Shown here in pieces: positions 1 to 64,000 of a DNA stretch of 64,000 nt. Source of the stretch: Methylomonas koyamae (GTDB lineage Bacteria > Pseudomonadota > Gammaproteobacteria > Methylococcales > Methylomonadaceae); assembly GCF_006483455.1 (NCBI RefSeq), contig NZ_PPPU01000003.1, positions 1-64,000 on the forward strand. The letters are read 5' to 3'. The position numbers were made by a program, and so were the translations under genes. The notes under the pieces were generated by a model. It had not been told where the DNA came from. It made no database searches and worked only from the letters and a program-made list of their open reading frames with translations. Position 1 is the first letter of the stretch; every line of letters starts with the position of its first letter.

Positions 1-169
1 GAGCGCCGCCACAAGCTTCCAGGCCAATCAGACTAACCGGCAAGTTGGCGAAATAGCTCAGCATCTCTGCCCGTCTCAGTTTCTTTTTCACCGGCCTGTC
101 GTTCGCCGCCTGGCTGTACAGATGAAAAATGCTTTTTGCCGTATCCAGACCCACCACGTTACTATTCAT
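1..169 (-). CDS. IS110-family transposase, N-terminal fragment (cut by window edge)
   Basis: Reading leftward from an ATG at 169 gives 56 residues beginning MNSNVVGLDTAKSIFHLY and including LIGLEACGGA. This is the typical start of an IS110 DEDD transposase: the first catalytic Asp lies in the GLD motif and the following Glu in the LEACGG motif. The frame is open to the window edge, so the fragment is truncated only by the window. A strong ribosome-binding site, GAGGAG, lies six bases before the ATG inside one arm of an inverted repeat. The upstream reading frame of the interrupted host gene runs into this ATG without a stop. The family call is confident; whether the element is intact cannot be seen. 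Confidence 0.85.
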   Translation of the reverse strand, partial: MNSNVVGLDTAKSIFHLYSQAANDRPVKKKLRRAEMLSYFANLPVSLIGLEACGGA

Positions 170-171
170 TT

Positions 172-240
172 CGGACTCCTCGTCGCTCCGTTTAAATTCT
201 CTGGCGCAGTATGACACCGCGTGGGGTGGGGAGGAGTCCA
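172..240 (-). promoter_or_regulatory. Stem-loop that would mask the transposase ribosome-binding site
   Basis: In the transcript direction, GGACTCCTC (positions 239-231) can pair perfectly with GAGGAGTCC (positions 181-173), leaving a 49-base loop. The right arm contains the GAGGAG Shine-Dalgarno sequence of the transposase. Transcripts entering from the host gene would carry both arms and could hide the start. The structure is seen directly; the regulatory role is inferred by analogy with other insertion sequences that block translation from read-through transcripts. Confidence 0.55.
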
Positions 241-844
241 TGCCATCATCCCAATCGAGAATCCGCTGCGCACAACGATATAAGCCGGTTCGATCCTTTA
301 TCAATAACTTCATGCTGCGCGACATTCCCAGCCGGCCGTAGACGCCGAGTAAGCGGGCGGCGAGTCGCGCCAATAAAGCATGGTCTTTACCGAAACAGAA
401 CAGCAGGTCCGTCAAAATCAGCGTGCCGCTTTGTTTATGTAACCACACGGTTTCATTGATAACCGGCAGCCCTTCGATAAACAGGCTGTCCAATTCTGCG
501 GCCCATGTCGCTCCTTCCGCTGAAGGAATGATCGGAAAACCGGCTAAATCCGGCCGTTTTTCTGCTAGCCCCGGTGCAATATAACCTTGAGCGTCGCGGC
601 AGGCCTGCAGAAAAGGTAAGAAGAATAGGTGATGGCTTTTGTTCGGTGCGATCACGTGTTTAACCGGGCCGATTTCGGCGATCGCGCCGATCAATTCCGG
701 CGCAGGCAATATCGGGGAATGCACCCAGACTTCGCCATTGGCGAGCCTGACAAAAGTCGACCGGGTGGTCAAGTGGAACGGACCGAGCTTAAGCGGCTGT
801 TGCGCATACCAGATTTGGCCGGGAACCAGTGTTTGCAAACTCAT
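240..844 (-). pseudogene. DUF4336 family protein, C-terminus removed by IS110 insertion
   Basis: The frame from the ATG at 844 reads MSLQTLVPGQIWYAQQPLK and continues with NGEVWVHSP, HVIAPNKSHHLFF and LTDLLFCFGKDHALL, a pattern I recognise as DUF4336, a metallo-beta-lactamase-like family of unknown function. Family members normally end with a short segment after the ILDW motif; here ILDWD is followed directly by sequence of the insertion element, so the last part is lost. The gene lies 28 bases downstream of cysH on the same strand and was probably the third gene of a gshA-cysH operon. The frame stays open through the element's leader and joins the transposase in frame, so a fusion polypeptide is possible in principle. 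The cellular role is unknown. Confidence 0.75.
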
Positions 845-872
845 AAATCGATCCGGCCGCCGCTTCGCCGGT

Positions 873-1595
873 TTATTTGCCGATGTTTCCGCCATGCAGG
901 CCGCACTCTTTTTTCGCGCTGTCCTCCCACCACCAGCGTCCGGCGCGTTCGTGTTGGTTCGGTAACACCGGCCGGGTGCAAGGCTCGCAGCCGATACTGA
1001 TATAACCGTGTTGGTGCAGGTCGTTGTAAGGCACCTGATATGCCTCGATGTAATCCCACACCTGAGCGGACGACCAATTCAGCAACGGATTGAACTTGAC
1101 CAGCTGTTTGCCCGGACCGGAGAAGCCGGCGTCGAGCTGCACTTCCGGAATATCGCCACGAGTGTCCAGGCTCTGGTCTTTGCGTTGGCCCGTGATCCAG
1201 GCGTCCAAGGTCGCCAATTTCCGTTTTAAAGGTTCGACCTTGCGGATGCCGCAACATTGTTGGTGGCCGTCTTCGTAAAAACTGAACAGGCCTTTTTCCT
1301 TGACGAAGCTATCCAACTGTTCGCGGTCGGGGCTCAAAATATCGATGGCGATGCCGTAATGCTTGCGTACTTTTTCGATGAAGCGGTAGGTTTCCGGATG
1401 CAGGCGGCCGGTATCTAGAGAAAACACCTGAATGTCTTTCCGGATGTTCAATGCCATATCGATCAACACCACATCCTCGGCGCCGCTGAAAGAAATGGCG
1501 ATGTTGTCGAAATTGGCCAGCGCCGCTTTCAGAATGGTGCGCGGATTTTTGCCTTGCAGTTCGGTTTGGGCAGTGTTCAGATCGAATGCGGTCAT
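873..1595 (-). CDS. cysH: Assimilatory adenylyl-sulfate / phosphoadenylyl-sulfate reductase CysH
   Basis: CysH reduces activated sulfate (APS or PAPS) to sulfite in the cytoplasm, using thioredoxin or glutaredoxin as electron donor. The 240-residue protein has the PP-loop SFSGAEDVV motif near residue 35 and the catalytic C-terminal KECGLH motif (Cys231). It also has two cysteine pairs, Cys114-Cys115 and Cys203/Cys206, which bind a [4Fe-4S] cluster in the APS-type enzymes; this points to APS reductase rather than the cluster-free enterobacterial PAPS reductase. The start is three bases after the gshA stop, so the two genes are co-transcribed, linking sulfate assimilation to glutathione synthesis. 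Substrate preference is inferred from the cysteine pattern. Confidence 0.93.
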
Positions 1596-1598
1596 AAA

Positions 1599-3185
1599 TT
1601 AACTCTGGGCAAAGTAACGAGATAAAAATTCGTCGAAATCGAGCTCGTCGCCGGCTTCGATTTCGGCTTGTTTCTGCAGCGAGCTGGCGGCCAGCTCTTC
1701 GAATTGGCGCTGGCTGTCGGCATCCAGCGGTTCGGCGTTGAAATAATGTTTGTGCAAGGCCGAGGTGTTGCTGGCAAAGCAGCCGAATTCCTGGCCGTTT
1801 TCGCGCATGCAGGCCAGAATCCGTGCCGACGGCGTCAACGCCGGGTTGTCGACGACGGCGAGCTGCTGCTGCAAGGCGAGTTGGTAAGGTCGATCCAGGC
1901 TGCCGCGGTCGAGTACCGCACAGATCGGTTGCATCGCGCAGAGGATGTCGTGCGCCCAATTTTGCAGGGTAACCGGAGTGCCGTTGCGGTTTAGCTCCAA
2001 TCCGGGCCGGCGGCCCTGGTTGGCGACCAGCAACTGGTTGCTGTTGTTGATTTGAAACTCGTCCGGCCCCTGTGGCGGGCTATCGTGCAACAAGCAGTAA
2101 AGCAAGAACGCCTCGACGAAACGGGCGGTGCTCTCGTCGATGCCGATCGGATTCAACAGGTTCAGGTCCAAAGAGCGCATTTCCACATACAGCACGCCGC
2201 GGCGCTTCAGGGCTAAAGTCGGCTTCTCGCCGGATTTGGCGATTTGTTTCGGCCGCATGGTGCTGTAAAACTCGTTCTCGATTTGCAGGATATTGGCATT
2301 CAGTTGCTGGTAGTCGCCGTCGATCTTGACGCCAATCGCCTGGTATTCAGGATACGGTGTGTTGATCGCCGCACTCAGGCTTTGCACGTAACCTTCCAAC
2401 GAGTTGTAGTCGATTTTCAGGCTGGCTTGGTTTTTACTTTTGTAGCCGATGTCGCTCATTCGCAGCGATGTGGCGTAAGGGTGGAATAAAGTATGGTCGT
2501 CGAATTCCTTGAACTGTTCCATCAGCTGCGGCCGGCTTTTAAAAAAAGTCTTGCAGATGGCCGGTGATGCGCCGAACAGGTACAAAATCAGCCAACCTTG
2601 GCGGTGGAAGTTGCGAATCAAGCCGAAATACGACTTGGAAATAAAGTCTTCCAGCGACAAGTTGCCGCCGTCGTAACCGTGCAGTGCCGGCCACAACGCT
2701 TCCGGTACCGAATAATTGAAATGAATGCCGGCGATCGCCTGCATGGTGCGGCCGTAACGATGCCACAAGCCCTTGCGGTAGATGTGTTTCATCTTGCCGA
2801 TATTCGAGCTGCCGTATTCGGCGATCGGAATGCTCAGATCGCCGTCGATGCCGCACGGCATGCTGGTGGCCAGCAGCATTTCGTCGCCCAGGTGCGGGTA
2901 AACGAACTGATGAATCTGATGCATGAAATGCAGCGTTTGCTTGATATCGGCAAACGGCGGCGTGATGAACTCCAGCAGCGCTTCCGAATAATCGGTGGTG
3001 ATGTGGGGGTGAGTCAAAGCCGAGCCTAGGGCACGCGGGTGAGGGGTTTGCGCGATCAGGCCGTGTTCGGTGATACGGAGGCTTTCTTTCTCGATGCCTT
3101 TCAGACCTTGTTTTAGCAGGTATTGTTGATCGCGGTCGATCAGGTATTTGAGACGGTCGGGAAAGCAGCAATAGGTAATTAGCAT
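1599..3185 (-). CDS. gshA: Glutamate-cysteine ligase GshA
   Basis: GshA makes gamma-glutamylcysteine from glutamate, cysteine and ATP, the first and rate-limiting step of glutathione synthesis. The 528-residue length and the motifs GLKGIEKESLRI near the start, TDYSEALLEFITPP, and YVEMRSLDLN match the class I proteobacterial enzyme. No strong Shine-Dalgarno sequence precedes the ATG at 3185, but no better start is seen before the conserved LLKQGLKGIEKE block. It heads an operon with cysH and the remains of a DUF4336 gene. The 246-base interval up to recQ is the divergent promoter region; no distinctive operator was recognised in it. Confidence 0.95.
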   Translation of the reverse strand: MLITYCCFPDRLKYLIDRDQQYLLKQGLKGIEKESLRITEHGLIAQTPHPRALGSALTHPHITTDYSEALLEFITPPFADIKQTLHFMHQIHQFVYPHLGDEMLLATSMPCGIDGDLSIPIAEYGSSNIGKMKHIYRKGLWHRYGRTMQAIAGIHFNYSVPEALWPALHGYDGGNLSLEDFISKSYFGLIRNFHRQGWLILYLFGASPAICKTFFKSRPQLMEQFKEFDDHTLFHPYATSLRMSDIGYKSKNQASLKIDYNSLEGYVQSLSAAINTPYPEYQAIGVKIDGDYQQLNANILQIENEFYSTMRPKQIAKSGEKPTLALKRRGVLYVEMRSLDLNLLNPIGIDESTARFVEAFLLYCLLHDSPPQGPDEFQINNSNQLLVANQGRRPGLELNRNGTPVTLQNWAHDILCAMQPICAVLDRGSLDRPYQLALQQQLAVVDNPALTPSARILACMRENGQEFGCFASNTSALHKHYFNAEPLDADSQRQFEELAASSLQKQAEIEAGDELDFDEFLSRYFAQS

Positions 3186-3431
3186 AGAGGAAAAGGTCGG
3201 CGCCTGTGGCGTCTGGAGTTAGCGGGCCATTATAAAGGCTGGTGTCCGGTTTATAGAAATCGGGCTGACATCGAATGGAGAGATGAGGCGGTGCGCCGGC
3301 CATTTCAAGGTTCGCCAGCGCAAAAGCGTTTGTCGGGTTCCGCGTCGCTGTCTCGAGAGGTCATCTGTGTTGTAATACGCGCTTGATACCACATCCGGCG
3401 ATTGCCGCTTCGAAACCCCGATATTTTGCCG

Positions 3432-5567
3432 ATGACCCATAACCCCGCGCTGGACAAACTACGTAGCGTATTTGGCTACGACAGTTTTCGCGGCCAGCAG
3501 CACGCTATCATCGAACAGCTGATTGCCGGCCGCGACGTATTGGTGTTGATGCCGACCGGCGGCGGCAAATCGTTGTGTTACCAGATTCCGGCCTTGGTGA
3601 TGGAGGGCGTCGGCATCGTCATCTCGCCGTTGATTGCCTTGATGCAAGACCAAGTCAGCGCCTTGCATCAGCTCGGCGTCAGAGCGGCGTACTTGAATTC
3701 CACCTTGTCTCTGGAGCAGGTGCGCGACATCGAACAGCGCTTGCAAAGCGGCGAGTTGGATTTGTTGTATATCGCGCCGGAGCGCTTATCCAATCCGCGC
3801 ACCCAGGCCTTGTTCAACCGTTGCAAGATTGCCTTGTTCGCGATCGACGAGGCGCATTGTGTCTCGCAATGGGGCCACGATTTCCGCGCCGATTACCTGC
3901 AATTGTCGGTATTGCACCAGCAATTTCCGACGGTGCCGCGGATTGCGCTGACTGCAACCGCCGACGAACGTACCCGCCAGGAAATCATTAGCCGCTTGGC
4001 GCTGGAACAAGCTCAAATTTTCGTCAGCGGCTTCGACCGGCCCAACATTCGCTACCGGATTGTGCAGAAGGACAATGCCCGCCAGCAATTGCTGAGTTTT
4101 ATCCGCAGTGAGCATCCCGGCGATACCGGCATCGTCTATTGCCTGTCGCGTAAAAAAGTCGAGGAAACCGCGGAGTGGCTCAACCAAAAAGGCCTGCGGG
4201 CGTTGCCTTACCACGCCGGTTTGGATCACCAACTGCGGCAGAAGAACCAGCACCAATTTTTGATGGAGGACGGCCTGATCATTGTCGCCACCATCGCCTT
4301 CGGTATGGGGATCGACAAGCCTAACGTGCGCTTCGTCGCCCATCTGGATTTGCCGAAGAGCATTGAGGCTTACTACCAGGAAACCGGTCGTGCCGGCCGC
4401 GACGGTTTGCCGGCTAACGCCTGGATGGCTTACGGTTTGCAGGACGTGTTGACCTTGCGCCAAATGCTGGGTGCCTCCAACGCCGATCCGGCCCATAAAC
4501 GGGTGGAACTGCACAAGCTGGATGCGATGCTGGCCTTATGCGAAACGGTCAGTTGCCGGCGCCAGGCTTTGCTCGGCTATTTCGGTGACGTCCTGGAGCA
4601 GGCCTGCGGCAATTGCGATACCTGCCTGGAGCCGGTCGCGACCTGGGACGGCAGTCTGGCGGCGCAGCAGGCCTTGTCCTGTATCTACCGTACCGGCCAG
4701 CGTTTCGGCGTGACCTACCTGATCGACGTGTTGCTCGGCAAGGACGACGAACGCATCAAGCAATTCGGCCATGATTCGCAGTCGACTTTCGGCATCGGCA
4801 AAGCGCTCGACGAAAAGCGCTGGCGCTCGGTGTTCCGGCAATTGGTGGCCAAATCGTTGGTGGAGATCGACTTCGACGGCCACGGCAGTTTGCGTCTGGC
4901 CGACGCCTGCCGGCCGGTACTGCGCGGCGAGCAAACCTTGATGCTGCGCAAGGACGTGCAAACCGCCAAAACCCGGCGGGAGAAATACGAAAAACGCCAG
5001 CCGGGCGGCGCGGCGGATACGGCCTTGTGGGACGCGCTAAGAGCCAAGCGCAAACAGTTGGCCGACGAGCAGGACGTGCCGCCCTATGTGATTTTTCACG
5101 ATGCGACGTTAATGGCGATGGTGGAGGCCCGGCCGCACAACCACCAGCAGTTGGGGCTGATTTCCGGCATCGGCCAGCGCAAGCTGGAATTGTACGGCGA
5201 CGAGTTTTTGGCCGTCTTGGCCGAGTTCGATAACGCGGCAGAGCCGAGTTCCAGCTCCGATACCGTCGTCGAGAGTCTGGATTTGTTTCGCTTGGGTTAT
5301 AGCGTGGAGCATGTGGCGCGGCAGCGGGGCTTGAGCGAGGATACCGTTTACAACCACATGGCGAAAGCGTTGGAGTCGGGTTTGGTGGAGTTGGGCGATG
5401 TCCTGACCCTGTCGCCGGCAGAGCTCGGCGAAATCGAAGCCGCGTTACTGGTGCGGCCGGACGAGCAACGCAATGCATTGAAACCGGTATACGAACAGCT
5501 GGGTGGGGCTTACAGTTACGGCATACTGCGCTGCGTCCGGGCCGCGCTACAGCGGCAGACGGCCTAG
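3432..5567 (+). CDS. recQ: ATP-dependent DNA helicase RecQ
   Basis: RecQ is a 3'-5' superfamily 2 helicase acting in recombinational repair and replication-fork processing. The 711-residue protein has the Walker A motif TGGGKS (residues 42-47), a DEAH box near 138, and the GTP-independent helicase motif region ending with [11 protein letters not shown] zinc-binding RQC region carries the CGNCDTC cluster, followed by an HRDC domain around residues 540-600. The C-terminus adds a helix-turn-helix segment ([20 protein letters not shown]) seen in many longer RecQ proteins. The ATG at 3432 is preferred over an upstream TTG at 3402, because homologues begin directly before [15 protein letters not shown]. 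The stop overlaps the convergent DUF1249 gene by four bases. Confidence 0.96.
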
Positions 5568-6010
5568 ACTTGAGCGACCTCTGCCAGTTGGAAGCAGTAG
5601 TCGGTTTTCAGGCAATGGTCCAGCCATTTCTGTAGAAAATAGTTCAATCGCCACTTGTAATCGCGAATTTCAATCAGGTCGCCGGGATCCTGGTAGACCT
5701 TATCCACCGTCGGTCGGTCGTTGTCGCGGATGACTTCTGCCAGTTGGGCATCGAGATAGATTCGGATTTTGACCGCCGGTACCACCAGTTCCGAGCGTTG
5801 CTGATTGAAGCAGTGGGTTAGTTCGATGGTCAAGGTGTACGGATTGCGTTCCAGCACGTCCAGATAAAGAGCCGGTCTGTTCTGGGTCAACCCAATTGCG
5901 GATTTATCGAAGGAACGTAAATTAGGAATTAACTTGAACAATTTCTGGTAGTTGGATTCGCACAGCTGTTCCAGGCAAAACGAGGTGTTGACCGGCTGCA
6001 CCAGGCTCAT
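5564..6010 (-). CDS. DUF1249 (YqiB-like) protein
   Basis: A 148-residue cytoplasmic protein of the DUF1249 family, whose function is unknown. Recognisable features are the N-terminal block [16 protein letters not shown] and the C-terminal block [27 protein letters not shown]. The start at 6010 (MSLVQPVNT) is chosen because it lies two bases after the stop of the upstream QueD-like gene and fits family length; an earlier ATG at 6055 would intrude into that gene. It forms a tight pair with the QueD-like gene and overlaps the 3' end of recQ on the other strand. In enterobacteria yqiB lies near nudF and cpdA; that context is absent here. Confidence 0.85.
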
Positions 6011-6012
6011 CG

Positions 6013-6417
6013 TCAATCTTCCCGATAGCAGGCGTTGGCGCTGGCGGTTTCCCACAGCACCACTTGGTCGACGTTGAAGCCCTGCTGCTTGACGTACTGG
6101 TAAATCATTTTGCTGAGCACTTCGGCCGTGGGATGTTCGTCTATGGCCAGATATTGTTCGTTATTGGCGATCAGTGCCGGAATGATCGGGTCGTCTTTGT
6201 GCAACAGAAAATTATGGTCCAAGATGTCGTCGATAAAGCTTTCGACGCAGGCTTTGACGTCGGAAAAATCGCAGACCATGCCTTGCTGGTTGAGTTGTTC
6301 CTGCCGAATCGAAATGCTGGCCTTGACGCTGTGGCCGTGCAGGTTGCGGCACTTGCCCGGATGGTTCATCAGGCGGTGACCGTAACAAAAATAAACTTCT
6401 TTGGTGATGATATACAT
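6013..6417 (-). CDS. queD: 6-carboxy-5,6,7,8-tetrahydropterin synthase / PTPS-family protein
   Basis: This 134-residue protein belongs to the 6-pyruvoyl-tetrahydropterin synthase superfamily. Zinc-binding histidines are visible as His14 in the YGHRL motif and His27 and His29 in LHGH. The catalytic cysteine is Cys23 (GKCRNLHGH), with conserved VCDF and DHNFLL segments downstream. QueD converts dihydroneopterin triphosphate to carboxytetrahydropterin in queuosine synthesis. The sequence shows the family clearly but does not prove queuosine rather than another pterin role, and no other que genes are nearby. It is transcribed with the DUF1249 gene. Confidence 0.85.
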   Translation of the reverse strand: MYIITKEVYFCYGHRLMNHPGKCRNLHGHSVKASISIRQEQLNQQGMVCDFSDVKACVESFIDDILDHNFLLHKDDPIIPALIANNEQYLAIDEHPTAEVLSKMIYQYVKQQGFNVDQVVLWETASANACYRED

Positions 6418-6454
6418 AGCGTGCGACTTCCTTGTGGAGCGGCGGATCGGGTCC

Positions 6455-6754
6455 TTAATTGCCTTTGATGCTTTTGATCGACGCGGCGATTTCGTAATTG
6501 CCGTCGTTTTGTTTGACGCTGCGCACGACTTCGATGAACGCGGTCATCGGCGGTGTGATCGGTGTTTTCGGCAGAATGCTCACTTCCAGAGCCAAGCCGA
6601 TATCGAACGGGCGGGCGGCGATAAACGAGACGCCGGCGCCGCTCAGCGTGGTGCATCTGCCGGTACTGACTTGGTCGGAGTCGGCCAACCGGTAAGTAAT
6701 GTCGCAGTCGACGTCCATGCGGATGTAATCGCGTTTTTCATCATGAGTCAGCAT
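6455..6754 (-). CDS. Small PilZ-domain protein
   Basis: A 99-residue single-domain PilZ protein, the family that binds cyclic di-GMP and controls motility, adhesion or polysaccharide production. The first binding motif, RxxxR, is present as Arg8-Asp-Tyr-Ile-Arg12. The second motif, usually (D/N)xSxxG, appears as TLSGAG, with Thr in the Asp/Asn position, so nucleotide binding may be weakened. The start at 6754 has a GGAGG-like ribosome-binding site just upstream (AGGAACTC region on this strand). It lies upstream of the QueD-like gene on the same strand, with 37 bases between. Its target is unknown; the exopolysaccharide locus in the same window is a speculative candidate. Confidence 0.8.
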   Translation of the reverse strand: MLTHDEKRDYIRMDVDCDITYRLADSDQVSTGRCTTLSGAGVSFIAARPFDIGLALEVSILPKTPITPPMTAFIEVVRSVKQNDGNYEIAASIKSIKGN

Positions 6755-6941
6755 TGAGTTCCTCCGATTCGAAGTGAGCGTGGTGGGTAAACGAACAATG
6801 GCGGGAGTGTACTATAAAAAAAACCGGTTCTGGGCAGGAAAACGTTGCGCTTGCACTTGACATGTTTATTTTGCCGAGCAGCTCAGGAATTTTGGGTTCC
6901 GTCGCCGGCCAGGCATTGGATAAGGGCGGATTTTGGGCTAC

Positions 6942-6957
6942 GCGCCGGTGTCGGCGC
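6942..6957 (-). terminator. GC-rich hairpin after lipA
   Basis: GCGCCG (6942-6947) and CGGCGC (6952-6957) form a perfect six-base stem with a four-base loop, 28 bases beyond the lipA stop. No run of T follows on the lipA strand, so it is a weak candidate for intrinsic termination. The remaining interval up to the PilZ gene (about 6755-6940) shows nothing else that I can support beyond the probable PilZ promoter region. Confidence 0.3.
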
Positions 6958-6984
6958 TTGCCGGCGCGCGAGGCCGTAATGCGC

Positions 6985-7947
6985 CTATTCCGTCAAGCCG
7001 GCAGCCTGCATATCGGCATGGTAAGACGATCTGACCAAAGGCGCGCTGGCAACCTGGCGGAAGCCCAATTCGCGGGCGATCTCGGCGTAACGGGCGAATT
7101 GGTCCGGATGGATGTATTCCCGTACCGGCAGGTGGTCTTTGCTAGGCTGCAGATACTGGCCCAGTGTCAGCATGCTGCAACCGTGGGCCAGCAAATCCCG
7201 CATGACTTGCACCACTTCGGCTTCGGTTTCGCCTATACCCAGCATCAGGCCGGATTTGGTCGGCACCTGCGGCAAGCGTTGTTTGTGCTGTTCCAGTAAT
7301 TGCAGCGAGGTTGAATAATCGGCGCCGGGACGGGCTTGCAGGTACAGGCGCGGCACCGTTTCCAGGTTGTGGTTGAATACGTCGCAAGGTTGGTTTTGCA
7401 AAATGTCGAGTGCTGTGCCCATCCGGCCGCGGAAATCCGGTACCAATACTTCGATCGTGGTTTGCGGCGATTTGGCCCGGACTTGGGCTATGCAAGCGGC
7501 AAAATGGCCGGCACCGCCGTCGCGCAAATCGTCGCGGTTGACCGAGGTGATGACGACGTATTTCAAGCCCATCGCGGCGATGGTCTCGGCCAGATTGGCC
7601 GGTTCTTCCGGGTCCAGCGGCTGCGGTTTGCCGTGGGCGACGTCGCAGAACGGGCAGCGCCGGGTGCATAAATCGCCCATGATCATGAAGGTTGCGGTAC
7701 CGTGGCTGAAACATTCGCCCAGATTGGGGCAGGCGGCTTCTTCGCAGACGCTATGCAAACGGTGTTCGCGCAGCGATTGCTTGATCTTGTTGACTTGGTC
7801 GCCGCTCGGCAGTTTGACCCGAATCCAATCCGGCTTGCGCAACGGCGGTTCGCCGGTCTGTTCAACTTTGACCGGTATCCGCGACAGCTTGTCGGCTTTG
7901 CGTTGGTGGGTTTGCGGGGTAGTGCGGGACGGGGCGTTGAATGTCAT
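6985..7947 (-). CDS. lipA: Lipoyl synthase LipA
   Basis: LipA is a radical SAM enzyme that inserts two sulfur atoms into protein-bound octanoyl groups to make the lipoyl cofactor of 2-oxoacid dehydrogenases and the glycine cleavage H protein. The 320-residue protein carries the auxiliary cluster cysteines Cys68, Cys73 and Cys79 ([12 protein letters not shown]), the radical SAM motif CTRRCPFC (Cys94, Cys98, Cys101) and the C-terminal RSSYHA motif whose serine ligates the sacrificed cluster. It overlaps lipB by four bases and is the last gene of the dacA-dat-ybeD-lipB-lipA run. Confidence 0.97.
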
Positions 7948-8558
7948 GGTTCGATAGCCTTCAGCAATTGGTGGACCAGCGGCACCGCCAGTTCTTGAGT
8001 CGATATCTTAACCCCCAAATCCGCGAGTTGGGTCACTTGCAGTCCGGGGTAGCCGCAGGGGTTGATGTCTCGAAACGGGCCGAGATCCATCGCGTTGTTG
8101 ATACTGATACCGTGATAACAGCAGCCGCGTTTGACGCGCAAGCCCAGCGAAGCGATCTTGCTGCCCGCGACGTACACCCCCGGCGCATCGGGTCTGGCTG
8201 CTGCCGATATACCGTATTGGCTCAGCGTGGCGATGGCGGCGTTTTCCAGCAGGCTGACCATTTGCCGGGGTCCTTGGTTCAAGCGGCGTAAATCGGCCAA
8301 CAGATACACTACCAGTTGGCCGGGGCCGTGGTAAGTGACTTGGCCGCCGCGGTCGGATTCGACGACGGGGATGTCGGTGTTAGCGAGCAGATGTTCGCGT
8401 TTGCCGTTCAGACCCAGGGTGTAGACTGGCGGATGTTCGACGATCCAGATTTGATCCGGACTGTCCGGCAGTCGGTCGGCCGTGTACTGTTGCATGGCGC
8501 GCCAGACTTCGACGTAGTCGCGCAGGCCCAACTGGCGCAGTTCGGTGTTGCCGTTCAC
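7944..8558 (-). CDS. lipB: Octanoyltransferase LipB
   Basis: LipB transfers octanoyl groups from acyl carrier protein to lipoyl-dependent enzymes, supplying the substrate of LipA. The 204-residue length is normal. The motif [14 protein letters not shown] lies at residues 70-83, the catalytic lysine in the [12 protein letters not shown] segment, and the acyl-accepting cysteine in NPCGYPG. It starts eight bases after the ybeD gene and its stop overlaps the lipA start, indicating translational coupling. Confidence 0.96.
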
Positions 8559-8566
8559 GGGCGAAC

Positions 8567-8833
8567 TTACAGCGCCATCAAGACGTCCGGGCAGGCGGTC
8601 AGGCCCAGATAGATTGCATCCAATTGTTCGCGGCTGGTGGCTTCGATGACGACGGTGACCGCCGTGTAATTGCCGCCTTTGCTGGGGCGGCTGGTGACGG
8701 CGCCCTCACGGATGTCCGGTACGTGGCGGCGAATGATTTCAACCACGATCGCGTCGAAGTCGTCGCGGCTTCTGCCCATGGCCTTGATCGGAAATTGGCA
8801 GGGAAATTCGAGTAAGGATTCTGATTCGGTCAT
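8567..8833 (-). CDS. ybeD: YbeD family (DUF493) protein
   Basis: An 88-residue protein of the DUF493/YbeD family, an ACT-like alpha-beta fold often encoded between dacA and lipB in gammaproteobacteria. Recognisable blocks are LEFPCQFPIKAMGR, the VTSRPSKGGNYTAVTVVIEA strand region and the C-terminal LTACPDVLMAL. The biochemical role is not established; a regulatory function in lipoate metabolism has been suggested from gene order. It overlaps the upstream aminotransferase gene by four bases. Confidence 0.9.
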   Translation of the reverse strand: MTESESLLEFPCQFPIKAMGRSRDDFDAIVVEIIRRHVPDIREGAVTSRPSKGGNYTAVTVVIEATSREQLDAIYLGLTACPDVLMAL

Positions 8834-9672
8834 GACAAAGCGTTTTTATAAGCTTGCAACAATTCGTCCATGCGTTTCCAGAGCGGGCCGGGTTTACCGT
8901 CGCCGATCGCGGCACCGTCCAGGTTTACCACCGGTACGATTTCGCGGGTGGAACTGACCACCCAGACTTCGCTGGCTTGTTGCAGCGCTTCCAGGGCGAT
9001 GATGTCTTCCCGGTAAGGGATTTGGTGCGCTGCCGCCAATTCCAGAATCACGTCGCGGGTGATGCCCGGCAGGATTTCGTGGCCTTTCGGCGGTGTGATC
9101 AACTCGCCGTCGATAACGGCAAACAGATTGCTGGCAGCGCCCTCAATGACGTAACCGTTTTTGACCAGAATCGCTTCAGTGCAGCCGCGGTCGACGGCTT
9201 CCTGGCGTAGCAGGATGTTGGCCAGTAGCGTGATGGCTTTGATGTCGCACAATTGCCAGCGGGTGTCGTCCAACGTAATCGCTTTGATGCCTTCGCTGCG
9301 GCCGGGGAAGGGCAGGATGTCGGCGGACATCGCGAACACGGTCGGTGTGGTCTGAGCCGGGAACGCGTGATCCCGTTTCGGCGCCCAGCCGCGGGTGACT
9401 TGCAGGTAAATGTATTGGTCGCGGCCGTCGTCGGCCAGTAGCGGCCGGAATATCGCTTCCCATTCGGCCACGCTATGCGCCAGCGGCAAACGGATACCGG
9501 CCAGACTGTTGTTTAGGCGGGCGATGTGGTCTTCCAGCCGGAACAGGCGGCCTTTGTAGGCCGGAATCACTTCGTAGACGCCGTCGCCGAACAAAAAGCC
9601 GCGGTCCAGCACCGAGACCTTGGCGTCCGCCAGCGGTAGGTATTCGCCGTTTAAATAGACTTGTTGCGTCAT
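8830..9672 (-). CDS. dat: D-amino-acid aminotransferase
   Basis: A 280-residue class IV PLP-dependent aminotransferase. The conserved entry VSVLDRGFLFGDGVYEV, the catalytic lysine region CDIKAITLLANI (Lys near 145), and the EGAASNLF and LPGITRD motifs define the fold. The short ILP-F segment and the position beside dacA favour D-alanine aminotransferase, which interconverts D-alanine and D-glutamate for peptidoglycan, over branched-chain aminotransferase. It overlaps both neighbours by four bases (dacA upstream, ybeD downstream). Confidence 0.88.
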   Translation of the reverse strand: MTQQVYLNGEYLPLADAKVSVLDRGFLFGDGVYEVIPAYKGRLFRLEDHIARLNNSLAGIRLPLAHSVAEWEAIFRPLLADDGRDQYIYLQVTRGWAPKRDHAFPAQTTPTVFAMSADILPFPGRSEGIKAITLDDTRWQLCDIKAITLLANILLRQEAVDRGCTEAILVKNGYVIEGAASNLFAVIDGELITPPKGHEILPGITRDVILELAAAHQIPYREDIIALEALQQASEVWVVSSTREIVPVVNLDGAAIGDGKPGPLWKRMDELLQAYKNALS

Positions 9673-10832
9673 TCCTTCTCCAGCAAACCGATCGCGGCAT
9701 CGTACAGGCGACGGAACAGGCCGCCTTCGGCCACGCTATCCAACGCCACCAGAGGTTTGCTGGCAACCGGGTCGCCGGCCAGGGTAATGTTCAAACTGCC
9801 GACTACATCGCCTTTGTTGAGCGGGGCGAATACGCCTTTGTCGATCTGGGTTTCGGCTTTCAGTTCGTTGAAGTGCTTACGCGGCGCCGTAACGTACAGG
9901 TCTTCCGCCAAGCCGACGGCCAATTTCGATGTCACGCCTTTGCGAATCCGGGTTTCGGCCAAGGCCTTGCCGCCCTCGTACAAGCGGTGGGTTTCGAAGA
10001 AACGGAACCCGTAATTCAGCAGCGACTGGCTTTCGTTAGAACGGGCATTGGCGCTGGCGGTACCCATCACCACCGAGATCAGGCGCATGTCTTCGCGTTT
10101 GGCCGAAGCCACCATGCAGTAGCCGGCGTCGTCGGTAAAGCCGGTTTTCAGGCCGTCGACCGACGGATCGCGCCACAGCAGCAGGTTGCGGTTTTGTTGG
10201 GTGATGCCGTTGTAGGTGAATTCCTTTTGCGAATCCCAGCGGTAGTATTCCGGAAATTCGCGGATCACCGCCTGCGCCAGCAGCGCCAAATCCCGCGCCG
10301 AGCTGTAATGATTGGGGCTGGGCAGGCCGGTGGCGTTTTCGAAATGGCTGTTGGCCATGCCCAGGCGGCTGGCTTGTTCGTTCATCATCGTTGCGAACGT
10401 TTGCTCGCTGCCGGCGACGTGTTCGGCCAAGGCCACGCTGGCGTCGTTACCGGATTGGATGATCATGCCTTGCAGCAAGTCTTCGACCCGGACTTGTTTA
10501 TTGACTTCGACAAACATTTTCGAGCCGCCGGTTTCCCAGGCGTTCTGGCTGATCGTGACTTTCTCGTCCAAGGTTAAATGTCCGGCTTTCAATTCGCGGA
10601 ACACGACGTAGGCTGTCATGATTTTGGTCAAGCTGGCCGGTGCGACGCGCTTGTCGGCATCTTTCTCGGCCAGAATCCGACTGCTGTCGAAATCCAACAA
10701 AAAGTAACTGGAGGCGGCGACGCTGGGGGCGGCCGGGGTGAAAATCGGGCCGGCGGCTGACAAAGACAGGCTGGTGAACAGTAACAGCAGCCCGCCAAAC
10801 AGGCTGAATGTCATGCGAAGAGGGTGTCTCAT
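9669..10832 (-). CDS. dacA: D-alanyl-D-alanine carboxypeptidase (PBP5/6 type)
   Basis: A periplasmic penicillin-binding protein that trims the terminal D-Ala from peptidoglycan pentapeptides. The 387-residue protein begins with a signal peptide (hydrophobic segment around residues 8-28). The three active-site motifs are present: SLTK in the segment APASLTKIMTAYV, SGN in IIQSGNDASVAL, and KTG in DGLKTGFTDDAGYC. The C-terminal beta-rich domain and a short terminal helix that anchors such proteins to the membrane follow. It is the first gene of the operon with dat, ybeD, lipB and lipA. Confidence 0.96.
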   Translation of the reverse strand: MRHPLRMTFSLFGGLLLLFTSLSLSAAGPIFTPAAPSVAASSYFLLDFDSSRILAEKDADKRVAPASLTKIMTAYVVFRELKAGHLTLDEKVTISQNAWETGGSKMFVEVNKQVRVEDLLQGMIIQSGNDASVALAEHVAGSEQTFATMMNEQASRLGMANSHFENATGLPSPNHYSSARDLALLAQAVIREFPEYYRWDSQKEFTYNGITQQNRNLLLWRDPSVDGLKTGFTDDAGYCMVASAKREDMRLISVVMGTASANARSNESQSLLNYGFRFFETHRLYEGGKALAETRIRKGVTSKLAVGLAEDLYVTAPRKHFNELKAETQIDKGVFAPLNKGDVVGSLNITLAGDPVASKPLVALDSVAEGGLFRRLYDAAIGLLEKE

Positions 10833-10956
10833 GATTGCGATATTCGTATGTCGTTCGGGAAGCCGCTATTGTATCACCCCCGGCTCCCGCTTAGAAAAAC
10901 CCGAACGCCGGGGCCGCAATACGCAAGCGGTGTGGATTCCGGTCGGCGTCCGACGG

Positions 10957-11589
10957 CTAGCGTTCGCCGGCGCAAATCCTGAATCGGCAGGCGCAATCCT
11001 GCTGCGCCATACACGCCGTTTGTTCGATCGGACTCTCCAATAAGGTGCCGATCAGCGCCCGGTCGAATTCGCACAATTCCGGGAATTGCTGAGCCAAGTC
11101 GTGGTAGACGCAGTTCACCGCTTTCAGGCTGAGTTGGCCGTTTTCGGTTTCCAATTCGGCGCGGTAGCCCAGGGTTTGCATCAATTCGACCAAAGTCTGG
11201 CGTTTCGCTGCCGGATCTTTGCCATTGAACTGCGGTGCCAACGACTGCGCCAGATTGACGCCCATCCGCGCCAGCATTTGCCGCAGGGCGGCTTCGCCGA
11301 GTTCTGATTTCAGTTCCGCCAATAACAAGGTGCAGAACCAGCCGTATTGCTTCGGCAAGCGGTTACGTCCCAGCTCCGTCAATTTGTAACTGCGCGCCGG
11401 CCGGCCGCCGGTGCTGTTCAAGGCCGCTTCGGCGACCAGTTGTTCTTTTTCCAATCCGACTAAATGCTGTTTCACGGCATTGCGCGAAATCTGCATTTCG
11501 ACGGCCAGTTCGTCGATGCTTAGCCCGTTCGATGCAGCGAGCAGTAAATTCAGGATTTGTTCTTGGCGGGAGCCGCTGGGTTGGGTCAT
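10957..11589 (-). CDS. SufR-like winged-helix regulator with C-terminal cysteine cluster
   Basis: A 210-residue predicted DNA-binding regulator. Residues 8-75 form a winged helix with the recognition segment ISRNAVKQHLVGLEKEQL and the wing TGGRPARSYKLT, as in the SufR/DeoR-like group. The C-terminal part has Cys160 and Cys173 separated by 12 residues, as in the iron-sulfur ligands of SufR, then Cys193, Cys199, Cys201 and Cys206 in a tighter cluster. This suggests an iron-sulfur sensor of redox state, nitric oxide or iron. The start at 11589 (MTQPSG) is chosen because the longer reading adds 21 non-conserved residues. It diverges from the truncated haemoglobin gene, and a palindrome lies between them. 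No suf genes are adjacent, so the target is inferred to be the haemoglobin operon. Confidence 0.75.
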   Translation of the reverse strand: MTQPSGSRQEQILNLLLAASNGLSIDELAVEMQISRNAVKQHLVGLEKEQLVAEAALNSTGGRPARSYKLTELGRNRLPKQYGWFCTLLLAELKSELGEAALRQMLARMGVNLAQSLAPQFNGKDPAAKRQTLVELMQTLGYRAELETENGQLSLKAVNCVYHDLAQQFPELCEFDRALIGTLLESPIEQTACMAQQDCACRFRICAGER

Positions 11590-11686
11590 GGCAATGCTGC
11601 AAGTCAAAGGCTGGAGATGGCGCAATTCTATGCCGGAATCGGTGCTCGGCAAAGTATCGGAAAAGCCGATAGCTAATATAAATAAG

Positions 11687-11710
11687 TTTTATAATACAAA
11701 TATTGTAAAA
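11687..11710. promoter_or_regulatory. Palindromic operator candidate in the regulator-haemoglobin interval
   Basis: TTTTATAATA (11687-11696) and TATTGTAAAA (11701-11710) form an inverted repeat with nine of ten matches around a CAAA spacer. The left arm contains a perfect TATAAT -10 hexamer (11690-11695) reading toward the haemoglobin gene, and the right arm contains TACAAT reading toward the regulator. A protein bound here could repress both divergent promoters. The repeat is seen; the assignment to the SufR-like protein is inferred. Confidence 0.55.
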
Positions 11711-11786
11711 GTCGTCGGGTTGGCTTATTCTGCTCCCGGCTTCGACAAGCCGTACCGATTCATCCATTCCATATAGGCAGAACAAT

Positions 11787-12167
11787 ATGAGCGAAACCAC
11801 TGCAACTCTGTACGAACAACTGGGCGGCGAAGCCGCAGTCAATGCTGCGGTCGATATCTTCTATCGCAAAGTGCTGAGCGACCATCGCATCAACCGCTTC
11901 TTCGACCACACCGACATGGACAAACAGGCCGCCAAGCAAAAAGCCTTTTTGACGATGGCTTTCGGTGGTCCCAACAATTATTCCGGCGCCGACATGCGCC
12001 AGGCCCATGCTCATCTGGTGAAAAAACTGGGCCTGGACGACTCCCATTTTGACGCCGTGGTCGAAAATCTGGCGATGACCTTGCAGGAATTGAATGTGCC
12101 GCAGGCTTTGATTCAGCAAGTCGCGGCGATTGCCGAAACCACACGCAACGACGTGCTGGGCCGCTAA
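11787..12167 (+). CDS. Group 1 truncated haemoglobin
   Basis: A 126-residue cytoplasmic 2-on-2 globin. The N-terminal block TLYEQLGGEAAVNAAVDIFYRKVL holds the B10 tyrosine. The segment FFDHTDMDKQAAKQKAFLTMAFGGP is the CD/E region, and the proximal F8 histidine lies in MRQAHAHL. Such proteins bind oxygen and commonly detoxify nitric oxide to nitrate. It is followed after 15 bases by a ferredoxin-reductase-like gene, which would provide the reduction needed for nitric oxide dioxygenase turnover, and it faces an iron-sulfur-type regulator. Function in nitric oxide or oxygen handling is an inference from family and context. Confidence 0.92.
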   Translation: MSETTATLYEQLGGEAAVNAAVDIFYRKVLSDHRINRFFDHTDMDKQAAKQKAFLTMAFGGPNNYSGADMRQAHAHLVKKLGLDDSHFDAVVENLAMTLQELNVPQALIQQVAAIAETTRNDVLGR

Positions 12168-12182
12168 GCGGAGATGCAGGTC

Positions 12183-13169
12183 ATGCAGATACGCAAGATT
12201 AGCGTCGGCCAGCGCGAATTGGGTTGCCGGCCGGGCGAATCGGTATTGGACGCTTTGCTGCGGGAGCAGGTCGAGATTGCTTACGGTTGCCGGCAGGGCG
12301 CTTGCCAGAGCTGTATCGCCCGCAGCCTGGACGGAGCGCCGCCGGCCGCGGCCCAGGCCGGCTTGAAGGACGTACTGCGCCATCGGGACCACTTTCTGGC
12401 CTGCCTGTGCTATCCGGAACGCGATATGGCGATCGGCATCGGTTCGCCGGAACAACGCTTCTGCCACGCCACCGTGACCGGCAAGCAGTTGCTCAACGCC
12501 GAGACTTTGCTGCTGACGCTGCATACAGACCAAATATTGGACTACTACGCCGGCCAGTTCGTCAATTTGAAGCGCGGCGACAGTTTGCAGCGCAGTTATT
12601 CGATCGCCAACAACCGGGTCCACGCCCGCAACTTGACCTTTCATATCCGCCGGTTGGCCGGCGGCCGCTTCAGCGCATGGGCTCACGACGAACTGAAAGT
12701 CGGCGATCTACTGGAAGTATCCGATCCGCAGGGCCTGTGTTACTACTTGCCCAGCGGCCAGCCGGGCAATTTGTTATTGATCGGCACCGGCAGCGGCCTG
12801 GCGCCGTTGGCTGGTATCGTCAGCGAGGCCTTGCACCACGACCACGCCGGCCAGATCCATCTCTACCACGGTAGCCGGGAAATGGACGGTTTGTATTGGG
12901 TGGAGGAGATGCGCGGCCTGGCGGCGCAGCACGCCAATTTCCATTACACGCCCTGCGTATCGCGCGGCGATGCCCCGGATGGCGTCGCCAGCGGACGAGC
13001 TAATGATGTGGCGATGAAGCAATTGCCGGATTTGAAGGGGTGGCGGGTCTACTTGTGCGGCCACCCGGACATGGTGCAGCAGAGCAAACGCCAGGCTTTC
13101 CTGAATGGCGCCAAATTCGACGACATTTATGCCGACGCGTTTCATGTGGCGTCGACCACCTTGGACTAA
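12183..13169 (+). CDS. 2Fe-2S ferredoxin / FAD / NAD oxidoreductase, probable globin reductase
   Basis: A 328-residue electron-transfer protein of the phenol hydroxylase/CDP-6-deoxy-glucose reductase type. A plant-type 2Fe-2S domain occupies residues 1-85 with ligands Cys36, Cys41, Cys44 and a fourth at Cys74 or Cys76. An FAD-binding barrel carries the RSYSIAN motif near residue 139, and an NAD-binding domain carries GTGSGLAPLAGIV and CGHPDMV. The ATG at 12183 is preferred over that at 12174, because a GGAG sequence at 12170-12173 is correctly spaced only for the second. Co-transcription with the truncated haemoglobin suggests it reduces the haem iron. The stop overlaps the convergent LysR gene. 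Confidence 0.88.
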   Translation: MQIRKISVGQRELGCRPGESVLDALLREQVEIAYGCRQGACQSCIARSLDGAPPAAAQAGLKDVLRHRDHFLACLCYPERDMAIGIGSPEQRFCHATVTGKQLLNAETLLLTLHTDQILDYYAGQFVNLKRGDSLQRSYSIANNRVHARNLTFHIRRLAGGRFSAWAHDELKVGDLLEVSDPQGLCYYLPSGQPGNLLLIGTGSGLAPLAGIVSEALHHDHAGQIHLYHGSREMDGLYWVEEMRGLAAQHANFHYTPCVSRGDAPDGVASGRANDVAMKQLPDLKGWRVYLCGHPDMVQQSKRQAFLNGAKFDDIYADAFHVASTTLD

Positions 13170-14041
13170 GCGGCGAGCGTCGAATAATCCCGCTGCCGTT
13201 CGGCGGCGGCCAGGCCGCGCAGTTCAGCCAGCACTTGTTGCAGCACCGGCGAGTCGTTGTCGCGGCCGGACACCATGTAAGCCGGCAGCGTGAAACGCGG
13301 GCTATCCGCCACCGGATGCAGGCGGCCGGATTGTAGCAGCGGTGCTGCCAGACGGATCGGCAGAAAACAGGAGCCGCTGTTTTGCGCCAGGATCAATTGC
13401 AGCGCCATCCAGCCGATGTTAACCACTTGCGCCGAGCGTTCCAGGTTCGGAAAGGCATTGCTGTGCTGGGCGTAAAAACCCGGCGCCCAATCGACGTAGA
13501 TGTAGTCGTCGTTGGGCCAGGGCCGGTCCGGATCGGTGCTCAGTAGTAGCAGGGTTTCGTCGAAGATGTGCTCCACCAGCAGGCCCGGGCTGTGTTGCGG
13601 CGTATACATCAGGCCGATATCCAGTGCGCCGGAAATCAGGCTGCGCATCAAGTCTTCCTCGAAGCCGATATCGGTGCGGATCGAAACATCCGGCATTTGT
13701 CGGCGAATCGCTCCTATCCAATCCGGCAGCAAGCCCTCACACAAGGCGATGCGGGCGCCGATGCTGACGCTGTCGCGGAAGCGGCTGGGTAAGCCGATGT
13801 CGTGGCGGGCCTGTTCCAAGGTCAGCAATAAGGCCTTGGCGTGGCGCAGAAAGCGCTGGCCGGGCTGGGTCAGGCTGGCGCCGGCCCGGTTGCGTAGGAA
13901 CAAGGTAACGCCCAAATAGGCTTCCAGGCGCTGAATCCGGGTACTCACCGTCGATTGGGTCACGTACAGGCGGTTTGCGGCTTCCAGAAAACTGCCGTTG
14001 GCGGCGACGCTTAAAAAGGTTCTGATTTGGTCGATGTCCAT
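13166..14041 (-). CDS. LysR-family transcriptional regulator
   Basis: A 291-residue LysR-type regulator. The N-terminal helix-turn-helix covers residues 1-60 with the usual FLSVAANGSFLEAANRLYVTQSTVSTRIQRLE pattern (split here in sense, continuous in the protein), and residues 90-280 form the inducer-binding domain. It is divergent from the lipoprotein and efflux genes with a 122-base interval, the normal arrangement for a LysR protein that controls its neighbour. The effector is unknown. Confidence 0.9.
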   Translation of the reverse strand: MDIDQIRTFLSVAANGSFLEAANRLYVTQSTVSTRIQRLEAYLGVTLFLRNRAGASLTQPGQRFLRHAKALLLTLEQARHDIGLPSRFRDSVSIGARIALCEGLLPDWIGAIRRQMPDVSIRTDIGFEEDLMRSLISGALDIGLMYTPQHSPGLLVEHIFDETLLLLSTDPDRPWPNDDYIYVDWAPGFYAQHSNAFPNLERSAQVVNIGWMALQLILAQNSGSCFLPIRLAAPLLQSGRLHPVADSPRFTLPAYMVSGRDNDSPVLQQVLAELRGLAAAERQRDYSTLAA

Positions 14042-14123
14042 GCGGTTTAGTATCGGTCTCCTCGATATTAAACTCCAATAAATATCGTTTGTCTTATCCG
14101 TGCTGGGTTTTTATAGTGAATAA

Positions 14124-14145
14124 ATATATCGATTCGATCGTATAT
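14124..14145. promoter_or_regulatory. AT-rich imperfect palindrome, possible LysR operator
   Basis: The segment 14124-14145 contains ATATATCGAT and, after a short spacer, ATCGTATAT, an imperfect inverted repeat in the LysR-lipoprotein divergent interval. LysR proteins usually bind near such sites about 20-60 bases before the regulated promoter. A clear Shine-Dalgarno sequence, AGGAG at 14153-14157, follows for the lipoprotein gene. The assignment is speculative. Confidence 0.3.
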
Positions 14146-14163
14146 CCGATCTAGGAGTACAGC

Positions 14164-15015
14164 ATGAAAACGACAACACACACCGATAAATACATTCGTG
14201 TCAATTCAAGATGGCTGCTGGGCTTGGCGCTGCCGTTGCTATTGGCGGCTTGTGCCGCGTCGCCGACAAAACCGGTCGCCTTTCAAACCAGCCAAATCCA
14301 GTCCTTGTTGATTGTGCCGGTCGCGGCACCGCCTCTGGAAGTCATACCCGACCTGCTGGAGCAACGCGACGCAGCGTATCGCCACACCCAGAATATGGCG
14401 ATGGGCGTGGCGCCGGATAGGCAAAATTATCAGACTGCGGGCGGCATCGTCGTCGCCGGCATGGTAAGCAATGCGGCGGACGACGTCGATGCAATGATCA
14501 ACGCTTTGCCGCCGACCGCCGCCGGTGGCCGCGCGGCTCAAACCCCGTGGACGCCGGAAAAGTCTGCGGCCGAAGCCTTGCAGGGCTTGTTGGCCCAATC
14601 TAACCGCGGTGCCGAATTGAGTCGCGACGGCTACCGATTGGCCGCGACGGATGATGCCAGCCTGCCACAATGGCGCCGAGCCATTCAAGCTTGGTATGCG
14701 CAGGATCTCAGCCAGACCAACTATGCGAGCCGTGGCCAATACGATGCCGTAATCGAATTGGGCGTGGGCCGTTACCGAATCTTCGAAGGCCAAACCTCGT
14801 TGCAACTGATGCTGAAACTGATCGATCCGGCCTCGGGCCGCGTGTTGGCCCGCACCCATTCCGAGAGCTTTCGGGTCGACGATAGCGCGCTGGCTTCGCT
14901 TCAACACGACGGTAAGGCATTCCGGCAACTGATTGCCGAGATGGCGGTACCGCTGTTGCGGCAAAGTCTCGGCGATTTGGGGCTGCGCAATGTGTCGAAC
15001 GCCAATCAGAGCTGA
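14164..15015 (+). CDS. Predicted lipoprotein of unknown function, efflux operon
   Basis: A 283-residue protein with an N-terminal hydrophobic segment (residues 17-31) ending in the lipobox LLAAC, so it is likely a lipid-anchored envelope protein. The remainder has no catalytic motif I recognise. The segments QIQSLLIVPVAAPPLE and LKLIDPASGRVLARTHSESF resemble outer-membrane assembly lipoproteins of the CsgG/LpoB type only loosely. It is the first gene after the LysR regulator and is followed 22 bases later by the efflux transporter gene, so it may be an accessory part of the efflux complex. Function unknown. Confidence 0.65.
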   Translation: MKTTTHTDKYIRVNSRWLLGLALPLLLAACAASPTKPVAFQTSQIQSLLIVPVAAPPLEVIPDLLEQRDAAYRHTQNMAMGVAPDRQNYQTAGGIVVAGMVSNAADDVDAMINALPPTAAGGRAAQTPWTPEKSAAEALQGLLAQSNRGAELSRDGYRLAATDDASLPQWRRAIQAWYAQDLSQTNYASRGQYDAVIELGVGRYRIFEGQTSLQLMLKLIDPASGRVLARTHSESFRVDDSALASLQHDGKAFRQLIAEMAVPLLRQSLGDLGLRNVSNANQS

Positions 15016-15037
15016 GAACGGGCAAGCAGATTGAAGA

Positions 15038-16615
15038 ATGAGCGCCGATTACCCGAAACGGCTGCGCGGTTGGCGCTTCAGTTTATTCAACCTGCTACTC
15101 GGCGGCGGTCATGCCTTGGTGATTTTCAACGCCGGCGCCTATATCGCGATGCTGCCCAGGGTCGCGGCCGGTTTGGGTGTGCCGCCCAGTTTCGGCACCT
15201 GGACCCAGACCGACTACATGATCGCGCTGGCCCTGGGCTTGCCGATCGGGGGCTGGTTGGGCCGCCGATTCGGTGAATACCGGCCGCTGATCTGGGCGTT
15301 CGCCGGTTTTGCGTTGGCCTCCTGGCTGTGCGCGCTCGCCGAAGACTTTCATCTGTATCTGGCGGCGCGAGTGGTGCTGGGCTTCTGCGGCGGCCTGACC
15401 CTGCCGTTGGGCCAGGCCTTGTTGCTCAAGGAATATCCGGACCAGCGCAAGTCGCTCGCTATCGGCGTTTGGAGCCTGTTTACTTTGACGCCGTTTACCT
15501 TCGGTCCGCCGCTGGGCGGCTGGGTGGCCGATTCGCTGGGTTGGCGCTGGCTGTTTTGGGGCAACATCCCGCTGGCGGTGGCGATTGCTGGGCTGCTGGG
15601 CGCCTTGCTGCATGGGCGCGGCGGGCCGCGCCTGCGGCAACGCTTGGATGTTCCGGGTTGCCTGATGGCGACAGCGATTTTATTCGGCGTGCAAGCCATT
15701 CTGAACCAGGGCAATGACTGGGATTGGGCCAATTCCGGTTACCTCATGGCGCTGGGTGTCGGCGTGGTCGTGTTGTTGCTGTATTGGCTGATTTGGGAAT
15801 GGGGTTGCCGCCGGCCGTTTCTGGATATTCGCTTGTTCGGCCGACGCAATTTTACGATCGGCGTGATCGGCTTGTGCGTCGGTTTTCTGTGTTTTCAGGG
15901 TTTGTTGTCGTTGCTGATCGTGCAATTGCAGCTGGCGCTGGGTTACTCGTCGTTTCTGGCCGGCCTGGTGTTTTTGCCGATGGCGATTTTCGCCAAACCG
16001 ATAGCCGGTATTTTTCATGAGGTAGTCAAACGGGTCGATGCCCGCCTGCTGGCCAGCGCCAATCTGTTGGGTTTTGCCGCCACTTATTTTTGGTTGAGCC
16101 GCTTCGACGACCCGGACAGTTTTGCCCAGTTGTGCTGGCCGAAACTGCTGGAGGGCGCCTGTCTCGGCAGTTTTTTCGTACCGTTAACCGCGTTGATGTT
16201 GCACGGCATTCCGGCCGAGCGGCATTGGCGGGCGCTGGAATTGGCCAATCTGTTGCGCATCGCCGCCGGCGCGATCGGTATTGCCTTGCAAGGGGTGATT
16301 TTCTACCGGCGTACGCCGTTGCATATGACCCGTTTCGCCGAAAGCCGCGACGCTTGGTCGGATGCCGGCGCGGATGCGCTGCAAAATTTACTGGCCGGCG
16401 GCTTCGAGGCCGATGCCGCGCTGGCCAAATTCGCCAAACTGGCGGGCAAGGCCCAAGCCATTCGCGGCTTGAACGACGCCTTCTGGTTGGCCGGCTGTAT
16501 TTTCGTCGTTCTGGCGGCCTTGGTTTGGTTGGCCGAGCCGACCCGCGCCCCGGTTCGTGCCGCGCCGGCCATGCAGCGCGCGCTGGAAGAAGCATTAGTG
16601 GAGGAGGATGCATGA
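15038..16615 (+). CDS. MFS drug:H+ antiporter, DHA2 (EmrB/QacA) family
   Basis: A 525-residue inner-membrane transporter with about 14 predicted transmembrane segments, typical of the DHA2 group. The first loops carry LPIGGWLGRRFGE and the antiporter motif GPPLGGWVADSLGWRWLFWGNIP. It would export hydrophobic or amphipathic compounds by proton exchange, working with the outer-membrane channel and the adaptor encoded downstream. Its stop overlaps the start of the channel gene (ATGA at 16612-16615). The substrate is not predictable. Confidence 0.92.
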   Translation: MSADYPKRLRGWRFSLFNLLLGGGHALVIFNAGAYIAMLPRVAAGLGVPPSFGTWTQTDYMIALALGLPIGGWLGRRFGEYRPLIWAFAGFALASWLCALAEDFHLYLAARVVLGFCGGLTLPLGQALLLKEYPDQRKSLAIGVWSLFTLTPFTFGPPLGGWVADSLGWRWLFWGNIPLAVAIAGLLGALLHGRGGPRLRQRLDVPGCLMATAILFGVQAILNQGNDWDWANSGYLMALGVGVVVLLLYWLIWEWGCRRPFLDIRLFGRRNFTIGVIGLCVGFLCFQGLLSLLIVQLQLALGYSSFLAGLVFLPMAIFAKPIAGIFHEVVKRVDARLLASANLLGFAATYFWLSRFDDPDSFAQLCWPKLLEGACLGSFFVPLTALMLHGIPAERHWRALELANLLRIAAGAIGIALQGVIFYRRTPLHMTRFAESRDAWSDAGADALQNLLAGGFEADAALAKFAKLAGKAQAIRGLNDAFWLAGCIFVVLAALVWLAEPTRAPVRAAPAMQRALEEALVEEDA

Positions 16616-18063
16616 TGGCCGTGGCGCAACGGTTCAGCTTGGTATTGTTGGCGATCGCTACAGGCGGCTGCGCGTTGTTCGGCGAGGACAGCCCTCGCGC
16701 CCAACTGGCGCTGATGCCGGCCATCGAGCAAACCTTGGCGCGTACCAGCACCGAGATGGCCGTGCAAGGCTCTTGGCCGGAGCAGCGCTGGTGGACGGCG
16801 TTCGGCAACCCGACCTTGAACGGCTTGATCGCAACCGCGCTGGCCGGCAATCCCAATCTGAAAGTCGCCGAGGCGCGTCTGCAGCAGGCCGAAACCTTGG
16901 CCGACTTTGAAGCTGCCGACCTGTATCCGACCGTAGACGCCAACGTCAGCTTTGCCGCGCAACGCTTTTCCGCCGACAGCGTGCAGGCTAAATTCGCCGG
17001 CCAGCACTTCCGCCACTTGTTGGTCAACCCGCTGGTGTTGCGCTACCACCTGGATTTTTGGGGGCGCGACCAGGCCAGTCTGCAAAGCGCGGTCGATCGC
17101 TCGCTGGCCGCCAGTGCCGAACTGGCCGACGCCCGGCTGTTGCTGGCCGTGGCCGTGGCAGGAGCCTATTTCGATTTACTGGCGGCCGCCGAAGAGTCAG
17201 AAGTGGCCGAACATATCGTCGCCGACCGGGAGACGCTTTACCGGTTGGAACAGAGCCGCCGCGCCGCCGGTTTGATTGGCGAAACGCCGCTGTGGCAAGC
17301 CGAACGCAATCTGCGCGCGGCCCAACAGGCGGCGGCCGGTTTGCGCGCCGAACAGGAATTGCGCCGTAACCAATTGGCCGCGTTGGCCGGGCAGGGTGCC
17401 GATTGGGGAACGCGGATCGGTATCGACGCCAAGGTCGTTCCGCAAGCGCTGGCCTTGCCGGCCGATCTGCCGTTGCGGTTGCTGGCGCGGCGGCCGGATC
17501 TGCATGCCGCGCGCTTGCAGGCCGAGGCCGCCGCCGAGGATATTCATGTCGCCAAAACCGCGTTTTATCCGGATGTCAATTTGCTGGCTTTCACCGGCTT
17601 TCACAGCGTCAGCCTGATTGATATTGCCTTGCAAGGCTCGAGTCTGGCCTATGCCGTCGGCCCGTCTGTCGAGTTGCCGATATTCGAAGGCGGCCGCTTG
17701 CGCGCCCAGCTTGGTTATCGGAAGGCGGCCTACGACCTGGCGGTGCAGCGCTATAACGCCGGCTTGCTGCATGCCGTGCAGGATGTCGCCGACGCCTTGA
17801 GCCGTTGGCGCGAACTGGATACCAAAGCCGCCGCACAGCAGCAAGCCGTGGCGGCCGCCGAAGCGCAAAGCCGGCTCAGCGAAAGCCTGATGCGCAACGG
17901 TTTGCACGATTGCAGCAAGCTTGTGCTGGCGCGGCTCGAAGCCAGTCGCGAGCGCCTGCTGCTGGCCGGCTTGGCGGCCGAACAACATAAAAACGCGGTC
18001 AGCCTGATCAAAGCCTTGGGCGGCGGTTACCAAGCAGCCGCCGAATCCGCAAACCAACCCTGA
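16612..18063 (+). CDS. Outer-membrane efflux channel, NodT/OprM type lipoprotein
   Basis: A 483-residue RND/EmrAB-type outer-membrane factor. A signal sequence ends in the lipobox TGGC near residue 20. Two outer-membrane efflux repeats follow, with recognisable RWWTAFGNPTLNGLI, LKVAEARLQQAE, RRPDLHAARLQAEAAAEDI and GPSVELPIFEGGRLRAQL segments. It forms the TolC-like trimeric duct of a tripartite pump. The start at 16612 gives a proper lipoprotein signal and overlaps the transporter stop by four bases; reading further upstream would run through the transporter gene in another frame. Confidence 0.93.
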   Translation: MMAVAQRFSLVLLAIATGGCALFGEDSPRAQLALMPAIEQTLARTSTEMAVQGSWPEQRWWTAFGNPTLNGLIATALAGNPNLKVAEARLQQAETLADFEAADLYPTVDANVSFAAQRFSADSVQAKFAGQHFRHLLVNPLVLRYHLDFWGRDQASLQSAVDRSLAASAELADARLLLAVAVAGAYFDLLAAAEESEVAEHIVADRETLYRLEQSRRAAGLIGETPLWQAERNLRAAQQAAAGLRAEQELRRNQLAALAGQGADWGTRIGIDAKVVPQALALPADLPLRLLARRPDLHAARLQAEAAAEDIHVAKTAFYPDVNLLAFTGFHSVSLIDIALQGSSLAYAVGPSVELPIFEGGRLRAQLGYRKAAYDLAVQRYNAGLLHAVQDVADALSRWRELDTKAAAQQQAVAAAEAQSRLSESLMRNGLHDCSKLVLARLEASRERLLLAGLAAEQHKNAVSLIKALGGGYQAAAESANQP

Positions 18064-18069
18064 ACCCCT

Positions 18070-19227
18070 ATGCAGAAAACGATTCGCCCGCGCGAGATTC
18101 TCCAGCAGCGTCGCCGCCGGCTGCGCTTTGTCACCATGATGTTGCTGCTGGCCGCGCTTGCTTACGGACTCTATTGGTGGCTCACGCAACGCGATTGGGT
18201 AAAGACCGACGACGCCTTCATCGCCGGGCATTTGATTGGGGTCAAGGCTCAGGTCGACGGCACGGTGGTCGAGATCCTGGCCGAGAATACCCAAGCGGTT
18301 AACAAAGGCGATGTGCTGGTGCGGCTGGACGGCAGCTACGCGCGGGTGGCGATGCAACAGGCCGAAGCCGAGTTGGCGAAAACCGTGCGCGATTTTTACA
18401 TGCAGAAAGCCCGGTTGGCGAGTTTGGGGCAGCGCCTGGCTGCCAAGCAAGCTGCCGTGGCTCAAGTCGAACATGATTTGCAACGCTTTAAAGCCGCGGC
18501 CGGCGACGGTGCGGTGTCCGATCAGCAAGTACAAAATGCCGAAGACAAATTGCGCGAATTGGCGGCGGCGATACGCGAGACCAGCGCCGAGCAGGACGGC
18601 GTGGCCGCCCAGTTGCGCGATTCCGGCGTCGAGGACTATCCGGCGGTGGCACAGGCCAAGAGCCGCTTGCGCCGGGCTTATCTGGATTACCAGCGGCGCG
18701 AGGTGCGGGCGCCGGTGGCCGGCTATGTCGCCAAGCGCAAGGTACAGGTCGGCGACAATTTGCATGCCGGCGCGGCGTTGATGGTGGTGGTGCCGCTGGA
18801 CGAGCTTTGGGTCGAAGCCAATTTTCTGGAAACCCAGATTGCCGATATTCGACCGGGCCAGGCCGCCGAGATTCGGGTCGATGCTTTCGGCGGCGAACGG
18901 TTGTACCACGGCCGGGTACAGGGTTTGAATCCCGGTTCCGGCAGCAATTTTGCACTGTTGCCGACCGATAACGCCACCGGCAATTTCATTCACATTGCCG
19001 AGCGGGTGCAGGTACGGATTGCGCTCGATCCTGGCGAATTGCGCGCCCAGCCGTTGCAGCCCGGATTATCGACTTTGACCCGGGTGCATATTACCGGTGG
19101 TGGTGCGTCGGCTTTGGCATCGGAGGTGACTTTGGCCGGAGCCGCCTACCGCACCGATATTTACGACCACGAACTGGATGGGGTCGAGGACAAAATCGGC
19201 CAGATTATCGCCGCCAACCGCTCCTGA
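18070..19227 (+). CDS. HlyD/EmrA-family membrane fusion protein
   Basis: A 385-residue periplasmic adaptor anchored by one transmembrane helix (about residues 18-38). The motif WVKTDDAFIAGHLIGVKAQVDGTV opens the biotinyl-lipoyl-like domain. A coiled-coil hairpin spans roughly residues 95-190, and the barrel follows with VRAPVAGYVAKRKVQVGD. It links the DHA2 transporter to the outer-membrane channel. The gene begins six bases after the channel stop, completing a lipoprotein-transporter-channel-adaptor operon. Confidence 0.93.
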   Translation: MQKTIRPREILQQRRRRLRFVTMMLLLAALAYGLYWWLTQRDWVKTDDAFIAGHLIGVKAQVDGTVVEILAENTQAVNKGDVLVRLDGSYARVAMQQAEAELAKTVRDFYMQKARLASLGQRLAAKQAAVAQVEHDLQRFKAAAGDGAVSDQQVQNAEDKLRELAAAIRETSAEQDGVAAQLRDSGVEDYPAVAQAKSRLRRAYLDYQRREVRAPVAGYVAKRKVQVGDNLHAGAALMVVVPLDELWVEANFLETQIADIRPGQAAEIRVDAFGGERLYHGRVQGLNPGSGSNFALLPTDNATGNFIHIAERVQVRIALDPGELRAQPLQPGLSTLTRVHITGGGASALASEVTLAGAAYRTDIYDHELDGVEDKIGQIIAANRS

Positions 19228-19384
19228 CCGAGCCGCTGCCGCCGGTCGGAATAACCGTAAAAATTGCTGCAATTCACGGCCTGTCCGTGTATCTTTGTGG
19301 ATTGGTTAACATAACCATAACGATAAGTTTAACCGCCAGCCCGACAGGGGCGGCTTTCTCGACTGTTTAACTCACGGATCAACC

Positions 19385-20119
19385 ATGTGTTTTAGCGCCA
19401 ATATGTCTTTGGGATTGGGGGTGGCCGGCTTGGTCGCGTCTAGCGTCACGTTTCTGGATAAGGACGAAACCTTTTGGGTCAGACTGGCCCGGGCCTATGC
19501 GATTTTCCATTTCTCGCTGATGGAATTCATTCAGTATTTCGCCTATCCGGTCGCCGACCAGTGTGGCTACGGCACTAATTTATTGCTCAGCGAATTGTCG
19601 TCGGTGCATATCAGCTTGCAGGCTTTTGCGATCATGCCGGCTTTGGCGACGTATTCGACCGACCCCAATGCCTTACGCAAAGCCTTTTTCGTCGGTTCCA
19701 GTCTGAGTGGCTTGTTCTTGATTCTGACCCGCTTGCCCAACGATTGGCAGTTGTTCGGTATCGATCCCAACTTCATCGGCCGGATGCAGTCCTGCCTGTT
19801 CATGGGGATTTACCATATCGGCTATGCGATCTCCAGCGCCTTCGGCCTGCTGGTCACTCACGGCTCGTTGTTTGCGCTGGCTTTGAGCGGCTTTGTCTGG
19901 AAAAACAATTGGCGGATCGGCACCTACCATTGCTTCGGCGCTCTGATGACTTTGTTCGTGCCGCAGTGGCTGTTCGGCGTGTCGACTGGCGAAGCGGCGG
20001 CGATGTATTGCTTTTACTCGATTCCGATCACGGCCAGTTTCATGCCGCAATTCAAACAGATTTTCATCGGCAGGGCCGCTAATTCGGCCGACGGTATGCC
20101 GGCGCGGCAGGAGTCTTAG
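19385..20119 (+). CDS. DUF5765 polytopic membrane protein
   Basis: A 244-residue integral membrane protein with about seven hydrophobic segments. It opens with MCFSANMSLGLGVAG, a start I associate with DUF5765, a family of unknown function. Histidines in FHFSLMEFIQYF and in YHIGYAISS lie within or beside membrane segments. The 157-base upstream region has a GC hairpin (CCGCC and GGCGG arms near 19334-19355) but no clear promoter. It ends four bases before the convergent sugar-kinase gene. No function can be assigned. Confidence 0.7.
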   Translation: MCFSANMSLGLGVAGLVASSVTFLDKDETFWVRLARAYAIFHFSLMEFIQYFAYPVADQCGYGTNLLLSELSSVHISLQAFAIMPALATYSTDPNALRKAFFVGSSLSGLFLILTRLPNDWQLFGIDPNFIGRMQSCLFMGIYHIGYAISSAFGLLVTHGSLFALALSGFVWKNNWRIGTYHCFGALMTLFVPQWLFGVSTGEAAAMYCFYSIPITASFMPQFKQIFIGRAANSADGMPARQES

Positions 20120-20123
20120 CCGG

Positions 20124-21005
20124 TCAATGCCAGGCTTCTCTGAACCGCCGGTAAAATTCGGGGTCGCTGACCGTGGCCCCGCGTTGTCCGACGATGGCCG
20201 AGGCGAAATCTTGGGCGCGTTCCAGCGCCGACGCCAGCGGCCAACCGCGGGCTATCCCCAACAGCAACACTGCGGCAAAGGCGTCGCCGGCGCCAACCGT
20301 GTCGACCAGCGTCACGCTGCCGGCCGGTTTCACTTCGACAAATTCGCCGCCCGCGGTCAGCGCTAGTGCGCCATGCTCGCCGCGAGTCACCACCACGCCC
20401 TGCAAATCGTAACGTTGTTGCAATAGCAGCAGTTTGCTGTCGATGGCTTGGTGCTCCGGCAGCAACAATGCCAGCTCTTCGTCGTTCAACTTCAACCAAT
20501 CGGCATCGGCTATCCATGTGTGGATGTCGTCCGCATTCCACCAGGGCGCGCGCAGATTGACGTCGAAAAACACCGGGCCGCGCCATTGGGGTTTGATCTG
20601 TTCGAAAGTCGCGCGGGATACGCCATGCCGTAGCGCCAGACTGCCATGGTAGAGCAAACCTGACTCGTGGCCGATGGGCAATTCCGGGGCGGCAATATAG
20701 TCGTAAGCTTGCTCCGCCAGAATATGGTAACTCGGCTGGCCGTTGTCGATACTGACTGTCACGCTACCGGTAGGGCGGGCGGCGTCTATCTCCACCCCAT
20801 TTTGGCGCATGCCTTGGGTTTGCATGGCCGCCAACAATTCCGCCCCGGCCGAATCCCGGCCGATGCGGCTGACGAATAAGGGTTCGGCGCCCAAGCCTTG
20901 CAAATGCCAGGCAACGTTGAACGGCGCGCCGCCGAGAATCCGGCTGCCGTCCGCAAAACAATCGAACAGCGCTTCGCCGAAAATGGTGATCGAATCTGCC
21001 GGCAT
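20124..21005 (-). CDS. PfkB-family carbohydrate kinase, fructokinase-like
   Basis: A 293-residue ribokinase-fold sugar kinase. The N-terminal substrate-binding motif is GGAPFNVAWHLQGLG, and the C-terminal signature DTVGAGDAFAAVLL carries the catalytic aspartate. The GEALFDCF start is typical of fructokinases. In methanotrophs a PfkB fructokinase takes part in sucrose turnover, usually beside amylosucrase and sucrose-phosphate synthase genes; none is adjacent here, so the substrate is an inference. Confidence 0.85.
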   Translation of the reverse strand: MPADSITIFGEALFDCFADGSRILGGAPFNVAWHLQGLGAEPLFVSRIGRDSAGAELLAAMQTQGMRQNGVEIDAARPTGSVTVSIDNGQPSYHILAEQAYDYIAAPELPIGHESGLLYHGSLALRHGVSRATFEQIKPQWRGPVFFDVNLRAPWWNADDIHTWIADADWLKLNDEELALLLPEHQAIDSKLLLLQQRYDLQGVVVTRGEHGALALTAGGEFVEVKPAGSVTLVDTVGAGDAFAAVLLLGIARGWPLASALERAQDFASAIVGQRGATVSDPEFYRRFREAWH

Positions 21006-21202
21006 GGTGTCAGCCTCTTATATAGGTGTGGGGCGGCAACCTTAGCCAATCGGCCGAAAAATGGCAATCCGTTGCGATTGGCAAACGGGCCGACGGTCGT
21101 TTTAAGGGCGGCAGCTGACGTCTTGTGCACCGGATTGGTGCGCTGGTTTCGGGTTGTCTGTCGACGCCTATTTAACCGGCTGATAAATCAGCATTAATTT
21201 GT

Positions 21203-21220
21203 TTGGCATGTGGTTTGCTC
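21203..21220 (+). promoter_or_regulatory. Sigma-54-like -24/-12 sequence before the ATP-grasp operon
   Basis: TTGGCA followed by TTTGCT has GG at 21205-21206 and GC at 21217-21218 with exactly ten bases between, as in sigma-54 promoters. The expected transcription start would fall about two bases before the ATG at 21232, leaving no room for a ribosome-binding site, so the match may be fortuitous or the transcript nearly leaderless. A 6-bp palindrome (GCTGAT-AA-ATCAGC, 21179-21192) lies just upstream. Confidence 0.3.
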
Positions 21221-21231
21221 TGGGTTAAGTC

Positions 21232-22659
21232 ATGAATACACAAAATATTTTCGATGAAATGCGGGCCGGAGACGGCCAGGTGCGACGCCTGTATCAACCG
21301 TTTTCGGAGTGGCTGAAAGGTGTCGATCATGCTCAACTGATGCAGAAATCCCGTGAAGCGGAAATGCTGTTCCGCCGGGTTGGCATCACGTTCAACGTTT
21401 ACGGCGAGGAAGCCGGTGCCGAACGCTTGATTCCGTTCGACGTGATTCCGCGGATACTGGCGGCCAACGAATGGCGCCAGCTTTCGGCCGGCGTGATTCA
21501 ACGCGTCGCGGCCTTGAACGCTTTTCTGAACGATCTGTACCACGATCAGGAAATCATCAAGGCCGGCATTGTGCCGGCGACCATTCTGGAAAACGAAATG
21601 TATCGGCCGGAAATGCAGGGTGTCGACGTGCCGGGCGGGATCTATGCCCACATTGCCGGCATCGATATCGTCCGGACTGAAGAGAACCAATTTTACGTAT
21701 TGGAAGACAATCTGCGCACGCCTTCCGGCGTGTCCTACATGCTGGAAAACCGCAAAATGATGATGCGGCTGTTTCCGGAACTGTTCCGCCGTTATGCAGT
21801 GGCGCCGGTCGAGCACTATCCGCAAGTGTTGTTGAACAACTTGCGCGCCGTAGCGCAGCCTGGCGTGTATGATCCGGTGGTGGTTCTGCTGACGCCGGGC
21901 GCCTACAACAGCGCTTATTTCGAGCACGCATTTTTAGCGCAACAAATGGGTATCGAATTGGTGGAAGGCCAGGACCTGTTCTGTAGGGAGAATGCTGTGT
22001 TCATGCGCACCACCGAAGGGCCGAAACGGATCGACGTGATTTACCGCCGGATCGACGACGACTTCCTCGATCCTTTGGCGTTCCGCGAAGATTCCATGCT
22101 CGGCGTGCCGGGGCTGGTTTCGGTCTACCGCAACCGCGGCGTGACTTTGGCCAACGCAATCGGTGCCGGCGTCGCCGACGATAAATCGACTTACACCTTT
22201 GTACCGGACATGGTGCGTTTCTACCTGGGTGAGGAGCCGATATTGTCCAATGTGCCGACTTACAAGCTGGAAAACCCGGACGACTTGAAATATGTACTAG
22301 AGCATCTGGCCGAACTGGTGGTGAAAGAGGTACAGGGCTCAGGCGGTTACGGCATGTTGGTCGGACCGACTGCGTCCAAGCAGCAAATCGAAGATTTCCG
22401 GGCCCGGATTCTGGCCGAACCGGACAATTACATCGCCCAGCCCACTTTGGCCTTGTCGACCTGTCCGACTTTGGTCGAGCAGGGTGTGGCGCCGCGCCAC
22501 GTCGATCTGCGGCCGTTCGTGTTGTCCGGCAAGACCGTAACGCTGGTGCCGGGCGGATTGTGCCGGGTGGCGATGCGGGAGGGGTCGTTGGTGGTCAATT
22601 CCTCGCAAGGGGGCGGTACCAAGGACACCTGGGTGTTGAACGGAGATAAACCATGCTGA
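21232..22659 (+). CDS. Circularly permuted type 2 ATP-grasp protein
   Basis: A 475-residue protein of the circularly permuted ATP-grasp group (COG2308, DUF404/DUF407). Typical blocks are RIIPFDVIPRIL-like ERLIPFDVIPRILAANEW, YVLEDNLRTPSGVSYMLENR, IDVIYRRIDDDFLDPL, KEVQGSGGYGMLVGP and HVDLRPFVLSG. ATP-grasp enzymes form amide or peptide bonds through acyl-phosphates. This family is nearly always encoded beside an alpha-E protein and a transglutaminase-like protein, and comparative genomics has linked the set to synthesis or modification of an unknown peptide. Its stop overlaps the next gene by seven bases. Confidence 0.92.
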   Translation: MNTQNIFDEMRAGDGQVRRLYQPFSEWLKGVDHAQLMQKSREAEMLFRRVGITFNVYGEEAGAERLIPFDVIPRILAANEWRQLSAGVIQRVAALNAFLNDLYHDQEIIKAGIVPATILENEMYRPEMQGVDVPGGIYAHIAGIDIVRTEENQFYVLEDNLRTPSGVSYMLENRKMMMRLFPELFRRYAVAPVEHYPQVLLNNLRAVAQPGVYDPVVVLLTPGAYNSAYFEHAFLAQQMGIELVEGQDLFCRENAVFMRTTEGPKRIDVIYRRIDDDFLDPLAFREDSMLGVPGLVSVYRNRGVTLANAIGAGVADDKSTYTFVPDMVRFYLGEEPILSNVPTYKLENPDDLKYVLEHLAELVVKEVQGSGGYGMLVGPTASKQQIEDFRARILAEPDNYIAQPTLALSTCPTLVEQGVAPRHVDLRPFVLSGKTVTLVPGGLCRVAMREGSLVVNSSQGGGTKDTWVLNGDKPC

Positions 22660-23594
22660 GCCGTACCGCCGATCATTTATATTGGATGGCCCGCTATATC
22701 GAGCGTGCCGAAAACATGGCTCGGGTGCTGGATGTGACCGACCGCATGTCGCTGGTCGCCAACAGCGCCTATGACGAGGCGGCGCGCTGGAAGCCGCCGG
22801 TATTGATCGCCGACGACCTTGCCGCGTTCGAGCGCGATTACGGCAGTTACACGGCGGCGAACGTGATGCGCTATATGGCCTTGGACGAACGCAATCCGTC
22901 CAGCATCGTCAGCGCGCTGGGGGCGGCACGGGAGAATGCCAGGGCGGTGCGAGTGGCGATGTCGTCGGAGATGTGGGAAACGGTCAACGCGCTGTGGCTG
23001 GAATTGCGGCAACGGATCCGGCTGGGCCTGCGCGAGGCCGATATCGGCGAATTTTGCGATTGGGTCAAGTCGCGCTCGCACCTGTTCCGCGGCGTGACCT
23101 TCGGTACCATGTTGCGCGACGACGGCTATAAATTCGTGCGGCTGGGCAGTTTCGTGGAACGCGCCGACAATACCGCGCGGTTGCTGGATGCCAAGTTTCA
23201 GTTGCTGCTGCCTAACGAAGATCCGGCCGCCGAAGTGGATTATTACGAATGGAGCTCGTTGTTGCGTTCGGTATCCGCGTTCGAGGCCTATCAGAAAGTT
23301 TACCGCGATACGATAGAACCGACCAAAGTCGCCGAGCTGTTGGTGTTGCGCGACGATATGCCGCGGTCGCTGCATGCCTGCTACGACGAGTTGGCGCCGA
23401 TTCTGGAACAGCTTTGCCGCAAGCCCGGCTGCGAGTGCTTGCGTTTGGCCGGAGAGAACCATGCCCGGCTGCATTTCGGCCGGATTACCCACATCTTTAA
23501 TAGCGGACTGCACGAGTTTTTGCAGGATTTTATCGCCCGTAACAATGCGCTCGGCATCGAGATTCAGCGCGCGTTTTTGAATAGCCCGGATTGA
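22653..23594 (+). CDS. Alpha-E domain protein (DUF403)
   Basis: A 313-residue, mostly helical cytoplasmic protein of the alpha-E family (COG2307). It begins with the highly conserved block MLSRTADHLYWMARYIERAENMARVLDV and contains FLRLGSFVERADNTARLLDAK-like and SVSAFEAYQKVY segments. The family always accompanies the circularly permuted ATP-grasp protein and is thought to be its partner; no activity is known. The reading frame overlaps the preceding gene. Confidence 0.92.
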   Translation: MLSRTADHLYWMARYIERAENMARVLDVTDRMSLVANSAYDEAARWKPPVLIADDLAAFERDYGSYTAANVMRYMALDERNPSSIVSALGAARENARAVRVAMSSEMWETVNALWLELRQRIRLGLREADIGEFCDWVKSRSHLFRGVTFGTMLRDDGYKFVRLGSFVERADNTARLLDAKFQLLLPNEDPAAEVDYYEWSSLLRSVSAFEAYQKVYRDTIEPTKVAELLVLRDDMPRSLHACYDELAPILEQLCRKPGCECLRLAGENHARLHFGRITHIFNSGLHEFLQDFIARNNALGIEIQRAFLNSPD

Positions 23595-23673
23595 ACCGCC
23601 GGGTAATTGCGGCTGGCCGCGGACGATGTCCGCTACAGATGCGGAACGGACAACAAGTGTTAAAGGAAGCAGG

Positions 23674-24930
23674 ATGGTTAATTCATTGATACACCCCAAA
23701 CAGGGCGATAAGGCCAATTCGGCCTGGTTCGACGAGTTTCTGGTCCGGTTGCTGGAAAACCGCGACCGTACCGGATTGACCGAAATGATTCGCGAGATCG
23801 ATGCGTTGATGATCACCGTAGAGCCGGGCTGCTCGGCCGCTTATGTCAGCGAATTGGCCCTGATGACGCCTTACCACTATCTGGTGACATTGGAGTCGGA
23901 GTCGCATTGGATCCATATCCTGCGCATCGATATGGAGTCGCCGGACTTGCTGGTGCGGGAAGTGCGCGATCCGGGGCGCGGCGATATCTTCCGCAGTTTG
24001 AACGAGGTCTATCCGATCGGAGCGCATAAACCCAACTCGCGCTATATGGGCGAGATTTTCCGGGTCAGCAATCTTCACGAAGTGGTGGAGCAGCAAAAAA
24101 GCCGGGAAATCCGCTTTTTCAATCAGGACCAGATCCGAAAACTGGAATTGCCCGGCAATATGGCCATCGTCAAGCCGTCGCCTTACACCCACAACATCGT
24201 CGCTTATTGGGAACGGCCGCCGGAAGACATCCGGGTGTACGCATTGGGCAATAGCGTGATCCTGGACGAAGTCAATCGGGGTTACCATGCCGCCAAGGCG
24301 ATTCAGGAAGAACTGGGGCTGGATAAACTGATCAGGCCGATCGACCATTTGGCGACGCGGGTTTACAGCCAGAACCGGGAAGTGGCGATTCTGGAGTATT
24401 TGACCCTGTCCAGCTATTACTACTGGGGATCCTACGATATCGCCAACCAGAATTCGTCGACCAACGTCACCAAGAGCATCCATTACGCCGACGAGCGCAT
24501 TAGTCCGGCCAAAGTATTCACGGCGGCCAACCAGCCGTATTTCGTCAACCATTTGGTGGGATTGCCGTCGCCGACCGAAAATTTTGTCCGCAATTACGGG
24601 CCGCGTCTGCATCATTTGGCGCTGGCGGTCGCGGACGGCGAGACCGGCAACCAGGCCAATATCGATTACGTGGTCGATGCGATCCGGGCCAGGGGTAAGG
24701 ATTTCCTGCTGGATGTGATCGGCTCGCGGGAAGAGGGTTTGAAGCAGATTTTTTCCAGCGCCTCCGAGCACTCGTCGTTGATTATCGAATACGTGCAGCG
24801 CTTCGGCGATTTCGACGGCTTTTTTACCAAGCAAAACGTTGCCGAGTTAACCCATGCCGCGGGCGTGGAGGAAAACTTGCGGCTATTACAGGCTGAAAGC
24901 GAAGCCGCCAATCCATTGGTGAATGCATGA
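23674..24930 (+). CDS. HPPD/VOC-like protein of unknown function in the ATP-grasp operon
   Basis: A 418-residue soluble protein. The C-terminal half looks like a vicinal-oxygen-chelate fold of the 4-hydroxyphenylpyruvate dioxygenase kind: DHLATRV with His225, HHLALAV with His314, the EGLKQIF block, and IEYVQRFG with Glu372. These could form the 2-His-1-carboxylate iron site of that family. The N-terminal half has no motif I recognise. The start at 23674 has an AAGGAAG ribosome-binding site; an upstream frame start at 23626 lacks one. It lies 79 bases after the alpha-E gene and overlaps the transglutaminase gene by four bases, so it belongs to this operon, although it is not one of the usual members. 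Enzyme activity is inferred. Confidence 0.6.
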   Translation: MVNSLIHPKQGDKANSAWFDEFLVRLLENRDRTGLTEMIREIDALMITVEPGCSAAYVSELALMTPYHYLVTLESESHWIHILRIDMESPDLLVREVRDPGRGDIFRSLNEVYPIGAHKPNSRYMGEIFRVSNLHEVVEQQKSREIRFFNQDQIRKLELPGNMAIVKPSPYTHNIVAYWERPPEDIRVYALGNSVILDEVNRGYHAAKAIQEELGLDKLIRPIDHLATRVYSQNREVAILEYLTLSSYYYWGSYDIANQNSSTNVTKSIHYADERISPAKVFTAANQPYFVNHLVGLPSPTENFVRNYGPRLHHLALAVADGETGNQANIDYVVDAIRARGKDFLLDVIGSREEGLKQIFSSASEHSSLIIEYVQRFGDFDGFFTKQNVAELTHAAGVEENLRLLQAESEAANPLVNA

Positions 24931-27900
24931 GTATCCGGGTCGCGATAAACCACAAGACCAGCTATTTCTACGATAAGCCGGTGCAACTGGCGCCGCACGT
25001 GTTGCGCTTGCGGCCTGCCGTACATTCGCGGACGCCGATTTCGGCCTATTCGCTGCGGGTCAAACCGGAAAAGCACTTTATCAATTGGCAGCAGGACCCG
25101 TTCGGCAACTATTTGGCCCGGCTGGTGTTTCCGGAAAAAACCCGGGAGCTGTCGATTGAGGTGGATTTGATCGCGGAAATGACCGTGATCAATCCGTTCG
25201 ATTTTTTCCTGGAGGAATACGCCGAGAAGTATCCGTTCGAGTATCCGGAGCAGCTGGCCAAGGAATTGACCCCGTATCTGGAAATTCGGGAGAAAGGGCC
25301 GTTGCTGACCGATTTTCTGAAATCCCTGCCGCGTAACGAACAAGCTGTGGTCGATTTTCTGGTGGCGGCGAACCGGGCGGTTAATCAGGCGGTGGCTTAC
25401 TCGATCCGGATGGAGCCGGGTGTGCAAAGTTGCGAGGAGACTTTGCAGAAGAAACTGGGTTCCTGCCGCGACTCCGGTTGGCTGTTGGTGCAAGTGCTGC
25501 GACATATGGGCTTGGCGGCCCGCTTCGTCTCCGGCTATTTGGTGCAACTGGTGGCCGACGTCAAAGCGTTGGACGGGCCGTCCGGTACCGATCACGATTT
25601 CACCGACCTGCATGCCTGGGCCGAAGTCTACATTCCGGGCGCGGGCTGGATCGGGATGGATCCGACCTCGGGTTTGTTTGCCGGGGAGGGCCATATACCG
25701 TTGGCCTGTACCGCGGATTACGTCAGCGCGGCGCCGGTTAGCGGCGGCTTTACCGGAGAGGCTCAGACCCGTTTCGAATTTGCCAACCGCGTCACCCGGA
25801 TTCATGAAGATCCGCGCGTCACCAAACCTTACACCGAGCGGCAATGGGCCGAGATTGATGCCTTGGGCGAGAAAGTCGACGCGGAATTAGTGGCCGGCGA
25901 CGTCAGGCTGACGATGGGTGGCGAGCCCACGTTCGTCTCGATCGATAACATGGATGCGCCGGAATGGAACACGGAGGCCGACGGCCTGGAAAAACGTAAG
26001 CTGGCCGGCAAATTGATTCGGCGCTTGCGCGAGAGTTTTGCACCGGGCGGTTTGTTGTACTTCGGCCAAGGTAAATGGTATCCGGGTGAGGCTTTACCGC
26101 GCTGGCAGCTGGCTTGCTTCTGGCGCAAGGACGGCGTGCCGGTCTGGAAAAATCCGGGATTGCTGGCCGACGAAAGCCGGGATTACGGATTCGGTAGGGA
26201 ACAGGCAGAGGGATTTGTGCGGGATCTGGCCAAGCGGCTGGGCTTGAAGGCGGCCTGCATCGTGCCGGGTTATGAAGATCCCGTGCATTATTTACACCAG
26301 GAAAGCCTATTGCCAGCTAATTTCGACCCGCAGCAGGCCGATTTAACCGACGATCTGGAACGGCAGCGGCTGGTCAGAATATTGAGCGGCAATTTGGGTG
26401 AAGCGGCCGGCTACGCCTTGCCGTTACACTGGAGTTATAGGGCTCGCTCCTGGAATAGCGCTGTGTGGTCATTTCGTCGCGGCGAGATGTATTTGTTGCC
26501 CGGCGATTCGGCTATGGGCTTGCGGTTGCCGTTGAACAGCCTGCCGTGGGTGCCGTTCGAACAACGGGAACAGCCGGTGGAGCGTAGTTTGTACGATACG
26601 GTTGAACCGCTGGGCGATATCGACTCGGAAGTCAGCCGGCGCTATAGCCAAACCGCGAAACAGGAATGGCATCCCCCCGAAATGGAGGCCGTGGACGAGC
26701 GCGACTCGAACGACCCGCTGTGGATACCGCATACCGCACTGGTGGTAGAAAGCCGGGAGGGGCGCTTGTATGTGTTTTTGCCGCCGACCAATGAACTGGA
26801 GCACTATCTGGATCTGATCGCCTCGGTAGAGGCCACCGCTGCGGCATTGAAACTTCCGGTTGTGATCGAAGGCTACCAGCCGCCGCACGATTTGCGTCTG
26901 AACCGCTTGCCGGTGACGCCGGACCCGGGGGTGATCGAGGTCAACATCCATCCCGCCGCCAGTTGGCGCGAGCTGGTCGAGAATACGGCCACGCTATACG
27001 AAGATGCGCGGCTGACCCGGTTGAGTACCGAAAAGTTCATGCTCGACGGCCGTCATACCGGCACCGGCGGTGGCAACCATGTCACTCTGGGCGGAATCAC
27101 GCCGGTAGACAGCCCGATTCTGCGCCGTCCCGACTTGCTGCGCAGTTTGGTCACCTATTGGCAGCACCATCCGGCCTTGTCCTATTTGTTTTCCGGTTTG
27201 TTTATCGGCCCAACCAGCCAGGCGCCGCGGGTCGACGAGGCCCGTAACGATAGTTTGTACGAACTGGAAATTGCGTTTCAGCAAATGCCGGACGGCGAAG
27301 TGCCGGCGCCCTGGCTGGTGGACCGGTTGTTGCGAAATTTGTTGGTCGATATGACCGGCAATACCCACCGCGCCGAGTTTTGCATCGACAAGCTCTACGC
27401 GCCGGGTAGCGACTCCGGTCGACTGGGGCTGCTGGAGTTGCGCGCGTTCGAGATGCCGCCGCATGCACGGATGAGTCTGATGCAAATGTTGCTGCTCAGA
27501 ACCCTGGTGGCTTGGTTTTGGCGTGAGCCCTACCGGAAGCCGCTGGTACGCTGGGGGACGCAATTGCACGATAAATACATGCTGCCGCACTTTATCGCCA
27601 GCGATATCCAGGATGTGGTGCTGGATCTGCAGACGGCAGGCTACGATTTCAAGAGCGAGTGGTTTGCGCCGTTTTTGGAATTCCGGTTTCCGCACATCGG
27701 TAGCATGCGCGTGGGTAATTTGCAGTTGGATTTACATCAGGCGATCGAACCATGGCACGTGCTGGGCGAGGAAATCACCAGCGGCGGTACTGCACGGTAT
27801 GTGGATTCTTCAGTCGAACGGCTGCAAGTATCGCTGAACGGTGCGATGGGCGAGCGTTACCTGTTGAGTTGTAATGGCCGGCGGGTGCCGTTGCGGCCGA

Positions 27901-28241
27901 CGGCAAAGCAAGGCGAAATGGTAGCCGGGATTCGCTATCGGGCCTGGAATCCGCCTTCTGCCTTGCATCCCACCATCGGCGTACAGGCGCCGTTGGTATT
28001 CGATTTGATCGATACCTGGAACGGCCGTTCGGTGGGTGGTTGCACCTACCATGTCAGTCATCCCGGCGGGCGGAATTACGATACTTTGCCGGTGAATGCT
28101 TACGAAGCCGAAGGCCGGCGGGTTAGTCGGTTTTTGCGGCACGGTTACACGCCGAGTGCCGGATCGGCGGAAGTGCCTGTCGAGCAACTGAATAGGGATT
28201 ATCCGTTGACTCTGGATTTACGCTGGAATGCCACTAGCTAA
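24927..28241 (+). CDS. Transglutaminase-like protein with DUF2126 domain
   Basis: A 1104-residue cytoplasmic protein. Residues 1-90 form the bacterial transglutaminase N-terminal domain. The papain-like core has Cys180 in GSCRDSGW, His229 in DLHAWAEVY and Asp245 in GMDPTSG as the catalytic triad. From about residue 310 the DUF2126 region follows, with GGEPTFVS, GKWYPGEALPRW and the later TGGGNHVTLGG and NTHRAEFCIDKLY blocks. Such proteins accompany ATP-grasp and alpha-E proteins and are predicted to cleave or transfer peptide amide bonds. The ATGA overlap at 24927-24930 couples it to the preceding gene. The substrate is unknown. Confidence 0.92.
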   Translation: MSIRVAINHKTSYFYDKPVQLAPHVLRLRPAVHSRTPISAYSLRVKPEKHFINWQQDPFGNYLARLVFPEKTRELSIEVDLIAEMTVINPFDFFLEEYAEKYPFEYPEQLAKELTPYLEIREKGPLLTDFLKSLPRNEQAVVDFLVAANRAVNQAVAYSIRMEPGVQSCEETLQKKLGSCRDSGWLLVQVLRHMGLAARFVSGYLVQLVADVKALDGPSGTDHDFTDLHAWAEVYIPGAGWIGMDPTSGLFAGEGHIPLACTADYVSAAPVSGGFTGEAQTRFEFANRVTRIHEDPRVTKPYTERQWAEIDALGEKVDAELVAGDVRLTMGGEPTFVSIDNMDAPEWNTEADGLEKRKLAGKLIRRLRESFAPGGLLYFGQGKWYPGEALPRWQLACFWRKDGVPVWKNPGLLADESRDYGFGREQAEGFVRDLAKRLGLKAACIVPGYEDPVHYLHQESLLPANFDPQQADLTDDLERQRLVRILSGNLGEAAGYALPLHWSYRARSWNSAVWSFRRGEMYLLPGDSAMGLRLPLNSLPWVPFEQREQPVERSLYDTVEPLGDIDSEVSRRYSQTAKQEWHPPEMEAVDERDSNDPLWIPHTALVVESREGRLYVFLPPTNELEHYLDLIASVEATAAALKLPVVIEGYQPPHDLRLNRLPVTPDPGVIEVNIHPAASWRELVENTATLYEDARLTRLSTEKFMLDGRHTGTGGGNHVTLGGITPVDSPILRRPDLLRSLVTYWQHHPALSYLFSGLFIGPTSQAPRVDEARNDSLYELEIAFQQMPDGEVPAPWLVDRLLRNLLVDMTGNTHRAEFCIDKLYAPGSDSGRLGLLELRAFEMPPHARMSLMQMLLLRTLVAWFWREPYRKPLVRWGTQLHDKYMLPHFIASDIQDVVLDLQTAGYDFKSEWFAPFLEFRFPHIGSMRVGNLQLDLHQAIEPWHVLGEEITSGGTARYVDSSVERLQVSLNGAMGERYLLSCNGRRVPLRPTAKQGEMVAGIRYRAWNPPSALHPTIGVQAPLVFDLIDTWNGRSVGGCTYHVSHPGGRNYDTLPVNAYEAEGRRVSRFLRHGYTPSAGSAEVPVEQLNRDYPLTLDLRWNATS

Positions 28242-28281
28242 CTTGTTGCCTCGGTGGAGGTTGTACTTTTTTGTCACGCGG

Positions 28282-28317
28282 TTTCAAAATTAACAGAATT
28301 GAGATACCATTTTGAAA
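28282..28317. promoter_or_regulatory. Inverted repeat before the first PEP-CTERM-associated acyltransferase
   Basis: TTTCAAAAT (28282-28290) and ATTTTGAAA (28309-28317) are perfect 9-base inverted arms separated by 18 bases; the second overlaps a smaller palindrome, CCATTT-TG-AAATGG (28307-28320). No T-run follows. It may be an operator for the acyltransferase gene or a structure ending the preceding transcript. The role is undetermined. Confidence 0.35.
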
Positions 28318-28371
28318 TGGCGCGTGAAAAAGTTTTCATAGTTAGTTGAACTTATTAAACAAATTTATTAA

Positions 28372-29157
28372 GTGTGGTGCCGCGTGATCCAAAGTCCGCA
28401 TTCATTCGATAGTTGTTTCGAGGTGTTTTTAGCCGATACGCCTGAAGCAAAAGATATCCATTACCGTATTCGCTACCGCGTTTATTGTGACGAGTTGGGC
28501 TTCGAGGACAAGCAGTTGTATCCGGACGGGATCGAGAGTGACGAGTGGGATAGTCGCGCTGTGCATTTTCTGGTCCGGCATAAATTCAGCGGCGAGTGGC
28601 TGGGTGCGCTCAGATTGGTCAGGCCCGGCAAGCAAGGCTTTCCATTCGAAGAACATTGTACCCCGTATCGAAGCCTCCCAAAGGCTTGTTACAGCCGTGC
28701 TGTAGAGATTTCCAGGCTCTGCGTGGTCAAAGAGGCTAGGCGTTTTGCGCTGCGCAAAAGCAATGTCCATTTCGATGCTAAATCGACGAATATCAGCTTT
28801 TTGCACGATTACCGTAATCTGAATCGAAGCATCATGTGGGGGCTTTATCGGGCAGCAACGGTTTATTCGGCCCGGAGCGGTATCGACGACTGGTTTATTT
28901 TTGTTACGCCGGCACTAGCGTACTTTGTTAGCAAGGAAGGCTTCTCGATGCGCCAAATCGGCGATGCGTGCGACCATCGCGGGCAAAGAACCCCTTATCG
29001 TTTGAACGTTAAACACATCTTGCAAAATCCGCTGTGGTTACAGGACTACCAACAGGATTACCGTTTGTATTCGGAATTAGCCGAGACGCGTGCGGTCCGT
29101 TACGGCGGTCGGGATTTGCACCAAATCGGGGTAGTTTCCTACGTAAACCGTGCGTGA
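28372..29157 (+). CDS. PEP-CTERM/exosortase-associated acyltransferase, copy 1
   Basis: A 261-residue protein of the GNAT-like family related to N-acyl amino acid synthase FeeM and LuxI. Typical segments are FEVFLADTPEAKDIHYRIRYRVYCDELGFED, EYDSRAVHFLV-like EWDSRAVHFLVRH, LGALRLVRPG and the VEISRLCVVKEARR block. These proteins are found with XrtA exopolysaccharide loci and are thought to transfer an acyl group to an amino acid or a peptide end. The start is GTG at 28372 or GTG at 28384; neither has a strong ribosome-binding site. The stop lies seven bases from the convergent prsR gene. A second, more divergent copy lies at 33.2 kb. Confidence 0.85.
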   Translation: MWCRVIQSPHSFDSCFEVFLADTPEAKDIHYRIRYRVYCDELGFEDKQLYPDGIESDEWDSRAVHFLVRHKFSGEWLGALRLVRPGKQGFPFEEHCTPYRSLPKACYSRAVEISRLCVVKEARRFALRKSNVHFDAKSTNISFLHDYRNLNRSIMWGLYRAATVYSARSGIDDWFIFVTPALAYFVSKEGFSMRQIGDACDHRGQRTPYRLNVKHILQNPLWLQDYQQDYRLYSELAETRAVRYGGRDLHQIGVVSYVNRA

Positions 29158-29163
29158 CGGTGA

Positions 29164-30543
29164 CTACGGTGGTGGCTGGTCGTCAGAATGGTTTCTGATT
29201 AAGCCCTGTAAGCCGTACTTTTCGAACAGCCCGTAAAGTGTAGGGCGAGTTACTCCCAGTAATTTAGCCGCTTCGGAAACATTGTTGTCCGCATAATTCA
29301 AGGCGCGTTTGATGGCTACCGTTTCTGCGGCCTCCCGTACCGATTTCAGATTGAGCGGCATCGTATGTTCTGCCGAGTGGCCGATCTCCAGATCGGTTGC
29401 GGTGACGACGTTGCCGTCCGACAATATCGTTGCCCGTTTGATTTTATTCTCCATCTCCCGGATGTTGCCTGGCCAGTAGTAGGCCTCCATAGCCTGGGCG
29501 GCGTCGTGGGAGAAATGTTTTTCCTTCATATGGTTTTCCCGGCAGTAGCGCTGTAGCAGGGCGTTAGCGATAGTAATTATGTCGCCCTCCCGTTCGCGCA
29601 ATGGCGGAATATCGACCACGATTTCACTCAACCGATAATACAGGTCACCGCGGAAAGCGCCTTGCTCGATCAGGTCCGGTAATTTGCGGTGGGTGGCGCA
29701 GATGATTCTGACATCGACTGCTATCTCCTTGCGGCCCCCCAACCGCTCTATCACGCGTTCCTGAATAAAACGGAGTAATTTGGCCTGTAACGCGAACGGC
29801 AAATCGCCGATCTCGTCCAAGAAAAAAGTACCGCCTTGGGCATATTCGATCTTGCCTTTGGTTTGGGCGACCGCCCCGGTAAATGCGCCTTTTTCGTAGC
29901 CAAACAGTTCGCTTTCCAGCAGCGTTTCGGGTATTGCTGCGCAGTTCACCGCGACAAATGGCTGGTCGGCGCGCGAACTTAGCTTGTGCAAGGCTTTGGC
30001 CAATAATTCTTTACCGGTGCCGCTTTCTCCGAGTAAGAGAACGGTGGCCTGGGTTGGCGCAATTTTCTCGACCATGCGCATAACCGACTGCATCTGCGGA
30101 CTGGTGGCTATTACGCCGTGCAGCGGCTTTTGCTGCTGCAGATTCTGATAGTCGCGCTCTAAGGTATCCAACTGAAAGGCACGTTCGATAATCAGGCCGA
30201 GAATATCCGGGTCGACAGGCTTTTGGTAAAAATCGTAAGCTCCCAATGCTACGGCGTGAATTGCATTGGCACGGTCATCGTTGCCGGTGACGACGATGAT
30301 TTTTGTTGCGGGGGCAAGAGCCAGAATTTCTCGCAGTGTGGCTAAGCCTTCACTGGCATTGCTCGGGTCCGGAGGCAGGCCCAGATCCAACGTGACAACA
30401 CTGGGCGTATGTCTTCTAAAAGCGGCAATGGCTTCACTCCGGTTGCCGGCAACAACGACTTCGTATTGTTCGAAGCTCCATTTCAACTGTTTTTGCAAAC
30501 CTGGGTCGTCTTCAACAACGAGCAGTAGTCTTGATTGGGTCAT
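29164..30543 (-). CDS. prsR: PEP-CTERM-system sigma-54 response regulator PrsR
   Basis: A 459-residue sigma-54-dependent activator. The receiver domain (residues 1-125) has the phospho-acceptor aspartate in VTLDLGLP. The AAA+ domain has GESGTGKELLAKALH, the sigma-54 contact motif GAFTGA, and LDEIGDLP. The C-terminal Fis-type helix-turn-helix (NVSEAAKLLGVTRPTLYGLFEKYG) binds DNA. It pairs with the kinase PrsK, whose gene it overlaps (TAATG at 30541-30545), and is expected to activate sigma-54 promoters of exopolysaccharide and exported-protein genes. I did not find a convincing sigma-54 promoter directly before the polysaccharide genes in this window. Confidence 0.93.
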   Translation of the reverse strand: MTQSRLLLVVEDDPGLQKQLKWSFEQYEVVVAGNRSEAIAAFRRHTPSVVTLDLGLPPDPSNASEGLATLREILALAPATKIIVVTGNDDRANAIHAVALGAYDFYQKPVDPDILGLIIERAFQLDTLERDYQNLQQQKPLHGVIATSPQMQSVMRMVEKIAPTQATVLLLGESGTGKELLAKALHKLSSRADQPFVAVNCAAIPETLLESELFGYEKGAFTGAVAQTKGKIEYAQGGTFFLDEIGDLPFALQAKLLRFIQERVIERLGGRKEIAVDVRIICATHRKLPDLIEQGAFRGDLYYRLSEIVVDIPPLREREGDIITIANALLQRYCRENHMKEKHFSHDAAQAMEAYYWPGNIREMENKIKRATILSDGNVVTATDLEIGHSAEHTMPLNLKSVREAAETVAIKRALNYADNNVSEAAKLLGVTRPTLYGLFEKYGLQGLIRNHSDDQPPP

Positions 30544-32648
30544 TAATTTCTTGGGGTTTCGGAAAGGCGTTTTGCTAACGGCAGTTGTATCGTGAATGTC
30601 GTGCCGAAGCCAGGTTCACTGTCGACGTGAATCTGGCCTGAGTTCTTAGTTATGTAATCACGGGCTTCGTAAGCACCTATTCCCATACCGGCGTTACCTT
30701 TGGTGGTGTCGAATGGTTTGAATAAGCGTTCGGCTATGAATTGTTGATTCATGCCTGTGCCGTTATCCACGATCTTGACCTGAGCATAGTCTTGGTTTTT
30801 TGTTAATTCAAGCTTAACCCAGCCACCGTCGCCACGCGTGGCGTCCTGGGCATTTTGTACCAAGTTGGTCAAGATATTGGTTAATTTTATTTTGTCTGCG
30901 GAGACCGGGCACTCGTCAAGGTTGGTTGTTAACTCAATCGGCGGCGATCCGAGGTGTTGTTGGGCTATTGAGCGGACGATGGTCGCTAGATTGACGATAC
31001 TGTTTGCGGTGGCTTGAGGTTCTCCTTGTTTTAGCTGTTCGACAATATGGTGCATTTTTTTGACAACATTATTCAACGTGTCGATAGTGTCGTCGAAAAA
31101 ATCGGGGTTATGTTTGTGTTTTTCGGCGTTTCTGACAATCAATGAGATTTGTGCGACTAAGTTTTTTAAATCGTGCACTAAAAAAGCGGAGAGCCTATGG
31201 TAGGTTTCGAATTGGCGATTGTTAGCCAACTCTTCGCTGGCTCGATTCAGCGCTAACGCGTTCGCTAGTTGCATGCCGACCGTTTTCAGTAGGTCATGGT
31301 CTTCCCAGTTGAGTTTTCTCGGCACTCTGGCCTGAGTTAAGACGACGAAAGCTTCCAGTTTGTTTAAGTGAAATAGCGGGACTATCAACCAGACTTGACT
31401 GTCTTCGTAGCACCAGGGGGACAAATCGATGTCGTCGTATACTTCGGGAGCATGGGATAATTCAAAGAAGTCTATAACCCACTGTTTGTTTGCCAAATAA
31501 AGGGGCAGGTCGCCTACGTTATGTAGGTAATCAATTTCCTGAGGTGTTAGTCGCAAATTTTGCTCCGCGGCCAGAAAAAATTTGCCTTGGTCATTTTTTA
31601 GCCATAAACCGCCGCCAGTGCTTTCCACCAAGTCGGTCAGGGTGTTGATAATAAAGCCTTTCAGTTCTTCCAAGGATTCAAGTTTGGCTAGAGCCTTACT
31701 GATTTTGAGCCACTCCTCGCGGTAGTCGTAACTATAGTGAAAAAAATGTTTGCTAAAGTAAACCTTGGCTAGGGCTCTAATCTTGCCCGACGTGAAAGGT
31801 ATGATCAGTAGCAGTAGTGCCAGAAATATGAATACTGTTTGAGCGGTTTCACCCCACTCCGTGTTTGCGCGTTTGATATAGAACCCGGCGAAAGACATTA
31901 AAATGAGATATGCACCGCAGCCAAATAAGATTGTGGTGTAAAAAATAGTCTTGCGGGGTGTTGTCAGTTCCTGGTTTTCACTGTTAAGCTTGAGTCGGGT
32001 AGAAGTGATCGCCAAAAATGGGGTTACCATCGCATTGGTGATGCCGCGCGATTGCCAGAGTGCGAAGTCCAGATGGTTGAACAACAGAGATTTGCTGTAA
32101 ACCAGTAAATCTACGGCAAAAATAGCTCCCAGGCTGACACAAAGGAATTTTAAATTCCAGCGCTGTTTCAAGGGGGTGCTGCGATAAAGTTGCTCGACCA
32201 GAATCAGACCGAGAACTGCAAATACAACATGACCGGCAAATCTGGGATCGGTGTCGAGAACGCTGGTTGTCCATCTCAACGCTTGCGGAAACGCCTCCAG
32301 GCAAAAAATTAGCAATGCAAACGCTGAAATAACGATGCTCGTGTGCCCTTTAAACAATTGCTTGTAGCTATTGTAACGCTGTTTCGAAAGTAACGATCCT
32401 AGTAGGAAAAACCAAGCTCCGTTGCGTATCGTTTCGTGGGCGAGGGTGTCGGCGAAGAAATAGTGGCTATTTTTTGTTGCGAGCGTCACGCTGGTCGACC
32501 ATACGACGGAGCAGAGAACTGCTATTATGAAAGGGTAATATCGGGTTTTAATGGCTACAACGAAAATCAATAAAAGCCCGTACGCGACGCTGGCAGTGAA
32601 GTAGCTGTAGTAAATATAGTTTTCCATGTATAGGTGTTGGGGCTGCAT
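30543..32648 (-). CDS. prsK: PEP-CTERM-system sensor histidine kinase PrsK
   Basis: A 701-residue inner-membrane histidine kinase. The N-terminal 300 residues carry about nine hydrophobic segments, followed by a GAF-like domain (residues 330-470). The phospho-acceptor histidine lies in FLVHDLKNLVAQISL, and the ATP-binding domain has NLVQNAQDA, VDNGTGM and GMGIGAYEARDYI. It phosphorylates PrsR, encoded next in the operon. The first ATG at 32648 has little room for a ribosome-binding site; an ATG at 32627 (MENYIYY) is an alternative seven residues in. The signal sensed is unknown. Confidence 0.93.
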   Translation of the reverse strand: MQPQHLYMENYIYYSYFTASVAYGLLLIFVVAIKTRYYPFIIAVLCSVVWSTSVTLATKNSHYFFADTLAHETIRNGAWFFLLGSLLSKQRYNSYKQLFKGHTSIVISAFALLIFCLEAFPQALRWTTSVLDTDPRFAGHVVFAVLGLILVEQLYRSTPLKQRWNLKFLCVSLGAIFAVDLLVYSKSLLFNHLDFALWQSRGITNAMVTPFLAITSTRLKLNSENQELTTPRKTIFYTTILFGCGAYLILMSFAGFYIKRANTEWGETAQTVFIFLALLLLIIPFTSGKIRALAKVYFSKHFFHYSYDYREEWLKISKALAKLESLEELKGFIINTLTDLVESTGGGLWLKNDQGKFFLAAEQNLRLTPQEIDYLHNVGDLPLYLANKQWVIDFFELSHAPEVYDDIDLSPWCYEDSQVWLIVPLFHLNKLEAFVVLTQARVPRKLNWEDHDLLKTVGMQLANALALNRASEELANNRQFETYHRLSAFLVHDLKNLVAQISLIVRNAEKHKHNPDFFDDTIDTLNNVVKKMHHIVEQLKQGEPQATANSIVNLATIVRSIAQQHLGSPPIELTTNLDECPVSADKIKLTNILTNLVQNAQDATRGDGGWVKLELTKNQDYAQVKIVDNGTGMNQQFIAERLFKPFDTTKGNAGMGIGAYEARDYITKNSGQIHVDSEPGFGTTFTIQLPLAKRLSETPRN

Positions 32649-32660
32649 GCTTCCCGCGGC

Positions 32661-32666
32661 ATTATA
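32661..32666 (-). promoter_or_regulatory. Candidate -10 hexamer for prsK-prsR
   Basis: A perfect TATAAT on the minus strand lies at 32661-32666, 13 bases before the first prsK ATG. No good -35 hexamer is seen at the expected distance, so the promoter is tentative. If used, the short leader would favour the ATG at 32627 as the real start. Confidence 0.3.
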
Positions 32667-32702
32667 ACCAGCGAGTCAGTGTTATTGATATGGTTTCGCC
32701 TG

Positions 32703-33176
32703 ATGATTGAGATACTTAGTGACGTTCTGAACAACCCGTTGTTTAAAGAGGGTAGTGCGTGGCGGAGGTATAAGCTGAGCGCAGGCGCCACTATCGTCAA
32801 AAAGGGTGAGCAAGGAAAAAGTTTGTTTTACTTGGAAGCAGGCTCGGTCAGGGTTTTAGGAGGGGCTGAACTGGATGGCAATAAGCGGGTCAGTCCAGGT
32901 CTATGTGATCTCGAAGCCGGAGCCGTTTTTGGCGACGTATGTTTGTATGAGGCTAGGGAGCGCACGGCCTCAGTCATATCGTTGACAGATGTCCAGTTAC
33001 TGGAGATTCGTAGTGACATGTTAAGCGTTTACATGGATGACCATCCGGTTCAGGGGTATTTGTTTCTGAAAGAGTTGTTTCAAACAATGTCGAGGCGATT
33101 GGGGTTGGCAAATGATCGTATCGAGCATTTACTGGCATGGGGTATCAAAGCTCATGATATCGATAAGTATTTATAG
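32703..33176 (+). CDS. Cyclic-nucleotide-binding-domain protein
   Basis: A 157-residue single-domain protein. Residues 15-120 form a cyclic-nucleotide-binding beta barrel, with the GEQGKSLFYLEAGSVRV and FGDVCLYEARERTASVISLTDVQLLEI segments. Unlike Crp there is no DNA-binding domain; the last 35 residues are a helical tail. The start at 32703 is preferred, since an upstream frame start would overlap the prsK leader. It is divergent from prsK and 31 bases before the second acyltransferase, so it may relay a second-messenger signal within this exopolysaccharide control group. The ligand is unknown. Confidence 0.78.
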   Translation: MIEILSDVLNNPLFKEGSAWRRYKLSAGATIVKKGEQGKSLFYLEAGSVRVLGGAELDGNKRVSPGLCDLEAGAVFGDVCLYEARERTASVISLTDVQLLEIRSDMLSVYMDDHPVQGYLFLKELFQTMSRRLGLANDRIEHLLAWGIKAHDIDKYL

Positions 33177-33207
33177 TCGATAACCAATATTTTAGAGAGC
33201 GCATAAA

Positions 33208-33945
33208 ATGGAAGTCGCACAAAAGCTGTCATTAGTCGAAAGCTTTAGTCGCTATTTTAGGGTTTCCTTGGCGGAGACCGTTGCGCAAAAACAGCAAGTA
33301 TTTCGGATAAGGTATCGAGTGTATTGCGAAGAGTTTAAGTACGAATCGCAAGAGCATTTCATAGATCAACTTGAGATCGACGAGTACGATCCTCATTCTC
33401 GCCATTGCTTGATCACCCACATTCAAACTGGTTTGCCCGCTGGTTGCGTCAGGATGGTTCCGGCGTTGGGTCCAGAATCCGAATCGCCACTGCCTTTGGA
33501 GAAATACTGCAGCAATAGTCTGGATCGAGATGTGATCGGTAGTCTTCAGCTTGAGCGGCATACGGTATGCGAGATATCAAGATTGGCGGTCGACGGCGCT
33601 TTCCGCAGAAGAACTGGGGAAACTTTGACCCGGTTCGGCGAGATAAACGGTTTGCATTTCTCGCAGCAGGAGCAAAGGACTTTTTCATCCATTGCGGTTG
33701 CCTGCTTTTTTGCGGCAACTGTTTTAACCGAGCTCGATAAGCGAACTAATGTCTTCGCGATGATGGAGCCGTTTTTGCCGAGGATGATGCATCGGTCAGG
33801 TATAGATTTTCAGCGTGTCGGTAGGGACATTGACTATCACGGTATTCGAGCGCCCTACTTTATTACTACACAGTCTGTATTGGAAAATATGCATTCGGAA
33901 TTGCGGGAACTATACGCTTGGATCAAACAAACTATTGCTGAATAA
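33208..33945 (+). CDS. PEP-CTERM/exosortase-associated acyltransferase, copy 2
   Basis: A 245-residue relative of the acyltransferase at 28.4 kb, sharing the signature segments FRVSLAETVAQKQQVFRIRYRVYCEEFKYE, DEYDPHSRHCLI and CEISRLAVDGAFRR. The two copies differ clearly, so they are paralogues rather than a recent duplication. The FeeM/LuxI-type fold suggests transfer of an acyl chain to an amino group. It lies downstream of the cyclic-nucleotide-binding gene on the same strand and 41 bases before prsT. Confidence 0.85.
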   Translation: MEVAQKLSLVESFSRYFRVSLAETVAQKQQVFRIRYRVYCEEFKYESQEHFIDQLEIDEYDPHSRHCLITHIQTGLPAGCVRMVPALGPESESPLPLEKYCSNSLDRDVIGSLQLERHTVCEISRLAVDGAFRRRTGETLTRFGEINGLHFSQQEQRTFSSIAVACFFAATVLTELDKRTNVFAMMEPFLPRMMHRSGIDFQRVGRDIDYHGIRAPYFITTQSVLENMHSELRELYAWIKQTIAE

Positions 33946-33986
33946 CATTTGCTAAATTGTAGCTGTATTTTTGGGAGTGCTAGTAA

Positions 33987-36407
33987 GTGGCTATAAAAAT
34001 AATTAAAGATAATGTCGATAACGGTCTGGCATTACTTTGTTTTCTTCTGCTGATTGGGTGTAACTCTCCGGTTGAAACTGCCGATAGCCATCTGCAAAAA
34101 GGGAAAGACTTTATCGAGAAAGGAGAGTTTGATAAGGCTTTCCTTGAGCTAAAAAGCGCCAATCAGAGTGATGATAAAAGAGGAGAGGTTTACTACTATT
34201 TGGCGTTGTTGGATGAAAAATCCAATAATTATAAATCGATGAAACAAAACTTGATCAGGGCGTTAGAGCTAGATGCTAATTTACTTCAGGCTAGATTAAA
34301 GCTGGGTAAGTTGCATGTGTTATTTGGTGAGTTAGATAAAGCATCGGAGCAGGCTAAAGCCGTATTGAATGTAGATCCAGCCAACTTAGAAGCTCAGATT
34401 ATCGAAGCCTCTGTCTATGTGAAGCAAGAAAAGAACGATCAAGCTAATACTATCGTACAACAATTATTGAAAGACAATCAGAGTAATGTCGATGTGCTTT
34501 CATTGGCGGCCGCTCTGGCTTATAAAGCTAACCAAGCGGTAGAGTCTTTGAATCTAATTGAAAAGGGCTTGAGTATTGATGGTAAGAATATTGCATTGCG
34601 TTTATTCAGGGTAAAGATCAACGCATCGAATAATGCAGTCGATAAGGTAATAGAAGACTATAAGCAGCTTGTCGAGCTATATCCGGAGAATAACAATTTT
34701 AAATTGAGTTTGGCTTCGATTTATTCTATGACAAATAAGCTGGATTCGGCTGAATCCCTGCTTCGGGATGTTTTAGAAAAAGAAGGTTATAAGCCCGATT
34801 CGGAAATTACATTGCTCGAATTTTTCAATGCTAGATCCAAAGATCGAGTACCTGCGGAATATGAAGCTATGGTGAATCGTCATCAGCAACAGGCTGCTTC
34901 GATTGTGGAGCTATCGAAATGGATGATGGCAAATGGCTTTACAAGCAATGCTGAAACTGGTTTGAAGAAAGTCGTTGCCTCGGAAGGAAGTAGTGAGTTG
35001 GGTTTAACTGCACAAGTACTAATTGCTGACATCGCTGTTGGTGCCAAGCAATACGATTCTGCAACACAAATCGTTGATAAAGTGCTTTCGTCAGATTCGG
35101 ATTTTGTTCCGGCTAAGTTATTAAAGGCTAGGCTTTTTCTGATAAATAGCAATCCTGACGAAGCTGTGGCTCTGCTTAATAAATTAGTCTGGGATAAGTC
35201 GAATTTAGACGAAGTCTACTCTTTATTGGGGCAGGCCCATCAAGTTAAGAAAGATCGCAAAACAGCAGATAGATATTTTAAACAGGCCTTGGAAGTGAAT
35301 CCGGTTAACATGGTGGCCTTTACAAATAGCTTTGGAGCTTATCTTCAGACCGGTCAGAGAGATGCGGCCAGACAGATTGTGGAAAAGGCGCTTAAATTAA
35401 AACCAAATCAAATTAATTTTCTTATTGGCGATGCGGAACTTGATATCTTAGAAAAACGTTGGGATCAAGCTCAAGATGCTGTGCATAAAATAGCTTTGTT
35501 TTCCAAAGAAAAAGCGGTTCCTATTTATTTGCAGGCTAACGTGTTGCAAGGTAGGGGCAAGTACGCCGATGCAGTAGTGTTGTATGAAAAGATTCTTCAG
35601 GAATTTCCCGGTCATCTCAATTCGATGATGAATCTGGTTCGTAGCTATGATGCTTTAGGCCAGAAAGAAAAGGCATTGGCATATCTCGAAAAACACCATG
35701 AGCGACATCCTGCTGATGAGGTGATAGTTGGGGTTTTGACGGACGTTTATTTGACCAGTAAAGATTACGGCAAAGCTAAAAAGTTGCTTGCCGTGCAGGT
35801 CGAACAGTTTCCTAGAACTCCTTCAGCCTATTTGGCTTTGGCCAAAGTGGAAGCGTTATCTGGCGGAAATGTCGACACCGTAAAGCAAGTCTATTCGAAG
35901 GGCCTACAGGCCAATCCCGGAGACATACAATTGAGTCTGGCTTTGGCAGGGCTGTATGAACAGGCTAACGAAAAACAAATGGCAAGAAAAATTTATCAGG
36001 AATTGCTTGCCAAAGATCCTGATGTTGACGTGGCGATCAATAATTTATCTTCCTTGCTTGTGGAATCTGATAGCGACGATGATGTGGCTAAAGGCGTGCT
36101 GTTGGCGGAGAGGTTTAAAAATTCGGAAAACCCTTATTTTCAAGATACGTACGCTTGGGGGCTTGTTAGATCCGGTAAGATCGCCGATGGGATGAAATTA
36201 TTGGAGGAGATCGTTATCAAAGAGCCAAAACTGCCTGAATTTAGGTACCATTTGGGTGTGGCGCACTACCGCAGTGGCAACAAAGCTACTGCAGTATCGG
36301 AATTAAAGCAGGCAATTGCTCTCTCTGATAAGCAGAAGAAGGGGTTTGCTGGCGTGGATATAGCGAAGAAGATGCTGTTCGAGATCGAACATTCTGTAAC
36401 CAAATAA
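33987..36407 (+). CDS. prsT: XrtA/PEP-CTERM-system TPR lipoprotein PrsT
   Basis: An 806-residue envelope protein. A GTG start at 33987 gives an N-terminal hydrophobic segment ending in the lipobox LLIGC (Cys near 29). The rest consists of some 20 tetratricopeptide repeats, for example FDKAFLELKSANQSDDKRGEVYYYLA and YADAVVLYEKILQEFPGHLNSMMNLVRSY. PrsT proteins are regular members of XrtA exopolysaccharide loci and probably scaffold the export machinery. The gene is visibly richer in A and T than the 1-28 kb region. It is followed after 21 bases by the export-protein gene. Confidence 0.9.
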   Translation: MAIKIIKDNVDNGLALLCFLLLIGCNSPVETADSHLQKGKDFIEKGEFDKAFLELKSANQSDDKRGEVYYYLALLDEKSNNYKSMKQNLIRALELDANLLQARLKLGKLHVLFGELDKASEQAKAVLNVDPANLEAQIIEASVYVKQEKNDQANTIVQQLLKDNQSNVDVLSLAAALAYKANQAVESLNLIEKGLSIDGKNIALRLFRVKINASNNAVDKVIEDYKQLVELYPENNNFKLSLASIYSMTNKLDSAESLLRDVLEKEGYKPDSEITLLEFFNARSKDRVPAEYEAMVNRHQQQAASIVELSKWMMANGFTSNAETGLKKVVASEGSSELGLTAQVLIADIAVGAKQYDSATQIVDKVLSSDSDFVPAKLLKARLFLINSNPDEAVALLNKLVWDKSNLDEVYSLLGQAHQVKKDRKTADRYFKQALEVNPVNMVAFTNSFGAYLQTGQRDAARQIVEKALKLKPNQINFLIGDAELDILEKRWDQAQDAVHKIALFSKEKAVPIYLQANVLQGRGKYADAVVLYEKILQEFPGHLNSMMNLVRSYDALGQKEKALAYLEKHHERHPADEVIVGVLTDVYLTSKDYGKAKKLLAVQVEQFPRTPSAYLALAKVEALSGGNVDTVKQVYSKGLQANPGDIQLSLALAGLYEQANEKQMARKIYQELLAKDPDVDVAINNLSSLLVESDSDDDVAKGVLLAERFKNSENPYFQDTYAWGLVRSGKIADGMKLLEEIVIKEPKLPEFRYHLGVAHYRSGNKATAVSELKQAIALSDKQKKGFAGVDIAKKMLFEIEHSVTK

Positions 36408-36428
36408 ATTAGACTTTCCTAGTAGGCT

Positions 36429-37106
36429 ATGTTGATAAACAATAAAATATTCTGCGCAGCTTGGTTTGCGGTATTTTCTTACGTATTTTTTTCTGGATGC
36501 GCTCAGCCTTTACTTGAAGACGTAGAGCAGGCATCCGATTACACTTATCGTATCGGCCCCGGAGATAGCGTAAACATATTCGTATGGGGTAATCCGGAAT
36601 TGTCGACGTCAGCAGCTGTAAGGCCGGATGGAAAAATAACTGTGCCGTTGGTTGAAGAGCTTTTGGCAAGCGGTAAGACACCCTTCGAGTTGGCGAGAGA
36701 TATCGAGAAGGTGCTGTCTACTTACGTTAAAAGCCCTCAGGTCGTGGTTATGGTTGGAGGCTTTAAAGGTGTGCGAGATCAGCAAATTCGAATTATCGGA
36801 AGAATTGGTGGCGGTGGGGCCGGCGGTGGCGGAGGTGCCAGTGGCGGCGGCGGCGGCGGAGGGATCGGTCGATATCAAGGGAAATCCATCCCTTACGAGA
36901 GAGGCATGACATTGCTGGATGTTATTATCCAAATTGGGCTTGATCAATTTGCCGATGGAAACAGGGCAAGCGTTATACGAAACGTTAACGGAGAGTTAAA
37001 GCCGTATGCTGTGCGAATCGATGATTTGATTGATAATGCGGATTTAACGGCCAATGTTTTAATGATGCCAGGGGATATTTTAATTATTCCTGATGCGTAT
37101 TTTTAA
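36429..37106 (+). CDS. Polysaccharide export lipoprotein (Wza/EpsA-like) with glycine-rich insert
   Basis: A 225-residue outer-membrane polysaccharide secretin-like protein. The lipobox FFSGC places the lipidated cysteine at residue 24. The Poly_export domain follows with YRIGPGDSVNIFVWGNPELS and VRPDGKITVPLV, then a SLBB-like domain (PYERGMTLLDVIIQIG). Between them, residues about 126-145 are almost entirely glycine with a few Ala and Ser, at a place where homologues usually have only a short linker. It would form the export channel for the exopolysaccharide. It lies between prsT and the chain-length gene. Confidence 0.9.
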   Translation: MLINNKIFCAAWFAVFSYVFFSGCAQPLLEDVEQASDYTYRIGPGDSVNIFVWGNPELSTSAAVRPDGKITVPLVEELLASGKTPFELARDIEKVLSTYVKSPQVVVMVGGFKGVRDQQIRIIGRIGGGGAGGGGGASGGGGGGGIGRYQGKSIPYERGMTLLDVIIQIGLDQFADGNRASVIRNVNGELKPYAVRIDDLIDNADLTANVLMMPGDILIIPDAYF

Positions 37107-37161
37107 AACTGTTTCGGGGTGTTTTTTTAATAATGGTGAATGAATTTAAGGTCTTTTAATT

Positions 37162-38715
37162 ATGCAGCAAGATCTTTCAGAAGTGTATTTTTATTTAAAA
37201 GGTACGCTTAAGTACAAACGAGTAGCCGTTATATTCGCGTTGGTGGTATGTATTGGTGCTTGGGCTTATGTGTTTTTAATGCCTGATAGGTTTGAATCTA
37301 AGGCGAAGGTGCATATAGATTCGGCCACAGTGATTAGACCGCTCATGAGAGGGATGGTTATTGAGCCAGATATATCTGCTTTGATAAGAATAATACAGCA
37401 GTTAATGTTCACCCGGCCTAATTTGGAAAAAATTATCGAATTGTCTCAGTTGAGCCGAGTTCAGGACGATTTCGGCGGCAAATCGGATTTAATCGAACGT
37501 CTCAAGAAAGACATTACCATCACTGGCGGAAGGGGGGATATATTCGACATCGCCTTTGCTTCTAAGGATCCCGAAGTGGCAAGGAGTGTGGTGCAAGCGG
37601 TGTTAACAGTGTTTTCGGAACAAACCGAAGGTAAAGCGCTGGCTGATGCCAGTGATGCTCAGCGTTTCATAGAGCAGCAGATACGGGATTATGAAATTAG
37701 ATTGCAGGATGCAGAGAAGGCCAAAGAAGAGTTTAAACGAACCAATTTGGATTTATTGAACGATACCGATCAATTTCAAGCATTGCAGAAAATGAAGGAG
37801 CAGTTCCAGGACGCCAATACTGCACTTCAGCAAGCCATATCAAGAAGAGACGTTCTCGCGGAACAGGTAGCCGAAGTCCGAGATTCAGATGAAGATTGGG
37901 GGATTCCTACGACCTCCCAAGATGTGCCGTCCGCCGATAACGCCAGAATCGAGTCGCTAAAAGACAAGCGAACTGAGCTTTTATTGAAATACACCGAAAA
38001 GCATCCGTCTATAATCGAAATAGATAAGTTGATAAATACGCTGAAAACTCAGGAAGAACAGCAGGCGGCAGGTAAACAGGTTTCGGTGGAAAAAGAAGCT
38101 AAGAGCGATGAACAGACTTCGATCGCGCCCGCTAAAATGACAAACCCATATGTGCAAGCCCTGAAAATGGGATTTGATAACGCCCAAGCAGAGGTGGCTT
38201 CCAATGAGGCTTTAGTAGATTCGATTCGAAAACGAATAGCCAAACTGGAGGAGGGTTTGAATGAGCGTTTAACTATCGAGACGGAGATGAAAAATCTAAA
38301 TCGCGATTACGAAACGATCAGTCGTAAATATTCTGAGTTATTGGAAAGAAGGGAGCAGGCACACATCACCGAGCGCGTGGATGATCAAACTTCAAGATTA
38401 AAGTTTAAAATAGCTGATCCTCCGAGTAAACCTGATAAGCCGAGCTTTCCGAACAGAAAGTTATTTTATTCGTTGGTTTTACTGGTAAGTATCGTAATAG
38501 GGTTTTGCGTCGCTTTTTTAATTTATTTTATTCGTCCGGTTTTTATGTCTACGCGCCAAGTTCGCGTGGTAACTGGACTCCCTTCTTTGGGCAGTGTGTC
38601 CTTAACCTCCCAGGGCATAACCAAATCCAGTAACGTCGACTGGGTGTTAGTATCGACGTTGCTGTTATTGGTGGCTGGATATTTTGGAATTATGGCGCTA
38701 GAAATACTTAAATAA
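37162..38715 (+). CDS. XrtA-system polysaccharide chain-length determinant (Wzz-like)
   Basis: A 517-residue inner-membrane polysaccharide co-polymerase. A first transmembrane helix lies at about residues 21-38 and the Wzz signature follows (DRFESKAKVHID). A long periplasmic coiled-coil region covers residues 165-400, and the second transmembrane helix (about 432-455) follows the proline-rich ADPPSKPDKPSFPNRK segment. A third hydrophobic segment closes the protein. It controls chain length and normally acts with the tyrosine autokinase encoded next. Confidence 0.92.
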   Translation: MQQDLSEVYFYLKGTLKYKRVAVIFALVVCIGAWAYVFLMPDRFESKAKVHIDSATVIRPLMRGMVIEPDISALIRIIQQLMFTRPNLEKIIELSQLSRVQDDFGGKSDLIERLKKDITITGGRGDIFDIAFASKDPEVARSVVQAVLTVFSEQTEGKALADASDAQRFIEQQIRDYEIRLQDAEKAKEEFKRTNLDLLNDTDQFQALQKMKEQFQDANTALQQAISRRDVLAEQVAEVRDSDEDWGIPTTSQDVPSADNARIESLKDKRTELLLKYTEKHPSIIEIDKLINTLKTQEEQQAAGKQVSVEKEAKSDEQTSIAPAKMTNPYVQALKMGFDNAQAEVASNEALVDSIRKRIAKLEEGLNERLTIETEMKNLNRDYETISRKYSELLERREQAHITERVDDQTSRLKFKIADPPSKPDKPSFPNRKLFYSLVLLVSIVIGFCVAFLIYFIRPVFMSTRQVRVVTGLPSLGSVSLTSQGITKSSNVDWVLVSTLLLLVAGYFGIMALEILK

Positions 38716-38722
38716 GGCGTTA

Positions 38723-39634
38723 ATGATGAGTATTATTGAAAATGCGCTAAAGAAAGCGGCTAAACAAGGCTTGGTTGTCAATAGCGAAACTGTCGAGCCA
38801 GCCAGTTTGGATGTCGGTAAAAAACCAGGTTTGCAGGATATCGATTTAGTAGAGTCCGACAACACAAATTTCGGTATTGGGACCAAAGTGGTTGCGGACA
38901 GGCAGGTCGTTATCGATTGGTAAGCACTATCTGAAAATGGTTTCATTGATAGTAACAATGCTAAGTCTCAACTTGCTGAAGAGTTTCGGGTGATAAAGCG
39001 TCCTTTGGTTAACAATATCCAAGGTGCTGAGAATAACGGGATTAACCGGTCTAACCTGATTTTAATATGTAGCAGTTTACCTGGAGAGGGGAAAACATTT
39101 GTTTCGATTAATTTGGCACTTAGCATCGCTAATGAAAGAGATAAAAGCGTTCTGCTTATTGATGCCGATGTTGAGAAACCGGGTGTAGCTAAACAGCTTG
39201 GAATTGATAACTCTCGCGGATTGATTGAATACTTGGAGGACGACAGAGTCACTTTTTCAGACATTTTATTAAAAACCGATTTGCCGAATTTGAGCATTAT
39301 TACTGCGGGTAAGCGGCATAAGTACTCAACCGAATTGTTGTCTAGTCAGCGAATGTATTTGTTTGCCGAGGAAGTTAGTCGCCGCTATAAGGATCGTATC
39401 GTTATCTTTGACTCCCCGCCGCTCTTGGTTGCTACCCAGGCTCAGATTCTTGCCGAGCTTGTTGGGCAGGTCGTACTTGTTATTGCTGCGGAAGTTACTC
39501 CGCAGAGTGTTGTAAATGAATCGGTTTCGAAACTGAGCAATTGTGACGTGGTAATGACGTTGCTAAATAAAACGAGAAAAGAAATAGATATATACGGTCA
39601 TAACTACAGTTACGGGAAATATGGCCATTTTTGA
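38723..39634 (+). pseudogene. XrtA-associated tyrosine autokinase interrupted by an in-frame stop
   Basis: One frame from the ATG at 38723 to the stop at 39634 encodes a complete BY-kinase of about 303 codons, except for a TAA at 38921-38923. The first part (66 residues, MMSIIENALKKAAKQG) and the part after the stop (AEEFRVIKRPLVNNI onward) both match the family. The second part keeps Walker A (PGEGKTF), Walker A' (LLIDADVEKPG), Walker B (IVIFDSPPLL) and a C-terminal tyrosine cluster (YGHNYSYGKYGHF). A GTG at 38990 with a GAAGAG ribosome-binding site could restart translation to give a 214-residue catalytic fragment. Either the gene is inactive, a shortened kinase is made, or there is a sequencing error. 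Confidence 0.85.
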
Positions 39635-41288
39635 TTGTCGTGGGGTTTCGTTTGATAAAGCCAGCCGGCGTCTGCTTGCCGCAGGCCTTTTTGCTTATTT
39701 TGGTTTTTCAGAAGTCTGTTACGGATTTGATTGGCGCGTGACTCCTAGTTTATCTGCTTCCGAAACGTTCACTGACAATATAAATCTCGCTAACGTTGAT
39801 AAAAAAAGCGGCTTCGTGACCGAAGTTACCCCAGGGCTATCATTAAACGGTGCATCCCCTTGGAGTAATTTTAATCTGAATTATCGGCTGCAGAGTTTGC
39901 ACAATGCCGGTGGGCGTGATGATCTGGATTTTAATCACCAACTGAATATGTCGTCTTTGTATCAGGCGGTGAGGAATACATTATACATACAGACTACAAG
40001 TTCAATTAGTCAACAAAATATTAGTAATGCGTTTGTTACCACCGATAATATTTCCGGTTCCGGTGGCCGAACCGAGAATAAGAACTTTAGTATCTCTCCT
40101 TATTGGACGCCACGATTCGGTTCGTTTGGGAGTGGGTTGGTCAAGGTTGGATATAGTCGGTCTACTTTTGACAACGCTACTTCGGAAGGGACAACAGGTG
40201 TGGTCCCGGATAATTTTGTAACTGATTCCGATACTTTTACGCGCCAAGCCCGTCTATCGAGCGGATCTTTTTTTAGCAGCGTGAATTGGGCTCTAAATTA
40301 TTCGTCGACGGAACAAACTAGAGGAACAGGTCAGGATGTCCGTTTTGAACAGTATCAAGGAGATATGCGTTATTTTTTTAATCGAAAGTTCAGCGTTTTC
40401 GGTCAGGCAGGGTTCGAAAATAATGATTATCAGACTACGCAAAATAGTATACGAAACGGCTTCTTCTATACTCTTGGCGGACGCTGGAGCCCCAGCCGCT
40501 GGTATTGGTTAGAAGTAGGTTTGGGTAATAACAAGCATGCCACGCTACAATTTAATCCGTCGAACAATTTTAGTTCTACCATTACATATCGTAACAAGGA
40601 TGTAGGGCTGAACACTGGAGACTCTTGGGATGCGAGTCTGAGGTATCAGCTTCAGCGAGCTAATATCGGCTTCAACTATAGTCAAGAGACTACCACAACT
40701 CAGCAGTTATTGACCGAGCAGGGCTATTTCCTCAGAGATGCATCTGGGAATCTGAGTCAAGTGATCAACACTCAAGATTTAATTACTCAGGGTTTTTTGA
40801 TGGTGGACCCGTCAGACCCAACCGGAACTCGGTTAATTCCCGGCCCCAATTTTAATAACTCTCGGCTCGTGGCAAATCCATTCGATTTGGTCAATGATGT
40901 CATTATTCGCAAACGCGGAGCATTGTCGGTCAGTTACCAATCCGGCAAAAGCAGTTATAACGCTTCGGTTTATAACGAGAGGCGGTCATATGAACTTCGA
41001 GCTGGCGAGGACATGTCTTATGGCATTTCCGGCGGGTGGCAGTGGCAAATCGAGCCAAGGTTGGACTTTTACCTAAGGCCATCTTGGCAGCATAACGAGG
41101 GCCAAATTACGGATAACACCCGGTACGATGTCGCATTGGGCCTTACGCGCGCAATACCTATAAATCTCGGAAGACCGTTACTGATGAATACCAGATTAGA
41201 GTTTCGCCACATCAACCAAAGTTCTGACACTTCACGTTTCGACTATACTGAAAACCGTGCAACAGCCAACTTCAATGTTCGTTTCTGA
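39621..41288 (+). CDS. PEP-CTERM-system outer-membrane beta-barrel protein (TIGR03016 type)
   Basis: A 555-residue predicted outer-membrane barrel. An N-terminal signal region (about residues 10-33) precedes alternating hydrophobic strands such as LNYRLQSLHNAGGRDD, VKVGYSRSTFDNAT and WALNYSSTEQTRGT, and the chain ends with the barrel signal NFNVRF. The family is regularly encoded in XrtA exopolysaccharide loci and may form or support the secretion pore. The start at 39621 overlaps the end of the kinase frame by 14 bases. Confidence 0.88.
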   Translation: MAIFDCRGVSFDKASRRLLAAGLFAYFGFSEVCYGFDWRVTPSLSASETFTDNINLANVDKKSGFVTEVTPGLSLNGASPWSNFNLNYRLQSLHNAGGRDDLDFNHQLNMSSLYQAVRNTLYIQTTSSISQQNISNAFVTTDNISGSGGRTENKNFSISPYWTPRFGSFGSGLVKVGYSRSTFDNATSEGTTGVVPDNFVTDSDTFTRQARLSSGSFFSSVNWALNYSSTEQTRGTGQDVRFEQYQGDMRYFFNRKFSVFGQAGFENNDYQTTQNSIRNGFFYTLGGRWSPSRWYWLEVGLGNNKHATLQFNPSNNFSSTITYRNKDVGLNTGDSWDASLRYQLQRANIGFNYSQETTTTQQLLTEQGYFLRDASGNLSQVINTQDLITQGFLMVDPSDPTGTRLIPGPNFNNSRLVANPFDLVNDVIIRKRGALSVSYQSGKSSYNASVYNERRSYELRAGEDMSYGISGGWQWQIEPRLDFYLRPSWQHNEGQITDNTRYDVALGLTRAIPINLGRPLLMNTRLEFRHINQSSDTSRFDYTENRATANFNVRF

Positions 41289-41300
41289 ATTATCTTAAGA

Positions 41301-42329
41301 ATGTACGACGGTTTTTATAATCTCACCCAAAAGCCTTTTCAGCTCAGCGCGGATCCTGATTTCTTTTTCCAAAGCTCAGTCCATAAACGGGCGTTGGCCT
41401 ATATGCATTATGGCCTGACCCAGGGTGAAGGCTTTGTGTTGGTCATCGGTTCGCCCGGTACCGGCAAGACCATGTTGGTAAAAAGTTTGATCAAAAATTT
41501 GAATAAAGACAAATTGTTGATCGGCGTAATGATGACGTCTCAGGTCGGGCCGGAAGATACTCTGAGAATGGCTGCATCAACGTTCGGTTTCACATTTTCC
41601 TTGACTGACAAGGCTAGTTTGCTATCGGGCTTTGAAAAATTCATCGTCGAAAAAGCGAGAGAAGGAAGGCGGTTATTGCTGATTGTGGACGAAGCGCAAA
41701 ATTTGCCTAAACAGTCGCTGGAAGAGTTGCGAATGTTGACGAATCTGGATGTGAACGGCAACCCAGTATTCCAGGTGTTTTTGGTTGGACAGACGGAATT
41801 GAAGCGCACTATTTATGCGGCTGACATGGAACAGTTAAAACAACGCATAGTTTCCACATTCCAACTCGATCCTTTGGATTTGGAAGAAACTAAGGAATAT
41901 ATTTTGTTTCGCCTGCAAACTGCCGGTTGGTGCGGAACGCCGGAATTTGCTCCGGGTGTTTTCGATGTGATTCACGAATTTACCGGCGGTATACCTCGGC
42001 GAATTAACTCGTTGTGCGATCGTCTATTGTTGTTCGGTTATTTGGAGGAACTGGCACTATTGAACGAAGAAGCAGTGCAAAAGGTGATTGTCGAAGTCAA
42101 AGAGGAGATGTTGCTCGAATCGGGAGATGAAGACTTTCATATGCCACCCCTGGTTTCCAGTCGTGTTGGTGGTCTCGATGCGAGCTTGGAGCAAAGATTG
42201 GATCGCTTGGAAAGTATCGTGGACGGCTTAAGGGTTAGCGCCAATAAGGAGAAAGCCCTGCTTAGAAAGGCGATCTTGCTACAGTTGGATATGGATAGCG
42301 TTTACGGTGAAACAACGGATTCCGAATAG
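41301..42329 (+). CDS. XrtA-associated ATPase, ExeA/GspA-like
   Basis: A 342-residue AAA+ ATPase. It opens with the ExeA-type block MYDGFYNLTQKPFQLSADPDFFF, has Walker A GSPGTGKTML near residue 51, Walker B LLIVDEAQNLP and the sensor region GGIPRRINSLCDRLLLFG. A C-terminal helical tail (residues 285-342) completes it. In XrtA loci this protein may drive assembly of the export complex, as ExeA does for secretin insertion. The gene follows the barrel gene after 12 bases and precedes wecB by eight. Confidence 0.9.
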   Translation: MYDGFYNLTQKPFQLSADPDFFFQSSVHKRALAYMHYGLTQGEGFVLVIGSPGTGKTMLVKSLIKNLNKDKLLIGVMMTSQVGPEDTLRMAASTFGFTFSLTDKASLLSGFEKFIVEKAREGRRLLLIVDEAQNLPKQSLEELRMLTNLDVNGNPVFQVFLVGQTELKRTIYAADMEQLKQRIVSTFQLDPLDLEETKEYILFRLQTAGWCGTPEFAPGVFDVIHEFTGGIPRRINSLCDRLLLFGYLEELALLNEEAVQKVIVEVKEEMLLESGDEDFHMPPLVSSRVGGLDASLEQRLDRLESIVDGLRVSANKEKALLRKAILLQLDMDSVYGETTDSE

Positions 42330-42337
42330 GGTTAATA

Positions 42338-43462
42338 ATGCCTAAAACTATAGTCTGTGTCGTCGGCGCACGGCCGAATTTTATGAAAATGGCGCCTATT
42401 ATTCGGCAAATGCAACAATTAAAAGATCGGATCGTCCCTTATCTTGTGCATACGGGCCAACATTACGATCAAACGATGAAGGATACGTTTTTCCAACAAT
42501 TGGGTATTCCGGAGCCGGATTGCGATTTGGGGGTTGGATCGGGGACGCATGCGGTCCAAACCGCAAATGTCATGTTGCGTTTCGAGCCGGTTCTGGACGA
42601 GGTCAAACCCATTGCCGTTCTGGTTGTTGGTGACGTTAATTCTACGATTGCATGCGGATTGGTAGCGGTTAAAAAAAATATTCCGCTGATTCATGTGGAG
42701 TCGGGATTGCGGAGTTTTGATCGGGAGATGCCGGAAGAGATAAACCGTATTCTTACCGATCAGATTTCGGACTTGCTATTTACGACCGAACGAGCGGCGG
42801 AAACCAATCTGGTTAAAGAGGGAATTGCGCTCGAGCGGATCAAATTCAGCGGCAATGTCATGATAGATACCCTGCTGGCGAATTGCAGACAGGCCGATTC
42901 CTTGTCTCAGATTTTGCAAAAATATGGCGTCGATTGCCTTGTCTCCGAAAAAAAGTATGCATTGTTAACTATGCACAGGCCGTCTAACGTCGATGATGTT
43001 GAAACACTATCGCGCTTGGTTTCGGTAATTGTGGATATCAGTAAAAAATTGCCTGTGGTGTTCCCTGTACATCCTCGGACCCAGCAAAAACTGCGCGAGG
43101 CTGGTTTGTTATCGCAGTTGGCGGAGCAGGATATCGTATTGCTCCCACCAGTGGGCTATCTGGAGATTTTGGGATTGATGCAGTCAGCCCAGTTAGTGTT
43201 GACTGATTCGGGCGGGCTACAGGAAGAAACCACTGCATTGGGTGTGCCCTGTATCACCCTCCGCGAAAATACCGAGCGGCCTATTACCGTAACTGAAGGT
43301 ACCAATACTATTGTGGGTAGTGATCCTATCAAAATCATGATGTGTGTCGACGATATTATGGCGACCGGCGGTAAATCAGGTCGGGTGCCTGAATATTGGG
43401 ATGGTCGGGCGGCCGTTAGAATCGTGGAGGAGATTTTGCGGCATTATCAATTAGCGGGCTAA
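42338..43462 (+). CDS. wecB: UDP-N-acetylglucosamine 2-epimerase (non-hydrolysing)
   Basis: WecB interconverts UDP-GlcNAc and UDP-ManNAc in the cytoplasm, giving a precursor for surface polysaccharides. The 374-residue length is normal. Typical blocks are VVGARPNFMKMAP, HTGQHYD, HVESGLRSFDREMPEEINR, HPRT and DSGGLQEE. No UDP-ManNAc dehydrogenase (wecC) is present in the window, which suggests ManNAc is used directly or that the enzyme is encoded elsewhere. It lies inside the exopolysaccharide operon. Confidence 0.95.
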   Translation: MPKTIVCVVGARPNFMKMAPIIRQMQQLKDRIVPYLVHTGQHYDQTMKDTFFQQLGIPEPDCDLGVGSGTHAVQTANVMLRFEPVLDEVKPIAVLVVGDVNSTIACGLVAVKKNIPLIHVESGLRSFDREMPEEINRILTDQISDLLFTTERAAETNLVKEGIALERIKFSGNVMIDTLLANCRQADSLSQILQKYGVDCLVSEKKYALLTMHRPSNVDDVETLSRLVSVIVDISKKLPVVFPVHPRTQQKLREAGLLSQLAEQDIVLLPPVGYLEILGLMQSAQLVLTDSGGLQEETTALGVPCITLRENTERPITVTEGTNTIVGSDPIKIMMCVDDIMATGGKSGRVPEYWDGRAAVRIVEEILRHYQLAG

Positions 43463-43469
43463 CAAACTG

Positions 43470-44339
43470 ATGAACGCAGCAATTAAGCCTGTTAACGCGA
43501 TGACAGTGGATGTCGAAGATTACTTTCAGGTGTCGGCATTCGAGCGGCATATAGCGCGCGACCAGTGGGATAATCTTCCGCACCGGGTCGAGCAAAATAC
43601 CAGCCGAATTCTTGATTTGTTTGAGCAGAGGCAGGTTAAAGCGACGTTTTTCACGTTGGGTTGGGTCGCCGAGCGTTATCCTGAACTGATACGGAGAATC
43701 GTTGCCGATGGCCACGAGTTAGCGTCCCACGGCTACCAGCATACTCGCGTTACTGAACAGACGCCGGACCAATTTCTAGAAGACCTGCGCCTGAGTAGAA
43801 ATATTCTGGAAGATACTTCGGGGCAGGCTGTTATCGGCTACCGAGCTGCTAGCTATTCGATAGGCGCAAACAACCTTTGGGCTTTGGAAATTTTGCAGGA
43901 AGAAGGGTTTGTTTATAGTTCCAGCATTTATCCAGTAAAGCACGATTTATACGGCATGCCAGATGCGCCGCGTTTCGCTTATCGGCCAGCCAACGCCCCA
44001 GGCTTATTGGAAATTCCGATAACTACGTTGAATCTGCTCCAGCGTAATATTCCGTGCGGTGGCGGCGGATTTTTCCGCTTATATCCCTATTCTTTCTCTA
44101 AGTGGGCTTACCGCTACATTAATAATTACGAAAAGCAGCCCGGTATATTTTATTTTCACCCGTGGGAAATCGATCCGGAGCAGCCCCGGCGAGAGGGATT
44201 ATCGTTTAAAACCCGCTTTAGGCATTACCTAAATCTCGGCAAGATGCACCATAGACTGGATAACCTGCTTAGCGATTTTGCCTGGGACACCATGCGTAAT
44301 GTATTCCTAACCCAATCAGACCGTCCCCACCAACCATGA
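43470..44339 (+). CDS. XrtA-system polysaccharide deacetylase
   Basis: A 289-residue NodB-type carbohydrate esterase. The first metal and catalytic aspartates lie in MTVDVEDYFQVSAFE, and the HxxxH metal motif in HELASHGYQHTR. Conserved YRAASYSIG and FYFHPWEIDPEQPR segments follow. No signal peptide is evident, so it probably acts in the cytoplasm or at the inner face of the membrane. It may remove acetyl groups from amino-sugar residues made through WecB. It overlaps the FemAB-like gene by four bases. Confidence 0.92.
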   Translation: MNAAIKPVNAMTVDVEDYFQVSAFERHIARDQWDNLPHRVEQNTSRILDLFEQRQVKATFFTLGWVAERYPELIRRIVADGHELASHGYQHTRVTEQTPDQFLEDLRLSRNILEDTSGQAVIGYRAASYSIGANNLWALEILQEEGFVYSSSIYPVKHDLYGMPDAPRFAYRPANAPGLLEIPITTLNLLQRNIPCGGGGFFRLYPYSFSKWAYRYINNYEKQPGIFYFHPWEIDPEQPRREGLSFKTRFRHYLNLGKMHHRLDNLLSDFAWDTMRNVFLTQSDRPHQP

Positions 44340-45355
44340 TTAAATTGCTTGAGCCCTCCCAAACAGAGCGTTGGGATAAGTTTGTTTTGGCAACTTCCGG
44401 AGGCAGTTTTTTTCATTTGGCGGGGTGGCAGCAAGTAATCAAACAGGCTTTCGGGCATCCTACTTATTACTATTATTGCGAGCGAGACGGTCAAATCACC
44501 GGGATATTGCCCTTAACCCACATTAAAAGTCCGTTGTTCGGAAATACTTTGGTTTCGAATGCGTTCTGCGTATACGGCGGTATCCTGGCGAGTGACGATC
44601 AGTCATTCACGGCCTTAAAAACGCAGGCGCAGCAATTAGCGAGGGATTTGAGGGTCGATTGTCTGGAAATGCGAAATCGGGTGCAGGCACATCCAGAGTG
44701 GCCTCATAAAGAACTTTACGTGACCTTCAGAAAAGAACTGGATCCGGACGTTGAAAAAAATCTAAACGCGATACCCAGAAAACAAAGGGCGATGGTACGT
44801 GCTGGTATCAGGGCCGGTTTGGTTAGCATTATCGACGACAATGTAGATCGCTTCTATGCCGCCTATTCGGAAAGTGTCAGAAATTTAGGCACGCCTGTTT
44901 TTTCGAAAAACTATTTTCGCATCCTAAAGGAAGTTTTCGGCAACCGTTGCGAAGTGCTGACTGTAGAGCATGAAGGGCGCTTAATTGCCAGCGTCATGAA
45001 TTTCTATTACAAGGATGAGGTTTTACCGTACTACGGCGGCGGTGTTGAAGCAGCTAGGGATCTGAAAGGTAACGATTTCATGTATTGGGAAGTGATGCGC
45101 CGTGCTGTAGAGCGAGGGTGCAAGATTTTCGATTACGGCCGCAGTAAAATCGGTACCGGATCCTTCCGTTTCAAGAAACACTGGGGTTTCGAGCCCGAGC
45201 CCTTGTTTTATGAAGTAGATTTAGTAACGGCAAAACAAATTCCGGAAATCAATCCGCTCAATCCAAAATACCAACTGTTTATAGCTGCTTGGAAAAAACT
45301 GCCGCTCCCGGTTAGTCAGTGGATCGGTCCTTGGTTAGCCAAAGACTTGGGTTGA
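44336..45355 (+). CDS. FemAB-family XrtA/PEP-CTERM-associated protein
   Basis: A 339-residue protein of the FemABX-like double-GNAT fold. Recognisable are FFHLAGWQQVIKQAFGH, LPLTHIKSPLFGNTLVSNAFCVYGG, PRKQRAMVRAGIRAGL and FDYGRSKIGTGSFRFKKHWGFE. FemAB-like enzymes transfer amino acids from aminoacyl-tRNA to peptide or lipid acceptors; for the XrtA group the acceptor is unknown. It is translationally coupled to the deacetylase gene (ATGA) and followed two bases later by a glycosyltransferase gene. Confidence 0.9.
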   Translation: MIKLLEPSQTERWDKFVLATSGGSFFHLAGWQQVIKQAFGHPTYYYYCERDGQITGILPLTHIKSPLFGNTLVSNAFCVYGGILASDDQSFTALKTQAQQLARDLRVDCLEMRNRVQAHPEWPHKELYVTFRKELDPDVEKNLNAIPRKQRAMVRAGIRAGLVSIIDDNVDRFYAAYSESVRNLGTPVFSKNYFRILKEVFGNRCEVLTVEHEGRLIASVMNFYYKDEVLPYYGGGVEAARDLKGNDFMYWEVMRRAVERGCKIFDYGRSKIGTGSFRFKKHWGFEPEPLFYEVDLVTAKQIPEINPLNPKYQLFIAAWKKLPLPVSQWIGPWLAKDLG

Positions 45356-45357
45356 GC

Positions 45358-46554
45358 ATGAAGCCCAATTTGCTGTATCTGGTTCATCGGATACCTTATC
45401 CGCCGAACAAGGGCGATAAGATCCGCTCCTTTCACTTTTTACAGGCGTTGTTGGCAGACTACGACATTTTTCTAGGTACGTTTGTAGACGACCCTGATGA
45501 TCGCCAGTACGTCGGTGCCTTGGCTGATGTGTGTAAACAAGTCTGTTGCGTCGATCTCGATCCTCGACTCGCAAAACTCAAGAGCGTGTCCGGCTTGTTG
45601 ACGAATGAAGCCTTAAGTTTACCGTATTATCGCAATGCCGAATTGCAAGCTTGGGTAGACCAGACTATCCGTGAGCATTCTATCAATCGGGCGTTGATAT
45701 TTTCTTCGCCAATGGCTCAGTTCGTGCGTAAGCATGCTGCGTTAACGGTTGTTGCCGATTTTGTTGATGTCGATTCCGACAAATGGCGGCAATACGCCCA
45801 GAGCAAGGCGTGGCCTGCTAGCTGGGTTTATCGGCGTGAGGCCCAAAAGTTGTTGGAGTTCGAGCGCGTCATGGCGGCGCGCACCGCCGCCACTTTGTTC
45901 GTGTCGGAACAAGAAGCCCGTCTATTCAGATCGTTGGCGCCCGAGGCCGCGGACAAAATTACGTACGTGAATAATGGTGTCGATATAGAGCGCTTTGATC
46001 CTGCGCTTAGTTATCAACGGCCGTTCTCTGCCGATATGAAATCGATTGTCTTTACCGGAGCCATGGATTATTGGGCTAATGTTGATGCGGTTAAATGGTT
46101 TGCGGAACAAGTGTTGCCGTTGATTTTGGCAAAAAGTCCCGCATTGCGGTTTTACATCGTCGGCTCCAAGCCGGCGCGAGAGGTTCTGCAATTGGCCGAG
46201 AATAGTGCTGCGGTGATTGTCACCGGTCGCGTCGACGATGTCAGGCCATATATAGCCTACGCCGATTTGATCGTGGCGCCGTTGCGGATTGCTCGCGGTA
46301 TTCAAAATAAGGTTTTGGAAGCCTTGGCGATGAATAAGCCAGTGGTTGTCTCTTCTGCCGGAATGGAAGGCATACCGATCACGCAGGATTTGCAGTTGGC
46401 GGTGGCCGACACCGCGGAAAATTACGCCGACCGGGTTTTGGCGTTTTTAGAAAACCAGCCGGAGCGTGGTGATTCAAACCGCCGTTTTGTGCAAGACCGT
46501 TTCGGGTGGGCTGAGAATGGCCGGCGGCTGCGCCAAATGCTGGCTGGGGAGTGA
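45358..46554 (+). CDS. XrtA-system glycosyltransferase (TIGR03087 type)
   Basis: A 398-residue family 4-type glycosyltransferase of GT-B fold. It starts with the characteristic NLLYLVHRIPYPPNKGDKIRSFHFL and has the donor-binding region APLRIARGIQNKVLEALAMNKPVV. The ATG at 45358 is used, as this block is conserved and the ATG follows the FemAB stop by two bases. The next gene overlaps almost directly (four bases after). It would add one sugar of the exopolysaccharide repeat unit. Confidence 0.92.
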   Translation: MKPNLLYLVHRIPYPPNKGDKIRSFHFLQALLADYDIFLGTFVDDPDDRQYVGALADVCKQVCCVDLDPRLAKLKSVSGLLTNEALSLPYYRNAELQAWVDQTIREHSINRALIFSSPMAQFVRKHAALTVVADFVDVDSDKWRQYAQSKAWPASWVYRREAQKLLEFERVMAARTAATLFVSEQEARLFRSLAPEAADKITYVNNGVDIERFDPALSYQRPFSADMKSIVFTGAMDYWANVDAVKWFAEQVLPLILAKSPALRFYIVGSKPAREVLQLAENSAAVIVTGRVDDVRPYIAYADLIVAPLRIARGIQNKVLEALAMNKPVVVSSAGMEGIPITQDLQLAVADTAENYADRVLAFLENQPERGDSNRRFVQDRFGWAENGRRLRQMLAGE

Positions 46555-46558
46555 GGCT

Positions 46559-47695
46559 GTGTCCGAAGCGAAGCCGCCGTTGATTGTACATATCATTTAC
46601 CGACTGGGAGTTGGTGGGCTCGAAAATGGTCTGGTTAATATTGTCAATAAATTGCCGACAACTCGTTATCGTCACGCGATCATTTGTTTGACTGAAAGCA
46701 CCGATTTCAGTCAACGTATCTGTCGGCCCGACGTCGAAATTTTTGAATTGCACAAACGGCCCGGTCAGGATTGGCGCTCCTTTCGTAGCGTTTATCGGTT
46801 ATTGAAGCAATTGCGGCCGGCAATCGTCCACACGCGCAATTTAGCGGCCATCGAATACCAAGTTTGCGCTTTGTTGGCGGGTGTGAGTTACCGCATACAT
46901 GGCGAGCATGGCTGGGATGTGTTCGATCCCGACGGGAGCAACGTCAAGTATCAGTTGTTACGCAGAATACTGGGGTCGATTATTCATCGATTTATTCCAT
47001 TGTCCCGCCATCTGGAAAGCTACCTGCGGGATAGGGTGGCAATATCGGGAAGCAAGATTACTCGTATTTGTAACGGAGTCGACACAACGGTGTTTTATCC
47101 TGGCGAGAATGAGGCTATCGTTCCGGATGGTTGCGGTTTGGCATTGCGCGATAAAGTTGTGATTGGTACCGTCGGCCGTATGCATGGGGTTAAGGACCAA
47201 ATTACCCTAGTCCGCGCTTTTATCCTAAGCTGTCAGCAATCGGCAGAATTTGCCGAACGTTGCCGATTATTTTTAATTGGCGATGGCCCGTTGAAAGCAG
47301 AAGCTATCGATTTGTTGAGTGCCTCGAATTTAGCGGATTGCGTCTGGTCGCCTGGAGAGAGAGCCGATATTCCGGTGATATTGCGTGCAATGGACATTTT
47401 TGTGTTGCCCTCGATTGCAGAAGGGATCTCAAATACGATTTTGGAAGCAATGGCTAGCGGTTTGCCGGTTATCGCAACCCGTGTCGGCGGCAATCCGGAG
47501 CTCGTGACCGATGGCGAGACAGGTCGATTGGTTCCGGCTCAGGATGTCGTAAGTCTGTCGATGGCTTTGAATGAATTGGCGTTAGATGGCGAATGCCGCC
47601 GCCGCTTTGGAGAAGGTTCCCTGAGGCGAATTCATGCTGAGTTTTCAATCGATAGTATGGTGGCTCGTTACCAGCAAGTGTATGACGGGCAATAA
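46559..47695 (+). CDS. XrtA-system glycosyltransferase (TIGR03088 type)
   Basis: A 378-residue GT-B glycosyltransferase. The opening PLIVHIIYRLGVGGLENGLVNIVNKLP and the block LPSIAEGISNTILEAMASGLPVIATRVGGNPELV identify the family. The GTG at 46559 is chosen, with GGGGAGTGAGG just upstream as ribosome-binding site; upstream reading would overlap the previous gene. In many XrtA loci the exosortase gene sits close to this pair, but here the amidotransferase gene begins only 21 bases after the stop. Confidence 0.9.
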   Translation: MSEAKPPLIVHIIYRLGVGGLENGLVNIVNKLPTTRYRHAIICLTESTDFSQRICRPDVEIFELHKRPGQDWRSFRSVYRLLKQLRPAIVHTRNLAAIEYQVCALLAGVSYRIHGEHGWDVFDPDGSNVKYQLLRRILGSIIHRFIPLSRHLESYLRDRVAISGSKITRICNGVDTTVFYPGENEAIVPDGCGLALRDKVVIGTVGRMHGVKDQITLVRAFILSCQQSAEFAERCRLFLIGDGPLKAEAIDLLSASNLADCVWSPGERADIPVILRAMDIFVLPSIAEGISNTILEAMASGLPVIATRVGGNPELVTDGETGRLVPAQDVVSLSMALNELALDGECRRRFGEGSLRRIHAEFSIDSMVARYQQVYDGQ

Positions 47696-47716
47696 TTTGC
47701 GTCGGAGAGATTTTAT

Positions 47717-49606
47717 ATGTGCGGGATAGTGGGTATTTTCGATATTCGGGGATTGAGCGAAATAGACCGCAGTCTGCTGTCGCGCATGAACGAGTCCCAG
47801 TTTCATCGCGGCCCGGATGAGGGTGGGCTACATACCGAACCTGGATTGGGATTTGGTCATCGCCGCTTATCGATTATTGATTTGTCTAGTGGGCAGCAAC
47901 CGATGCACAGCCAGGACGGAAACGTCGTATTGACGTACAACGGCGAAGTTTATAATTTTCCTGAACTACGTTTGGAACTCGAAGCTTTAGGCTACGGCTT
48001 TAGAACTCACTGTGACACCGAGGTCATTTTGTACGCCTGGCAGGCGTGGGGCGAGGCTTGTGTCGAACGCTTGCGCGGCATGTTTGCATTTGCGATTTGG
48101 GATAGACTGAAGCAAACCTTATTCCTGGCTCGTGACCGTCTTGGGGTTAAGCCCTTGTTCTATGCGGAGCTGTCAAACGGACAGTTTATTTTTGGTTCTG
48201 AACTCAAGGCATTGACGCAGCATCCGTTGTTGCCTAAGGACGTCGATGTCACGGCCATAGAGGACTATTTCGGATTTGGTTACATTCCCGATCCGAAGAC
48301 CATCTACCGGGGGGTGTACAAGTTGGAGCCCGGTTATTGCTTGACCATCAAGCGGGGCGATGCGGGTTTTCGGCCGAAGCAATATTGGGATGTAACGTTC
48401 CAGCCTGTGGGTTCGGTTGACCCCGTCCAAGCCGGCGAGGAGCTAATTGCTCGTTTGCGGGAAGCGGTTAAAATTAGGATGGTTGCCGATGTGCCTTTAG
48501 GCGCATTTTTATCCGGCGGCGTTGATTCCAGCGGCGTGGTGGCGCTGATGGCAGGTTTGTCCGCTGATCCGGTGAACACCTGTTCGATTTCTTTCGGTGA
48601 CCCTAATTTTAACGAGTCTGAATTTGCCGCTAGAGTTGCCGAGCGTTACCACACCGCCCACCGCGTAGAGCAGGTCGATCCAGATGATTTCAGTTTGATC
48701 GATCAGCTTTCCGGCTTGTACGATGAACCTTACGCCGACAGTTCCGCGTTGCCCACTTATCGGGTGTGCGAATTGGCCAAGAAGCAGGTTACCGTGGCGC
48801 TCTCCGGTGATGGCGGCGACGAGAGTCTGGCTGGATATCGCCGCTACCGCTGGCACACCTATGAAGAACGGGTCCGATCCGTATTACCGGACGCATTGCG
48901 CATGCCGTTGTTTTCCGCTCTCGGTAGGGCCTATCCGAAGTTGGATTGGGCGCCGAAAATACTTCGCGCAAAAACGACTTTGGAGGCGATCGGTCGAGAT
49001 TCGATGGCCGGTTATTTCCATAGCGTTTCCGTGTTGTCGAATGCTATGCGTACCGAATTGTTCAGCGAAAGTTTGCGGCGTGATTTGCAAGGCTATCAGG
49101 CGGTTGAGGTGTTCCATCGTTACCGGGATCGGGCTCCGCAGGATTCGTTGTCGATGGTCCAGTATTTGGATCTGAAGACTTATTTGGCTGGTGATATTTT
49201 GACCAAAGTCGATCGGGCCAGTATGGCTCACGCGTTGGAAGTGCGTGTGCCGTTGCTAGATCATAAGCTGGTGGAATGGATGGCAACTTTGCCGCCTGAA
49301 TTAAAGTTAAAAGGTCGGGAAGGTAAATATGTTTTCAAGAAAGCGTTGGAGTCATATTTGCCGTACGATGTTCTCTATCGACCTAAAATGGGTTTTTCGG
49401 TGCCGCTATGCAGTTGGTTTAGAGGTCCTTTGAAACAGCGGGTGCAAGACGCTTTGTTGGGTAGCACGCTGGCGAACACAGGTTGGTTCGATCATAGTTA
49501 TTTACAGCATATCGTTAGTCAGCACCAATCGGGGTTGCGCGACTACAGTGCCGCAATTTGGTCTCTATTGATGTTCGAGGCCTTTGCGCGGAATAATCTG
49601 ACCTGA
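47717..49606 (+). CDS. XrtA-system amidotransferase (asparagine synthase family)
   Basis: A 629-residue two-domain enzyme. Cys2 of MCGIVGIFD is the glutaminase nucleophile, and the class II glutaminase domain continues through RGPDEGG, GFGHRRLSIIDLS and YNGEVYN. The C-terminal synthetase domain has the ATP-binding SGGVDSSG near residue 265 and the conserved LSGDGGDE. It is expected to transfer ammonia from glutamine to a carboxyl group, possibly a uronic acid or peptide in the surface polymer. It is the last member of the conserved XrtA run here. Confidence 0.92.
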   Translation: MCGIVGIFDIRGLSEIDRSLLSRMNESQFHRGPDEGGLHTEPGLGFGHRRLSIIDLSSGQQPMHSQDGNVVLTYNGEVYNFPELRLELEALGYGFRTHCDTEVILYAWQAWGEACVERLRGMFAFAIWDRLKQTLFLARDRLGVKPLFYAELSNGQFIFGSELKALTQHPLLPKDVDVTAIEDYFGFGYIPDPKTIYRGVYKLEPGYCLTIKRGDAGFRPKQYWDVTFQPVGSVDPVQAGEELIARLREAVKIRMVADVPLGAFLSGGVDSSGVVALMAGLSADPVNTCSISFGDPNFNESEFAARVAERYHTAHRVEQVDPDDFSLIDQLSGLYDEPYADSSALPTYRVCELAKKQVTVALSGDGGDESLAGYRRYRWHTYEERVRSVLPDALRMPLFSALGRAYPKLDWAPKILRAKTTLEAIGRDSMAGYFHSVSVLSNAMRTELFSESLRRDLQGYQAVEVFHRYRDRAPQDSLSMVQYLDLKTYLAGDILTKVDRASMAHALEVRVPLLDHKLVEWMATLPPELKLKGREGKYVFKKALESYLPYDVLYRPKMGFSVPLCSWFRGPLKQRVQDALLGSTLANTGWFDHSYLQHIVSQHQSGLRDYSAAIWSLLMFEAFARNNLT

Positions 49607-49705
49607 TAGTTAAGAAATATCCCTTGTACAACTGTGCAATAGACACCGGAAAAGTGTTTTGCTAAAGTGTGACGTAATTCAAAGTTAAATCCAGGGTGAG
49701 CAGAA

Positions 49706-50491
49706 ATGAGCGATGCAAATAATACGTTGCCCGAACATGGCGAACAATCAACCGGCGGTGCGGCCATAGACAAAACGCGGCGGACGTTCGCAAAGGCCAG
49801 TGTCGCTGTTCCGATCGTCATGACTTTAGCCAACCGTTCGGCATGGGGCGGAGGGAAACGGAGTTGTGGCACGATTTCCGGTTTTCAATCTTACGCCAGC
49901 GCTGGGAATGTTGATCCCTCAGGCACAGGAACCTATGTGCCGCCGACTCCAAATCCACCCAGTCATTACTGTGGAGCAGGCACGGCAACAAATTGGCCGA
50001 CAAACACCACCATCAAGTGCAGACCATTCACCAAGACTCACGAAAGTGGGGCGCCTTTGGAAGGCGGCTATTGTTTGCGTGATAGATTGTTAAGCGACGG
50101 TTCGCCATCGACTTCTACAACGAATAAAGGTAAGTGGAGGGCCAGAGATACTTGGGACTCTACTGTTGGAACAAGTACTGCATCCCAATACAATACTGTG
50201 GGCCAGTTCAAGCATGCTGATGTCAAATCGTTAGAAAATGCTTCAACTTATATCACCTTGGAATACGCGCGAAGCAATGGAGTGCCGGACGACAGATCGT
50301 TGCACGATTGCATTCGAGATTTGAGTGCCGGAAGTTACACTCTGGACAACTGTTTCGCTTGGTTATTTGTAAATGCCTGCCATGGCAAAAACTTTATAGG
50401 CACTACTCCGGCCGATGTCAGAAGATGTTACACAGATTATGACGAGGCGACGGTTATCGGTTTTTGCAAACACCTTATCGGTAATTGTTAG
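49706..50491 (+). CDS. Unrecognised cysteine-rich protein with twin-arginine-like signal
   Basis: A 261-residue protein that I do not recognise. Residues 25-26 are Arg-Arg in KTRRTFAKASVAVPIVMTLA, followed by a hydrophobic stretch and RSAWG, which looks like a Tat-type signal or a leader. The mature part has ten cysteines (among them 54, 89, 105, 123 and the final residue 261) with Gly-, Ser- and Thr-rich stretches, suggesting a disulfide-stabilised exported protein. A good ribosome-binding site (AGGGTGAG) precedes it. It is followed, with overlap, by a PqqD-like protein, an HprK-related kinase and a nucleotidyltransferase, a set known only as the HPr-rel-A system. It may be the substrate of that module. 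Neither PEP-CTERM nor other sorting tail is visible. Confidence 0.6.
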   Translation: MSDANNTLPEHGEQSTGGAAIDKTRRTFAKASVAVPIVMTLANRSAWGGGKRSCGTISGFQSYASAGNVDPSGTGTYVPPTPNPPSHYCGAGTATNWPTNTTIKCRPFTKTHESGAPLEGGYCLRDRLLSDGSPSTSTTNKGKWRARDTWDSTVGTSTASQYNTVGQFKHADVKSLENASTYITLEYARSNGVPDDRSLHDCIRDLSAGSYTLDNCFAWLFVNACHGKNFIGTTPADVRRCYTDYDEATVIGFCKHLIGNC

Positions 50492-50822
50492 TATTTGGGG
50501 AAGTAATCCCGCCGTGCTAAATGGTGCTACCGTGCTGTGGCGTAGTGTTGGAAATGTGATATGCCATCAGTATGATGACGCATTGCTTGTTTTCCATGAG
50601 TCCTCTGGCGAAACCCACCTTATGGCAGGTGTTTCAAAATCTTTGCTTGAATATTGCTGTTCGGGGGCTATATTTAGTCTAGACGATTTGCTGGAGTGGG
50701 CTGGTCAAACAAATGGCGATAAAACCGACGTGTGCCAGTCGCGCGATTTGATGCTATCGACTCTCGCAGAAATTTCCAAAATTAACCTTATCGAAACAAT
50801 TCGTTGCGAGTACGTGAGTTAA
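50439..50822 (+). CDS. PqqD-like protein of the HPr-rel-A system
   Basis: A small protein whose core (IWGSNPAVLNGATVLWRSVG through LVFHESSGETHLMAGVSKSLLEYC) matches the PqqD-like fold of the HPr-rel-A set. PqqD-type domains bind leader peptides and present them to modifying enzymes. The start is uncertain: ATGs at 50439 and 50415 both lie inside the end of the cysteine-rich gene, without a clear ribosome-binding site, and no standard start exists closer to the conserved core. The overlap implies translational coupling. It in turn overlaps the kinase gene by 19 bases. Confidence 0.7.
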   Translation: MTRRRLSVFANTLSVIVSIWGSNPAVLNGATVLWRSVGNVICHQYDDALLVFHESSGETHLMAGVSKSLLEYCCSGAIFSLDDLLEWAGQTNGDKTDVCQSRDLMLSTLAEISKINLIETIRCEYVS

Positions 50823-51718
50823 GTTTACCTGCTGTTCGCGAGGCGATATCCGGGAGCGGATTGATACTTCAAATCGGTTGTTTCGTATTTTCAATTAAGT
50901 CAAGAATTAAGTGTCTGGCGGAAGCTATATCTTCTCTTTATGGAGATTACGAATTAGCGGATGACTCCTTCATTGACTTTCATGTCGACTTAAATGTCGT
51001 AAACGATGTAAGCAGACTTTTTTTTCGCAAGAAGGCTGTTTTTCTATCGGACGGCTTTGCACCGTTTGACCCGTTGCCATATCAGCATGCCCCCGCTTTA
51101 ATAGAGTGGGGTATGAACTGGTGTGTTTCCAGCCAAATCAATACATTTTTGATCATTCACGCCGCCGTGGTCGAGAAACACGGTTACGCAGTGGTAATGC
51201 CGGCGCCGCCGGGTTCGGGAAAAAGTACGTTGACGGCTAGTTTGGTACAAGAAGGGTGGCGCTTGCTGTCCGACGAATTAACCTTGGTGGATCTTCAGAC
51301 TGGTTCCGCGAGTCCTTTCCCACGTCCCATTAGTTTAAAGAATGAGTCTATCGATCTAATCAGGTGCCGCTACCCCAAAGCGGTATTCGGCCCATTAAGC
51401 TCTGACACGGTCAAAGGTAGCGTTTGCCATGTGCAACCGCCTACTGCCAGCGTCGAAATGCAACACCAATCGAGTCCCATTGGTTGGGTGGTGTTCCCTA
51501 AATACCAGCAAGGAGTTGAGGCCGAGCTTCTAAACATTGGTAAAGCCGAGACCGTTATGGAACTGGCGGATAATTCGTTCAACTACAGCATATTGGCCAC
51601 AACCGGGTTTAATGTGCTTACTGATATCGTTGACCAAGCCGATTGTTACCGTTTTCGATACAGTCGGCTTGACGATGCAATAGCGGCATTCGAGAACTTA
51701 GCCTACTCGAAAAAATGA
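50804..51718 (+). CDS. HprK-related kinase A
   Basis: A 304-residue protein distantly related to HPr kinase/phosphorylase. His119 (IHAAVVEK), the P-loop PAPPGSGKST (residues 133-142) and Asp157 in LLSDEL correspond to the nucleotide and phosphoryl-transfer site. The start is TTG at 50804, inside the preceding gene; no in-frame ATG or GTG is near. In lasso-peptide clusters related kinases phosphorylate the precursor. Here the companion genes are a PqqD-like protein and a nucleotidyltransferase, so a peptide or protein substrate is likely. HPr itself is not encoded nearby. Confidence 0.85.
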   Translation: MRVRELSLPAVREAISGSGLILQIGCFVFSIKSRIKCLAEAISSLYGDYELADDSFIDFHVDLNVVNDVSRLFFRKKAVFLSDGFAPFDPLPYQHAPALIEWGMNWCVSSQINTFLIIHAAVVEKHGYAVVMPAPPGSGKSTLTASLVQEGWRLLSDELTLVDLQTGSASPFPRPISLKNESIDLIRCRYPKAVFGPLSSDTVKGSVCHVQPPTASVEMQHQSSPIGWVVFPKYQQGVEAELLNIGKAETVMELADNSFNYSILATTGFNVLTDIVDQADCYRFRYSRLDDAIAAFENLAYSKK

Positions 51719-52782
51719 TCGAGTTTCCTCTTATCGTAAAAGTTCTTAACGGCGAGATGTCGGCGCCAGAACTGACGTTGAAACAATGGGAACTATTGAT
51801 TCGCCAAGCTCAAGCGTCAATGCTCGGGGGCGTCTTATGTTATCGGTTCGATCCTGACTCGATTCCGAGTAGAGCGTTACGTCATTTGCAATCGGCGCGG
51901 GTTCATTCCGACAAGCAAGTCAACGATTTGTTGTGGGAAATTCATCACCTAAAGAAAGTGGCTGCTGAGTTGGGCTTGCCTTTAATCTTGCTTAAGGGTG
52001 CCGCCTATGCCGCTTCTGCCTGTCCGGCTGCTAGAGGTCGTTTTTTTTCGGATATCGACTTGTTGGTACCGAAACCGGTCATCGCCGAAGCCGAGAAAAA
52101 GTTAATGGCCCATGGCTGGGTCAGTAGTTTGCATAATACGTACGATCAGTATTACTACCGGAAATGGATGCACGAAATACCGCCGTTGCGGCATGTATTT
52201 CGCGGCAGCGTTATCGATTTGCATCATAATATTCTGCCGCTCACATCCAAAGCCTGTCCTAATGCCAGTTTGCTTATCGAAGCAGCAGTCAATGTAGGCG
52301 ACAATCCGCAAATTCGTGTGTTGCAAATGCCGGACATGGTAGTCCACAGCGCGGTACATTTGTTTTACGATGGCGAATTGGATCACGGATTGCGCGATTT
52401 GGTGGACCTGGACAGTTTGCTTAGAAACAGTTCCGAGGATATTGCTATGCTTGTGGTCGAGCGGGCTTTTGAGTTGGGGCTGCAGCGGAGTATTTTTTAT
52501 GCTTTCCGGTATCTGAATATCATTCTGCAAACACCCATTTCTGCGGAAGTGCAGCAACGAAGTCAACAGGCGGCGCCGGGACGCTTCGGATTACAGATGA
52601 TGGATTTCTTGTTTCTCAGGGCGCTCATGCCGGCGCACCCGAGTTGCGGCGATCAATGGACTGGGTTAGCCCGATGGCTGTTATATGTAAGGTCCCATTG
52701 GCTGAAAATGCCCTGGTATTTGCTGTTTCCGCATTTGTCTAGAAAAGCTTGGTTTAGGCTGATGGGTAAAGAAAAACATTAG
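51715..52782 (+). CDS. Nucleotidyltransferase-family protein of the HPr-rel-A module
   Basis: A 355-residue protein of the NTP_transf_5 family. Lys94-Gly95 (LILLKG) and the metal-binding SDIDLLV (residues 112-118) form the active site of the minimal nucleotidyltransferase fold. A helical C-terminal part follows. It overlaps the kinase gene by four bases. Relatives occur in lasso-peptide clusters and in polysaccharide loci, where they may add nucleotides to a peptide or small acceptor. The substrate is unknown. Confidence 0.85.
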   Translation: MIEFPLIVKVLNGEMSAPELTLKQWELLIRQAQASMLGGVLCYRFDPDSIPSRALRHLQSARVHSDKQVNDLLWEIHHLKKVAAELGLPLILLKGAAYAASACPAARGRFFSDIDLLVPKPVIAEAEKKLMAHGWVSSLHNTYDQYYYRKWMHEIPPLRHVFRGSVIDLHHNILPLTSKACPNASLLIEAAVNVGDNPQIRVLQMPDMVVHSAVHLFYDGELDHGLRDLVDLDSLLRNSSEDIAMLVVERAFELGLQRSIFYAFRYLNIILQTPISAEVQQRSQQAAPGRFGLQMMDFLFLRALMPAHPSCGDQWTGLARWLLYVRSHWLKMPWYLLFPHLSRKAWFRLMGKEKH

Positions 52783-52834
52783 TTTGTGATGCTCTCTGGG
52801 GGTCGCAGCTAATTGCAAAACAATACTAATTGAC

Positions 52835-54049
52835 ATGAAAATTCTGCATATATTGGACCATTCCATCCCATTGCACAGCGGATATACCTTCCGCACCCGG
52901 GCCATTTTGGAGCAGCAACGTAAATTGGGCTGGGAAACTTATCACGTCACATCGGCCAAGCATCTGGGAAACACCGCAGCGTTCGAAGAGATAGACGGTT
53001 TGCAATTTTATCGCTCGGATCAGCCAACAGGCTGGCTGGCTGGGTTGCCGGTCTTAAACCAATGGGCGATAGTCGAAACTCTGTACCGGCGTCTTACCGA
53101 AATAATTCCGCAAATAAAACCGGATGTTCTGCATGCGCATTCGCCAGCCTTAAACGGTCTGGCCGCACTCCGAGCCGCACATAAGTTCCGATTACCGTTA
53201 GTCTATGAGTGCAGAGCATTTTGGGAAGATGCAGCGGTGGACCACGGTACGACTCTGGAAGGTAGTTTGCGTTATCGGTTGACCAAGTACTTGGAAACCT
53301 TTGTGTTCAAACGGGCGGATGCTGTGACCACAATATGCGAAGGCCTGCGTGGCGATATCGTTCAACGCGGGATAGCGGCAGATAAAATCACCGTCATCCC
53401 GAATGCGGTCGATATAGAAAAGTTTAATTACGGCGAACAAGCCGACTCTGAGTTGTTAAAGCAATTGGGTTTGACCGGAAAAACCATTTTGGGTTTTATC
53501 GGCTCGTTTTACGCCTACGAGGGCCTGTTGTTATTGCTGGACGCCTTGCCTGCAATCGCCCGGCAACAACCGAATGTCCGCTTGCTGTTGGTCGGAGGTG
53601 GGCCGCAACAGCCGCAAATTGTCGAAAAAATTGCAAATCTCGGCTTGCAGGAATGGGTCGTCATGCCGGGGCGGGTACCGCACGATCAGGTGCAACAGTA
53701 TTACAACTTAGTAGACTTGTTGGTTTACCCGAGAATGTCGATGCGATTGACCGATCTGGTGACGCCGCTCAAGCCATTGGAGGCTATGGCGCAAGGTCGG
53801 ATATTGGTGGCATCGGATGTCGGCGGACACCATGAGTTGATCAAAGATCGCGAAACCGGCTACCTATTTGAGGCGGGCAATGCCGATGCCTTGGCTAATA
53901 CCATATTGTCTGCGTTGCAGGATCAGGGACACTGGGATGCAATTCGGAGAGCGGGCCGAACTTACGTGGAACGAGAACGTAACTGGCAGCGAAGCGTCAG
54001 TCATTACCAAGCCGTTTACGATGGATTGCTAAGCCAACGCAATGTGTGA
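52835..54049 (+). CDS. PEP-CTERM/exosortase-system glycosyltransferase (TIGR04063 type)
   Basis: A 404-residue GT-B glycosyltransferase. It begins with ILHILDHSIPLHSGYTFRTRAI, typical of this family, and has VLHAHSPALNGLAAL, VIPNAVDIEKFNYG and the donor-site segment PLKPLEAMAQGRILVASDVGGHHELI. No good ribosome-binding site is visible before the ATG. A 52-base gap separates it from the nucleotidyltransferase gene, and its end overlaps the next glycosyltransferase by eight bases. Confidence 0.9.
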   Translation: MKILHILDHSIPLHSGYTFRTRAILEQQRKLGWETYHVTSAKHLGNTAAFEEIDGLQFYRSDQPTGWLAGLPVLNQWAIVETLYRRLTEIIPQIKPDVLHAHSPALNGLAALRAAHKFRLPLVYECRAFWEDAAVDHGTTLEGSLRYRLTKYLETFVFKRADAVTTICEGLRGDIVQRGIAADKITVIPNAVDIEKFNYGEQADSELLKQLGLTGKTILGFIGSFYAYEGLLLLLDALPAIARQQPNVRLLLVGGGPQQPQIVEKIANLGLQEWVVMPGRVPHDQVQQYYNLVDLLVYPRMSMRLTDLVTPLKPLEAMAQGRILVASDVGGHHELIKDRETGYLFEAGNADALANTILSALQDQGHWDAIRRAGRTYVERERNWQRSVSHYQAVYDGLLSQRNV

Positions 54050-55247
54050 ACGACAGCCTCGGATCGTTGTTTTTAGTTCGTTATATCCCAGTCGAGTGCG
54101 GCCGAACGCCGGCGTATTTATTCGGGAACGCATGTCCAAAGTAGCCGGGCATTGTGCGTTGGTAGTGGTTTCGCCGGTGCCTTGGTTCCCTTTGCAAGGG
54201 TTGATTCGGAAACTCCATCCCGGATACAGGCCCCAACCCGATCTAGTAGAAGAACAAAACGGCATCACCGTATATTTTCCGCGTTTTCTGGCGTTGCCGG
54301 GAATAGGGCGGGCTCTTGACGGTTTTTTCATGGCAATTTGCAGCTTGCCGGTAGTTCTAAAGCTCAAAAACAAGTCGGCGGTCAATTTGATTGACGCCCA
54401 CTTCGCCTATCCAGACGGCTATGCAGCCTCCTGGCTCGGACTATGGTTGAAATTGCCGATGACTATTACCTTGCGGGGTACCGAGTTACCGTTGTCTAAA
54501 ATTCCTGGCCGGAGGAGGCGTATGTTAAGCGCCCTAGCTCGCGCGGCCAGAGTGTTTTCTGTATCGGAGTCTTTGAAAACCCACTTGGTCGGATTGGGTG
54601 CCGATACCAACAAAATTCGGGTGGTCGGCAACGGCGTGGATACCACAAAATTTTTTCCGATCGATAAAGCCCAAGCCAGAAAAGCATTAAATATTGCCGC
54701 CGACGCCCAGGTCTTGATTTCGGTCGGCGGTTTGGTGGATAGAAAAGGTTTTCATCGCGTCCTGGAGATATTGCCTGACTTAAAAAACAATCACTCCCGT
54801 TTGTTGTACCTCATTGTTGGCGGAGCAAGTCCGGAAGGCGATATCAAGGCCCGCTTGGTCGCCCAAGTCGAAGCCTTGGGTTTGACGGCCGATGTGCGTT
54901 TTCTGGGCGCCATGGCGTCCGATCGTTTGTATCAGGTATTGTCCGCTGCCGATGTATTTGTGTTGGCGACCGCGAACGAGGGCTGGGCCAACGTCTTTCT
55001 TGAGGCCATGGCTTGCGGTCTGCCGGTTGTAACGACGGATGTCGGCGGTAACAGGGAAGTGGTCTGCAGCGGTGACCTCGGAATCGTTGTCCGGTTTGGA
55101 GACCGGCAAGCGTTGCAGGATGCGGTCGATGCGGCATTGGCTACGAATTGGAATCGGGAGGCGATTATCGAATATGCGCGACAAAATAGCTGGGACGGTC
55201 GCGTCGAAATATTATTGTCTGAATTCAATAACTTGGTGAACGTATGA
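54042..55247 (+). CDS. Glycosyltransferase, GT4-like
   Basis: A 401-residue GT-B glycosyltransferase. It shows RPNAGVFIRERM and AHFAYPDGYAASWLGLWLKLP in the acceptor domain, and VVGNGVDTTKFFP and ATANEGWANVFLEAMACGLPVVTTDVGGNREVV in the donor domain. The start overlaps the upstream gene and the end overlaps the CapK-like gene by four bases, so all three are translated together. It would add a further sugar to the polymer; linkage is not predictable. Confidence 0.9.
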   Translation: MCERQPRIVVFSSLYPSRVRPNAGVFIRERMSKVAGHCALVVVSPVPWFPLQGLIRKLHPGYRPQPDLVEEQNGITVYFPRFLALPGIGRALDGFFMAICSLPVVLKLKNKSAVNLIDAHFAYPDGYAASWLGLWLKLPMTITLRGTELPLSKIPGRRRRMLSALARAARVFSVSESLKTHLVGLGADTNKIRVVGNGVDTTKFFPIDKAQARKALNIAADAQVLISVGGLVDRKGFHRVLEILPDLKNNHSRLLYLIVGGASPEGDIKARLVAQVEALGLTADVRFLGAMASDRLYQVLSAADVFVLATANEGWANVFLEAMACGLPVVTTDVGGNREVVCSGDLGIVVRFGDRQALQDAVDAALATNWNREAIIEYARQNSWDGRVEILLSEFNNLVNV

Positions 55248-56590
55248 GTTTTTATACCTCGTTGTGCTCTTCGCTGATATTTCCGCTTCACGAGGTCCTG
55301 AAAAAACACTCGACGGTCAGGGTTCGGCGCGATATGGAACGCAGCCAATGGTGGTCTCCGCAGCAAATTAGGCAGGCTCAGCTGAAAACGCTGCGTTTAT
55401 TCTTGAGCGATGTGCAGGCCCATGTCCCGTATTACCGACAATTGTTTGCCGAGTTGGGTCTCGATGTCACTCAGATAGAGTTATCCGAGTTATCCCGGTT
55501 GCCGCTGTTGACTAAAGCGGAAATACGGCAGCATTTGCCTGAAATGTCCGCGGATGACGCAGAGGGATTGGCGAGATTTAATACTGGTGGCTCCAGTGGA
55601 GAGCCGTTGATTTTCTATATCGGCAGGCGCCGTGTCAGCCACGATGTCGCCGCCAAATGGCGCGCAACGCGCTGGTGGGGTGTGGATATTGGCGATCCCG
55701 AGGCTGTGATCTGGGGGTCGCCAATCGAGTTAGGCGCCCAAGATAAGATTCGTCTGTTACGGGACAAGTTGTTGCGGACGCATTTAATTCCCGCATTCGA
55801 AATGTCCGCGGAAAAAGTCGATGATTTTATCCGTCAGTTGCAGCAGATCAGGCCCAAAATGCTATTCGGTTACCCCTCGGCGTTGGCGCATATCGCCGGT
55901 CGCGCCGAACAAACCGGGGTGAGGTTGGATAATTTGGGCGTCAAAGTGGCCTTTGTTACTTCGGAGCGCCTGTACGATCATCAGCGGGAAAAAATCGAAA
56001 GCGTATTCGGCTGCCCGGTGGCAAACGGATACGGCGGCCGCGATGCCGGCTTCATCGCCCACCAATGTCCGCACGGCGGCATGCACATTACGGCGGAAGA
56101 TATCATCGTCGAGATCGTGGACAAAGACGGAAAGCCACTGCCCAATGGAGAATTGGGGGAAATTGTCGTTACCCATCTGGCAACCCGCGACTTTCCTTTC
56201 ATTCGTTATCGCACCGGCGACATGGGCATATTGTCCGAGAAGATGTGCGGATGTGGACGCGGTTTGCCGTTGCTGGAAGAACTCCAGGGACGCACGACCG
56301 ACTTTGTAGTTGCGCTCGACGGAACTGTGTTACACGGTTTGGCCCTGATTTATGTACTTCGTGATCTGGAAGGTGTCGAGGCTTTTAAGATTACCCAAGA
56401 AAGTTTGGAAAAAACCACGGTACAAATTGTGAAATCCGCCAGTTATCGGGATGCAGCCGAGCAAAAAATCGTCGCGGAATTTAAAAAGCGTCTCGGCCAA
56501 GCGGTTACCGTCAACATTGAATACACCGATTACATTCCCAAAGAGCGTTCCGGCAAATTTCGGTATGTGATCAGTCATGTAAAACCATAA
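55244..56590 (+). CDS. CapK/phenylacetate-CoA ligase-like adenylate-forming enzyme
   Basis: A 448-residue member of the adenylate-forming superfamily, CapK/PaaK branch. Conserved are FNTGGSSGEPLIFYIGRR (phosphate-binding loop), NGYGGRDAGFIAHQC and YRTGDMGILSEKMCGCGRGLPLLEELQGRTTDFV. CapK-like proteins occur in polysaccharide clusters, where they may activate an acyl or amino acid substituent. It is placed between a glycosyltransferase and an asparagine-synthase-like gene, consistent with a decoration step. The substrate is unknown. Confidence 0.88.
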   Translation: MSFYTSLCSSLIFPLHEVLKKHSTVRVRRDMERSQWWSPQQIRQAQLKTLRLFLSDVQAHVPYYRQLFAELGLDVTQIELSELSRLPLLTKAEIRQHLPEMSADDAEGLARFNTGGSSGEPLIFYIGRRRVSHDVAAKWRATRWWGVDIGDPEAVIWGSPIELGAQDKIRLLRDKLLRTHLIPAFEMSAEKVDDFIRQLQQIRPKMLFGYPSALAHIAGRAEQTGVRLDNLGVKVAFVTSERLYDHQREKIESVFGCPVANGYGGRDAGFIAHQCPHGGMHITAEDIIVEIVDKDGKPLPNGELGEIVVTHLATRDFPFIRYRTGDMGILSEKMCGCGRGLPLLEELQGRTTDFVVALDGTVLHGLALIYVLRDLEGVEAFKITQESLEKTTVQIVKSASYRDAAEQKIVAEFKKRLGQAVTVNIEYTDYIPKERSGKFRYVISHVKP

Positions 56591-56605
56591 TTTTCAACGG
56601 CAGCT

Positions 56606-58387
56606 ATGACAAAATTTGCGGGATGGATGGGGCCGGTTTCCGACACGGAATCGGCGGTTGCAACCCTGGCACAAACAGCGGGTGAATTGCCGGTTGTTCA
56701 GTGCGCCGGCCGCGGTTATGCGGTAGCGACTGACTCGGCCAATTACAAGCAAGTGGGCGGCGTGTTGTTGGTGGCGCTGCAATCGGCATATCCCACCGAT
56801 GCGTTGTCGAGTTTATTGGAGGCATATCTACAGCGCGGAATCGAGGCGTTACGGCGTCAGCCCGGCATCGTAAACTTGTTGCTGATTGATGAGCGGCAAC
56901 AAACGACGTTTTTAATGACCGATCCGATTGGGATTAGCCACATTTATTACGCGAGGACCAACGACGCATTGGTGTTTGGTTCCAGCGCGGATTTTGTGGT
57001 GCGTCACCCGCAGGTGAGCAATGCCATTTCGCCCCAGTCGGTTTTCGACTACCTCTACTTCAACTATTGCCCCAGCCCAAACACCATTTATCGACAGGTG
57101 ATGAAACTGGAAGGCGGGCAATGTCTCAGTTTTCATGGTGGTAAAGTCGCCATTGATCGGTATTGGCAGCCCGACTTTTTCGAAAACGACTGCGATTTAC
57201 GCCGGTCTGGCCGTGAGTTGCAACAATATCTGGTCGAAGCTGTCCGCGATAGAGTGGCAGACGACGAAAATACCGGCGCATTCCTGAGTGGCGGCCTGGA
57301 TAGCTCCAGCGTCGCCGGCGCACTAGCGCGAGTATTTCCCGGCAAGGCCAAGACTTTTTCCATGGGATTTCAAGTCGCCGGGTATGACGAAATCGAATAC
57401 GCCAATATTGCGGTTGCTGCGTTTAAAACACGTTCCCATACTTATTACGTTACGCCGGAAGATACGGTTGCTGCGGTTCCGGCAATTGCTGCCTACTACG
57501 ACGAGCCGTTCGGTAACTCGTCCGCGCTTGCGGCCTACTACTGCGCCAAACTGGCAAAAGACAACGGCGTTAACCGGCTATTGGCCGGCGACGGCGGCGA
57601 CGAAATCTTCGCCGGCAATGAACGCTATGCCAAGCAGATGTTGTTCGAAGGCTATCATCGCCTGCCGCAATTCTTAACCAGCGGAATGGAGTATGTGCTG
57701 GATGGTTTGCCGGACGCGATCGCCAGGCAAAAGATTCCATTTAAAGCCAAAAGATATATCGAACAAGCCAAGGCCGCTATGCCTGATCGTTTGCAGGATT
57801 ACAATTTTTTACATCGCCACGCGGCGGCGGATATTTTTCAAGCGGATTTCCTAACCGAGGTCGATATCTCCGCGCCGATGCAATCCTTGCGCGAAAACTA
57901 TTGGCGGCCGGCAAATGCCAGCACTCTGAATCGAATGTTGTACATGGATTGGAAATCCACTTTGCACGACAACGATCTGGTTAAGGTCAACCGGATGTGC
58001 GAAATGGCCGGTGTCGAAGTGTGTTATCCGCTGCTCGATCCACGCATCGTCGATTTATCCTGCCGCATTCCGTCGGCTGATAAGTTGCGCGGTCAAAAAC
58101 TGCGCTGGTTTTATAAACAAGCGATGGCCGATTTTCTGCCGGAAGCCATCATCAATAAATCGAAACACGGCTTTGGCTTGCCGTTCGGAATTTGGTTGAA
58201 CGACCACGAGCCGTTGAAACAAATGGCTTACCAAACCGTTCGCGATTTGGGGCGCAGGGATTTTTTTCGGCCGGAATTTCTAGAGCATGCGATCAAGATG
58301 CATCAAAGCGTTCACGCCGCGTACTATGGCGAATTGATTTGGGTACTGATGATGTTGGAACTTTGGTTTGTCGGTAAAGGCTATTAA
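56606..58387 (+). CDS. Asparagine-synthase-like protein lacking the glutaminase cysteine
   Basis: A 593-residue protein. The N-terminal domain resembles the class II glutaminase fold but starts MTKFAGW, with no Cys2, so glutamine hydrolysis is not expected. The C-terminal domain keeps the ATP-binding motif FLSGGLDSSS near residue 227, LLAGDGGDEIFAGNERYA, and NKSKHGFGLPFGIWL. Enzymes of this kind can form amide bonds by adenylating a carboxylate; lasso-peptide cyclases are one example, and polysaccharide loci carry others. It follows the CapK-like gene after 15 bases and ends the exopolysaccharide run. Its acceptor is unknown. Confidence 0.85.
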   Translation: MTKFAGWMGPVSDTESAVATLAQTAGELPVVQCAGRGYAVATDSANYKQVGGVLLVALQSAYPTDALSSLLEAYLQRGIEALRRQPGIVNLLLIDERQQTTFLMTDPIGISHIYYARTNDALVFGSSADFVVRHPQVSNAISPQSVFDYLYFNYCPSPNTIYRQVMKLEGGQCLSFHGGKVAIDRYWQPDFFENDCDLRRSGRELQQYLVEAVRDRVADDENTGAFLSGGLDSSSVAGALARVFPGKAKTFSMGFQVAGYDEIEYANIAVAAFKTRSHTYYVTPEDTVAAVPAIAAYYDEPFGNSSALAAYYCAKLAKDNGVNRLLAGDGGDEIFAGNERYAKQMLFEGYHRLPQFLTSGMEYVLDGLPDAIARQKIPFKAKRYIEQAKAAMPDRLQDYNFLHRHAAADIFQADFLTEVDISAPMQSLRENYWRPANASTLNRMLYMDWKSTLHDNDLVKVNRMCEMAGVEVCYPLLDPRIVDLSCRIPSADKLRGQKLRWFYKQAMADFLPEAIINKSKHGFGLPFGIWLNDHEPLKQMAYQTVRDLGRRDFFRPEFLEHAIKMHQSVHAAYYGELIWVLMMLELWFVGKGY

Positions 58388-58407
58388 TCCAGTTTAAACC
58401 GGAATAG

Positions 58408-58460
58408 CTGACAAAAAATGTCAGTTTCAGCCAAAAACGGCTTGTCCGCGGAAGCTGACA
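58408..58460 (+). promoter_or_regulatory. Cluster of TGTC/GACA boxes upstream of the pilin promoter
   Basis: Four TGTC or GACA (complement) tetramers occur at 58410-58413, 58419-58422, 58443-58446 and 58457-58460; the first two are arms of a perfect palindrome, CTGACA-AAAAA-TGTCAG (58408-58424). They lie 70-120 bases before the -24 element, a normal place for a sigma-54 activator, and PilR is described as binding repeated TGTC-containing sites. The link to PilR or PrsR is inferred. Confidence 0.4.
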
Positions 58461-58528
58461 AATTTAGAGATAGGCTGTGGGGTGGTTCAAAAGCTTGAAT
58501 CGCGGCTGCAGATTGCGTCATCAGTCAC

Positions 58529-58545
58529 TTGGCACGCAACTTGTA
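58529..58545 (+). promoter_or_regulatory. Sigma-54 promoter of the pilin gene
   Basis: The sequence TTGGCACGCAACTTGTA has the -24 GG at 58531-58532 and GT in place of the usual GC at -12 (58543-58544), ten bases apart. The predicted start of transcription is near 58556, leaving about 36 bases of leader with a GAAGGA ribosome-binding site (58579-58584). Pilin genes are typically sigma-54 and PilR dependent. Confidence 0.7.
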
Positions 58546-58591
58546 TTGTTTAATCCGAGTTTTAACCCCGTTAACTTTGAAGGACGTTCTT

Positions 58592-59068
58592 ATGAATAAA
58601 CAATTACAAAAAGCACAACAAGGTTTTACCTTGATCGAATTAATGATCGTGGTCGCGATCATCGGTATTTTGGCTGCAATCGCGATTCCGGCTTATCAAG
58701 ACTATACGGTTAAATCCAAAGTATCAGAAGGTCCAAGCCTAGCCTCTCCGGCGTTGACGGCGGGCGGTGTGGCGTGTAGTGAGCAAAGTTTGACAAGCGG
58801 ATTAACAAACGGTAGCGTGGGATTGCTTCCTAAAGCCAGTATCACTGGCAAGTATGTCAGTGCTGTCGAGTTTTCGGCTAGTAGCGCTACCGCGGCAACT
58901 GTCACAATTTCCTATAAAGCTATTGGTAGTTCTGTTAGCTCAAATGCAACGGTAATTTATAAGGGCGATTGTGTCGTTGGCGTGGGTATGAAGTGGTATA
59001 CGACACAGACTCCGACCTCGACCAGTTTTAGCGGCACTGTTCCGGCTAAGTATCAACCTAAATCGTAA
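58592..59068 (+). CDS. Type IV pilin
   Basis: A 158-residue type IVa major pilin-like protein. The leader [11 protein letters not shown] is cut by prepilin peptidase between Gly11 and Phe12. The mature end [24 protein letters not shown] has Glu at position 5 (Glu16), as required for assembly. The C-terminal part has two cysteines, in GGVACSEQ and KGDCVVGVG, that could form a loop disulfide. The ATG at 58592 follows a GAAGGA site with correct spacing. A sigma-54 promoter precedes it and a strong terminator follows, so it is a monocistronic, highly expressed unit. Confidence 0.93.
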
Positions 59069-59095
59069 TTGATTGTATTCGATTTGATTTGTGAA

Positions 59096-59116
59096 GGGGG
59101 CTCTGCCCCCTTTTTT
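59096..59116 (+). terminator. Rho-independent terminator of the pilin gene
   Basis: GGGGGC and GCCCCC pair perfectly around a TCT loop (59096-59110) and are followed by six T residues, 28 bases after the pilin stop. This is a canonical intrinsic terminator. Confidence 0.9.
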
Positions 59117-59155
59117 ATTTTTGAATTTGTTGTAAATTATAATCGCTGATTTTAA

Positions 59156-61183
59156 ATGAAAGCTTTGTTCCAGCGTGGTCGGAAAAACACTGTTTTGTCC
59201 ATTCTAATATCATTAGTTTTAATGATCTCGGTTTTCGTAGTTTATCTGCCAGGTAAGAATGGCCCGTTTCTGGCGGATGATTTTCCGAATATCTTAGACA
59301 ATAACAGCATACAAATGCATAGCCTTAGTTATAGTGAGTTAAGCGCCGCTTGGAATGCAAATAATAGCAGTGGGCCATTGAAGAGGTCTTTGGCGAGCTT
59401 GAGCTTTGCACTTAATTATTATTTATCCGATCAGCAATTTAATCCCATTTCGTTCAGGATAACTAATGTATTAATTCATGCTGTTAATGCTATTTTATTA
59501 TTCTTTTGTGTTCGAGCTTTAATTCGCGCTCATGATAAAACGGCGCCTGCCCAAGCTTTAGCATTCTGGAGTGCGTTAATTTGGGCATTGCATCCTTTGC
59601 AGTTGACATCGGTGCTATACGTAGTGCAACGCATGAACAGCTTGGCTTGTTTTTTTATGTTGTTGGGCTTTCTAGTGTTTTTGAAGGGTAGGATGCATTT
59701 GGATAAGCCGGGGAGCTACTTCCTTATGTGGGCTGGTACTCTGGGTGGGGTAATCATAGGGGGAATGTGTAAAGAGAATGCGCTTTTATTGCCGCTTCTT
59801 ATTTTTGTGAGCGAAGTTACTTTGTTGCCATCCGTAAATTGTAGCAGCATGCGGGGGCGACTATTTGCCTACTATGCTATTACCGTAGTTATTCCGGTCT
59901 TAACAGTAATTGGTTATTATTCAATATTTCCGCAGTATCTGTTACAAGGCTATACAATTCGAAATTTCACTTTAACTGAGCGTCTGCTGACTGAGGCTAG
60001 AGTTCTATTTTATTACCTCAGATTATTGTTTTATCCTGATAATTCTGAGTTGAGCTTGGCGCATGATGATTTTTTGGTTAGTAGAGGGCTGCTTTCGCCT
60101 AAAAATACTTTATTTGCAGTGATTGGTGTTTTTTTTCTAATTGGGGTTGCGATAAAAAATACTGTAAGAAAGGGAAATGCTTTTATTGGTTTTTCCGTGT
60201 TGTGGTTTTTTGTTGGTCATTTGATGGAGTCCAGTGTTTTTCCGTTAGAGTTGGTCTATGAGCATCGCAACTATATTCCGAGTATTGGTGTCGTGATAGG
60301 TTTTGTCTTAACCGCTTATAAGCTTTTTGAGTCTCGGGTTAGTAAGCAGTTAATAAACGGTTTTTATATTTCTATCGCCATTAGTTTGGCGTTCGCAACC
60401 TATACGCGAGCCGCAGTGTGGTCAAACACAAATAGTTTTACCTATTTTGAAGTCAGAAATCATCCGGAATCGATGCGCGCGAATAGCGCATATGCAAAAA
60501 ACCTAGAATTAAGAATAGGTGCTAATCCAGAAAGTTATAGTTACTTAACAAAATCATCTCAACTCGATTTATTTGAGATCTCGACGTTAATCGATATGTT
60601 CATTGAACTGAATAGCTTTATTCACTCTTCTGACCTTCCTAAGCTGAGTGAGAATGTTGGTTTGCCAAGTCGTTACGATGATCCATTGGTGCTGAATAGA
60701 GGCTACATCGAGTCTTTAATGCGACTAGTTAACGACGAGATAATAAGGCGGTTGTCCGATAAGACATTTTCTCTGCGGACCATGACGTCAATCCGGTCGG
60801 CATCCAATTGTCTAATTGATCAACATCAAATGTGCCAGGGAATGGGGTCCAACCTATTGCAATGGATTGATGGGGCAATTAACCAGCGAGGATTTTCTCA
60901 TGTGCCGATGATGTATCTGATTCAAGCCAAGGTAAACTTTTTTATGGGTAACCAAGAAAAAGCCTGGGATGGCTTGAATCAGGCCATTTCATTGTATCCA
61001 ACCTGGATGTATCTACGTGCGGAAAAAGCCCATTTGTATATTGTGCTCAATGATCTTGATAAGGCGGAGCAAACTCTACAGGAGGCTGAGGCACTGGGTG
61101 TCGCGAATGGTCACGACCTCAAGGAGTTTCAAAAACTCAGAGAAATTATATCGAGTTTGAGTTCCAGTTCTAAGGGGGGCTGA
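59156..61183 (+). CDS. Polytopic TMTC-like protein with C-terminal TPR, possible glycosyltransferase
   Basis: A 675-residue membrane protein with about ten hydrophobic segments in the first 430 residues. The first periplasmic loop has GPFLADDFPNILDNN, with Asp41-Asp42 in the place of the acidic pair of GT-C glycosyltransferases. SALIWALHPLQLTSVLYVVQRMNSLA is characteristic of TMTC-like proteins. The C-terminal part has tetratricopeptide-like helices (AWDGLNQAISLYPTWMYLRAEKAHLYIVLNDLDKAEQTL). No ribosome-binding site is obvious and the gene is A/T-rich. Placement after the pilin gene suggests O-glycosylation of pilin or another surface protein; this is inference. Confidence 0.65.
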   Translation: MKALFQRGRKNTVLSILISLVLMISVFVVYLPGKNGPFLADDFPNILDNNSIQMHSLSYSELSAAWNANNSSGPLKRSLASLSFALNYYLSDQQFNPISFRITNVLIHAVNAILLFFCVRALIRAHDKTAPAQALAFWSALIWALHPLQLTSVLYVVQRMNSLACFFMLLGFLVFLKGRMHLDKPGSYFLMWAGTLGGVIIGGMCKENALLLPLLIFVSEVTLLPSVNCSSMRGRLFAYYAITVVIPVLTVIGYYSIFPQYLLQGYTIRNFTLTERLLTEARVLFYYLRLLFYPDNSELSLAHDDFLVSRGLLSPKNTLFAVIGVFFLIGVAIKNTVRKGNAFIGFSVLWFFVGHLMESSVFPLELVYEHRNYIPSIGVVIGFVLTAYKLFESRVSKQLINGFYISIAISLAFATYTRAAVWSNTNSFTYFEVRNHPESMRANSAYAKNLELRIGANPESYSYLTKSSQLDLFEISTLIDMFIELNSFIHSSDLPKLSENVGLPSRYDDPLVLNRGYIESLMRLVNDEIIRRLSDKTFSLRTMTSIRSASNCLIDQHQMCQGMGSNLLQWIDGAINQRGFSHVPMMYLIQAKVNFFMGNQEKAWDGLNQAISLYPTWMYLRAEKAHLYIVLNDLDKAEQTLQEAEALGVANGHDLKEFQKLREIISSLSSSSKGG

Positions 61184-61201
61184 TTGTCCGATAAGCGGTG
61201 T

Positions 61202-61220
61202 ACAATACCATGAGTATTGT
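61202..61220. repeat. Small perfect inverted repeat before sbcC
   Basis: ACAATAC (61202-61208) and GTATTGT (61214-61220) are perfect arms around CATGA in the 104-base interval before sbcC. There is no following T-run, so it is not a clear terminator; an operator is possible but unsupported. Confidence 0.3.
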
Positions 61221-61287
61221 TCTCGATTGAGTCATCGTGTGCGATGAGGTTCCTGTCGAGTAAAGGTCATTATAGAAATCTGGGATT

Positions 61288-64000
61288 ATGCGGATACTCA
61301 ACATCAACTTCAAAAACATCAATTCCCTGGAAGGCGAGGGTCGTATCGATTTCGACCAAGGTCCTATCGCCGACAGCGGCGTGTTTGCGATCACCGGGCC
61401 GAACGGCTCGGGCAAAACCAGTATTCTCGACGTGATCACGCTTGGCTTGTACGGCGAGACTTTTCGCTTGGATAAGCCGGCGGAGCACGTGATGACCAAG
61501 CAGACCAACGACAGTGTGGCGCAAGTCGAATTTGCTCTCGGCGATGTTAAATTTCGTTCCAGCTGGCGCGTGGAACGTACAGGCGATAGCGTGTTGCAGC
61601 CTCACATGGCCTTAGCCCGGTTAGACGGCGAACAGCAAGAGCTCTTGGCCGACACGCCGAACTCGGTCAGAACTCGGATTGCCGAATTAACCGGTATGGA
61701 TTTTCATAAGTTCAGCAAGTCCATGGTGTTGCCGCAAGGCGATTTCGCCGCGTTTTTGAACGCGCTCGATAGCGAGCGTATGGATATTTTGGAAAAAATC
61801 AGCGGCTCCGATATTTACCGGGATTACCGGGAGCAAGCCGAATCCAATTACCAAGCCGCGCGTGCCGGTTTGGCTCAACTGCAGCAGGATATCGAATTGA
61901 TCCCGCTATTGGCCCCCGAGGCTTTGGAAGCCGCCGAGCAGGATTTGCAGGATTTCAAGCAGCAGGCAGATGAATTGAAGGCGCAACAAGCGCTGCTTGA
62001 ACAACAGATGCGTGACGCGAAAAACGTTCGGGTTCTGCAAAATCGGCAGATACAACTGGAAAGCCAACTACGTCAGATCGAAGATCAAATACAGCAATTG
62101 CAAACTGCGCTGCAGGAAATTGGTGGGTTGCAGGATGCCGCCCAGTATCGCGAAGAACTTATTGCATTGGATGCAAAACAAGTTCAGCTTGAGCAAAGTC
62201 AAGCCAGTCTCGCAGCATATCGGCAGGAACTTGAGATGTTGCGGAGGCAGCTGGGGGCTGAGGCGGAAAGCAGCACGCCTGAGGAGTTAGCCGGTAAATC
62301 CTTGGAGATGCAAAAACAAGCGATCGACACGTTGAAATTGAAAATCAGCGAACTGAAATTGCTGTTGCCCAGCGAGTCCGAGCTTGTCCAGGCGATAGAT
62401 CTGCAACTGGCCGAAAAGAGAGCTGCGTTGGCCGAAGTCGATACCTGGCTGCAAGAGCAAAGCCGCGATGCAGCATTGCTGAGCGATTTTCCGGACATTC
62501 CCCGGTTACGAAACCTACGGGTGGAACTGGCGGAATTGTCCGGTAAACAGAAAAGCCAATCGAACTGGACCAAGACGACCACAGCGGCTTTGCAAAAGAA
62601 CAAGTCGGCGCTAAACGCCACTAAAGCCGATATCTCTGAATTAGAAGCCAAGATTAGCGACGCCCGTGACGTGATGGCGGAGTTGGCGCAAGGTAAAAGT
62701 TTCGATGAGCTGAAAGACCTAGCGGTGGAGCAGCAGGGCAGAGTCAACGATTTTCGAGAATTGCTATCTATTGCCGAAGTCAACGCCAAATTTAACAAGA
62801 AGGGGTTTTTTCATTGGTTTTCGGCTGGTAGCAAACCTGCCGATTTACCTGATGCCGCTGGGCTGCAGGCACGGCTGGAAGAATTACGGGATGAACTAAG
62901 CCGGGAGGACAATATCGGCAAGGCTTTAGAGCAGGCGGTAGCCAACGAAGCCTTATTGAAACGATTTGCCGCGGAACGTAGCAAGCTGGTAGAGGGACAG
63001 CCTTGTTATTTGTGCGGTTCGTTGCACCATCCTTACCTGATGAAGCCACCGCTACAGAGTAATGCCAAAAAGGCCTTGGTCGACCAGCGCGGAAAGATGC
63101 AAGCGCTAAAAACCACGATCGACACGTTGGCGGCGCAACTCGCAGCAGCGGAAAAGCGGGGCGTGCAAATATCCGCCCGCGACCAGCGGTTGCAGCAAAT
63201 GCGTTCGGATTGGCAACTGCTGGTTAATCGATTGAATGTGGTTAGCCAGGATTTGACGATCGATAATGTTTCCTTGCAGAAGCGCTTGCTTGCCAACGAG
63301 ACGGAAGAGCTGGAGAAAATCAAAAATTTGGTTAACGAACACGCCCAATTGCAGCGGAATGTGGCGAAATGGTTGGCGGAAATCGATAACAAAAAGTCTG
63401 CCCTGGAAAAACTTGCCGCATCTGTCAGTCAGTTGGATGAAGCCTGGAATAATCGGCCGTCCGAGTTTGTGGAGGTGGAGCAGCGTTTTGCCGGTCTTAA
63501 AGCCGAAGAGAAAGCGTTAACTGAGCAGTTGGAACAGCAACTCGAAAAATTGGGCGAGAAATTGCCCGGTAAAGGTAAGGAAAACCTATTATTCGACAAG
63601 TTAAATGCCCGTCGCCAGGATTACCAGATTAGAGAAATGCGGCAAAAAGGCTTGATAGAGGAGGTGGCCGCGCTACAGGAAAAGTTGCGGGGAACTCACG
63701 CGAACATCATCGACTATCAAAACACACTCTCGGATTATGCAAGCCGATTACTAAACGAGGAATCCGTGGGCTTGCATTTGGCCTTAATCGAAAAGCAAAA
63801 GCTGATCGTCGACTGCGAAAACGCATTGTCGGCTCAGCAAATCGAATTCGAAGCCATGTCCCGTTTGGTTGCTGGTAAGTTGGCGGGTAGTGACTTCGCC
63901 GATATCGACGATTTGCGGGCGGCATTGATGCTTATCGATAGCCGCCAGCAAATCGAAGCGGCGCTGGCGGACCAAGCCGGCCTAAGAGTGTCAATTGTGG
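61288..64000 (+). CDS. sbcC: Exonuclease subunit SbcC (cut by window edge)
   Basis: SbcC is the SMC-like ATPase of the SbcCD nuclease, which cleaves hairpins and processes DNA ends. The visible 904 residues start MRILNINFKNINSLEGE and have Walker A GPNGSGKT (residues 37-44), the Q-loop region LPQGDFAAFL, long coiled coils, and the zinc hook CYLCG (Cys573 and Cys576) at the tip. The signature and Walker B motifs lie beyond the window. The frame is open to the edge. The partner gene sbcD, usually directly upstream, is not present here. Confidence 0.95.
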   Translation, partial: MRILNINFKNINSLEGEGRIDFDQGPIADSGVFAITGPNGSGKTSILDVITLGLYGETFRLDKPAEHVMTKQTNDSVAQVEFALGDVKFRSSWRVERTGDSVLQPHMALARLDGEQQELLADTPNSVRTRIAELTGMDFHKFSKSMVLPQGDFAAFLNALDSERMDILEKISGSDIYRDYREQAESNYQAARAGLAQLQQDIELIPLLAPEALEAAEQDLQDFKQQADELKAQQALLEQQMRDAKNVRVLQNRQIQLESQLRQIEDQIQQLQTALQEIGGLQDAAQYREELIALDAKQVQLEQSQASLAAYRQELEMLRRQLGAEAESSTPEELAGKSLEMQKQAIDTLKLKISELKLLLPSESELVQAIDLQLAEKRAALAEVDTWLQEQSRDAALLSDFPDIPRLRNLRVELAELSGKQKSQSNWTKTTTAALQKNKSALNATKADISELEAKISDARDVMAELAQGKSFDELKDLAVEQQGRVNDFRELLSIAEVNAKFNKKGFFHWFSAGSKPADLPDAAGLQARLEELRDELSREDNIGKALEQAVANEALLKRFAAERSKLVEGQPCYLCGSLHHPYLMKPPLQSNAKKALVDQRGKMQALKTTIDTLAAQLAAAEKRGVQISARDQRLQQMRSDWQLLVNRLNVVSQDLTIDNVSLQKRLLANETEELEKIKNLVNEHAQLQRNVAKWLAEIDNKKSALEKLAASVSQLDEAWNNRPSEFVEVEQRFAGLKAEEKALTEQLEQQLEKLGEKLPGKGKENLLFDKLNARRQDYQIREMRQKGLIEEVAALQEKLRGTHANIIDYQNTLSDYASRLLNEESVGLHLALIEKQKLIVDCENALSAQQIEFEAMSRLVAGKLAGSDFADIDDLRAALMLIDSRQQIEAALADQAGLRVSIV

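Follow-up and report, generated by a model that had tools for sequence, protein, structure and literature searches.

Which molecule is acted on by the HprK-related-kinase-A families, which are named without a substrate in the libraries used? The question is raised by four genes in the window, the 64,000-nucleotide stretch of DNA from the methane-oxidising bacterium Methylomonas koyamae analysed here, in which a protein with a twin-arginine leader (T) is encoded ahead of a PqqD-like RRE, a kinase of this type and a nucleotidyltransferase-like protein (Table 1). T is a constant and specific candidate substrate, which makes the function of the kinase family testable with the four genes, and the unit recurs across many Pseudomonadota. 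We favour, with rather better than even confidence, the reading that the unit is a Pseudomonadota relative of the RRE/HprK/NTP-transferase peptide pathways that acts on the whole Tat-leader protein T. If so, this chemistry would extend from short peptides to whole Tat-leader proteins, and the mechanistic question would arise of how one leader is shared by modification and export.

Table 1. Features of the unit and its flanking context genes, with positions in the window.
Feature	Position	Strand	Evidence
T, candidate precursor/substrate, 261 aa: twin-arginine leader and mature domain with 10 Cys	49706..50491	+	ORF
T leader, RR to predicted A-x-G cleavage site, residues 25-48, RRTFAKASVAVPIVMTLANRSAWG	49778..49849	+	alignments, register and motif counts
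Mature-part start of T, residues 54-62, C54 GTI S58 GFQ S62	49865..49891	+	alignments
PqqD-like discrete RRE, probable 96-aa form, GTG start	50532..50822	+	TIGR04353, relatives' profile
HprK-related kinase A	50804..51718	+	TIGR04352, residue conservation
Nucleotidyltransferase-like protein	51715..52782	+	PF14907
XrtA/PEP-CTERM system amidotransferase (context)	47717..49606	+	TIGR03108, 1066 bits
XrtA/PEP-CTERM system glycosyltransferase (context)	52835..54049	+	TIGR04063, 637 bits

All four open reading frames of the original prediction, which had described overlapping or adjacent genes, were confirmed, but the overlap of the first two probably was not real. The longest PqqD-like frame begins at 50415 and overlaps T by 77 nt, which is probably an artefact of choosing the first ATG, since the alignable part of the protein starts at about the GTG at 50532; from there, a protein of 96 aa would follow T after a gap of 40 nt. 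The overlaps of 19 nt between the PqqD-like and kinase genes (TTG start at 50804) and of 4 nt between the kinase and transferase genes stand. The window kinase and PqqD-like protein correspond to the HPr-rel-A system of NCBIfam, the models of which (TIGR04352, kinase; TIGR04353, PqqD family peptide chaperone) cover these two components but not T: the kinase scores far above the cut-off (362.6 bits against 200), whereas the PqqD-like protein falls just under it (33.6 bits against 35). The latter scores 72.9 bits with a profile of its relatives, among the seeds of which it is itself included, and this profile matches the lasso RRE TfuB1 (6jx3; E = 1.3e-6). The kinase profile matches HPr kinase (1jb1; E = 0.0013), and the P-loop GSGKST (residues 137-142), H119, D157 and E158 are kept across 191 aligned rows. 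The transferase matches PF14907 with 158.1 bits (cut-off 31.2), and K94-G95, R109, D113-x-D115 and D168 are kept in 174 of 174 aligned rows; the predicted active-site residues of both enzymes are intact. T of the window matches no Pfam or NCBIfam family over the cut-off.

The Tat-like protein expected beside HprK-related kinase A proved to be a regular member of the module. Among the genomes of the family, a 48-position leader profile gave a strong match (E ≤ 4.4e-10) in all 52 that hold the kinase, which in one of them is truncated by a contig end, and in none of the 99 that lack it; kinase-bearing family genomes supplied 28 of the 44 rows of the profile, so that up to 24 of them were found without contributing. 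Of 398 genomes of the phylum, 61 have the kinase and 55 of these hold a leader over the cut-off, against 3 of the 337 without it, all three weak, and the 51 genomes with a leader at E ≤ 1.1e-5 all bear the kinase. In the window's own genome T is the sole significant match (E = 9.6e-16). T is thus a constant partner of the kinase, and by this co-occurrence the layout of the unit is more than chance. In six loci without T beside the kinase, T lies elsewhere in the genome, in four of them with its own PqqD gene adjoining; a T gene away from the kinase has its own PqqD-like gene in five of seven stretches, and none was found beside the unlinked T of L298 and L296. Besides the window's genome, 109 of 110 kinase-bearing genomes were used (G323, with the kinase over the cut-off on a contig fragment, was left out), and 80 of 103 relatives were kept, a set that is not fully independent because L171 and L173 duplicate L078 and L073.

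The leader of T in the window reads KTRRTFAKASVAVPIVMTLANRSAWG. That the leader is the conserved part of the protein ahead of the PqqD-like gene is borne out by identity comparison, covering 164 of 166 T (L127 and L166 are too short). In 78 type-I T, defined below, leader identity is 0.387 and mature-part identity 0.192, the leader being higher in 2793 of 2996 pairs; in the 46 T with a C-terminal motif the values are 0.502 and 0.226 (1022 of 1035 pairs). The ordinary Tat substrate MsrP, compared in 18 of 30 loci (the script did not parse the remaining 12, and at least L267 has a mis-set first residue), shows the opposite pattern, with 0.405 for the leader, 0.683 for the mature part and a higher leader in 0 of 152 pairs. 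By this comparison leader conservation in T exceeds that of an ordinary Tat substrate, which points to another constraint on the T leader. About half of T carry the segment P-x-[VIL]-[LMV]-[TS]-L, P36-IVMTL in the window; the looser P-x-[IVLTF]-[LMVIAFS]-[TSA]-[LFIYMCV] occurs in 94 of 166, so that the leader-motif proline is found only in these. The leader motif, the 8-bit threshold and the bit thresholds for exopolysaccharide markers were set for this analysis, and the T alignments hold 95 of 100 T (L066, L127, L144, L146 and L166 left out) and, in another, 44.

The mature parts are diverse, and T proteins range from about 130 to 320 aa. The ten cysteines on which the original prediction laid weight are shared by the window and a few relatives only: when counting starts at the twin arginine, the range is 2-11, with 2-5 cysteines in 141 of 164 T and eight or more in 15, for which reason a cysteine-rich metal-binding protein was rejected as a general reading of T. 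C54 is at least 90% conserved in 95 T; nearby, S58 and S62 are invariant in 22 T and at least 90% conserved in 50, and are candidate acceptors in the window protein. In type-I T the leader is followed by C-x(1,4)-S-[GA], a pattern of 78 of the 118 T that lack the C-terminal motif; the C-terminal motif [STN]C-x-x-S occurs in 46 of 164, and 40 of 164 match neither pattern as written. No serine common to all T was found, T with [STN]C-x-x-S differing from type I, and a single phospho-acceptor for the type-I, C-terminal-motif and other T was accordingly discarded. Neither a model of the window T (mean pLDDT 60.4; best E 5.1) nor one of the T of L203 (pLDDT 79.0; best E 5.7) matched a PDB entry at E ≤ 0.001, and the latter gave no match with Z ≥ 2 among 19 VIA chains. 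Its best viral match was a giant-virus collagen-repeat protein (E 0.041), and these comparisons led to no conclusion on the fold.

From these features we infer that the leader is bound and T phosphorylated, and likewise which group is transferred, how the steps follow one another and that T depends on Tat. The PqqD-like RRE would bind the conserved leader segment and present T to the kinase, which would phosphorylate a serine of the mature part, S58 or S62 being the candidates in the window. The PF14907 protein would then act on phosphorylated T, possibly adding a sugar or a nucleotide; nucleotidylation, as originally suggested, is one option only, hexose transfer to phosphate being reported for the pseudomycoidin-cluster transferase in a review (PMC8498205). 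A sugar could come from nucleotide sugars of the exopolysaccharide locus. Export would follow modification, since the RRE-bound leader would be unusable by the Tat translocon; Tat would then export T and signal peptidase I would cut at the A-x-A/G site. The unit thus probably decorates T before export.

The statement that no such system had been described biochemically needs amending, as the Linear Polyphosphorylated Peptides (LPP) of Bacillota, a related pathway described in May 2026 (PMC13381572), employ the set of an RRE, an HprK kinase and an NTP transferase. These three components, with the RRE as a discrete protein, occur in the window as well, and LPP precursors likewise reach 200 aa, with a conserved N-terminus and a variable C-terminus, in clusters within capsular polysaccharide loci. 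Phosphorylation is demonstrated for such pathways (PMC13381572; PMC8498205), whereas the LPP transferase LppN was inactive in a heterologous test (PMC13381572). About half of T share the PxVL part of the LPP leader YxxPxVL; compared with the full motif YxxPxVLxHQxIxFETxxS, T of the window has P-I-V-M without the tyrosine or the remainder, its leader being Tat-like and lacking the Tyr/Trp of the lasso/LPP motif. An exact LPP register (cleavage at P+12, serine at P+15) was not used as an argument: the A-x-A/G site does end at P+12 in 82 of 94 T, but a serine stands at P+15 in no more than 36 of the 94, the window protein not being one of them. LPP also relies on a SipW-like peptidase and, for export, on an MsbA-like protein, whereas the best SipW-like match (TIGR02228) in the window's whole genome reaches 17.1 bits on another contig (cut-off 51.85), and the families matched by the four genes and by the scanned neighbours (44336-61183) include no exporter.

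The paeninodin and pseudomycoidin lasso clusters similarly combine a PqqD-like B1, a serine-phosphorylating HPr-kinase homologue and a nucleotidyltransferase reported to add hexoses to the phosphate (PMC8498205), but their precursor is a short peptide. It is accompanied by a B2 protease and a lasso cyclase, and the annotations of the genes scanned here name neither. No lasso model was over the cut-off in ten proteins and six more near the unit; two asparagine-synthase-like genes nearby reach 255.5 and 144.4 bits (lasso-cyclase cut-off 525). In the MNIO-modified bufferins a signal peptide likewise replaces the RiPP leader, and a partner protein is suggested to mask it until modification is done; however, the signal is Sec rather than Tat, the chemistry involves an iron enzyme and cysteines rather than a kinase and transferase, and the terms 'Tat' and 'twin-arginine' have no occurrence in the available portion of the paper (PMC12452194).

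It could be argued that the twin-arginine leader only docks the RRE and kinase, with T leaving by Sec or another route or staying inside and the Tat likeness being coincidental. Curated models lend this some weight: TIGR01409 and PF10518 do not recognize T of the window, which is absent from the eight TIGR01409 places in its own genome, and at E ≤ 1 only a few of 95 T match TIGR01409 (6), TIGR02811 (8) or PF10518 (2); the extra constraint on the leader points the same way. However, alignments and counts show an RR-x-phi-phi motif, a hydrophobic stretch and an A-x-A site, that is, a complete Tat signal. RR is present in all but two of 166 T (KR in L068 and L126; three of five exceptions flagged by a script were mis-parsed), the A-x-[AG/S] site is placed at P+12 in 82 of 94, and the genome has a TatC gene, so that we regard a docking-only leader as unlikely.

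Equally doubtful is the view that T is a plain secreted protein and that the kit modifies a small peptide, a polysaccharide or a carrier, sharing the operon for regulation. We infer the modification of T, which leaves room for this view, and XrtA/exopolysaccharide markers lie within the fetched stretch in 124 of 189 loci (75 of 109 and 49 of 80). Yet the co-occurrence holds in the 65 of 189 loci without such a marker, the T/PqqD pairing survives unlinking of the kinase as described above, and the leader conservation of T likewise counts against it. A role in quality control or regulation, in which cytoplasmic phosphorylation of T times export and the phosphate is absent from the final product, appears less probable still. 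The RRE would here occupy the export leader as do the chaperones of Tat substrates, such as TorD and DmsD, which sit on it. In favour of the same view, the LPP peptidase handles unphosphorylated precursor poorly (PMC13381572); the invariably intact transferase counts against it, because a pure phosphorylation switch would need no nucleotidyltransferase.

The XrtA/exopolysaccharide-type genes near most loci make a role of the unit at the cell surface plausible. The proposed transfer onto the exopolysaccharide is weakly supported by the same neighbourhood, as 65 of 189 loci are marker-free. Strict dependence of the unit on XrtA was rejected: of 151 family genomes, 28 have an exosortase-A match over the cut-off and 51 a kinase match, G009 and G016 having the kinase and no exosortase match; the XrtA gene of the window's genome sits on another contig. 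Only tentatively do we suggest a fuller scheme, in which the Tat signal peptide doubles as a RiPP-type leader, the RRE proofreads it as a chaperone, a folded protein receives a phospho-sugar or phospho-nucleotide on a serine from the kinase and PF14907 protein, and export follows, often from an XrtA/exopolysaccharide locus where T could carry or anchor glycan; such a system may be widespread in Pseudomonadota. A Sphingomonas plasmid record has a T-type gene beside genes named as HPr-rel-A kinase and chaperone, and in two plasmid records T is annotated as 'hypothetical protein', both leaders having been verified.

The four adjoining open reading frames from which the original prediction was built are all present in the window. 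The true start of the PqqD-like protein is probably the GTG at 50532, which would leave its gene without overlap with that of the candidate substrate, T, a protein with a twin-arginine, Tat-type leader.

The four-gene unit in the window and the family matches of its products
Product	Position	Family match
T	49706-50491	No family over cut-off in family searches
PqqD-like protein	50415-50822 (longest ORF)	TIGR04353, 33.6 bits, narrowly below the cut-off of 35
HprK-related kinase A	50804-51718 (TTG start)	TIGR04352, 362.6 bits (cut-off 200)
Nucleotidyltransferase	51715-52782	PF14907, 158.1 bits (cut-off 31.2)

The association of T with the kinase is real, conserved and specific. Among the genomes searched, 51 of 151 in the family Methylomonadaceae and 61 of 398 in the phylum Pseudomonadota have the kinase over cut-off, and stretches of about 5-19 kb were taken around 109 kinases, making 110 loci with the window. 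In 93 of these loci a first leader profile, built from 57 of their T, placed T directly upstream of the kinase in the same orientation; T was recognized by eye in seven more and lies on the opposite strand in L156, so that the predicted neighbour is found at 101 of the 110 loci. Three of the other nine stop at a contig edge (L061, L065 and L169), and in the fetched stretches of L085, L094, L109, L158, L159 and L165 neither profile nor eye found T beside the kinase. In a second set of 80 named loci the same profile matched T in 66, and nine more were recognized by eye (L193, L195, L197, L198, L200, L210, L212, L215 and L249), with T downstream of the kinase in L193 and L215; T is doubtful by eye in L208 and L224, L217 and L235 stop at a contig edge, and profile and eye found no T in the fetched stretch of L233. 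The kinase of G135, a genome assigned to the same genus as that of the window, is identical in sequence to the one in the M. koyamae record of L171, which marks the genome of the window as a Methylomonas relative. Plasmid copies of the unit occur in Vibrio alfacsensis (pVa1; L254) and Sphingomonas parapaucimobilis (L255), T being labelled a hypothetical protein in both records.

The same family and phylum genomes were screened with another leader profile, A3, of 44 rows. Within the family it matched at E <= 4.4e-10 in 52 of 151 genomes, which are exactly the 51 with a kinase over cut-off and G059, in which the kinase is truncated by the contig end; as 28 of the 44 rows were drawn from these family genomes, part of the sensitivity is built in, but this does not apply to the specificity. 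The other 99 genomes, including eight with kinase matches under cut-off, gave no strong match (four at E 0.004-0.008). Across the phylum, matches at E <= 0.001 were obtained in 58 of 398 genomes, comprising 55 of the 61 with a kinase over cut-off and three of the 337 others (G233, G377 and G185; E 5.6e-5 or weaker, all with weak kinase-family matches), and all 51 phylum genomes with E <= 1.1e-5 carry the kinase. Of the six kinase genomes that were missed, five have a divergent T adjoining the kinase (L082, L091, L097, L142 and L143) and the sixth, G339, is 57% complete. For the six loci without an adjoining T, T is encoded elsewhere in the genome in every case, once at 164 kb (G364). T is single-copy in the A3-positive family genomes except G136, where two T genes lie near each other upstream of the kinase (L134); G335 has a second T with its own PqqD-like gene elsewhere in the genome (L300), and one kinase may serve several T. 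A PqqD-like gene stands next to the unlinked T in five of seven stretches (four of the six loci and the second T of G335), so that T and the PqqD-like protein are the tighter pair.

In the leader, RR-x-[FL]-x-K is followed by a hydrophobic stretch and by A-x-[AG], after which comes a conserved Cys. The twin arginine is present in all but two of 166 T (KR in L068 and L126), and the hydrophobic stretch is P-[VA]-[IV]-[LM]-[TS]-L in 94 of the 166, the others mostly having S, G or A for Pro; curated Tat models barely match these leaders. T are more alike in their leaders than in their mature parts, with pairwise identities of 0.387 versus 0.192 among 78 T (2996 pairs), 0.502 versus 0.226 among 46 T (1035 pairs) and 0.343 versus 0.104 across the two groups. 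MsrP of the same family, used as a control with 18 of 30 loci parsed, shows the opposite (0.405 versus 0.683), its leader being the more conserved in 0 of 152 pairs. The T leader is thus constrained by more than export, and the natural candidate for the added constraint is binding by the RRE.

Variable in its mature part, T is 129-320 residues long (median 193; 96 T of the first set). In many T the leader is followed by C-x-x-S-G-x-x-S and a helical domain in which the patterns SPGxW and LNA recur; [STN]C-x-x-S stands at the C-terminal end in 46 of 164. Fold searches with T gave no match. Ser58 and Ser62 of the window protein are invariant among 22 T and conserved in at least 90% among 50, making them candidate acceptors in this type of T. 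In the kinase, H119, G139, K140, T142, D157, E158, G205 and N260 are invariant over 191 aligned rows, as are K94, G95, R109, D113, D115 and D168 of the transferase over 174. The kinase profile matches HPr kinase (E 0.0013), and the PqqD profile matches lasso RREs (TfuB1, E 1.3e-6; TbiB1, 0.022; PbaB1, 0.35), interspersed with designed proteins that were taken as chance matches.

The reading that fits the unit best is a variant of the RRE/HprK/NTP-transferase pathways with a Tat leader; T is its candidate substrate, and both the phosphorylation and the dependence on Tat are putative, as is the group that the transferase would add. Kinases of this type are described as phosphorylating lasso precursors on serine, and for pseudomycoidin the transferase reportedly adds hexoses to the phosphate (PMC8498205). 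The Linear Polyphosphorylated Peptides (LPP) of Bacillota, found in capsule loci, combine an RRE, an HprK kinase that phosphorylates Ser3 of the core, an NTP transferase for which no activity was seen, a SipW-like peptidase and an exporter; the words Proteobacteria, Pseudomonadota, signal peptide and Tat do not occur in that paper (PMC13381572). Whereas LPP use the SipW-like peptidase, the genome of the window encodes TatC and no SipW-like protein over cut-off. For bufferins, a Sec signal peptide is described as able to replace the leader, and masking by a partner protein has been proposed (PMC12452194). Searches of the open-licence PMC literature for the HPr-rel-A system and related terms led only to PMC13381572; none was found on HprK-related kinase by that name, on exosortase with PqqD, on twin-arginine, RRE, kinase and nucleotidyltransferase together, or on a RiPP precursor with a twin-arginine signal peptide.

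The unit is surrounded in the window by an XrtA/PEP-CTERM exopolysaccharide locus with glycosyltransferases (TIGR03087, TIGR03088 and TIGR04063), an amidotransferase (TIGR03108) and deacetylase, FemAB, chain-length, export and regulator genes. The proposed link to the exopolysaccharide holds in part: markers of this type lie in the fetched stretch of 75 of 109 loci of one set and of 49 of 80 of the other. In the genome of the window, which itself lies on contig C32, an exosortase-A match over cut-off is on contig C76 and a second match, just under the cut-off, on C6. The one locus in the window contains two PEP-CTERM/exosortase-associated acyltransferases (TIGR03694; 28372-29157 and 33208-33945). 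A second asparagine-synthase-like gene (56606-58387; TIGR01536, 231.7 bits versus a cut-off of 267.1) encodes a protein that begins MTKFAGWM and so lacks the Cys in second position seen in its neighbour at 47717 (MCGIVG); it is possibly a glutaminase-dead amidotransferase.
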